Assembly (NCBI GenBank): GCA_020726285.1
Contig: DYSW01000015.1
Coordinates: forward strand, 1-33,604
Reading direction: 5' to 3'
From: Melioribacter roseus
Lineage (GTDB): Bacteria > Bacteroidota > Ignavibacteria > Ignavibacteriales > Melioribacteraceae
DNA: 33,604 nt
The translations under genes and the position numbers were made by a program. The notes beneath the pieces are model-generated. The model did not search any database, was not told the origin of the DNA, and saw only the letters and a program-made list of their open reading frames with translations. Numbering within the stretch: position 1 is the stretch's first letter; each line of letters starts with the position of its first letter. Below are positions 1 through 33,604 of the stretch, piece by piece.

Positions 1-1477
1 CATTTCCAACTTTTACACTCATATCTACTTGAAAAGTTACTTCTACTGATGTTGGAGCGAGTGGATTAATAACTCCCACCCACGCATCATATCCACCATT
101 TGTGGCAATTGTTGTATCATCAAAAACTGCTGAAGTGCTTTTAAAATAACCTGATGGATAAACATTATGTTCAGAATCTTCTCCAATATTCATCATTAAA
201 TCATTAAGTTCACCACCAAAATTTCTTATCCAAACAGGTTCTCCAGCAACTGATTTCATAATAAAGGCATCTGTGCCTCCGTTATTTCCCATTGTGTTGC
301 CAGCTAATTGGAAATCTTCACTTTCAGAATTTCCACCGATATAGTAAGTTCCGTCTGTTCCATCTAAGAATTGAACTGTATAACCTTTATCTTCCATTGT
401 TCCGCCGAATCCTTCAACAAGATAAAATGTTCCATCATTTGCATTTAAAGCAGCAATAAACATATCATCATCTCCGTTAGAAATTAGCATTGTACTTCCT
501 GCATAAGAAGTATCATTGAAATCGCCAGTTACGAAAATAAGATTTGGAAATTCTTCAGGTCCATCTGTTGTAAAATCGAGTCCGCGACCGTTATCATTTC
601 CTGGTCCTGTAATTCCAGTTGCCCAAACGAAATTTCCATTTTGATCAATTCTGCAAATATAAATTTCATCACCTTCCATAAAAGGAATTGTGATAGTACC
701 GAAAGTAGCATCGCCTTCGGAGTAAAATCCGGTTACATAAATGTTGTCATTATTATCAACAATTAACGCTTTGTTTTCGTCGTTATCAACTGAACTACCA
801 CCAGCAACTCCCCAAAGTGCATTTCCATAGAGGTCGAATTTTACGACAAACATATCTCGTTCGCCATAAGATGGAATTCGAATATCGCCGACAACTAATG
901 TGTCAGCTTCATTATCTCCGAAATATCCTCCAACGATAATACTTCCTTGTGAATCGATATCGATTGAATTTCCAACGTCCTGATTTGCAGTATGTAAGTG
1001 ACGTACCCATTGGTAATTTCCGTCAGCATCATATTTTGCAAGATAGGCATCAAAGTTACCGTAGCTTACAAGTGAGTCTGAATTAAAGTCACCAAAAAAT
1101 GCTTTGTTGAAAAAAGCTCCAGTAACGTAAACATTTCCTTCTGCATCAACGGTTACTGCTCGACCGTCATCAGCGCTTGAAGAGCCATAACTTCCGGCAC
1201 TTTTTGCCCACAATGCGGTTCCTTCGTTGTTGTATTTTGCAACATACATATCATAATTACCGCGTGTGGAAACAGATATTCCGTTTCCAAAATTCATTGG
1301 GGCACTTTTTGTTTTTCCAGTGATGTAAGTGTTTCCTTCGCTATCGGTATATGAACCGTAAACGTAGTCATCACTACTTCCACCAGCGGAAACTACACCA
1401 TTAAAGACTTCAATTTGTCCGAATGTTGAAATATTGAACAACACAAGGGCAAAAATAGTCAAGAATAATTTTTTCAT
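1..1477 (-). CDS. SBBP-repeat exoprotein, C-terminus cut off by window edge
   Basis: This is an open frame from an ATG at 1477-1475 that runs off the left edge, giving about 492 codons with no stop. An AGGAGAATA ribosome site (1481-1489) lies just upstream. Residues 1-20 are a signal peptide ending in STFG. The mature part repeats an SBBP-like beta-propeller unit: DSEGNTYITG (45-54), DAEGNVYVTG (111-120), DSQGSIIVGG (175-184) and DNNDNIYVTG (241-250), alternating with 'AKYNxEGxxxW' strands. The last visible residues, VTFQVDMSVKVGN, resemble the beta-sandwich module often found between a propeller and a T9SS sorting tail, so a tail probably lies outside the window (inference). It is the last visible gene of the leftward operon, 31 nt after the BNR propeller gene. 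A secreted or surface protein is likely; the ligand is unknown. Confidence 0.8.
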   Translation of the reverse strand, partial: MKKLFLTIFALVLFNISTFGQIEVFNGVVSAGGSSDDYVYGSYTDSEGNTYITGKTKSAPMNFGNGISVSTRGNYDMYVAKYNNEGTALWAKSAGSYGSSSADDGRAVTVDAEGNVYVTGAFFNKAFFGDFNSDSLVSYGNFDAYLAKYDADGNYQWVRHLHTANQDVGNSIDIDSQGSIIVGGYFGDNEADTLVVGDIRIPSYGERDMFVVKFDLYGNALWGVAGGSSVDNDENKALIVDNNDNIYVTGFYSEGDATFGTITIPFMEGDEIYICRIDQNGNFVWATGITGPGNDNGRGLDFTTDGPEEFPNLIFVTGDFNDTSYAGSTMLISNGDDDMFIAALNANDGTFYLVEGFGGTMEDKGYTVQFLDGTDGTYYIGGNSESEDFQLAGNTMGNNGGTDAFIMKSVAGEPVWIRNFGGELNDLMMNIGEDSEHNVYPSGYFKSTSAVFDDTTIATNGGYDAWVGVINPLAPTSVEVTFQVDMSVKVGN

Positions 1478-1490
1478 ATTTATTCTCCTT

Positions 1491-1517
1491 TTGTTTGATT
1501 TGTTTGATTTATTTGAT
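1491..1517. repeat. Three tandem 9-nt repeats spanning a stop codon
   Basis: TTGTTTGAT (1491-1499), TTGTTTGAT (1500-1508) and TTATTTGAT (1509-1517) lie head to tail. The third copy contains the TAA stop of the BNR propeller gene (complement of 1509-1511), and the array ends next to the ribosome site of the SBBP gene. It forms nearly the whole 31-nt intergenic spacer. Confidence 0.85.
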
Positions 1518-3713
1518 TAACATCATTTTTTTTGTTTGAATTAAGTTATTTATTGTTAATTGATAAAAATAAACTCCACTCGAAATTTCATCTGCATCAA
1601 AATCGATTTGGTGAAATCCAGAATTTAGTTGTTGATTTATCAATGTTTTGATTTCTTTACCAAGAATATTATAAACAACAAGTTTGCAATTTGAGTTGTT
1701 TTGTGATTCGGGAATTGAAAAAGAGATTATTGTATTTGGATTAAATGGATTTGGATAGTTTTGAGATAAATAAAATTCATCTGCGACTAGTCTAATATCT
1801 TCAATGCTAACTATTGCAACAGATTTATACATTGAGGATGAACTTCCAGCCAACCAAATATGACCTTTTCCATCTTTTGAAATCTGCCAAAGTGAAGTTG
1901 CGTCTATTTCGGGCGAAAATGTAATATCTTCCCAATTTGCACCAGAATCGTTTGTTCTGTAAACAAAATCATCTCCTGCAACAACCCAAGTATTTTCATT
2001 AAACATAACACAATCAACAAGATTGTCAGCTAAGTTTGGAATTTCTACATATTCCCAAGTTTTTCCACCATCTAAAGTTTTTAGTAAACAATCAGAAGCA
2101 AGTATTCCAAGATTTTCATTATAAAAATGGATTTCTTCAAAATCAGTTCCGGCATATATACTTGGTAGATTAATTATTGTTGAAGGTGTCCAATTTTCAC
2201 CTCCATTTTCTGTAGTATATGAAATTGAAGCATCACCAATAACAATTCCTTTGTTTACATCGAAAAATTTTACACGATTTAATTCGTCAGGGAAAGTAGC
2301 AATTTTTTCTTCCCAAGTATTTCCACCGTCATCAGTTAGATACATCAAACTAATTCCACTTTCTGCACGACCTACAACGCATCCAAAATTTTCATTCACA
2401 AACGAAATTCCATTGTTGTAAAACGAAGTTGCTGAAGTATCAGGAATAATAGCATCCCAAGTATTTCCACCATCTGATGTTTTGCAAACTTGTCTATTTC
2501 TCTTTGCTAAAAAACCAATGTTTTCATCAACAAAATCTAAATCGTTTATAGTCGGACAAACCATATTAACTGAAGAATAGGATGCTGTCCAATTTTCACC
2601 TGAATCACTTGTTTTTAGAACTAATCCATTATAACCAGCAGCAAAAGCTGTATTTTCATCAATAAATTTGAAAATGTACGGAGTAAGACTTGGAACCTTT
2701 GTTAGCAATTCCCAATTATCACCAAAATCAGATGATTTTGCAATTCCACCACCACTACCAGCAATAATAATTTGATCAGCAATTAAACTCATAGTCTTTC
2801 CAGTAAATCCAAAAGGCGGATCGATTTGAAACCAAGTAGTGCCACCATCAATAGTTCGCAAACCAACGGTTCCTTCGTAAGCTCCGCCTCCGAAAGCTAC
2901 TCCGTTCTGCTCATCTTTGAAATCGACACAATACATATTTACAACTGCTGCGTTTTCGCTTGATTGTTGCATTAATTGCCAAGTTGCTCCACCATCAGTT
3001 GATTTTATTAAAATTGAAGGTTGATAACCAACGGCTACAGAGCCCCAACCAACTGCAAAAGCAAAATTATCGTTCACCATTGTAACACCACGAATATCTG
3101 TTCGTGTGTACATTCCAACTGGAAGTGTTGGATTTGTAGCTTTAGTCCAAGTTAAGCCATCTGAAGTATAATAAATATCTAACTTCCCACTTCCACCGCC
3201 AACGCAGATACCGTGATTTGGGGAAGAAAAGGACATGTCTTCAATTTCACCAGTATTTTGAAAACCACGAGTCCAATTTGCACCATCAGTTGTATGCCAA
3301 ACTTCTCCAACACTTGATGAAGAAGTTAAAGCCCAACCAGTGTGTTCATCTGAAAAATATATTGAAAAAATACTTCCGCCAATTGAAGAAATTGCTTGTT
3401 GCGACCAATTTGCGCCGCCATCTGTTGTAGAAAGAAGAATATCTGAGGAAAGCCCAACCCAACCAACTTGTTCATTCAAAAAATAAATGCTATAAACTGA
3501 TCCAACTATTGGCAAAGTAACTGTTTCCCATGTGTTCCCGGCATCTGAAGTTTTAAGTAAAGTTCCAGTTGAGCCGCCTGCCCAACCAATATTTTCATTC
3601 AAAAAGAAAACATCATTAATAGGTTGGTTGCTTTGAGTTAGTTTCTTTTCCCAATTTTGGGCGAAAATTGTTGAAAATAAAACGATTAATAGAAATAATA
3701 GATTCTTTTTCAA
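1509..3713 (-). CDS. YCF48/BNR-type beta-propeller with T9SS type A sorting domain
   Basis: This is a 734-residue secreted protein. Residues 1-18 form a signal peptide ending in TIFAQ. The body holds about thirteen BNR-like motifs of the form S/T-D-x-G-x-x-W, for example TSDAGNTW, TTDGGANW, TIDGGTTW, TSDGGNTW and TLDGGKTW, separated by strands with 'F.....G.A.G' as in YCF48-like propellers. From about residue 647 comes a classic T9SS C-terminal domain: YLSQNYPNPFNPNT, then a 'VVYNILGKEI' strand, 'SSGVYFYQL' and a basic end (TKKMMLIK). The family fold is a multi-bladed propeller. The tail marks it for export across the outer membrane and surface anchoring by T9SS. The gene begins 13 nt after the barrel gene, so it is probably in one operon with the TonB receptor. 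The ligand is unknown. Confidence 0.88.
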   Translation of the reverse strand: MKKNLLFLLIVLFSTIFAQNWEKKLTQSNQPINDVFFLNENIGWAGGSTGTLLKTSDAGNTWETVTLPIVGSVYSIYFLNEQVGWVGLSSDILLSTTDGGANWSQQAISSIGGSIFSIYFSDEHTGWALTSSSSVGEVWHTTDGANWTRGFQNTGEIEDMSFSSPNHGICVGGGSGKLDIYYTSDGLTWTKATNPTLPVGMYTRTDIRGVTMVNDNFAFAVGWGSVAVGYQPSILIKSTDGGATWQLMQQSSENAAVVNMYCVDFKDEQNGVAFGGGAYEGTVGLRTIDGGTTWFQIDPPFGFTGKTMSLIADQIIIAGSGGGIAKSSDFGDNWELLTKVPSLTPYIFKFIDENTAFAAGYNGLVLKTSDSGENWTASYSSVNMVCPTINDLDFVDENIGFLAKRNRQVCKTSDGGNTWDAIIPDTSATSFYNNGISFVNENFGCVVGRAESGISLMYLTDDGGNTWEEKIATFPDELNRVKFFDVNKGIVIGDASISYTTENGGENWTPSTIINLPSIYAGTDFEEIHFYNENLGILASDCLLKTLDGGKTWEYVEIPNLADNLVDCVMFNENTWVVAGDDFVYRTNDSGANWEDITFSPEIDATSLWQISKDGKGHIWLAGSSSSMYKSVAIVSIEDIRLVADEFYLSQNYPNPFNPNTIISFSIPESQNNSNCKLVVYNILGKEIKTLINQQLNSGFHQIDFDADEISSGVYFYQLTINNLIQTKKMMLIK

Positions 3714-3726
3714 GTAAACTCCTGAA

Positions 3727-5169
3727 TTACTGTAAAAATCTCATGTTAAAAAATAAACCTAAACTATTCTTATATCTGTTGTCATTTGTTTTGTATGATG
3801 CATATTCAATTTCTGGGGCAAAAATTATCTCAGATGAATAATGATAAATTGTTCCAAACGTGAATTTATGTGCAACTAAATCTGAACCACCTTTTGTGAA
3901 ATCGTGATTGCCATATAAAAAGTTATAACCAAAAAGTATTGATGTTTCTTCAATTAAATTGTAATCAAAACCGAGTTTCAATTTATGTAAGAAATTTGAA
4001 AGGGAAGATGATTTTCCATCGATGTATTTTGATGAATCGGTTTCAATGGAATGAATTTCATATTCAAATGCTGTTAAAAGGTTGTTGTTAAACAATTTAT
4101 ATGATGAACCAAATCCCAAATGAATATCGGAATAATTCCATTCCCAAATAAGTAAATTTTTAATGGAATTTTGTGTCCAACTAGAATTTTGAAAATATCC
4201 ACTCGAAAATCCCAAGAGTATTTGGTCGTCAAACTTGTATTTGCCTTGTAGTTTCATGTCAATTTCTTCAAAATTAGAATATCCATCCTCAGTTTCAATG
4301 TTCGTAATAGGATAAATAAAACTTGTATTTGAAGTTGAATATTTAGCTGCAAATCCTAAACTCGTATTTAAATTGTTATTATACGCAAATTGTAACCCGA
4401 GTGAATTTGAGTTTTTGATAATCTTAAATTCTTGTTGTTGCTCGCGGAGTTCAATTCTATTCGTTTCTCCACGCCACAAATAAGTTTGAATTGAAAGTAA
4501 ATTTACATCACTTGCTTCAATTCGTTCTTGAAATGAATTGAAAGAATAATCAATTCCAGCCGAAAAAGCTTGTATTTTATAAGCTAAACCTACTTTGGAA
4601 TTAACATTTCTAAGTAATGAAATTGCATAGGAATAAACATTTTTCAGTCCATCAAGAATTTGGTAATTTCCTTCAAGTCCAAGAAAAAGATTTTGGTAAA
4701 TTCTAATTCCATGCGAAAAGCCAATTGATGGTCCACTATAATTTGTTGTTCCGGTTGTGGTATCAGTAAAAAAGTATGCTTCGCCATTGTATGATTCGTA
4801 TGTTAAAGCTCTGTAATTTTCCTTACGTGTTTGATAATTGTAGTTTGAAAATCCTTTAAAAGTACCAGCATCACCTAAATTGTATATTGCAATAAAGTCC
4901 GAACCAGTATTTCTGGTTGAGAATGGAGCAAATTTGTAGGAATAATTTCCCCATTCATCATTATAATATGGAGCGATATCAAGAATATCATTCTCATAAG
5001 AATTAGCAAGCCACGCTGGATTTTTCCCAAAATGGTAAATATCCAAATTTGATGAAATATTTTCAACCGAATATGATAAACCGCCAAGAGATTGTAATTT
5101 GTAATCTTGAGAATAAAACACTTGATTTGTGATTAGAGCAAATATAAGGGACAAAATCAACTGTTTCAT
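3727..5169 (-). CDS. Outer-membrane beta-barrel protein, DUF6850-like
   Basis: This 480-residue protein has a signal peptide (1-20, ending VFYSQ) followed by alternating amphipathic beta strands rich in Tyr, Phe, Asn and Ser, and it ends in an aromatic strand (LGLFFNMRFLQ). That is the pattern of an outer-membrane barrel. The early segment containing 'FGKNPAWLAN' resembles the NPA motif of DUF6850/PorV-like barrels. Its ATG (5169-5167) directly follows the TAA of the DUF4876-like gene (5172-5170), so the two are probably translationally coupled. From family knowledge, TonB receptor, DUF4876 lipoprotein and DUF6850 barrel tend to occur together in Bacteroidota; I name this family from gene order and a short motif only. 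The role is unknown, perhaps an accessory barrel for uptake through the neighbouring receptor. Confidence 0.72.
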   Translation of the reverse strand: MKQLILSLIFALITNQVFYSQDYKLQSLGGLSYSVENISSNLDIYHFGKNPAWLANSYENDILDIAPYYNDEWGNYSYKFAPFSTRNTGSDFIAIYNLGDAGTFKGFSNYNYQTRKENYRALTYESYNGEAYFFTDTTTGTTNYSGPSIGFSHGIRIYQNLFLGLEGNYQILDGLKNVYSYAISLLRNVNSKVGLAYKIQAFSAGIDYSFNSFQERIEASDVNLLSIQTYLWRGETNRIELREQQQEFKIIKNSNSLGLQFAYNNNLNTSLGFAAKYSTSNTSFIYPITNIETEDGYSNFEEIDMKLQGKYKFDDQILLGFSSGYFQNSSWTQNSIKNLLIWEWNYSDIHLGFGSSYKLFNNNLLTAFEYEIHSIETDSSKYIDGKSSSLSNFLHKLKLGFDYNLIEETSILFGYNFLYGNHDFTKGGSDLVAHKFTFGTIYHYSSEIIFAPEIEYASYKTNDNRYKNSLGLFFNMRFLQ

Positions 5170-6258
5170 TTACATTCCACCAGGGCTTGCGGCATCAATA
5201 ATTTCCCAATCGAGAGTTGCATCATCAGTATCAACGCTGGCTTCGCGTCTTTGCATAGATTTCCCACTATATTTTGATGGACTAAATGCAAATCCTTTAT
5301 CAATTCTGTCATCTAAAGTTTTGGTTGAATTACTACTTGATTGATATTCGACGCCATCCAAAATTGTTTCAATATCCATTCCATCTTCCCAAAATGCATC
5401 TTTTCCGTTTACCATAATTACAATATCTGAAGTTAAATTTATAAAAAAATCAGTTGTTCTATCAAGTCGGATATTTGAAAGATTTGGCACATTCGGATTA
5501 TCGAAATCGCTTGCGGAAAGTTGGTTGTAGAATTCCCAATCAGCATGACTTAAATCTACGGCAGTTGGAACAGAATTTTGATGATTGTAAGCAGTCTGCG
5601 CTAAAACAAGAAATTCTCTGGGATAAAAAGGGTAATTTTTTTCGCCGAAATTTCCTGGAAATTTGAATGCGTAAGTAACTCCGTCAATATCTCCATCTTC
5701 GCCCCAATCAGTTCCGGGGTCGGCTGTTCCATCATTTGTGCCAGAAACACGGTAAATCTGAATTCCATCTAAATATTTAATACTATCAGAGCTGTTTACA
5801 ATTTCGATATATTGATCATAAAAGAAGAAAATATTGTTAATTGGTCCGCCTGCATAGATTTCGTTAATTGAAATTCCGGTTGAGGAAACTAATTCAGTAA
5901 AAATTGTATCTGCAACAGGATTGCCACTAACAATTTCAACATTTTTCAAATTACCAACTATCATTCTATTTGGTTGATTTGGAATATTTGCTCGAGCTGA
6001 AATTTGATAAGTTGAGGAAGGTAAATGAGTTAGATGTAACATTCCTTCAGAATTTGTGTAATAAATTTTCACTCCGTATTCCGAAGTTAGAATAACTTTT
6101 GCGTTTGCAAGTGGAATTCCATCTGTTTTTGATGAAGTAGTATCCCAAATAGCGTAAATTGTAAGGTCAGTTTCTCCATCAACTTGAGATGGTGGATTTT
6201 CTGTACAACTCCAAAATGTAATTCCAAAAATTAATATTAGTAACAATTTTCTCATCAT
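5170..6258 (-). CDS. Lipoprotein with DUF4876-like / lamin-tail-like domain
   Basis: This 362-residue protein begins with a lipoprotein signal; the lipobox is F-W-S-C with Cys18 as the lipidation site. Residues about 30-110 form a small beta-sandwich with 'PLANAKVILTSEYG' and 'TNSEGMLHLTHLP', like a carboxypeptidase-regulatory fold. From about residue 130 the sequence ISINEIYAGGP...YDQYIEIVNSSD...YLDGIQIY matches the pattern of DUF4876 and lamin-tail domains (EI....YIEI.N..D..Y.DG). Later 'FLVLAQTAYNH' and 'DFDNPNVPNLSNI' also fit DUF4876. The start overlaps the receptor stop by 4 nt (ATGA) and the stop abuts the start of the next barrel gene. It is probably a surface or outer-membrane lipoprotein partner of the TonB receptor; the substrate is unknown. 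Confidence 0.78.
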   Translation of the reverse strand: MMRKLLLILIFGITFWSCTENPPSQVDGETDLTIYAIWDTTSSKTDGIPLANAKVILTSEYGVKIYYTNSEGMLHLTHLPSSTYQISARANIPNQPNRMIVGNLKNVEIVSGNPVADTIFTELVSSTGISINEIYAGGPINNIFFFYDQYIEIVNSSDSIKYLDGIQIYRVSGTNDGTADPGTDWGEDGDIDGVTYAFKFPGNFGEKNYPFYPREFLVLAQTAYNHQNSVPTAVDLSHADWEFYNQLSASDFDNPNVPNLSNIRLDRTTDFFINLTSDIVIMVNGKDAFWEDGMDIETILDGVEYQSSSNSTKTLDDRIDKGFAFSPSKYSGKSMQRREASVDTDDATLDWEIIDAASPGGM

Positions 6259-8951
6259 TTTCCTACAATCCTGTCAAAAATCATACTGAATTCAATTCCA
6301 TAAAATAGTTCTGGATTTCGTGTGTATTCAGTGTAATATTCTCGTATTTCGTCATATTTTTTCCATAACGCAGGATTATCAACAAAATTATTTACATAAA
6401 GTGATATTTCGGCACCATCAAATAATGATTTGGAAATGTTGAAATTGAACAGCCATTTTGGGGGACGAAGAAAAACTGATTCTTCCCACAATCTATTATT
6501 TCTGGCTTCATCAGTAAGTTTATCTAAATCAATTGGAAATAGCTGAAATTCTTGATTTCTATCTAAAACTAATTGTTCAGCACGTAAAGTAACCCAAAGT
6601 CCTAATTTTTTATTTGTGTAATTGATATAATAATTCAACTGAAAACCATCCGACCAATAACCTGAGCGTGGATAAGTCCAGCCAATTAATGTATCGGAAC
6701 TAACTTCGGGTGGTAAATAATTTGGGTACTGACCGATAGAAGTGTCGGGTGTTAACGAAAAGTTTTCTCCAATACTTGGTTGATAAGTAAAATTATATGA
6801 ACTAGTAACTTTGAAACTCATGTTCAGTTCATCAATTCGTTTGGTTTTAAGTGTAAATTCAATTCCGTGATTGTAATTTCTGCCAGAATTTGAATATTGA
6901 ATTAAATTACGGATGTAATAAATTTCGTTCACACCATTGTTATCAATTTCTGTGAAAATAGGTGAAATATAACTTATAGGTGAGTTGTTTTTTTCGCGAT
7001 AATAAGCTGAAAATGATGTGCCAATAAAATCAAATAATTTATGATCGTAGGAAATTTCAGCTTGTGTAGTTTGGTAACCTTTTAAGTCTGGATTTTTTTT
7101 GTCAAATCGGAAATGTGTAATTTCACCCGAAATTGGATTTCTCCATTCCATAACTTCTTCTGGTGGAAAAAGATACGACAATGGTGCAGTTTTTGAACTT
7201 TTTCCTAAATTAATTCTTAATTGGTTGTCTTTCGAAAAATAGACAAGTAAACTTAATCTTGGGTTAAAGAAACTTCCTTGATGTGATTTTATCAAATCAT
7301 TTTCATCAAATAAACCGCCTAAATTTAATTCAAAAGGTCTATAAAAATCGAATCTTGCTCCAATCAACAATGAAATATCCCACCAAAGTTTGCCTGTAAT
7401 TTTGTCTTCTGCATAGAAACTAAGTAAAGTTTGCGATGGAATTTCATCAAATGAATACGATCTTTTGCCAGAAGTTACTCCGTAATAATTGTAAACCGAA
7501 TCAACTATTAAACCTTCTCCAGTGTTATCTTCATATTGAATTTCAGAACCAATAAGTGTTTTGTGAATAAAATCGCTTGAATAAAAAATATTTTCCCATT
7601 CAATTCTTCCGCCTGATGTAATTTCCAAACCTTTGTTTTCAACAACACCGATGTACGAGGCAAGTGTATCATTTTGTGGAGTAATCAGATAATCGGTAAC
7701 AATTTTGCTTTCGCGTGAATCTATCTTTTTGATGTTTAAATAAGCATTATAATCAAATTTTGATGTAATTTCCGGTTGAATGATTCCCCAAGTATTAAAA
7801 CCAATTGAATAACTTCTGTTGTAATTTTTAGTCTTCTGAAAATCACCTTGTGGTTCTTCTTCGTCGTAAACAGTTTGTCCATATAGTTTATAATTCGATT
7901 TCCAAATATCTTTATAAATTGCAGAATAGACAGTTTGAGCGGTATATCTCGAAAATTCATCGCCGACCAATCGTAAATCACGTTCACTTCGAGCAATATT
8001 AAAATTGTAACTTATGGAATTTGTATTGTCTTCATTAGTTAAAAATCCTCCGTTAAAATTGGCTTCTTTTGTCTTAGGATTGATTTTCATTTTCATTCGC
8101 TGTGGTTCAGCACCCATTTTTGTTTGCAATTCAATAACGCCAGTAGTAAAATCACCGTAACGAACGGAAGGCATTCCAGAAATTACTGTAACAGATTCAA
8201 GATTATCTGCTGGAATTAATCTCAAATCAATGCCACCTTGTGTGTTAAAACTTCCAAACTTTGCACCATCTAATGCTTCAAATTGTAAATTGGAATTATT
8301 GGAAATTGGTTGTCCGTCTATTATTAATTTTGTTCCAAATGCTGATTGCGGATCAATATAATCCATTAAAGTAGTACGAGTTCCACGGACAGAAATTTGG
8401 CTTGTTTTATCAATTCCGGGATTAGTAGTTTTTTGAATACCAGGTACTAAATCAAGTACATCACCTAAATTTGTTGCTTGATAATGCTCAATTTCGCCAG
8501 ATTTTATTTGAGTTTTGGTTTCAACTGCATCGGGCATTAATTCATCTTCGGCACTAACTACAATTCCGCCAATGTTAAAAATTTTTGGCTTAAGAATAAT
8601 ATTTAATGAAGTAGTTTTATTAGATGAAATTGATATGTTGGTTGTTTGGGTTTCAAAGCCAATGTAAGAAATTTTGATATTGTGATTTCCAACCGATAAT
8701 TTTGGAATTATAAAATATCCTTCCAAATTTGTTGTTGTTCCAATTGAGGAATTAAGAATTACAATGTTAACGCCAATTAAAGGGGAATTTGTGTCGTCAA
8801 GAATTTTTCCAGATAAAGAACCAAATTGCAAATTACTTTGCCCAAAAAGTAAGGTTGCTGAGAAAAATAATAAAATCAGTAGATAATTTAATTTCCTGTT
8901 AAAAAAACAAAATATATTATAAGTGAAAATTGTTGTTTTGTAACGCTTCAA
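6255..8951 (-). CDS. TonB-dependent receptor with CarboxypepD_reg-like N-domain
   Basis: This 898-residue outer-membrane receptor takes up an unknown ligand using TonB energy. A hydrophobic signal segment (21-36) ends LLFGQ. Residues about 45-122 form a CarboxypepD_reg-like domain (GSLSGKILDD...SPLIGVNIVI...TNLEGYF). A plug domain at about 140-280 has LGDVLDLVPGIQ, ISVRGTR, LIIDGQPISN and MPSVRYGDFTTGVIEL. The rest is a long barrel rich in Tyr and Asn. The start is a TTG (complement of 8949-8951), preceded by GGCGGAG at good spacing; an in-frame stop lies at 8970-8972 and no ATG lies between, which supports TTG. It is the first gene of the leftward operon and overlaps the DUF4876-like gene by 4 nt. 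No promoter is clear upstream; a weak TAAGTTTAAT sits about 70 nt before the start. Confidence 0.92.
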   Translation of the reverse strand: MKRYKTTIFTYNIFCFFNRKLNYLLILLFFSATLLFGQSNLQFGSLSGKILDDTNSPLIGVNIVILNSSIGTTTNLEGYFIIPKLSVGNHNIKISYIGFETQTTNISISSNKTTSLNIILKPKIFNIGGIVVSAEDELMPDAVETKTQIKSGEIEHYQATNLGDVLDLVPGIQKTTNPGIDKTSQISVRGTRTTLMDYIDPQSAFGTKLIIDGQPISNNSNLQFEALDGAKFGSFNTQGGIDLRLIPADNLESVTVISGMPSVRYGDFTTGVIELQTKMGAEPQRMKMKINPKTKEANFNGGFLTNEDNTNSISYNFNIARSERDLRLVGDEFSRYTAQTVYSAIYKDIWKSNYKLYGQTVYDEEEPQGDFQKTKNYNRSYSIGFNTWGIIQPEITSKFDYNAYLNIKKIDSRESKIVTDYLITPQNDTLASYIGVVENKGLEITSGGRIEWENIFYSSDFIHKTLIGSEIQYEDNTGEGLIVDSVYNYYGVTSGKRSYSFDEIPSQTLLSFYAEDKITGKLWWDISLLIGARFDFYRPFELNLGGLFDENDLIKSHQGSFFNPRLSLLVYFSKDNQLRINLGKSSKTAPLSYLFPPEEVMEWRNPISGEITHFRFDKKNPDLKGYQTTQAEISYDHKLFDFIGTSFSAYYREKNNSPISYISPIFTEIDNNGVNEIYYIRNLIQYSNSGRNYNHGIEFTLKTKRIDELNMSFKVTSSYNFTYQPSIGENFSLTPDTSIGQYPNYLPPEVSSDTLIGWTYPRSGYWSDGFQLNYYINYTNKKLGLWVTLRAEQLVLDRNQEFQLFPIDLDKLTDEARNNRLWEESVFLRPPKWLFNFNISKSLFDGAEISLYVNNFVDNPALWKKYDEIREYYTEYTRNPELFYGIEFSMIFDRIVGK

Positions 8952-9079
8952 ACAAACTCCGCCAACACCTTAAAAAATCAAAACTTATTAAATATTATAG
9001 ATAATTAAACTTAATTGTCTGAATATTAAAATAACGATTTTTAGTAAATATCAAATGGGGAAAAATGTAATAGTGTGCA

Positions 9080-9105
9080 AAAAGGACGAAATATTTCGTA
9101 CTTTT
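9080..9105 (-). terminator. Palindrome with A/T flanks after the small HTH gene
   Basis: ACGAAATATTTCGT (9086-9099) is a perfect 14-nt palindrome. Outside a single G/A mismatch, AAAAG (9080-9084) pairs with CTTTT (9101-9105). Read leftwards it forms a hairpin followed by a T run directly behind the HTH stop (9108-9106), as expected for a Rho-independent terminator. The same symmetry could be an operator. Confidence 0.42.
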
Positions 9106-9285
9106 TTATTTCTGAATTGACTTTTGAATAGTTTGTACAGCGTCTCTTGAATAATAACTGCAAGCACCTTTTTTTGTAGTAGGTTGAATGCTAAGATTTT
9201 TTATTGCTTTTGAGACTAACGCGGGAGCAATTCCAAGTTCTTTTGCAATTGCACCAGCGGAAAGTAAATCTGTTTTTTCAGCCAT
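9106..9285 (-). CDS. Small helix-turn-helix protein, MerR-like or phage-repressor-like
   Basis: This encodes a 59-residue protein. I choose the ATG at 9285-9283 because AGGAGAAAAATA lies just upstream; a longer frame from 9366 adds only a poorly translatable, hydrophobic leader. Residues 8-28 (LSAGAIAKELGIAPALVSKA) look like a helix-turn-helix: AIAKELG as the first helix, a turn at IAP, and ALVSKAIKNL as the recognition helix. The rest, CSYYSRDAVQTIQKSIQ, resembles the wing and short last helix of MerR-type HTH_17 modules. There is no effector domain and no coiled coil. It stands alone between the TonB operon and the divergent VOC gene. A DNA-binding role is inferred; the target is unknown, and neighbouring promoters are the first candidates. 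Confidence 0.65.
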   Translation of the reverse strand: MAEKTDLLSAGAIAKELGIAPALVSKAIKNLSIQPTTKKGACSYYSRDAVQTIQKSIQK

Positions 9286-9460
9286 TATTTTTCTCCTTTT
9301 TAATTGGTTCGGAAAATTAAGTTTGAAATATGAAAAAACAAAAAAATAAGGAAGAGACATTAGCATTATTTTTTCTATTCTAAATGTGTTTTAAGTTGGA
9401 AAGTTGAAAAGAGGAAATGGAGAATAATGAAGAAAAATGAAGAAATAAAGCGAAAAATTT

Positions 9461-9470
9461 TATATTTGAT
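9461..9470 (+). promoter_or_regulatory. Candidate Bacteroidota-type promoter element for the VOC gene
   Basis: TATATTTGAT matches the TAnnTTTG core of Bacteroidota promoters and ends 17 nt before the first start codon of the VOC gene (9488). No good TTG element is seen at the usual distance upstream, so support is limited to the core. Confidence 0.35.
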
Positions 9471-9487
9471 AAATTCAAAGTGGAAAT

Positions 9488-10021
9488 ATGATGTTAAAAG
9501 GTATATTAATAATTGTAACTCTTTTTTTATTAAGCTGTTCCTCAGAAAATTTAATTAAAACTGAAAATTCCACTCAGAAATCAAAAGGAATTAAAATGTC
9601 AGAAAAAACGCCCAAAGTTACAGGAATTGGTGGAATATTTTTTAAATCCACAAATCCACAAGAAATTAGAGATTGGTATGCCAAAAATTTAGGATTAGCG
9701 GTAAATGAATACGGTTCATCCTTTGAATTTAGAAATGCAAATAATCCAGATGAAATAAATTATTTACAATGGAGTGCTTTTCAAGGAAATACCGACTATT
9801 TCGAACCATCAAAAAAAGAATTTATGATAAATTACCGAGTTCAGAATATTGAAGGATTAGTCGAAAAATTAAGGAAAAATGGAGTGATAATTGTTGATAG
9901 TATTGAAGTTTATGAATATGGAAAGTTTGTTCATATATTAGATTCTGATGGAAATAAACTTGAATTATGGGAACCAATTGATAGTACATTTACAAATTTA
10001 GGTTGGGAAACAACAAAATAA
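9488..10021 (+). CDS. VOC (glyoxalase/bleomycin-resistance) family protein with lipoprotein signal
   Basis: The frame encodes 177 residues. Residues 1-17 form a lipoprotein signal (TLFLLSC, Cys17). A linker to about 36 is followed by one VOC module: GIGGIFFKSTNPQEIRDWY (46-64), LGLAVNEYGSSFEF, YRVQNIEGLVEKLRKNG and ILDSDGNKLELWEP, whose Glu in ELWE is the usual C-terminal metal ligand. The usual first-strand His is replaced by Gly, as in the GIGG(I/V)FF subgroup. An internal ATG at 9596 begins MSEKTPKVTG and has its own AAAAGGA ribosome site, so a cytoplasmic form of 141 residues could also be made. The reaction is unknown; VOC members include lyases, dioxygenases and binding proteins. The stop lies 5 nt from the 3' end of the opposing tRNA-Ser. 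Confidence 0.82.
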   Translation: MMLKGILIIVTLFLLSCSSENLIKTENSTQKSKGIKMSEKTPKVTGIGGIFFKSTNPQEIRDWYAKNLGLAVNEYGSSFEFRNANNPDEINYLQWSAFQGNTDYFEPSKKEFMINYRVQNIEGLVEKLRKNGVIIVDSIEVYEYGKFVHILDSDGNKLELWEPIDSTFTNLGWETTK

Positions 10022-10026
10022 TAATA

Positions 10027-10116
10027 TGGCGGAAAGAGAGGGATTCGAACCCTCGGAACACCGTAGTGTTCAACGGTTTTCGAGACCGTCCTGTTCAACC
10101 ACTCCAGCATCTTTCC
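10027..10116 (-). tRNA. tRNA-Ser (anticodon CGA)
   Basis: Class II tRNA on the minus strand. The acceptor GGAAAGA pairs with TCTTTCC, followed by discriminator G and an encoded CCA (complement of 10027-10029). The anticodon stem ACGGT/ACCGT closes loop CTCGAAA, giving CGA, which reads UCG. It has a long variable arm (ACACTACGGTGT region) and a T-arm GAGGG-TTCGAAT-CCCTC. It lies 21 nt downstream of the second tRNA-Ser. Confidence 0.95.
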
Positions 10117-10137
10117 ATTTCTAAATACAAACTATCT

Positions 10138-10229
10138 TGGCGGAAAGAGTGGGATTCGAACCCACGGACCACCTTTCGACGGTCACACACTTTCCAGGCG
10201 TGCCTGTTCAGCCACTCCAGCATCTTTCC
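10138..10229 (-). tRNA. tRNA-Ser (anticodon GGA)
   Basis: Class II tRNA on the minus strand. The acceptor GGAAAGA/TCTTTCC, discriminator G and encoded CCA (complement of 10138-10140) match the neighbouring tRNA-Ser. The anticodon stem CACGC/GTGTG closes loop CTGGAAA, giving GGA, which reads UCC and UCU. The long variable arm is ACCGTCGAAAGGTGGT. Its first 18 nt are identical to those of the CGA gene. Confidence 0.95.
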
Positions 10230-10240
10230 AAAAAATAGAG

Positions 10241-10250
10241 TGCAAATATA
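10241..10250 (-). promoter_or_regulatory. Candidate promoter core for the tRNA-Ser pair
   Basis: Read on the minus strand this is TATATTTGCA, an exact TAnnTTTG core. It ends 12 nt upstream of the 5' end of tRNA-Ser(GGA) at 10229, so transcription would begin almost at the tRNA. The same core (TAnnTTTRCA) precedes the tRNA-Pro array and tRNA-Asn. The upstream -35 region is only a T run with TTTG at 16 nt. Confidence 0.5.
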
Positions 10251-10298
10251 TTAATTTAGGTTGAAGCAAAAAAATGAATATTCAAAATTCTACTTTTC

Positions 10299-10308
10299 TA
10301 TATTTGGA
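10299..10308 (+). promoter_or_regulatory. Candidate promoter core for the EamA transporter
   Basis: TATATTTGGA matches the TAnnTTTG core and ends 17 nt before the ATG at 10326. It is divergent from the tRNA-Ser promoter core about 50 nt away. No convincing TTG element is seen upstream. Confidence 0.35.
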
Positions 10309-10325
10309 TAACAATTAATTAAATT

Positions 10326-11237
10326 ATGAAAAAATTAGCACCTTTTTTTATTATACTTTCGGCAATGTTTTGGGGTGTGGATGGAATTGTTTTTCGTCCA
10401 TTTCTTTATTCCTTACCAGTGGATTTGGTCGTATTTCTCGAAAGTTTACTCGTATCTATTTTGTTGATTCCATTTGTTAGAATTTACCAAAAGGAGTTGA
10501 AAAATCTAACAAAATCTGAGATTATCAATTTTATTGGAATTGCAGCTTTCGGCGGAGCAATAGGTACAATGGCAATTACAAAAGCATTATTTTATGTGAA
10601 TTATGTAAATCTCTCAGTTGTTATTTTGATACAGAAATTCCAACCACTATTTGCAATTTCGCTTGCGGCAATTTTATTGAAAGAAAAATTGGATAAAATG
10701 TTCTTTATTTGGGCTGTTTTGGCTTTGTTTGGTTCATATATGCTCACTTTTGGTTTTTCATTACCCGATTTTACTTCGCAAAGCAAAACTATAACTGCTG
10801 CAATGTTTTCATTATTAGCAGCTTTCAGTTTTGGATTTTCTACAGTATTAAGCAAACGAGGAATTTCTTCAGTTTCTTTTCAAACAGCAACAATTTTAAG
10901 ATTTTACATCACTTTAATATTGATGTTTGCTATCACTTTATTTACAGGAAATTTTTCAGAAGCAGTACATGTTAGCCAAAATCAAGTACTGATTTTTCTC
11001 GCAATTGCATTTTCAACTGGTGGATTAGCAATTATTTTATATTATATCGGATTGAAATACGTAAAAGCTTCTGATGCAACTATCTTGGAATTAGCTTTCC
11101 CCGTAACAGCAATAATTCTCGACTATCTAATTCATGGAAATGTTCTTGCAATTCCTCAGTTAATTGGCGGAACAATTCTTGTCCTATCAATTTTACAAAT
11201 CACAAGATTCTACGGAAAACCTAAATTAAAAAAATAA
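10326..11237 (+). CDS. EamA/DMT-family membrane transporter
   Basis: This 303-residue inner-membrane protein has about ten hydrophobic helices arranged as two EamA repeats of roughly 140 residues. The first begins APFFIILSAMFWGVDGIVFR; its last helices contain 'SVVILIQKFQPLFAISLAAI' followed by 'LLKEKLD', the usual loop of the family. The second begins at 'AAMFSLLAAFSFGFSTVLSK' and ends 'IPQLIGGTILVLSILQI' with a basic tail. Length and layout match drug/metabolite exporters of the DMT superfamily, which move small metabolites or amino acids out of the cell; the substrate cannot be told from sequence. It is a single gene, with its own candidate promoter upstream and 61 nt before the thioredoxin-like gene. 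Confidence 0.9.
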   Translation: MKKLAPFFIILSAMFWGVDGIVFRPFLYSLPVDLVVFLESLLVSILLIPFVRIYQKELKNLTKSEIINFIGIAAFGGAIGTMAITKALFYVNYVNLSVVILIQKFQPLFAISLAAILLKEKLDKMFFIWAVLALFGSYMLTFGFSLPDFTSQSKTITAAMFSLLAAFSFGFSTVLSKRGISSVSFQTATILRFYITLILMFAITLFTGNFSEAVHVSQNQVLIFLAIAFSTGGLAIILYYIGLKYVKASDATILELAFPVTAIILDYLIHGNVLAIPQLIGGTILVLSILQITRFYGKPKLKK

Positions 11238-11298
11238 TAAGCTAATGAATCTTATTTATTGAAATCCCATCTTATGCTAAAAATCTTATTGGAGAAAA

Positions 11299-12081
11299 AT
11301 GAGACGAAGTATTTTTATCGGAATGTTACTTTTATCAGTATTTATTGCAAAAGATAATTTTGCACAAAATTTTATATGGCACCGCGATTTTAATAAAGCT
11401 TCAGAAATTGCAAAAAAGGAAAACAAGTATATTCTTGTAGATTTTTACACAGATTGGTGTAAATGGTGCAAAGTGATGGATGAAAAAACATATTCAAATC
11501 CCGAAGTATCAAATAAAATGAAAAAGTATTTTGTTGCCGTAAAAATTAATCCAGAAAAAGAAGGAAATGTTAAATTTATGGGACAATCATACACATTTGC
11601 TCAATTTGCACAAGCCGCTGGCGTTACGGGTTATCCTTCAACTGGACTTTTTACTTCGAATGGTGAATTTATAACAAACATCACTGGTTATCTCGATATT
11701 CCCAAATTTGATGGAATGCTTTCTTATCTACTTGGTGGAAAATACAAACAACTTAGCTACGAAGATTATTCTCTTTATATTATGGTTGAGGCAGAATATA
11801 AAAAGAATCAAAGTAGTGCTGACTTAAATTTTGTAATGGGTTTTTTCAATCAAGTTGTTCTTAAAGATTTTAACAAAGCAAAATCATTTTACCAAGCAGC
11901 AGTAAAATCAAATAGCAACTTTTCAGAAGCATTTGCAGGTTTATCAGAAACATATAAATTGCTCGGTGATAATAAATCAGCAGAAAAAAATATGAAAACG
12001 GCAAAAAGTAAAGGATTTTCTGATGGACAAAATAAGATTATGAACAAAGTTTCTGAGATTGTTCAAAAATTGTTTTCATAG
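11299..12081 (+). CDS. Secreted thioredoxin-like protein with C-terminal helical (TPR-like) region
   Basis: This 260-residue protein has a signal peptide (1-23, ending NFAQ), so it acts in the periplasm or is secreted. Residues about 26-150 form a thioredoxin-7-type fold: FNKASEIAKKENKYILVDFY, then the active site WCKWC (Cys54 and Cys57), VAVKINPEKEG, and the cis-Pro loop in AGVTGYPSTGLF. The remaining 100 residues are helical; AKSFYQAAVKSNSNFSEAFA and GLSETYKLLGDNKSAEKNM read like one or two TPR units. Members of this group reduce or isomerise disulfides in exported proteins. The start is the ATG at 11299 behind TTGGAG. No partner is obvious next door; a 270-nt gap separates it from the following operon. 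Confidence 0.87.
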   Translation: MRRSIFIGMLLLSVFIAKDNFAQNFIWHRDFNKASEIAKKENKYILVDFYTDWCKWCKVMDEKTYSNPEVSNKMKKYFVAVKINPEKEGNVKFMGQSYTFAQFAQAAGVTGYPSTGLFTSNGEFITNITGYLDIPKFDGMLSYLLGGKYKQLSYEDYSLYIMVEAEYKKNQSSADLNFVMGFFNQVVLKDFNKAKSFYQAAVKSNSNFSEAFAGLSETYKLLGDNKSAEKNMKTAKSKGFSDGQNKIMNKVSEIVQKLFS

Positions 12082-12125
12082 TTTTTCAGTAAACAATTTA
12101 GAAAGAATTGAGACAATGTGATTTT

Positions 12126-12149
12126 CTTCGAGAAACAAATACCTCGAAG
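12126..12149 (+). other. Inverted repeat in the gap before the lipoprotein-propeller operon
   Basis: CTTCGAG (12126-12132) and CTCGAAG (12143-12149) are perfect complements around a 10-nt loop, and two more flanking bases pair if G-U is allowed. No T run follows on either side, so a classical terminator is doubtful. It lies 45 nt after the thioredoxin-like stop. The rest of the gap (12082-12351) holds no ORF I believe in. A TTG (12213) with a TATTTTTTG-like element 17 nt beyond TTGCAT (12236) is a weak promoter candidate. Confidence 0.35.
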
Positions 12150-12351
12150 GAAGACACGCTTCAATATTTTAATCGGTAGTCGGTTAATTAGAATTCAATA
12201 ATTAAAAAAGATTTGCATTTTAAGTGGTAGTAGATTATTTTTTGCAAGCAAAAATAGACCAAAGGAAAAATATCGAGTAATTTTTACTTTTTATCATTAA
12301 AGAATGGAGTTAAAACTCGGTATTTCATTTCGAAATTACCCACACAAAATT

Positions 12352-13131
12352 ATGAAAACACTACTATTTGTTTTTTTGTTATTCCTTTTAATTGGATGTG
12401 AAAAGGAATATGATAATATTATTGACCCAAATACAAATGTTGAAGCATATCAAGTGCTTTCAGTAAATTCACCAGAAAATGTACGCTACACAGATGAAAA
12501 TGTATCAATTTCAGTAGAAATTAATAATTGGGAAACACAAATTAATAATGTTTGGGTCTCTTTAATTTCGCCAAATAATATTGAAATAACTTTTCCACTT
12601 GAGTTTTCTTTTGAAAATGGAGAAGTTGGGAATTTTATCACTGAAATTCCAACCGATTCGCTTAAAATAGCTGGAAGATATAAATTATATTTTGTTGTTG
12701 AAGATTTTCAACACGAAGAAGTATTAATAGGAATTTCTTACTTTGATTTTATTTCTGAGGTCGTGAATACTGAACCACAAGTCTCAAATTTACTAATACC
12801 TACTCAAATACAAAGAAATACAGCTTTTACTTTTACAATTGAAGCGGAAGACTCAAATGGTTATTCGGATATTAAATTAGTTTTCTATCGACTTTACGAT
12901 ATAGATGGGAATTTGATAGTTAACAATCAGAATATTAGTGAATATCCACTTTCCGATTCGGGCGATACTTCAGAAAGTGGCGATGTTACAGCAAACGATG
13001 GTATTTTTACAAACAAATTGGTGTTCCCAACAACTGCAGTCTTGGGTACTTATCGATTTGAGTTCCAAGTCAGAGATTATTCCAATGCTCTAAGTAATGT
13101 AATTTCACATAATATTGAGGTTATAGAATGA
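12352..13131 (+). CDS. Lipoprotein with beta-sandwich domains (choice-of-anchor-X-like C-terminus)
   Basis: I choose the ATG at 12352 because it gives a clean lipoprotein signal: MKTLLFVFLLFLLIGC, Cys16. An upstream ATG at 12304 would add 16 polar residues ahead of it. The mature protein (to residue 259) holds two beta-sandwich regions. The first has 'SPENVRYTDENVSISVEINN'. The second starts 'NTEPQVSNLLIPTQIQRN' and ends with 'SDSGDTSESGDVTANDGIF' and 'GTYRFEFQVRDYSNALSN', resembling choice-of-anchor X or FN3/Ig-like domains, whose D-x-G-D-x-x-x-x-D-G loop may bind Ca2+. The stop overlaps the next start by 4 nt (ATGA). It is first in a six-gene run and probably sits in the outer membrane; function unknown. 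Confidence 0.78.
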   Translation: MKTLLFVFLLFLLIGCEKEYDNIIDPNTNVEAYQVLSVNSPENVRYTDENVSISVEINNWETQINNVWVSLISPNNIEITFPLEFSFENGEVGNFITEIPTDSLKIAGRYKLYFVVEDFQHEEVLIGISYFDFISEVVNTEPQVSNLLIPTQIQRNTAFTFTIEAEDSNGYSDIKLVFYRLYDIDGNLIVNNQNISEYPLSDSGDTSESGDVTANDGIFTNKLVFPTTAVLGTYRFEFQVRDYSNALSNVISHNIEVIE

Positions 13132-14726
13132 AAAAAGTAATGATTTTTATTTTACTAACTTCTATAAGTTTGTTCTCACAGATAAATCCAGAAAATTTTC
13201 AACTTGATAATAAGTTGCGAAAATCGAATTCTCCAACTTCAACACCATTAAGCAATTCTATAAATGAAATTGTAATAGTGAATGATACAATTTGGATTGG
13301 CACAAGCAAAGGATTAAGTTTTACAGATAATAACGGGGTTAATTGGAACCATTTTTATCAATCTGAAGTCTTTGGAACCGAATCTATAATATCAATTGAA
13401 GAGAATAATGGAATTATATTTGTGTCCACAGGACATAATGAATCTGACCCAACTACTGGAGAAAGTGTAATTACAGGTTCTGGAATAAAAATTACAAATG
13501 ATGGTGGGCAAACTTGGATTTCTCATCCGCAATCAGTTGACGAGCCCGGAGATTCGTTAATTGTATATGGAATAAATACTTTGCGAATTCTTCCAGTAAC
13601 CGTTGAACAACAAAATGTAACTTACGATATGGCAGTTTTGGATGGTTATCTATACACAACTTCGTGGGCAGGAAATTTAAGAAGAACATTAATTTCGGAT
13701 TTACTTGAAAAGCCAGAAGTTACTTGGGAAAGAATTGTACTACCTCCCGATTATCTTGATGAAATTTTGCCAGATGAAGAATATTCATTTACAATTCAAG
13801 CAGTTTCTGGTTCATTTGGCAGAGAAGCAAATAACAATCATGTGGCATTTTCGATTGTTGCAACAGATTCAAATCATCTTTTTGTAGGCACCGCAAATGG
13901 AATTAACAAATCAGAAGATGGTGGGAAAAGCTGGAAAAAATTTAATCATCAAAACCAGGATTCAGCAATTAGTGGAAATTTTATTACGGCTTTAGCATAC
14001 GATAACACAACTGAAACAATTTGGGCATCAACTTGGCAAGCAGTTGCAACAAGCGAAGATTATGCAGTTAGCTTTTCAGTAAATGGTGGAAATTCTTGGA
14101 AAATTATTCTCGAAGATGAAAAGCCACATGGTTTTGGCTTTAAGAAATATTTTTCTGGTTCTGAGCAAATTAGTGATGTTTTTGTTGCAACTTCTAATAA
14201 TCTTTTCAGAAGTGAAGATCAAGGTTTGAGTTGGACAACTCCAAATTCAATTTATGATGAATATAAATCCATTGAAATAGATAATGAATCTTTTTATTCT
14301 GTTGCATCGGAAGATTTTGGGAATGGTGAATTCAATATTTGGGTCGGAACTTCCGGTGGGTTAGCAAAATTAACTGAAACCACTGCTTGGAATGGCATTT
14401 GGGAAATATTCTTTGCTTCAACTGCACTAAAAAACTCAATTTCATCGTACGCATTTCCGAATCCATTTAATCCTAATTATGATATTGTAAGAATAAAATA
14501 TTTTGTTGAAAAGGAAACTCAGCAAATTACTATCAGAATTTATGATTTCAATATGCAATTAGTTCGTAATCTTGTTCAAAATGTTGAACGAAACAAGGGC
14601 GAAAGAATGGAAAATTGGGATGGGAAAGATGATTCTGGTGAATTATTACCAAATGGAGTTTATTTCTATAAAATAAACATTGATGAAAATGATGCACTTT
14701 TTGGAAAGATTATGGTGATAAAATGA
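13128..14726 (+). CDS. Secreted beta-propeller with FlgD-Ig-like C-terminal sorting domain
   Basis: This 532-residue protein begins with a signal peptide (1-17, ending LFSQ). The body contains propeller strands of the BNR/two-component-regulator kind: 'IVNDTIWIGTSKGLSF', 'TNDGGQTW', 'LFVGTANGINKSEDGGKSW', 'SVNGGNSW', 'NNLFRSEDQGLSW' and 'FNIWVGTSGGLAKL'. From about residue 440 comes SYAFPNPFNPNYD, then 'TIRIYDFNMQLVRNLV', 'ENWDGKDDSGELLPNGVYFY' and a basic end. This is the FlgD-Ig-like form of the C-terminal domain found on T9SS cargo of this phylum group. Start and stop both overlap neighbours by 4 nt, so it is translated together with the lipoprotein before and the PorV-like gene after. It is probably exported and surface-bound; ligand unknown. 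Confidence 0.83.
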   Translation: MKKVMIFILLTSISLFSQINPENFQLDNKLRKSNSPTSTPLSNSINEIVIVNDTIWIGTSKGLSFTDNNGVNWNHFYQSEVFGTESIISIEENNGIIFVSTGHNESDPTTGESVITGSGIKITNDGGQTWISHPQSVDEPGDSLIVYGINTLRILPVTVEQQNVTYDMAVLDGYLYTTSWAGNLRRTLISDLLEKPEVTWERIVLPPDYLDEILPDEEYSFTIQAVSGSFGREANNNHVAFSIVATDSNHLFVGTANGINKSEDGGKSWKKFNHQNQDSAISGNFITALAYDNTTETIWASTWQAVATSEDYAVSFSVNGGNSWKIILEDEKPHGFGFKKYFSGSEQISDVFVATSNNLFRSEDQGLSWTTPNSIYDEYKSIEIDNESFYSVASEDFGNGEFNIWVGTSGGLAKLTETTAWNGIWEIFFASTALKNSISSYAFPNPFNPNYDIVRIKYFVEKETQQITIRIYDFNMQLVRNLVQNVERNKGERMENWDGKDDSGELLPNGVYFYKINIDENDALFGKIMVIK

Positions 14727-15709
14727 GAAAATATAGATTAATAGTTTTGATGTTGTTTTTTGTCTCCATTAGTTTTGCTCAACAAGAAATTAGCGAATTA
14801 GCTGGAAAACCTGGTGCTTTTAGCAGAATGGGATTTGGAGCACGCGGAATTTCAATGGGAAATTCACTTTCATCAGTAACAACTGGCAATTTGGTTGGAT
14901 TTCATAATCCAGCAATTGCTATTTATCAAGAACAAAGTTCGTTTCATTCGGGTTATTCCTTCCTCGCTTTAGATAGAAGTATGAATTTTATTAGCTTTAC
15001 TCGGAATTTCACTTTCGGTAGCAAAGAAAAGGGAAACGAATCAAAAGCTGGTTTAAGTATCGGATTAATCAATTCAGGCGTTTCTAAAATTGAAGAGCGA
15101 GACGATGAAGGGAATTTGCTTGGTGAATTATCTACTTCAGAGAATTTGTTTTATGGTTCGATTTCCAAAAACTTTGGCGAAAAATTATCAGTCGGGTTAA
15201 ATCTTAAATTTTATTATTATAGTTTGTATAAGGAAATAACAACATCTGGTTTTGGTTTCGATTTGGGATTTCTTTACAAAATTAATCCAAATTGGAATTT
15301 GTCATTGTTAATTACTGACATAAATTCAAGTTACAAATGGAATTCCACTTCACTTTATGATATTTATGGTACTGAAGAAACAAATAAATTTCCAATGTTT
15401 TACAAAATTGGTAGCTCTTATCATTTTGAGAAATACAATTTACTTTTGGCAACCGAATTTGAAAGATCGAACCTCGGAACAAACTATTTACGCTTTGGAT
15501 TTGAATATAATTTGATAGAAAATATGTTTTTGCGTGGCGGTTTTGATAGGATAAACCTTTCAAATTTTGAAGAACCTTCACTACCATCAATTGGATTTGG
15601 TTATTCTCGTCAGGTTTCTAAATTGCTTGTTGGCTTTGATTATGCATTTGTTTATGATGCGGTTACAATTTCAGATAGGCATATTTTAGGAATAATGTTA
15701 AATTTCTAA
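14723..15709 (+). CDS. PorV/PorQ family outer-membrane protein (first copy)
   Basis: This 328-residue protein has a signal peptide (1-19, ending ISFAQ). It then shows the family opening: GAFSRMGFGARGISMGNS followed by 'GFHNPAIAIY'. In PorV/PorQ proteins this segment reads 'lriG.gAra.amGga......a...NPA'. The rest alternates aromatic beta strands (FGFDLGFLYKINPNW, LRFGFEYNLIENMFLRGGF) and ends with an aromatic residue (ILGIMLNF), as in 14-strand FadL-like barrels. PorV shuttles T9SS cargo from the translocon to the surface attachment complex; PorQ is another T9SS part. Which role applies here is not certain. It overlaps the propeller gene by 4 nt, which suggests joint production with that cargo. 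Confidence 0.85.
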   Translation: MRKYRLIVLMLFFVSISFAQQEISELAGKPGAFSRMGFGARGISMGNSLSSVTTGNLVGFHNPAIAIYQEQSSFHSGYSFLALDRSMNFISFTRNFTFGSKEKGNESKAGLSIGLINSGVSKIEERDDEGNLLGELSTSENLFYGSISKNFGEKLSVGLNLKFYYYSLYKEITTSGFGFDLGFLYKINPNWNLSLLITDINSSYKWNSTSLYDIYGTEETNKFPMFYKIGSSYHFEKYNLLLATEFERSNLGTNYLRFGFEYNLIENMFLRGGFDRINLSNFEEPSLPSIGFGYSRQVSKLLVGFDYAFVYDAVTISDRHILGIMLNF

Positions 15710-15728
15710 TGTTAAAAAGGAAAAATTA

Positions 15729-16622
15729 GTGAATAAAATAGCGATTTTGTTGATTTTGTTGTTCGCAGTTGGGTTTTCTCAAACAAGTATAAACAGCGGA
15801 GCTTCGTTCCTAAAAATTGGAGTTGGAGCTAAAAATATTTCTACAGGCGATGTTGGAATTTTAACAACAGATGTTACTGGAGCTTATTATAATCCTGCAA
15901 CTTTAACATTAAACACACAAACGGAATTTCATTTTACACACAATTCCTGGATGAACGATGTTACAAACCAATATTTTGCAACAAAATTCATACTTTGGCA
16001 AATTCCATTCGCTTTTTCCATCTCTAATTTTAGAATTGAAGATATTGAAGTTTACACAAACCCAGGCGAACCAGAAGCCACTTTTCGGGCAAACTTTTTA
16101 GCCGCAAATTTTTCAACGGCAATAAAAATATCAGAAAAACTATCAGTCGGAACTACCATAAAGTATTTATACGAAGGAATTTACACAAACGAAGCAACGG
16201 GTTACGGATTTGATTTCGGTGGTTACTATTCAAACATTTTTGAAAATGTAAACTTGGCTATTTCTTTACAGAATTTGGGAAGTATCTCAGAATTTCGAGC
16301 AGAAAAAATTGAGTTACCAACTTCAGTCTCGTTTGGAGCAGATTATCAAATTCCGTTTGAAGAGTTCAAAGTTGATTCAAAATTCATTTTAGCAACAAAA
16401 CAATATTTTAACAACGAACCAACACATTTCCATTATGGGACGGAATTTGCTTACGATAATTTGTTTTTCATTCGGGCTGGGTATTTTTCCGGTTATGAAG
16501 CAAAATCCTATTCCGCTGGAATTGGTTTAAATTGGAAAAATATTCAATTAGATTACGCATATTCTCCATTTGATTACTCACTTGGGAATTCGCACATTAT
16601 TTCATTTAGTTATAATTATTAG
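15729..16622 (+). CDS. PorV/PorQ family outer-membrane protein (second copy)
   Basis: This encodes 297 residues from a GTG start at 15729, with AAAAAGG just upstream. Signal peptide 1-17 (ending VGFSQ). The family opening is GASFLKIGVGAKNISTGDVG, then 'GAYYNPATLTL'. Beta strands of barrel type follow, with the recurrent pattern 'LSVGTTIKYLYEGIYTNEAT' and 'GYGFDFGGYYSN', which also occurs in the first copy (LSVGLNLKFYYYSLY, GFGFDLGFLY). The protein ends HIISFSYNY. The two copies are clearly paralogues but differ at most positions, so the duplication is old. It begins 19 nt after the first copy and is followed after 8 nt by the FemAB-like gene. Confidence 0.85.
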   Translation: MNKIAILLILLFAVGFSQTSINSGASFLKIGVGAKNISTGDVGILTTDVTGAYYNPATLTLNTQTEFHFTHNSWMNDVTNQYFATKFILWQIPFAFSISNFRIEDIEVYTNPGEPEATFRANFLAANFSTAIKISEKLSVGTTIKYLYEGIYTNEATGYGFDFGGYYSNIFENVNLAISLQNLGSISEFRAEKIELPTSVSFGADYQIPFEEFKVDSKFILATKQYFNNEPTHFHYGTEFAYDNLFFIRAGYFSGYEAKSYSAGIGLNWKNIQLDYAYSPFDYSLGNSHIISFSYNY

Positions 16623-16630
16623 GTTTTATA

Positions 16631-17596
16631 GTGATTGAAATTGTTCAATATTCAGAAGAATGGAAAATAAAATGGGACAGTTTTGTAGATGAATCAAACA
16701 ATGGGACAATGTTTCATAAACAAGCATTTTTTGATTATCATACAATGGGGAAGTTTACTTTTAATCATTTAATTTTTATTGAAAATAGCAATATTTTAGC
16801 TCTTTTACCAGGCTCAATAAGAAATGGAAATTCTTTTGAATCGCCAATTGGAGCAAGTTATGGTTCTTTGGTTACAAAAGACCTTAAATTTGAAACAGCT
16901 TTAGAACTTGTCCAAACACTTATTAATTATGGAAAAGAGAAAAATTGGGAAACAATTTATTTAACATCGGCACCGCGAGTTTATGAAAAGCATCAGAATG
17001 AAAATTTAGATTTTGCATTACTTTGGCTCGGGTTCAAATATGATCTTCATTACATTTCGAGTGCAATTAAGTTGGAAAAAGGAATTGATTATTTTGAACG
17101 ATTTTCTCCAACAATTAGAAGAAATGTAAGAAAATCACTTTCAGATTCAGATATTCGTGTTGAAATCAATGAAAGATACGATGAATTTTATCCAATTCTG
17201 ATTGAAAATAAAGCTCGTCATAATGTAAAACCAACACATTCCTACAAAGATTTGCTAAAATTAAAACAACTTATGCCAAATGAACTTAAACTTTTTATGG
17301 TTTATTATAAAGATAATCCTATTGGAGGTTCGTTAATGTTTTATCCAAATAAACAAGTTGCGTTGTGTTTCTATAATATGCTCAAATACGATTTTCAGTA
17401 CTTAAAACCTATTCAAAGAGTTATGTACGAACTAATTCTTGATGCTACGGAAAATGGTTTTTCGTATGTAGATATTGGTGTCTCACAAGATACAAAAGCT
17501 GAAAATCCGATGACACCGAGTAGAAACTTAATAATATTTAAAGAAAAGTTTGATGCAAAAACTGTAATGAGAAATACATTTAAGTACACTTATTAA
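16631..17596 (+). CDS. FemAB-like / GNAT-fold acyltransferase
   Basis: The frame gives 321 residues from a GTG start at 16631 (no nearer ATG; the next in-frame Met is residue 27). The layout matches FemAB-like proteins with two GNAT folds: an N-terminal half with 'NGTMFHKQAFFDYH' and 'ALLPGSIRNGNSFESPIGASYGS', and a C-terminal half with 'FSPTIRRNVRKSLSDSDIRV', 'LFMVYYKDNPIGGSLMFYPN', 'YNMLKYDF' and 'GFSYVDIGVSQ'. FemA/FemB add amino acids to peptidoglycan; many relatives in exopolysaccharide and lipid clusters have other acceptors. It lacks a signal peptide and is cytoplasmic. It lies between the PorV-like pair and a glycosyltransferase, so an envelope glycan or lipid substrate is a fair guess. 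Confidence 0.8.
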   Translation: MIEIVQYSEEWKIKWDSFVDESNNGTMFHKQAFFDYHTMGKFTFNHLIFIENSNILALLPGSIRNGNSFESPIGASYGSLVTKDLKFETALELVQTLINYGKEKNWETIYLTSAPRVYEKHQNENLDFALLWLGFKYDLHYISSAIKLEKGIDYFERFSPTIRRNVRKSLSDSDIRVEINERYDEFYPILIENKARHNVKPTHSYKDLLKLKQLMPNELKLFMVYYKDNPIGGSLMFYPNKQVALCFYNMLKYDFQYLKPIQRVMYELILDATENGFSYVDIGVSQDTKAENPMTPSRNLIIFKEKFDAKTVMRNTFKYTY

Positions 17597-17598
17597 AA

Positions 17599-18717
17599 AT
17601 GATTTCTGTTGATTTTTGCTCGGTTTTTCTTTCAAACCCAATTTACGATTCAAGACTTGTTAATCTTGATGAATCGTTAACGAAAAATTCAAAATCTACT
17701 GCAGTTGTTGGTTTTGATTGGTTTGAAAAGTCGAAGAAAATATCAAAAACTAATTGGTTTATTTTTAAAATAAAACGCCGTCCCGCTTTCATTTTTTATT
17801 CGAAATTCATTTTTTTAGCATTTATTAAACTCAAAGAAATTAAAGCAAAAACTTATATAGCTGAAGATGTTTATTCGCTTCCAATTGTTGTGTTTTGGGC
17901 AAAAATTAGAAAAGCAAAAATATTATATAATAGTCGCGAATTTTATTTTGCTCTCGGCGGTCTTTCAAAGCGTCCGAAAATTCAAAAGTTAATTAGTTGG
18001 ATTGAAAATAAATTTATAAAATCAGTTGACTTTGTGCTTGCAACAGGAGAAATGGATAAGGAGATTTTGGAAAAGCAATATCAGATTTCAAATGTCCGAG
18101 TAATAAGAAATATTCCAAAAATGACTTTCCCAACTTCCAAGATTGATTTTCGAGAGAAATATAATTTATCAAATGATTGTTTTATAATGATTTATCAAGG
18201 AATATTGCAAGAAGGGCGTGGAATTAAGTTAGTTTTGAATACAATCTCAGAAATTGATGATATTGCATTTATAATAGTTGGAGATGGTCCGAAATCTGAA
18301 GAATACAAGAAAATTGTTGAAGAAAAACGGCTGGAGAGCAAAGTCTTTTTTATTGGATTAGTTGAACATAAAGAATTAATAAATTATTCTGCTTCGGCTG
18401 ATATTGGTTTATCATTGATTGAAAATATCTCGTTAAGTTATTTCTATGCGTTACCAAACAAACTTTTTGAATATATAAATTCTGGAATTCCAATTTTATC
18501 ATCTGATTTACCGCAAATGAAACAGATTATTGAAAAGTATAAAATTGGTCGAATTGTGAATTTAGAGCATAAGCCGGAAGCAAATCTGAAGAATGAAATA
18601 CAAATAATGCGAGACAATCCTCAATATTTATTACAAATGAAATCAAATACAATTCGAGCTGTGCAGGAATTAAATTGGGATGTTGAATTTGAAAGAAATA
18701 TAGACATATTTCAGTAA
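17599..18717 (+). CDS. Glycosyltransferase, GT4-like (GT-B fold)
   Basis: This encodes 372 residues, starting 2 nt after the previous stop. The N-terminal Rossmann half contains 'YIAEDVYSLPIVVFWAKIRK' and 'ILYNSREFYFALGG', the position of the acceptor site. The C-terminal half has the donor site of GT-B retaining enzymes: IMIYQGILQEGRGIKLVLN, IIVGDGPKSEEY, VFFIGLVEHKELINYSASAD and GLSLIENI...ALPNKLFEYINSGIPILSS, with Glu in FEYINSG as the usual nucleotide-sugar contact. It is soluble or peripheral on the inner membrane. As the last gene of the run it probably modifies an envelope glycan together with the FemAB-like enzyme; sugar and acceptor are unknown. It converges on the ABC ATPase gene, 13 nt away. 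Confidence 0.87.
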   Translation: MISVDFCSVFLSNPIYDSRLVNLDESLTKNSKSTAVVGFDWFEKSKKISKTNWFIFKIKRRPAFIFYSKFIFLAFIKLKEIKAKTYIAEDVYSLPIVVFWAKIRKAKILYNSREFYFALGGLSKRPKIQKLISWIENKFIKSVDFVLATGEMDKEILEKQYQISNVRVIRNIPKMTFPTSKIDFREKYNLSNDCFIMIYQGILQEGRGIKLVLNTISEIDDIAFIIVGDGPKSEEYKKIVEEKRLESKVFFIGLVEHKELINYSASADIGLSLIENISLSYFYALPNKLFEYINSGIPILSSDLPQMKQIIEKYKIGRIVNLEHKPEANLKNEIQIMRDNPQYLLQMKSNTIRAVQELNWDVEFERNIDIFQ

Positions 18718-18730
18718 AAATTTTTTATAA

Positions 18731-19411
18731 TTAACTGATTTTAAAAATATTTCCATCTTCCATTTTAAGAATTCTATTACCAAGCTTTTCCAATTCCGAA
18801 TTGTGAGTAACAATTACAATAGTCAAATCCAATTTATTATGCAAATCCAAAAGTAAATCCTGAATAATTTTGCTGTTTTCAGAGTCAAGATTTCCAGTTG
18901 GTTCATCTGCAAAAAGTATTTTTGGAGAATTAATTAATGCTCTGGCAATTGCAACTCGTTGCTGTTCTCCGCCAGAAAGTTCCGCAGGTTTGTGAGAAAA
19001 TCTGTCGGAAAGATTCACTTTGTGAAGCATCTCTTCAGCTGTTTTAACTGCATTTTTATATGGAATGCCGTTAATCATTATTGGAATCGCAACATTTTCT
19101 AAAGCAGTAAATTCTGGTAAAAGGTGGTGAAATTGAAAAATGAATCCAATATTTTGATTTCTGAATGCTGAAATTTCGTCATCGGTTTTAGAGAAAATAT
19201 CTATTCCTTCAAATTCAACTTTGCCGCTATCAGGAAAATCCAAACTACTTAATATATTTAGCAGAGTACTTTTTCCAGCTCCCGAAGCACCAAAAATTAT
19301 TATTCTATCATTCTTATTTATTGTTAAATCTATATTTTTCAATACTTTGATTGATTTATTTGCAGATTTGAATTCTTTTACAAGTTGAGTGGCATTTATT
19401 AAAACTGACAT
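18731..19411 (-). CDS. lolD: ABC transporter ATPase, LolD-type
   Basis: This 226-residue ATPase has all motifs in order: Walker [10 protein letters not shown] (41-49), Q-loop [11 protein letters not shown] (90-100), signature [14 protein letters not shown] (145-158), Walker [13 protein letters not shown] (165-176) and switch His203 (VTHN). [16 protein letters not shown] is typical of the LolD/MacB group. With the two upstream permeases it forms a LolCDE-like complex, which extracts lipoproteins from the inner membrane for transfer to the outer membrane. It starts 1 nt after the permease stop. Several lipoproteins in this window (Cys17, Cys18, Cys16 in three genes) would be plausible clients. 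A MacB-like efflux role is less likely because the permeases lack the MacB periplasmic layout. Confidence 0.85.
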
Positions 19412-19412
19412 T

Positions 19413-20612
19413 TTATTCCCATTTTATTGATTCAATAATATTGGTTAAACTCGCTTTTTTAGCTGGATAATAACTGCTTGCAAACGATAGAAAAACAGAC
19501 ATCAAAACAATTGCGGGTAAATCCCAAAATGAAATTGAGACTGGCATAGCATCCAAAATATATTTTGAAGAATCAAGTTTATATACTTGAAAATATTTTT
19601 GAACAAAATAAATTGCTAAACCAAGCAAAAATCCCCAACTTGTTCCTTTTATGCCATTCAATAAGCCTTCAAAAAGGAAAATATTGCGAATTCCTTTTCG
19701 GCTTACTCCGAAAGACCGTAAAATTGCAATGTCTTTCTTTTTTATTTGAACCGACATTGTAAGCGAAGTTAAAATGTTAAAAGCGGCAACAGCAATTATT
19801 AAACTCAATAATAAGTAAGCAAAAAAAGATTCAATTTTCATAACATTAAGAATTTGGGCGTGGTTATCATTCCAAGTTTTAACAATTGCATCTGGAAAAT
19901 TGGCAGAAAGTTGGGTCTTGAACTCGTTTGCGATTTCAAGATTGAGTAGAAAAATTGCAATTGACTGCGTATTTCTATTCCGATTTGGGAAGATTTCTGA
20001 AGCCAAATTACTGCTCGCAAAAATATAATTTTTATACAAAGATGCATTTCTCGAAAAATAGATGTTCCGAATTTGCGTAGTTGTAATCTCCGGAATTGAA
20101 AAGGTAAGTACAGAATTTTCCAGACTTTCGAAACTTGTTATTTGAACAGAATCGCGAACTTGCAAATTCATTTCAATTGCCGAATAAAAACTAATAGCCA
20201 AATTACCATCATAAAATATAGTATCATATTCAGATAACTTATTATAAATCAATTGTTTAGAGCGAAATATTGAATCTTCAATTAAAATTAGATTTATGAT
20301 TTCAAAATGTTCTTTATTCCCAAATAGGACTTTGCCTTCCTCAAATTTATAAAAAAGGTCAACAAATTCGCTACTTTTCAAAAAATTAGAAATATCTTCA
20401 GAATCGTTGGTAGTTTGAATTATCAAATGCGGTTCTCCTTCGGTCATTAAAGCAGTGCTAATTTCACGAAATCCATTAAAAACTGAAAGAACAACAATCA
20501 ATGTTGCAACTCCAATTGCTATTCCAACAACTGAAATCTTATTTATTACATTAATAAATGAAAGACGTTTTTTAGCTTTATGATATTTATTTCCTATGAA
20601 AAATTCAAACAT
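19413..20612 (-). CDS. LolC/LolE-like FtsX-family permease (second)
   Basis: This 399-residue permease has the family layout. A cytoplasmic start (MFEFFIGNKYHKAKKRLSF) precedes TM1 (VGIAIGVATLIVVLSVFNGF, about 28-48). A periplasmic domain runs to about residue 260, and three C-terminal helices form the FtsX domain: SFFAYLLLSLIIAVAAFNIL, then 'KKKDIAILRSFGVSRKGIRN' on the cytoplasmic side, FLLGLAIYFVQ and LPAIVLMSVFLSFASSYYPA. The loop 'DIAILRSFG(V/M)S' is the coupling helix that contacts the ATPase. The ATG (20612-20610) overlaps the stop of the first permease by 1 nt (TAATG). It probably forms a heterodimer with that protein. Confidence 0.87.
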   Translation of the reverse strand: MFEFFIGNKYHKAKKRLSFINVINKISVVGIAIGVATLIVVLSVFNGFREISTALMTEGEPHLIIQTTNDSEDISNFLKSSEFVDLFYKFEEGKVLFGNKEHFEIINLILIEDSIFRSKQLIYNKLSEYDTIFYDGNLAISFYSAIEMNLQVRDSVQITSFESLENSVLTFSIPEITTTQIRNIYFSRNASLYKNYIFASSNLASEIFPNRNRNTQSIAIFLLNLEIANEFKTQLSANFPDAIVKTWNDNHAQILNVMKIESFFAYLLLSLIIAVAAFNILTSLTMSVQIKKKDIAILRSFGVSRKGIRNIFLFEGLLNGIKGTSWGFLLGLAIYFVQKYFQVYKLDSSKYILDAMPVSISFWDLPAIVLMSVFLSFASSYYPAKKASLTNIIESIKWE

Positions 20613-21829
20613 TAAAAGCTCTTTAGAATTTGTGTTGGAGAAAAATGTTTAGTAATTCGGCTCGGAATAAGTGAAATTAGCGTTCCTAAAAGCAAAGTTG
20701 AAAAAGTAACAATCAAGTAAATTGTAAAATCAGAATCGATAGTAACTTGCTCGATAAAATAAATCTCGCTTGGTAAATTGATAATTACAAATTGATTTTG
20801 AAGAAAAGTTAGAGTAATTGCAATCAGAATTCCTAAAACAGTGCTGAAAAACGTGATAAAAATTCCTTGTAATATGAAAACTATGTTAATATCACTTTTT
20901 TTCATTCCAAGTGAGAGAAGTATTCCGATAGCATTTCTCTTTCTTAAAATTATAATAAGCAACGAACCGATAATATTAAAGCTAGAAACAAGTAAAATTG
21001 CAGTTAAAACAATCGGAATTGGAACTTTCTGAAGTTCAAGCCAAACAAAAATATTTCGATGAATTTCTTCAATATTGCGTATCCAAAAAGGGTAAGGAAG
21101 TTTGTTTTTCAGATTTTTTGATATTTGTGCAGTTTTTGAATAATCACTTAGAAAAATATTAATTCCTGAAAAATGATTCTCAGGGAATGAAAACAAATTC
21201 TTTGCTACATCAACTGAAGTTAATGCCAATTCAGAATCATAAAAATGCATTCCCGATTTTATAATTCCACTAACACTAAATTGTTCAATATTAGGAAGAA
21301 TTTCTGTAAAAGATGAATTTTCATTGCTCAAAGCAAAAATTGTTAGCGAACTACCGATAGAAATGTGTAATTTATCAGCCAATTCAAAACCAAGTACAAT
21401 CTCGTTTGAAGAAGTAGGCATTTTTCCCATTATCAAAAATCTTGAAATATTTTTCCAAGTTGTTTTTTGCGGTAATCCAATAACTAAAGCTCCATCAGTA
21501 AATTTATCAGACTTTGCGACAGCATATTGTGAAATGAGAATCTCATATTCAACAATTCCATTTTTCATTTCATCTAAAATAATATTGTTGATTTTTTCAT
21601 TAATAATTAAAGGTTTATTCGAAAAACCTACAATTTTAATGTCAGAATCAAAACTATGAGAAAGTTTCTCAATATTTTTCTGGAAGCCATTTAATATTTG
21701 CAGCGCTAAAATTAATACAGCAACTCCAATACCTATCGATGCGAAAGTAATCCAATTAATTAAGGAAAAGAAACTATTTTCTTTCGAACTTCGTATTAAT
21801 TTTTTGAGGACAAAAAGGTTAAATGACAT
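20612..21829 (-). CDS. LolC/LolE-like FtsX-family permease (first)
   Basis: I choose the ATG at 21829, giving 405 residues starting MSFNLFVLKKLIRSSKEN, which fits the family start 'FEL(F/Y)IAxRYLRS'. A TTG at 21859 would add ten residues with no ribosome site. TM1 is ITFASIGIGVAVLILALQIL, then a periplasmic domain and three C-terminal helices: VPIPIVLTAILLVSSFNIIG, the coupling loop 'RKRNAIGILLSLGMKKSDIN', VFILQGIFITFFSTVLGILI and FTIYLIVTFSTLLLGTLISL. It is similar in layout to, but diverged from, the second permease, matching LolC plus LolE. It is first in the three-gene operon and lies back to back with the tRNA array; the 110-nt space between holds the tRNA promoter. Confidence 0.86.
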   Translation of the reverse strand: MSFNLFVLKKLIRSSKENSFFSLINWITFASIGIGVAVLILALQILNGFQKNIEKLSHSFDSDIKIVGFSNKPLIINEKINNIILDEMKNGIVEYEILISQYAVAKSDKFTDGALVIGLPQKTTWKNISRFLIMGKMPTSSNEIVLGFELADKLHISIGSSLTIFALSNENSSFTEILPNIEQFSVSGIIKSGMHFYDSELALTSVDVAKNLFSFPENHFSGINIFLSDYSKTAQISKNLKNKLPYPFWIRNIEEIHRNIFVWLELQKVPIPIVLTAILLVSSFNIIGSLLIIILRKRNAIGILLSLGMKKSDINIVFILQGIFITFFSTVLGILIAITLTFLQNQFVIINLPSEIYFIEQVTIDSDFTIYLIVTFSTLLLGTLISLIPSRITKHFSPTQILKSF

Positions 21830-21884
21830 TAACTGAAATATTTCCAAAATTGTGAACAAAAAAATAAAAAAAATCCATATAAAA

Positions 21885-21917
21885 TTGACATTTTAAAAAG
21901 AAAACTATAAGTTTACA
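21885..21917 (+). promoter_or_regulatory. Promoter of the five-tRNA array
   Basis: TTGACA (21885-21890), a 17-nt spacer and TAAGTTTACA (21908-21917) lie 22 nt before tRNA-Pro. The same two elements with exactly the same spacing precede tRNA-Asn (28473-28505), and the arrangement equals the Bacteroidota consensus TTG-N20-TAnnTTTR. Confidence 0.6.
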
Positions 21918-21939
21918 ACTCTTCTTTTTAAAGAATATC

Positions 21940-22014
21940 CGGGGCGTAGCGTAGTCCGGTTATCGCGCCTGGTTTGGGACCAGGAGGTCGCAGGTTCGAA
22001 TCCTGCCGCCCCGA
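21940..22014 (+). tRNA. tRNA-Pro (anticodon TGG)
   Basis: The acceptor CGGGGCG pairs with CGCCCCG, discriminator A. The anticodon stem CCTGG/CCAGG closes loop TTTGGGA, giving TGG, which reads CCA and other proline codons. The T-arm is GCAGG-TTCGAAT-CCTGC. CCA is not encoded. It is the first gene of the array. Confidence 0.96.
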
Positions 22015-22049
22015 CAAATAGTTCTTAAATTATTGATTTTAATGTACTT

Positions 22050-22122
22050 GCGCCCGTAGCTCAATGGATAGAGCAACGGCCTTCTAAGCCGTAGGTTAGT
22101 GGTTCGACCCCACTCGGGCGTA
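22050..22122 (+). tRNA. tRNA-Arg (anticodon TCT)
   Basis: The acceptor GCGCCCG pairs with CGGGCGT (first pair G-U), discriminator A. The anticodon stem ACGGC/GCCGT closes loop CTTCTAA, giving TCT, which reads AGA and AGG. The T-arm is AGTGG-TTCGACC-CCACT. CCA is not encoded. Confidence 0.95.
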
Positions 22123-22137
22123 CTTCTTAATTTTTAT

Positions 22138-22212
22138 GGTGGGTGTAGCTCAGTAGGTTAGAGTATCTGGTTGTGGCCCAGGAGGTCGTGGGTTCAAATC
22201 CCATCTCCCACC
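22138..22212 (+). tRNA. tRNA-His (anticodon GTG)
   Basis: It has the extra G(-1) at 22138 opposite C73 (22212), the identity mark of tRNA-His. The anticodon stem TCTGG/CCAGG closes loop TTGTGGC, giving GTG. The acceptor GTGGGTG/CTCCCAC pairs except for one T-T mismatch at the 6-67 pair. The T-arm is GTGGG-TTCAAAT-CCCAT. CCA is not encoded. Confidence 0.94.
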
Positions 22213-22221
22213 CAAAAAATC

Positions 22222-22295
22222 GGCCCCATGGTGTAATTGGTTAACACATCACCCTTTCAAGGTGGAGAGTACGGGTTCGATCCCCGTTGGGGTCA
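22222..22295 (+). tRNA. tRNA-Glu (anticodon TTC), copy 1
   Basis: The acceptor GGCCCCA/TGGGGTC, discriminator A. The anticodon loop CTTTCAA between CACC and GGTG gives TTC, which reads GAA and GAG. The T-arm is ACGGG-TTCGATC-CCCGT. The sequence is identical to copy 2, 117 nt downstream. Confidence 0.95.
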
Positions 22296-22303
22296 CACAT
22301 TTT
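22222..22303 (+). repeat. 82-nt direct repeat, copy 1 (tRNA-Glu plus 8 nt)
   Basis: Positions 22222-22303 are repeated exactly at 22339-22420. The identity covers the whole tRNA-Glu and the next eight bases (CACATTTT), then ends abruptly on both sides. Confidence 0.9.
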
Positions 22304-22338
22304 CATACACAAGTATATTAAAAAAATGCCTTTTTTGA

Positions 22339-22412
22339 GGCCCCATGGTGTAATTGGTTAACACATCACCCTTTCAAGGTGGAGAGTACGGGTTCGATCC
22401 CCGTTGGGGTCA
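22339..22412 (+). tRNA. tRNA-Glu (anticodon TTC), copy 2
   Basis: Base for base identical to copy 1. It is the last tRNA of the array; its end lies 18 nt before the ATG of the acyltransferase gene, with no terminator between. Confidence 0.95.
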
Positions 22413-22420
22413 CACATTTT
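22339..22420 (+). repeat. 82-nt direct repeat, copy 2
   Basis: Exact second copy of 22222-22303. The 35-nt spacer between the copies contains AAAAAA-TGCC-TTTTTT (22321-22336), which could form a weak hairpin between the two tRNAs. Confidence 0.9.
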
Positions 22421-22430
22421 GAGAGAAGTT

Positions 22431-23240
22431 ATGAATAATCGAAACTTACCCAATTTATATTCCCAATTTAATTCCTACGAAACAATTTTTATAGAACCTG
22501 TTTACAGAGATTTTCCAACACTTTTTTTTGTGCCAAAAGTTATTTCATTATTTTTTCAAGCAAATGATTATGCAGTTAAAGGTAATTATAATAGTCGTGC
22601 GTGGATTGAATCTTCGCATCGTATTATTAAAGCATTAGAAAAGGCAGGAGTAAAGATTGAAATCGAAAATATCGATTTGATGAAAAATGAAAAAGAACCA
22701 GTAATTTTTGTGGCAAATCACATGAGCACTTTTGAAACTTTGGCATTTCCTGCAATTATTCACCCTATAAAACCAGTTGTGTATGTAATGAAATCTGAAT
22801 TAGCTACTGCACCTATATTTGGTCCTGTTTCGGCTGCAAGATATCCAATTCTTGTCGGACGTGAAAATCCTAGAGAAGATTTGCAACTTGTGCTTGAACA
22901 AGGTAAAAGTAGAATTGAAGAGGGAAAATCGATAATTATTTTTCCTCAACGCACACGAAGTTCTTTTTTCAAAATTAAAGAATTCAATACATTAGGAATA
23001 AAATTAGCCAAAAAAAATAATGTAAAAATTCAACCAATTGCTTTATTGACTGATGCATGGTCTAACGGAAAATTTGTTAAAGATTTTGGTAAAATTTTTA
23101 ATGATAGAACAATAAAATTCTCGTTCGGAGAAGCATTGGAAGTAGAAGGAAATGGAACTGAAACACATCAAAAAGTTACAGATTTTATAAAAAATAAGTT
23201 TTATGAATGGGGAAGAAAAGATTTAGTAATTGAAGATTAA
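22431..23240 (+). CDS. PlsC-like 1-acyl-glycerol-3-phosphate (lysophospholipid) acyltransferase
   Basis: I choose the ATG at 22431 (269 residues); an earlier in-frame start at 22404 would lie inside tRNA-Glu. Motif I is NHMSTFE (96-102), with the catalytic His followed four residues later by Glu-type spacing (NHxSxxE). Motif III is FPQRTRS (171-177), where the usual text is FPEGTRS; Gln in this place is known in one subgroup, Arg for Gly less so. Also visible are the 'YPILVGRENPREDLQLVLEQG' segment and 'IQPIALLTDAW'. The enzyme would transfer an acyl group to the 2-position of lysophosphatidate or a related lipid at the inner membrane. It lies 18 nt behind tRNA-Glu copy 2 and is probably read from the tRNA promoter. 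It converges on ubiE with 1 nt between stops. Confidence 0.86.
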   Translation: MNNRNLPNLYSQFNSYETIFIEPVYRDFPTLFFVPKVISLFFQANDYAVKGNYNSRAWIESSHRIIKALEKAGVKIEIENIDLMKNEKEPVIFVANHMSTFETLAFPAIIHPIKPVVYVMKSELATAPIFGPVSAARYPILVGRENPREDLQLVLEQGKSRIEEGKSIIIFPQRTRSSFFKIKEFNTLGIKLAKKNNVKIQPIALLTDAWSNGKFVKDFGKIFNDRTIKFSFGEALEVEGNGTETHQKVTDFIKNKFYEWGRKDLVIED

Positions 23241-23241
23241 T

Positions 23242-23931
23242 CTATATTTTTTCTCCAATTACACATTGTACAATTCCAAAAGTTAAAGAATATGTTCTAA
23301 CTTTCTTAAATCCTGCTTTACAAAGTAGTTCAGAAGGATTTATCCTTTCATCAAAATCTTTTACTGAATTGGGTAAATAGGTGTAAGAATTATCATTTTT
23401 TGAAATAATTTTACCCAAAATTGGAAGAACGTTTAGAAAATAAATATTGTACAGTTTTTTAAGAAATTCATTTTGTGGAAGACGCAACTCAAGGATTGTA
23501 ACTTTTCCACCATGAGTTAGAATTCTAAAGAATTCTGAAAAACTTCGCTCAATATCATAAAAATTGCGAACTCCGAAAGCAGCATAAATATTAGTAAATG
23601 AATTATTTTTAAATGGAATTTCTTCAGCAACAGATTGAATAATTTTTCCTCTGCTCCATTGTGCTTTTTGATGAAATACTTTTAACATTTCAGCAGATAA
23701 ATCTAATCCGTAAATAGTTTTAACGCCTTTATTACGTGCATTTATTGAAAAATCTCCAGTTCCACAGGCAACATCAAGTAATATCGCATTTTTGTTTATT
23801 TTGGTGAGTTTGGTTGCCTTGTATCTCCAATAATAATCTAACCCAAAGCTTAAAAAATGATTGAGAAAATCATATCTTTTCGAAATTGGGTCAAAAATCT
23901 TCTTTATTTCATCTTTATTTTTTTCCATCAT
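23242..23931 (-). CDS. menG: Demethylmenaquinone methyltransferase (UbiE/MenG)
   Basis: This 229-residue SAM-dependent methyltransferase carries out the last step of menaquinone synthesis, methylating demethylmenaquinone. It begins IKKIFDPISKRYDFLNHFLS, the family start. SAM motif I is LLDVACGTGDFS (51-62), then 'IYGLDLSAEMLK', 'EIPFKNNSF', 'AFGVRNF', 'GGKVTILELRLPQ' and 'YTYLPNSVKDF', a UbiE signature. It ends FGIVQCVIGEKI, as in the family. The start overlaps the PAP2 gene by 17 nt. Because the likely host is a Bacteroidota-type organism, which normally uses menaquinone rather than ubiquinone, I prefer the name menG. A second ATG one codon later is equally possible. Confidence 0.93.
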   Translation of the reverse strand: MMEKNKDEIKKIFDPISKRYDFLNHFLSFGLDYYWRYKATKLTKINKNAILLDVACGTGDFSINARNKGVKTIYGLDLSAEMLKVFHQKAQWSRGKIIQSVAEEIPFKNNSFTNIYAAFGVRNFYDIERSFSEFFRILTHGGKVTILELRLPQNEFLKKLYNIYFLNVLPILGKIISKNDNSYTYLPNSVKDFDERINPSELLCKAGFKKVRTYSLTFGIVQCVIGEKI

Positions 23932-24877
23932 AAGTCCAATCTATAAATTCATTTTGTTTTGAAAATAACTGCCAATAATTAAAAAGGTATTTTCCACTCC
24001 AAATTGTAAAAAGCATAAATATTGCACCAGCAATTAAATCTATTACATAGTGATACCATAAATAAATGGTAGAAATTAAAATTAGAGTTGCAATTATAAG
24101 GAAAATGAACTTAAATCGAGAATGAAATTTGAAAGCTAAGTATGTAACAATTAATGTAATATCTGTATGTCCGCTTGGAAAAGCATCGCGTTGGACTTCT
24201 AATATTGGAAATTGTGTCGATTTTGATAAACCTTCGCCAGCATTGATACTTTCTCTAATCAAATCTGTAAAAAATAATCCTGGTAATATTTTATTGATTT
24301 TTGAAAAGTCAGTTAAAAAGAATCTTGGACCAATTGCAGGAAACAAAAAATATCCCAAATATGAGAGAAAGAAGCCGAGTAGGACTAAAAAAAATAGATA
24401 TTCTACTTGTACGTATTTCTTTAAAATGTGAAGTTCAAAAGCAAGTGCAATTGGGAGCAAATAGTAGCTTGTGTAAGAAATCTGCAAAATTTCTGTTATT
24501 AATGGGTTAGCAATTTTATTAAACAATAATGAAGGATTTTCGCCGAAAAGGAATTTATCAATTTCGATTAATTGAAAATCGATTACAAAACCCAAAATTT
24601 CATCAATCATAAAATATAGTTGTTTAAAAACTATCATAATTATTAGTATTGGAAGTGAATAGTATAATAATCTCGGAAAAAGATATTTATTGTTTTTTAG
24701 TGAATTTATTGAATAAATTAACCGAATAACGAATAAATCAACAATCAGAATTAGTTCAAAATATTCAATTCGATTTGAATAAATTATACTCAAAATCATC
24801 AAAAAGATGAAAAAAAGTACAGTAACAGCATTTGAAGCTGAAAGATTTTTGAAATTTGAGATTAATTTATTCATCAC
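23915..24877 (-). CDS. PAP2-superfamily membrane phosphatase (Aur1/PAP2_3-like)
   Basis: This 320-residue protein has about eight hydrophobic helices. The three phosphatase motifs are visible: AIGPRFF (181-187) as the reduced first motif, FPSGHTD (233-239; His237) as the second, and YHYVIDLIAG (275-284; His276, Asp280) as the third. The spacing and the form 'YLWYHYVIDLIAG' resemble PAP2_3 proteins related to inositol phosphorylceramide synthase. It could hydrolyse or transfer a lipid phosphate on the periplasmic side of the inner membrane (inference). Its start overlaps the MgtE stop by 4 nt (ATGA) and its end overlaps ubiE. The exact lipid substrate cannot be told. Confidence 0.85.
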   Translation of the reverse strand: MMNKLISNFKNLSASNAVTVLFFIFLMILSIIYSNRIEYFELILIVDLFVIRLIYSINSLKNNKYLFPRLLYYSLPILIIMIVFKQLYFMIDEILGFVIDFQLIEIDKFLFGENPSLLFNKIANPLITEILQISYTSYYLLPIALAFELHILKKYVQVEYLFFLVLLGFFLSYLGYFLFPAIGPRFFLTDFSKINKILPGLFFTDLIRESINAGEGLSKSTQFPILEVQRDAFPSGHTDITLIVTYLAFKFHSRFKFIFLIIATLILISTIYLWYHYVIDLIAGAIFMLFTIWSGKYLFNYWQLFSKQNEFIDWTYDGKK

Positions 24878-26250
24878 AGAAAAAAGAAGGTAACCATTCC
24901 CAAGTAAATTAAAAGTCCAAAAATATCGTTCATAGTAGTTACAAAAGGTCCGGTTGCAATGGCAGGGTCAACCTTCATTTTGTGTAAAACCATAGGAATT
25001 GCTGAGCCTACAATAGTTGCAAAATTAAGTATTATTAACAATGTAAAGGCAATAAGAAGGGAAAAGGAAAATTCAGTTTTGAAAAGGAAAAAAGTTGAAA
25101 TTAGTAGCACTGAACCAAGTAAAAAACCATTAATATTTGCAATTTGGAATTCTTTAATGAGTTTTTTTGTTGTATGAGATGGCCACAAATCGCCCAAAGT
25201 AATTGAACGAACCGTAATAATTGCAGCTTGTGTGCCGGAACTTCCACCAAGTGCCATTACAATTGGGATAAAAAAACTTGCGACAATCATTTTTTCAATT
25301 GATGCTTGATACGATAGCAGAACGAAAGCTGAAATTAATTCCCCAAATAGCGATACAAGCAACCAAGGTAAACGGTTTTTTGTTGAATCGAAAATAGTAT
25401 CGCTTGTTTCTTCTTCTTCGTTCAAACCAGCAATTCTAGATAAATCCTCTACAGCCTCTTCTTGAATAACATCAACAACGTCATCAAAAGTAATTCTACC
25501 TAACATTTTCATTTCGGAATCAACAACAGGAATTGCAACCAAATTATATTTTGTCATTGTTCTCGCAACTTCTTCTTGGTCAACTTCGGGATGAACATAA
25601 ATTAAATCTTTTTCGAGTACTTCACTTATTTTCTTAAAACGGGAATAAATTATTAAAGTTTTTAGAAATACAATTCCAATTAGTTTATCATTACTATTCA
25701 GTACATAAACATGGTAAATGTGGTCAAAATCTTCTGAATGCTTGCGAACAACATTTATGGCATCATCAACTGTTTGGTCATCTAAAACATAGATAAAATT
25801 GGTGGACATAATTCCGCCCGCTGTATCTTCGGCATATTTTAGTAATTCCTTAACTTCTTCAGAATCTTCACTGTCAATATTGTCAAGTACTTGCTCAGCA
25901 ATTTCATCTGGCAAATCTGCAATAATATCGGCAGCATCGTCAATTTCCATTTCATCAACAATGTCAGTAATTCTTTCTGTTTCAGATGATTTAAGTACTT
26001 TTTCGCGAAGAGTTTCATCCAAATCGAGAATTAATTCGGATGCAGTTTCACTATCAAGAAGATGAAATAAGTAGATGGATTTATCGGAAGGTAGGTGGTT
26101 AAGTAGCTCGGCAATATCAGCAGGATGAATATCAACTAAGATGTTGAACAATGAATTATCTGCATTAATTTCAATCAGATATTCAATGTTTTCGAGCAAT
26201 TCTTGGTCGATTTTTATCACATGTTTTGTTGTTGCTCTTTCTTCTGCCAT
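24874..26250 (-). CDS. mgtE: Magnesium transporter MgtE
   Basis: This 458-residue protein has the full MgtE plan. The N-domain lies at about 35-135 (ILVDIHPADIAELLNHLP, DDAADIIADLPDE). Two CBS domains lie at about 136-258, opening EDTAGGIMSTNFIYV and including 'VVDSEMKMLGRITFDDVVDV'. The membrane part from about 285 has LPWLLVSLFGELISAFVL, then GGSSGTQAAIITVRSITLGD (335-354), a highly conserved pore segment, and later 'VDPAIATGPFVTTMNDIFG', which carries the pore-lining Asp region. It is a Mg2+ channel gated by Mg2+ in the N and CBS domains. The start overlaps the end of rsmA by 34 nt; a GTG eleven codons in is the only alternative close by. Confidence 0.95.
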   Translation of the reverse strand: MAEERATTKHVIKIDQELLENIEYLIEINADNSLFNILVDIHPADIAELLNHLPSDKSIYLFHLLDSETASELILDLDETLREKVLKSSETERITDIVDEMEIDDAADIIADLPDEIAEQVLDNIDSEDSEEVKELLKYAEDTAGGIMSTNFIYVLDDQTVDDAINVVRKHSEDFDHIYHVYVLNSNDKLIGIVFLKTLIIYSRFKKISEVLEKDLIYVHPEVDQEEVARTMTKYNLVAIPVVDSEMKMLGRITFDDVVDVIQEEAVEDLSRIAGLNEEEETSDTIFDSTKNRLPWLLVSLFGELISAFVLLSYQASIEKMIVASFFIPIVMALGGSSGTQAAIITVRSITLGDLWPSHTTKKLIKEFQIANINGFLLGSVLLISTFFLFKTEFSFSLLIAFTLLIILNFATIVGSAIPMVLHKMKVDPAIATGPFVTTMNDIFGLLIYLGMVTFFFL

Positions 26251-27020
26251 AGGTTTGCCATAAAAATATTGGAAAGATTTACAAATTCTTCAGTTGATAA
26301 TTCCTCCGCTCGTTTGGAGAAATCGAAAGCTACATTATTCTTAAAATAACTTCCAAATATACTATTACTTAGAGAATTTTTTAGAGTTTTTCTACGTTTT
26401 GAAAAGGATGCTTTAACAAATTGAATAAAAATACTTTCATCTTTAGACAAAATATGAAAATCTCGAAATTTTATTGAAATTATGGCGGAATCAACATTTG
26501 GCTTTGGGAAAAAAACATTTCTTGAAATTTTGAATTCAAGTTTTACTTCGGCAAAGTAATTGAGAATTACACTTAAAATTCCATAATCTTTTGTTCTTTG
26601 TTTAGCTGAAAGTCGTTCCGCAACTTCTAATTGAACCATTAAAATTACATCATTTATTATAGAATGATTTTCGATTAATTTAAATAAAATTGGTGCGGTA
26701 ATGTTATATGGAATATTTCCGATTACTCTTATCTTTTTGTCAGATTGAATTTTGTTAAAATCAAATTTCAAGAAATCTTCATTGTAAAAAAGAACATTCG
26801 GATATTGGATTTGCAAATTTTCAATTACACGAAAATCAATTTCTACAGCAGAATAATTTGAAGAAATTTTGGAGATTTCTTCGGTCAATGCACCTTGTCC
26901 GGGACCAATTTCAAGAATGAAATCTTCTTTTTGTGCTGCAAATCTATTTGAAATTTTAAGTATTGTATTTTTGTCTTGTAGATAATTCTGACCAAATTGT
27001 TTTAGTGGTTTTACATTCAA
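26217..27020 (-). CDS. rsmA: 16S rRNA dimethyladenosine transferase RsmA (KsgA)
   Basis: This 267-residue enzyme dimethylates two adjacent adenines near the 3' end of 16S rRNA. Visible are the family start 'LKQFGQNYLQDKNTILKI', SAM motif I EIGPGQGALTEEIS (37-50), acidic residues at VEID (59-62) and NEDFL, and the catalytic motif NIPYN (102-106). Later 'VQLEVAERLSAKQRTKDYGILSV' and 'FFPKPNVDSAII' are also family hallmarks. The ATG at 27020 lies 12 nt after the MFS stop, and the end runs 34 nt into mgtE. The gene order rsmA-mgtE in overlapping frames suggests a single transcript with the MFS gene. Confidence 0.95.
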   Translation of the reverse strand: MNVKPLKQFGQNYLQDKNTILKISNRFAAQKEDFILEIGPGQGALTEEISKISSNYSAVEIDFRVIENLQIQYPNVLFYNEDFLKFDFNKIQSDKKIRVIGNIPYNITAPILFKLIENHSIINDVILMVQLEVAERLSAKQRTKDYGILSVILNYFAEVKLEFKISRNVFFPKPNVDSAIISIKFRDFHILSKDESIFIQFVKASFSKRRKTLKNSLSNSIFGSYFKNNVAFDFSKRAEELSTEEFVNLSNIFMANLWQKKEQQQNM

Positions 27021-27032
27021 AAGTTCACCATC

Positions 27033-28355
27033 CTATGCTAGATTTTTATCAATTTTGTCAGAAATTACTTTGTAAATAATAAGACTGATTGCTGAAAAAA
27101 TTGCAATTGCTACAAAATAATACCAAATAAAATGGGCGTCAGCGTAATAGGAAGCTTTTTGAATTTCAGTGATTCCAGTTGGTAAAGTTTTGGGGTCAGG
27201 GCAATATTTATCTAGTAAAAATCCAGATAAAGAAAATCCAAAAATTGCTGAAAGGAAAGAGTGCAAATGTCCAAAACCAAGATATAATCCTTCTTCACCT
27301 TTTGGTGCTTGAAGCGAAAAATACTCGAGATAGCGTGGTGAAATGAAGCACTCAGCTAAACCTTGAAAAGCAATTCCAACAATCATGTAGAATGTTAAAC
27401 TTGGCAATTGGTATCCGAAAATATTCATAGTTGTAACATCAGAAGGATTTGCTAAAGACATTGCAAATGCTGAAATTGGCATAATAAACATTCCGATTAT
27501 CATGGTATTTACTGCAGTTAATTTTTTTGTCCATTGAGTAACCAACACAACAAAAATTACAACAACTAACGGGTTTACATTTGCAAGCCACTCTGGTTTT
27601 GCCGTTTCTCCTAGTAAACGAATTACATATTTTGGCATAGTTGCGTATAGTTGAGATTGAATTAGCCAAAAACCAGTAATAATAAGTGTTAAAACCCAAA
27701 GTCGGGGTTTGGACATAATTCCCTTTAATGCTTTTATTGTATCTTGAATTGTCTTGCTTTCATAATTTTTATCTGGTTCCTTGTACACAAAAATTGCAAA
27801 AAGAAGAGCAAATAAAGCCATTGAAGCTGAAAAGAAATTTACATATTCAATACCCATTCCTTGACGAATATAGGGAACAAATGTTTTTCCACTAAAAGCA
27901 CCAATATTTACAACCCAATAAAATAGTGAATAACCACGGGCTCTATTAGCTTCAGTTGTTGTTTTTGCAACTGTGCCAGTTATTAATGGTTTTATGAAAG
28001 AAGCTCCAACCAAAAGTATGAAAAGAAAAAAAAGTACTGCAAGTTTGGCGTGATATAATCCAAGTAGCGAGTAGCCAATAGTTAATAAACTGAAAGCAAT
28101 AATTAAACCTTTCTTAAAACCAATTTTATCTACATAAGCGCCAACAAAAGGAGGAAAAAAGTAAAGAAGTCCGTAAAAAAAACCAGCAATAATTCCAGTT
28201 TCAATATCTGAAAAACCAACAATGTCTGTTAAATAAAGAGTTAGAACAATGAAAAAACCATAATAAGCTGCTCTTTCTAGCAATTCCATAAAGTTGGCTG
28301 ACCAAAAATCAATTGGGAATTTCCAATTTTCGCTTGTTTGTTGTGTATTTGTCAT
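27033..28355 (-). CDS. MFS transporter, distantly POT-like
   Basis: This 440-residue protein has twelve hydrophobic helices. The opening FWSANFMELLERAAYYGFFI resembles the TM1 motif of POT peptide transporters (FxERFxYYG). The loop between helices 2 and 3, 'GAYVDKIGFKKGLIIAFSLL', is the standard MFS motif A. The central loop (KEPDKNYESKTIQDTIKALK) joins the two six-helix halves. Later 'AECFISPRYLEYFSLQAPKG' and 'GLYLGFGHLHSFLSAIFGF' resemble POT members. It is an inner-membrane secondary transporter; peptides are a possible but unproven substrate. It is the first gene of the leftward run MFS-rsmA-mgtE-PAP2-ubiE and has its own promoter upstream (28422-28454). Confidence 0.85.
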   Translation of the reverse strand: MTNTQQTSENWKFPIDFWSANFMELLERAAYYGFFIVLTLYLTDIVGFSDIETGIIAGFFYGLLYFFPPFVGAYVDKIGFKKGLIIAFSLLTIGYSLLGLYHAKLAVLFFLFILLVGASFIKPLITGTVAKTTTEANRARGYSLFYWVVNIGAFSGKTFVPYIRQGMGIEYVNFFSASMALFALLFAIFVYKEPDKNYESKTIQDTIKALKGIMSKPRLWVLTLIITGFWLIQSQLYATMPKYVIRLLGETAKPEWLANVNPLVVVIFVVLVTQWTKKLTAVNTMIIGMFIMPISAFAMSLANPSDVTTMNIFGYQLPSLTFYMIVGIAFQGLAECFISPRYLEYFSLQAPKGEEGLYLGFGHLHSFLSAIFGFSLSGFLLDKYCPDPKTLPTGITEIQKASYYADAHFIWYYFVAIAIFSAISLIIYKVISDKIDKNLA

Positions 28356-28421
28356 GTTAATCCTTTTTGAGTTTCAAAAAAACAAAAATAAGTTACAAAT
28401 AAGAAAAGGCAATAAAATTCG

Positions 28422-28454
28422 ATCAAAATTAAATTAATATTAAGAAATTTTCAA
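28422..28454 (-). promoter_or_regulatory. Candidate promoter of the MFS-rsmA-mgtE run
   Basis: Read on the minus strand: TTGAAA (complement of 28449-28454), a 17-nt spacer, then TAATTTTGAT (complement of 28422-28431), about 66 nt before the ATG at 28355. The spacing equals that of the two tRNA promoters in this window. Confidence 0.5.
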
Positions 28455-28472
28455 ATATGGTATTAAATATTC

Positions 28473-28505
28473 TTGACAAAAAAGAAATTAAGTAATAGAT
28501 TTACA
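28473..28505 (+). promoter_or_regulatory. Promoter of tRNA-Asn
   Basis: TTGACA (28473-28478), a 17-nt spacer and TAGATTTACA (28496-28505) lie 31 nt before tRNA-Asn. It is divergent from the MFS promoter, with only 18 nt between the two -35 elements. Confidence 0.58.
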
Positions 28506-28536
28506 TTCCTTTTTTAAATGTTTTTATTATTTGTTT

Positions 28537-28608
<72 letters not shown>

Positions 28609-28611
28609 CAA

Positions 28612-28639
28612 AAAAAAGCCCCAAATATGGGGCTTTTTT
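28612..28639. terminator. Bidirectional Rho-independent terminator
   Basis: AAAAAAGCCCC (28612-28622) and GGGGCTTTTTT (28629-28639) are perfect complements around the loop AAATAT. The A and T runs make it work in both directions: rightwards it ends tRNA-Asn, leftwards it ends the transporter/phosphofructokinase operon, whose last stop is at 28676. Confidence 0.9.
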
Positions 28640-28675
28640 ATTTAATAAAGTTGTTCCAAACATTAAAAATGAAAT

Positions 28676-29884
28676 CTAAAAATCACTTGCCATAATGAAA
28701 AGTGGTTTCGATTCAAATTTTTCGTAAACAGGGCGTAAACGGTTTGTGTTGTAATATTTATGAACATCAACAATTTTTTTGTAGCTTGTAACAATTTCAA
28801 TTTGTTGGTTATCATATCTTCCGTTGTGAAGTGTAACTAATCTTCCACTAATTCCATCAAGAATTAAATCGAGTGCCAAGTTGCCGAATGCCATCGGAAC
28901 TATTGAATCGATCGCATCAGGATTACCACTTCGAACTAAATATCCAAGTCTTTGATTGATAACGTTAACTCTTCTTCCATTGTTGAATTTAGCTGACCGT
29001 TCTTTCAATTCTCTTGAAATTAAATCACCAATTCCGCCAAGTTTTTTGTGACCAAACATATCGGTTTCTTCATTTTCAAATATCATTTCTTTGCTTGTGC
29101 TTGGCATTGCTCCTTCGGAAACGAGAAGAACAGAATACTTACTTGGATTTGTATATCTATCAGCAACCATTAGTTCAGTTAATTGGTCGATATCAAATTT
29201 GTGTTCGGGAATAACGCATCGATTTGCGGCACCAGCCATTGTGGGAAGTAGTGATGAAAAACCAGCATAACGTCCGAAAACTTCGATTACAAGAAATCTT
29301 TCGTGTGAACCAGCTGAAGTTCGTAGGTTGTGCGTCATTTCTATTGTTCGAGTAACGCAAGTCGAAAATCCGATACAATAATCTGTACCTGGAACATCAT
29401 TATCCATCGTTTTTGGGATTGCAACAACTTTGAATCCTTCTTTATGAAGACGAACACCATAACTCAAAGTATCATCACCGCCAATTGGAATTAGATAATC
29501 TAATCCCATATACTCTATATTTTTTAGGACTTCGGGTGTTAAATCATTAATTTCTTGATTGTAAGAATCTTTAAGATGTTCGGGTATCAACGATTTTGGA
29601 ACATTTGATGCGCGTGTTCTTGATGTATGCAAAAAAGTTCCACCAGTTCTTCCAATTCTATTGACGAGTTCTTCAGAAAGTTCGATAAAATTTGTGCTAT
29701 TATCATATTTTTTATCGCGGACAATATCAATCATTCCGCCCCAACCACGACGAATACCAATTACTCTGTAGCCTTCGCGAATTGCTCGAATTGTTACTGC
29801 TCGAATTGCGGGATTCAAGCCTGGAACGTCACCTCCGCCAGTTAGAATTCCAATTGTACCTTTATTTGTTTTTACGTTAGACAT
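28676..29884 (-). CDS. Phosphofructokinase with pyrophosphate-type active site
   Basis: This 402-residue enzyme phosphorylates fructose 6-phosphate to the 1,6-bisphosphate in glycolysis. Motifs: GILTGGGDVPGLNPAIR (12-28), IGGDDTL (134-140), PKTMDNDVPGTD (157-168), GRYAGF (204-209) and the 'LGYLVRSGNPDAIDS' loop. At the two positions that decide the phosphate donor it has Asp (GGDDT) and Lys (PKT), where ATP-dependent enzymes such as E. coli PfkA have Gly and Gly. From family knowledge, Asp plus Lys marks use of pyrophosphate, which makes the step reversible; Lys alone is also seen in some ATP enzymes. I therefore expect a PPi-dependent enzyme but leave the symbol empty. The start overlaps the stop of the AGCS gene by 8 nt and has GGAG upstream. 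Confidence 0.92.
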   Translation of the reverse strand: MSNVKTNKGTIGILTGGGDVPGLNPAIRAVTIRAIREGYRVIGIRRGWGGMIDIVRDKKYDNSTNFIELSEELVNRIGRTGGTFLHTSRTRASNVPKSLIPEHLKDSYNQEINDLTPEVLKNIEYMGLDYLIPIGGDDTLSYGVRLHKEGFKVVAIPKTMDNDVPGTDYCIGFSTCVTRTIEMTHNLRTSAGSHERFLVIEVFGRYAGFSSLLPTMAGAANRCVIPEHKFDIDQLTELMVADRYTNPSKYSVLLVSEGAMPSTSKEMIFENEETDMFGHKKLGGIGDLISRELKERSAKFNNGRRVNVINQRLGYLVRSGNPDAIDSIVPMAFGNLALDLILDGISGRLVTLHNGRYDNQQIEIVTSYKKIVDVHKYYNTNRLRPVYEKFESKPLFIMASDF

Positions 29885-31505
29885 TTTTATCTCCGTTATT
29901 TTGTAAAAGTTGTTCTTTATAAGTTAAATGTTTAATAGAAAAATAGTCTTTTGTCATTTTTTTCAATTTACCAGAAAGTAAAATAATTGCAAGTAAATTT
30001 GGTAAAGTCATAAATCCAAGTGCTGCATCGCCAAAATCCCAAACTATTTCTAGTTGCGAGATTGCTCCAAGAAAAACAAAAAGGATGAACACATATTTGT
30101 AATAAATAATTGCTTTTTCACCGAAAAGATAATCAGTTGCTCTATCACCGTAAAACGACCAACTAATTGCTGTGGAAACTGCAAAAAGCAATACAGACAA
30201 TGTTACAATTTTATCGCCATAAGGGAAAAGCCAAGCAAGTCCGATTTTGAAAGCATAAGAAGTTAGAATGCTGCTATTCATAATTTCGCCAGAAAAATTT
30301 GGGTCAAAATGGTTAAGATAAAATTGTGTATGCTGCCAAGCTCCGGTTGAAATAATTACGAGCCCAGTTATTGTACAAATAATTATTGTATCGATAAATG
30401 GTTCCAAAAGGGCGACAACACCTTCGCGAACTGCGAATTCGGTTTTTGCTGTTGAATGTGCAACTGCCGCCGAACCTTGTCCAGATTCGTTTGAATAAAG
30501 ACCGCGTTTAATTCCCCAAAGCATCGAATTCATAAATACGAGAAATAATCCTCCAATTGTTCCAGCAATTTGTGCAGGTGGATTAAAAGCATAGTCTATT
30601 ATGATTCCAAAACTTGGCAAAAGTGTTTCATAATTATAAAGAAGAATCAATAATCCTGTAGCTGTATAAATTATTCCCATAAAAGGTGCTAAAAAGCCTG
30701 AAACATCACCAATTCGTTTTATTCCGCCAATAATTACAATACCAACCAAAAATGCTAAAACTATTCCATTTATTATTTGAAGAATTGAAACAGAAAATCC
30801 TTGAAAAACTGCATATTTTAAGGTAAGGAAATGTTGAGTTCCTAAAATTTGTGAGAATTCGTGATAAATTTGGTCAGAAACCGTAAAAGATTGGATTGCA
30901 TTACCGGTTGCAAACGAGCAAATAATTGCAAAACTAGCAAAAGCAATTGCAAGCCATTTCCAATTTTTGCCTAAACCTTTTTCAATTGTGTACATTGGTC
31001 CGCCAGCAGTTTCGCCGTTGGAATTGTAACTTCGATATTCTACTGCTAAAGTACTTTCAGCAAATTTTAATGCAGTTCCAAAAAAAGCAGAAATCCACAT
31101 CCAAAATAATGCTCCAGGACCACCATAATAAATTGCGGTTGCAACTCCAGCAATATTCCCGATTCCCACAGTGGCTGAAATTGCGGTTGAAAGTGCTTTA
31201 AAATGGGATAAATCGCCTTTATCTTTTGGATTATCATATTTGCCACTTGTTACTCTTATTCCGTGCCAAACATATCTAACTTGTGGAAAACCTAACCGAA
31301 ATGTGATAAAAACTCCCGTTCCAATAAGGGCAATCACCATAAAAGGAACTAAACCAAGTGGTAAATTTTCAGATGGAAAATTCTTGAAAATTTCAAAATT
31401 GCCTGGGAAAGACCAAATTGAAGTGAAAAATTCTAACCCGAAAACAGCTAGAATTAGAGAAATGATTGAAAAGGAAATTAATCCATAAATTGTTCGATTT
31501 TGCAT
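29877..31505 (-). CDS. Sodium:amino-acid symporter, AGCS family
   Basis: This 542-residue inner-membrane symporter matches the alanine/glycine:cation symporter family. Visible are 'FRLGFPQVRYVWHGIRVTSG', 'SHFKALSTAISATVGIGNIA', 'GGPGALFWMWISAFFGTALK', 'AESTLAVEYR', 'GGPMYTIEKGLGKNWKWLA' and 'RGLYSNESGQGSAAVAHSTA', the last being a strongly conserved AGCS segment. About eleven helices are seen, and the length is at the upper end of the family because of a longer N-terminal region (about 70 residues with a first helix and a short periplasmic stretch). It brings in small amino acids such as alanine or glycine with Na+. It starts 9 nt after the SNF transporter and overlaps the phosphofructokinase start by 8 nt. 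Confidence 0.93.
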   Translation of the reverse strand: MQNRTIYGLISFSIISLILAVFGLEFFTSIWSFPGNFEIFKNFPSENLPLGLVPFMVIALIGTGVFITFRLGFPQVRYVWHGIRVTSGKYDNPKDKGDLSHFKALSTAISATVGIGNIAGVATAIYYGGPGALFWMWISAFFGTALKFAESTLAVEYRSYNSNGETAGGPMYTIEKGLGKNWKWLAIAFASFAIICSFATGNAIQSFTVSDQIYHEFSQILGTQHFLTLKYAVFQGFSVSILQIINGIVLAFLVGIVIIGGIKRIGDVSGFLAPFMGIIYTATGLLILLYNYETLLPSFGIIIDYAFNPPAQIAGTIGGLFLVFMNSMLWGIKRGLYSNESGQGSAAVAHSTAKTEFAVREGVVALLEPFIDTIIICTITGLVIISTGAWQHTQFYLNHFDPNFSGEIMNSSILTSYAFKIGLAWLFPYGDKIVTLSVLLFAVSTAISWSFYGDRATDYLFGEKAIIYYKYVFILFVFLGAISQLEIVWDFGDAALGFMTLPNLLAIILLSGKLKKMTKDYFSIKHLTYKEQLLQNNGDKNV

Positions 31506-31514
31506 TTTATACCT

Positions 31515-32885
31515 TTAGATTATACCGAGGGATCTTAAAAAAACGAGGAAAATTAGTATTGGGCTTACAAATCTTATGAAGAAAAACCAAATGTTGCCAA
31601 ACCAATAGAATTTATCGAAGAATGATTCAGAACCTTGTTTCAGATTTGCAATTGATTTTTCTTTCCCCCAAAAATAGCCAACAAAAATCGAGATTAATAA
31701 TCCACCAATTGGCAAAAATATGTTCGATGAAATGAAATCTATTAAATCAAAAAAGTTGAGCGAATTAATTGTTAAATTTGATAAAACATTGAAAGATAAC
31801 GCACTCGGAATTCCCAACAGAATTGTAAACGAGCCAAAAACAATAACAGCTTTTTTGCGTGACCAACCTTTTTCATCAACAAAATATGCTGTAATAACTT
31901 CGAGTAATGAAATTGTAGAAGTTAACGCTGCTAAAGCAAGTAAAATAAAAAACAAAATTGCGAAGAAATACCCACCTTGCATTTTAGCAAAAACTATCGG
32001 TAATGTATGAAAAACCAAACCCGGACCTGCATTTGGTTCCATTCCAACAGCAAATAGTGCTGGAAAAATTGCAAATGCTGCTAAAATAGCAACAGAAATA
32101 TCCAAAGTTACAACGCTAAAACCTGAAGAAATTATACTATCTTTTTTGTCCATATAACTTCCATAAGTTAACATTGCTCCCATTCCCAAACTTAACGAAA
32201 AGAAAGCTTGTCCTAAAGCTAATAGGAATGTTTCTGGGCGAACTGCTGACCAATTTAATTTTATCAGAAAACTCAATCCTAAATTGGAATTTTCTATTGT
32301 TAAAGATCGAACCACAAGAACCAATAAGATTATGAAAAGCAGTGGCATCATAATTTTACTACCGAGTTCAATTCCTTTTTGAACTCCAAAATAGACAAAA
32401 GACATTGTCAGAATCATAATAAGAATAAAGTAACTAACATTCCAATAAGAATTTCCAGTGAGAGTATTGAAATGATTTGCGGCATCAGTTGGCGATGAAA
32501 AACTGTAGAAAGTTCCTTTTATGGCTTCAATAATGTAGCCTATTGTCCAACCAGCAACTACTGAATAATAAGATAAAATGGCAAAACCAGCAATTACACC
32601 TAAAAAGCCCAATAATCTCCAGAATGGATGATTTTTTGATAAAGAAACAAATGCTCCTACTGGATTTCGGTTTGTAGTTCTTCCAATTACAATTTCTGCA
32701 TAAATTAAAGGTAAACCTATGACAATAACACTAAAAAGATAAATAAGAATAAATGCCGCCCCACCGTTTTCTCCAGCTAAATAAGGAAATTTCCAAATAT
32801 TGCCTAATCCAACTGCCGAACCAGCAGCCGCCAAAATAAAACCAATTTTAGAACCCCACTTCTCTCGTTTAATATTTTTTAGCAT
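31515..32885 (-). CDS. Sodium-dependent transporter, SNF/NSS family
   Basis: This 456-residue protein has about eleven helices. The N-terminal segment WGSKIGFILAAAGSAVGLGN, followed by IWKFPYLAGENGGAAFILIY, is the hallmark of neurotransmitter:sodium symporters and holds the Na+ and substrate site (unwound TM1). Also typical are 'GLPLIYAEIVIGR', 'GQAFFSLSLGMGAMLTYGSY' (TM6 region) and 'NAGPGLVFHTLPIVFAKMQG'. The eleven-helix bacterial forms (Tyt1/MhsT-like) have a similar length. It brings in amino acids with Na+; substrate unknown. It is the first gene of the operon with the AGCS symporter and phosphofructokinase, and lies back to back with the broken chemoreceptor gene, 144 nt away. Confidence 0.94.
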   Translation of the reverse strand: MLKNIKREKWGSKIGFILAAAGSAVGLGNIWKFPYLAGENGGAAFILIYLFSVIVIGLPLIYAEIVIGRTTNRNPVGAFVSLSKNHPFWRLLGFLGVIAGFAILSYYSVVAGWTIGYIIEAIKGTFYSFSSPTDAANHFNTLTGNSYWNVSYFILIMILTMSFVYFGVQKGIELGSKIMMPLLFIILLVLVVRSLTIENSNLGLSFLIKLNWSAVRPETFLLALGQAFFSLSLGMGAMLTYGSYMDKKDSIISSGFSVVTLDISVAILAAFAIFPALFAVGMEPNAGPGLVFHTLPIVFAKMQGGYFFAILFFILLALAALTSTISLLEVITAYFVDEKGWSRKKAVIVFGSFTILLGIPSALSFNVLSNLTINSLNFFDLIDFISSNIFLPIGGLLISIFVGYFWGKEKSIANLKQGSESFFDKFYWFGNIWFFFIRFVSPILIFLVFLRSLGII

Positions 32886-33029
32886 AAACTATCCAAATAG
32901 TTAAAAATTACAAAAAGCAAGTTAGAAAATAATAGAAGAAATCATTAAAAAAATATTTCTAAAATTCTAAAAAAATATATTATTCCGATTATCTTTATAA
33001 AATAAAATGCCTAATATTTTGGAAAACAA

Positions 33030-33555
33030 ATGTTTACTACAATCCGTGCAAAACTTTATGGGATGATGCTATCTGTTTTAGTAATTCTATTACTTTCTTT
33101 TATAACAACTTTCTTAACTTTGGAAAATCAAAAAGCAGACGCACTTATTTTTAATACAGCTGGAAAAACAAGAGTTTTATCACAAAAAATATCAAAAGAA
33201 GCTTTTCAAATTCAATATATTAAGCATCGAAAACGGAAATGAAAAAGTAGTGAGGGGAAAAAATAATATTCAAAATGCATCGCAAACGCTTAGTGAAATT
33301 ATTAATAAAACAAATGATGTTGTAGAAATTGTTACGAATATCGAATCAAATAGTAAAATTCAGTTAAATGTAGTTCAGGAAATAAGTAACAGCATTTCAG
33401 GAATTACAACAGTAACGGGTGAAACTGCGTTAGGAATTCAACAAATATCGCAAGCAAGCGACGACTTGAATAAACTAACCGAACGATTACAAGATTTAAT
33501 TTTAAGATTTAGAATTGATAAAGGTTCAAAAAGAAATACAAAATATCTGAGATAA
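33030..33555 (+). pseudogene. Methyl-accepting chemotaxis protein, broken by internal deletion and frameshift
   Basis: The first reading frame (33030-33242, 70 residues) has an N-terminal membrane helix (MLSVLVILLLSFITTFLTL) and the start of a PilJ-type sensor domain, FNTAGKTRVLSQKISKEAF, then turns to junk (YIKHRKRK) and stops. A second frame, readable from about 33223 to 33555, encodes SIENGNEKVVRGKNNIQNAS followed by 'QTLSEIINKTNDVV', 'GITTVTGETALGIQQISQAS' and 'LNKLTERLQDLI', the last helix of a chemoreceptor signalling domain. What should lie between (rest of the sensor, second membrane helix, HAMP domain and the CheA/CheW-binding hairpin tip) is missing, by estimate 300-450 residues. 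The junction lies near 33205-33225 and shifts the frame. Function must be lost. The downstream GTG at 33250 is not a credible gene start. Confidence 0.82.
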
Positions 33556-33556
33556 T

Positions 33557-33604
33557 ATGAGTTTAATATTTTCAAGAACTTGTGAATTAGCTTTTCAAGC
33601 AACT
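33557..33604 (+). CDS. Rrf2-like transcriptional regulator, only the first 16 codons
   Basis: The ATG at 33557 opens MSLIFSRTCELAFQAT and runs off the right edge. Rrf2 regulators begin in much the same way ('M...FSK.CEYALQAL'), being winged-helix proteins that often hold an Fe-S cluster and sense redox state, NO or iron. Sixteen residues are little evidence, so the call rests on this match alone. It begins 1 nt after the chemoreceptor pseudogene stop. Confidence 0.55.
   Translation, partial: MSLIFSRTCELAFQAT

Follow-up and report, generated by a model that had tools for sequence, protein, structure and literature searches.

A lipoprotein, propeller and barrel module of the Bacteroidota may form an additional PorZ:PorQ-like surface subcomplex

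A run of six genes in Melioribacter roseus contains a conserved unit of four, A-B-C-D, that is smaller than the full cluster and has a much wider spread. The four genes encode a lipoprotein (A), a beta-propeller protein with a type IX secretion system (T9SS) C-terminal domain (B) and two outer-membrane barrels related to PorV and PorQ (C and D). We judge it an even chance that they make up an additional T9SS-dependent surface subcomplex working like PorZ:PorQ, with B as a retained, glycan-handling component. No description of the A-B-C-D gene set was found in the open-access journal literature searched, and a search there on type IX secretion and PorV in Ignavibacteria returned nothing.

The ORF listing of the window (the whole 33,604-nucleotide stretch of DNA that was analysed) places the six genes, A to F, contiguously on the + strand at 12352-18717. 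A and B, as well as B and C, overlap by 4 nt, while C/D, D/E and E/F are separated by gaps of 19, 8 and 2 nt; ORFs and profiles together confirm the closely spaced genes and protein types from which the original prediction started. The order A-B-C-D-E-F is kept in all eight loci with B from named genomes (all found via B, and one, L020, from a close relative that is ~91-95% identical), so the six-gene arrangement is more than chance. In loci L025 and L026, D and E are separated by one additional gene. Scanning for promoters and terminators gave 47 promoter-like sites (34.7 expected) and one terminator-like site (2.7 expected). Just upstream of A, a thioredoxin-fold protein recognised by profile (11299..12081, + strand) is a possible associate; of the 41 other B loci, five have a relative downstream of the barrels at a distance of at most 90 nt, and in a sixth it is one gene more distant.

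B (13128..14726, + strand, 532 aa) carries an N-terminal signal-like segment, a propeller domain at about residues 38-431 (13239..14420) and a T9SS/FlgD-like C-terminal domain at residues 443-532 (14454..14723). The tail matches FlgD_ig (32.6 bits, cut-off 27) and scores as a T9SS type A C-terminal domain by TIGR04183 (25.6, cut-off 23); PF18962 falls just under its cut-off (25.3 against 27), and the type B profile TIGR04131 reaches 24.1 bits against a cut-off of 35. A family signature, D/N-F-x-M, was present in 43 of 49 B C-termini, in a comparison that used only seven non-B C-termini. A BNR repeat gave a weak profile match. With the predicted structure of B (pLDDT 77.1), Foldseek ranked PorZ first (5m11, E 5.5e-13, TMq 0.39), with BT4663-type ectodomains of glycan sensors next. 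The low TM-score to PorZ counts against a PorZ-like reading, as does the generic nature of propeller folds, for which VIA-align returned many unrelated propellers at Z ~25. PorZ is not among the 50 VIA-align rows for B, an absence that is no evidence for or against kinship.

The architecture of B thus resembles that of PorZ, but B is not PorZ: its single propeller span lies in a protein of 532 aa, whereas the PorZ open frames of the class are mostly 730-800 aa, and PF21544, the N-terminal propeller domain of PorZ, is absent from the families matched by nine B proteins at E <= 0.01, while a PF21544 protein occurs at a different site in this genome. Nor does B replace PorZ, since canonical PorZ was matched in 137 of 149 class genomes, this one included. 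Here PorU lies at C105:954 and is followed by PorV (259.8 bits, cut-off 250); PorQ is found at C91 (252.1 bits, cut-off 220) and PorZ at C65. Because the canonical PorU, PorV, PorQ and PorZ are all encoded elsewhere, the module is an additional parallel unit rather than a replacement, and the proposed separateness of the cluster from the general T9SS set is borne out. B is single-copy in nearly all genomes and is conserved over its whole length. Together with its family-specific C-terminal domain, this gives B the look of a component of the machinery, as PorZ is, and the idea that it is one dedicated cargo becomes unlikely.

Both barrels are relatives of PorV and PorQ, as predicted. D (15729..16622, + strand, 297 aa) belongs to the PorV/PorQ family by NF033709 (147.6 bits, cut-off 90) and matches PorV 6h3i_F in a PDB profile search (E 9e-17). 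NF033709 is also the best family for C (14723..15709, + strand, 328 aa) and is matched by all nine aligned C proteins, although C itself, at 69.4 bits, stays under the cut-off, and solved structures yielded no hits when searched with its sequence. The equivalog profiles do not assign either barrel: for PorV (NF033710, cut-off 250) D scores 77.2 and C is not listed, and for PorQ (NF033711, cut-off 220) D scores 82.5 and C 43.7. The case for C comes from its predicted fold (pLDDT 67.5), which matched PorV first (Z 24.0 and 23.8) in an effective tie with the FadL family (23.3), so that a transport role is possible. FadL-type chains of the BAM complex were also among the matches (9n2d_B, Z 21.4; 9hjm_F, 21.2; 9hiv_F, 20.4). 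In a quick tree, the C and D groups separated from the PorV, PorQ and PorV2-like barrels of this genome, and C formed its own clade with support 100.

The lipoprotein A (12352..13131, + strand, 259 aa) starts with an ATG at 12352 and has a lipobox ending in LLIGC. Its sequence is weakly conserved and the window protein matched no Pfam family above cut-off, but profiles found A beside B in 36 of the 41 B loci read for neighbours. Only weak matches to solved structures were returned by sequence search (E 0.027 and 0.037), the former between the N-terminal part of A and a lipoprotein of the T9SS translocon complex.

To the extent that the original prediction joined the propeller to the barrels, the distribution of the genes agrees with it. 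Among the 149 class genomes, B was found in 107, C in 105 and D in 102, and the three are nearly all-or-none, with all of them present in 102 genomes, in 99 of which B and D lie close together. B precedes C within 3 kb on the same strand in 103/105 genomes and C precedes D in 101/102; in the exceptions the genes are on different contigs. In the phylum sample of 395 genomes, B was found in 167 and C in 166. Outside the class, 105 genomes have B and 104 have C, with both in 103, B only in two and C only in one; where coordinates of both are listed (74 genomes), B and C lie on one strand within 3.5 kb in 67. Six of the 41 loci showed no D next to B. In 78 of the 107 class genomes with B, the 3.5 kb upstream of B include the gene for an M50 protease. 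This protease was rejected as a fixed member, being elsewhere in 28 of them (not listed in one; in the genus Melioribacter it is on another contig) and present in 143/149 class genomes with or without B. PorU was detected at E <= 1e-30 in 149/149 class genomes, so no class genome with B is without the T9SS sortase; conversely, B was not found in 42 of the 149 despite PorU, which makes the module dispensable and rules out that it stands or falls with the T9SS.

The last two genes behave differently. E (16631..17596, + strand, 321 aa) is a FemAB-like GNAT enzyme by PF13480 (Acetyltransf_6, 32.5 bits, cut-off 22), and FemAB PF02388 matches five of nine members of its alignment; its match among solved structures, an aminoacyl-tRNA-dependent peptide synthase, is weak (E 0.032). 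F (17599..18717, + strand, 372 aa) is a GT4-type glycosyltransferase (PF00534, 56.1 bits, cut-off 26.4). XrtA/PEP-CTERM loci similarly combine glycosyltransferases and a FemAB-like enzyme with a protein-sorting system, but E scores 34.6 bits against a cut-off of 260.35 for the XrtA-associated family TIGR03019 and is optional in the module. The original prediction suggested that the whole cluster is a dedicated cassette that exports and anchors a single surface protein; on that view, the FemAB-like enzyme and GT4 would make the anchor for cargo B. The conserved six-gene order agrees with this, and E shows the highest conservation among the six proteins (mean column identity 80%, against 46-62% for the other five); in 43 of the 50 genomes with both D and E, the two are no more than 3 kb apart. 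However, E was not found at E <= 1e-20 in 52 of the 102 genomes with B, C and D, and it is present without them in 33 genomes; the six E-only loci read included three where E and F occurred together without the module, and F is near the module on the same strand in 14 of the 41 B loci. The two enzymes are therefore frequent neighbours and not fixed parts. The linkage to the propeller and barrel genes holds only in part, and the claim that the enzymes are integral is not supported. With B nearly always single-copy, conserved in full and bearing its own C-terminal signature, and with no sortase seen in the cluster, the anchoring cassette is an unlikely explanation; what survives of it is the kinship of the barrels, their linkage to B and their separateness from the general T9SS.

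Three further explanations were weighed. The near-equal resemblance of C to FadL/TodX-type channels and to PorV, and that of the B propeller to GH74 and sialidase-type propellers, would suit a nutrient system in which B binds or cleaves surface glycans and C and D import the products. This is improbable, given that the best family match of both barrels is PorV/PorQ, that inspection by eye of the loci read showed no constant catabolic gene next to the module, and that B rarely occurs in more than one copy. In Bacteroidota, the BAM complex carries a canopy of BamG, a FadL-family barrel, and BamH, a surface lipoprotein (PMC12611786). A comparable outer-membrane biogenesis accessory would account for the barrel and lipoprotein arrangement and for the BAM chains among the fold matches of C; it is nevertheless highly improbable, as PorV outscores those chains, the module was not found in many genomes and B has a T9SS domain. 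To our knowledge, no part of any BAM complex has such a domain. Finally, B could be ordinary T9SS cargo whose gene by chance shares a conserved operon with two barrel paralogues. Operon conservation alone is no proof of interaction, and this genome has other large proteins with T9SS-like tails beside PorV-family barrels, yet the almost invariable pairing of B with C outside the class and the special C-terminal signature of B render this decidedly unlikely.

The reading that we prefer, an additional PorZ:PorQ-like subcomplex, draws on what is known from Porphyromonas gingivalis. PorQ and PorZ form a subcomplex, and PorZ shifts from the membrane to the soluble fraction in a porQ mutant (PMC5562754); PorZ consists of two propellers and a C-terminal domain, and glycan binding has been proposed for it from BT4663-type relatives (PMC8545088). 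The module likewise pairs a secreted propeller bearing a T9SS C-terminal domain with a PorV-family barrel. It differs in having one propeller, in lacking the PorZ Pfam domain and in encoding a lipoprotein and a pair of barrels from the same operon, with canonical PorQ and PorZ present elsewhere in the genome. PorU:PorV offers a second likeness, a PorV-family barrel holding a T9SS-exported protein whose C-terminal domain is kept (as would apply to B), but the module is without a sortase. Type B substrates and their cognate PorP/SprF shuttles in Flavobacterium johnsoniae (PMC12618676) also place a secreted protein beside a likely dedicated barrel; B, in contrast, scores as type A, its barrels are of the PorV/PorQ family, and it resembles a component, not an adhesin.

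From its signal-like segment and its T9SS-type C-terminal domain, B would be expected to pass Sec and then the T9SS translocon. Its C-terminal domain would be recognised and kept uncleaved by a cognate barrel, C or D, in line with a review proposal that cognate PorV-like barrels shield C-terminal domains from cleavage (PMC10202324). The signature and the gene linkage suggest that this barrel may anchor B at the outer membrane, as PorQ does for PorZ. The second barrel may shuttle B from the translocon or join the complex to other parts, and A may steady it. The propeller would bind a surface glycan or glycolipid and might present it for surface attachment or assembly; the enzymes that make it would be encoded by variable genes next to the module (GT4, FemAB, GT2, GT9 and others), a neighbourhood that is shown in part. 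The glycan genes beside the module vary between loci, and this counts against the model.

More speculatively, a large part of the Bacteroidota may possess, beside PorU, PorV, PorQ and PorZ, a whole second attachment complex. Here a single-propeller glycan carrier would be held by its own barrel via a private C-terminal code, the second barrel would act as dedicated shuttle, and locally made glycolipids would be loaded onto the surface without or before the sortase; we regard this as possible but doubtful. If the preferred reading is right, T9SS surface attachment would not be one complex but a family of units, each joining a barrel to a propeller and using a private C-terminal code. The published suggestion of sortase protection for a C-terminal domain by its cognate PorV-like barrel (PMC10202324) would also gain an independent natural case, comparable with PorQ:PorZ in the same cell.

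The six plus-strand genes lie on contig C108, part of a draft genome of 2.06 Mb, and encode a lipoprotein (A, 12352..13131), a propeller whose C-terminal domain is T9SS/FlgD-like (B, 13128..14726), two outer-membrane barrels (C, 14723..15709; D, 15729..16622), a FemAB-like GNAT enzyme (E, 16631..17596) and a GT4-type glycosyltransferase (F, 17599..18717). A metagenome bin that carries the name Melioribacter roseus is their closest named match (protein identity about 91-95%). The genes and spacing of the original prediction agree with the ORF positions and its gene types match the profile assignments, confirming the cluster; its interpretation as a six-gene export and anchoring cassette is partly supported. 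Just downstream and convergent to F are a LolD-like ATPase and a LolC/E-like permease (18731-21859, minus strand), followed by one more gene (415 aa). A thioredoxin-fold gene recurs beside the A-B-C-D core, hereafter the module (window 11299-12081; loci L052, L055, L060, L067, L097 and L083). The window holds a second propeller-and-partner set, a single minus-strand run (1509-8951) encoding a TonB-receptor plug protein, a DUF4876 protein, a 480-aa product that matches no Pfam family and a YCF48-like propeller carrying a T9SS tail.

The order A-B-C-D-E-F is kept in 8/8 named loci. Because these were all retrieved via B, 149 genomes of the class Ignavibacteria were surveyed with profiles of B and E (E <= 1e-20), C (1e-30) and D (1e-40), cut-offs at which divergent copies may go undetected. 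Matches were found for B in 107 genomes, C in 105, D in 102 and E in 83. B, C and D were all present in 102/149, and in 99 of these 102 B and D lie on the same strand less than 3 kb apart; in the remaining three the pieces are split over different contigs. Five further genomes carry B without D (three with B and C, two with B only).

Linkage extends beyond the class. Across a phylum sample of 395 genomes, own class included, B was found in 167 and C in 166; outside the class the counts were 105 and 104, with both in 103. Among the 74 outside-class genomes with listed coordinates for both matches, B precedes C with a gap under 400 in 61, C precedes B within 3.5 kb in six, and the two lie on other contigs or strands in seven. 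A six-frame profile scan of 41 B loci (8 named, 14 class, 19 phylum) recovered A in 36, C in 40 and D in 35; an M50 protease lay upstream in 25, and F and E were detected at 14 and 13 loci, respectively. The M50 gene of this genus has moved away from the module (L077, G000:C117:73832-74785), with SMC-like and HAD-like genes close by (named by eye). Locus L027 has a second B-like propeller (7349-8941, 687 bits) immediately upstream of A, likely a tandem duplicate.

The proposed membership of the FemAB-like and GT4-type genes in the cassette was not supported. At E <= 1e-20, E was found in 50 of the 102 genomes with B, C and D and not in the other 52; where present it lies within 3 kb of D in 43/50. 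A further 33 class genomes carry E without any of B, C or D, and F accompanies E in 3/6 E-only loci (six-frame scan). These genes are frequent partners outside the core. At several Ignavibacteria loci the module is flanked by more envelope-glycan genes (GT2, polysaccharide deacetylase, LPG_synthase_TM, GT9 and PMT_2), which may be chance neighbours. A PMT_2 (mannosyltransferase-like) gene lies between D and E at L048:11512-12990 and L026:10931-12409 (Pfam match from the L048 copy).

The B model (pLDDT 77.1, 9 sequences) gave PorZ as first Foldseek match (5m11, E 5.5e-13, TMq 0.39); glycan-sensor ectodomains of the BT4673/BT4663 type came next. With VIA-align many propellers scored at Z about 25 and PorZ was not among the best 50 rows, so the propeller alone is not diagnostic. 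B did not classify as PorZ in the tests made. D/N-F-x-M occurs in 43/49 B C-termini from the collected loci, most with a GKI-type terminal strand, and the window's cargo-like propeller (1509-3713) has a C-terminal domain of ordinary form; with just seven non-B C-termini compared, this contrast is indicative and carries no statistic.

C and D were rejected as PorV or PorQ, both falling below the equivalog cut-offs. For the C model (pLDDT 67.5) the first matches were PorV, 8gl6_F at Z 24.0 (281 aligned, rmsd 5.4) and 6h3i_F at Z 23.8 (276 aligned, rmsd 4.4); CymD (Z 23.3) and FadL (23.2) tied with it, and a BAM-complex chain scored 21.4. Searched against PDB, the D profile matched PorV (E 9e-17) and the C profile gave no match. 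A quick tree of 84 barrels, in which some long rows are of unsure placement, placed the 41 C rows in a single group (support 100) and the 36 D rows in another (88). A third group (84) holds the PorV and PorQ of this genome together with its PorV2-like barrel and four further paralogues.

Two canonical attachment parts are widespread in the class, PorU matching in 149/149 genomes (139 over cut-off) and PorZ in 137/149 (133 over). In this genome PorU (C105:954-4214), PorV directly after it (259.8 bits, cut-off 250), PorQ (contig C91; 252.1 bits, cut-off 220) and PorZ (contig C65) are on other contigs, so all four canonical attachment components are encoded separately from the window genes. Four more PorV-family barrels (L103-L106; contigs C13, C72, C85 and C48) of this genome belong to a recurring three-gene cassette. 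Each comes after a protein of 914-1222 aa, in most cases bearing a T9SS-like tail that ends in FAIIK or FAVIK, and ahead of that lies a large protein resembling a TonB-dependent receptor (by eye).

In P. gingivalis, PorZ is described as binding A-LPS (PMC8545088) and being held by PorQ, the subcomplexes being PorQ:PorZ and PorU:PorV (PMC5562754). PorZ and PorU retain their C-terminal domains, which a review proposes are shielded by cognate PorV-like barrels (PMC10202324). F. johnsoniae type B substrates are matched with their own PorP/SprF shuttles (PMC12618676). The module unites features of these systems with a type A tail and PorV/PorQ-family barrels. The module is a widely kept gene set. 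By analogy with the mode of working of PorZ:PorQ, we propose that it is a PorZ:PorQ-like unit, in which B would be exported, docked, left uncleaved and able to bind glycan.
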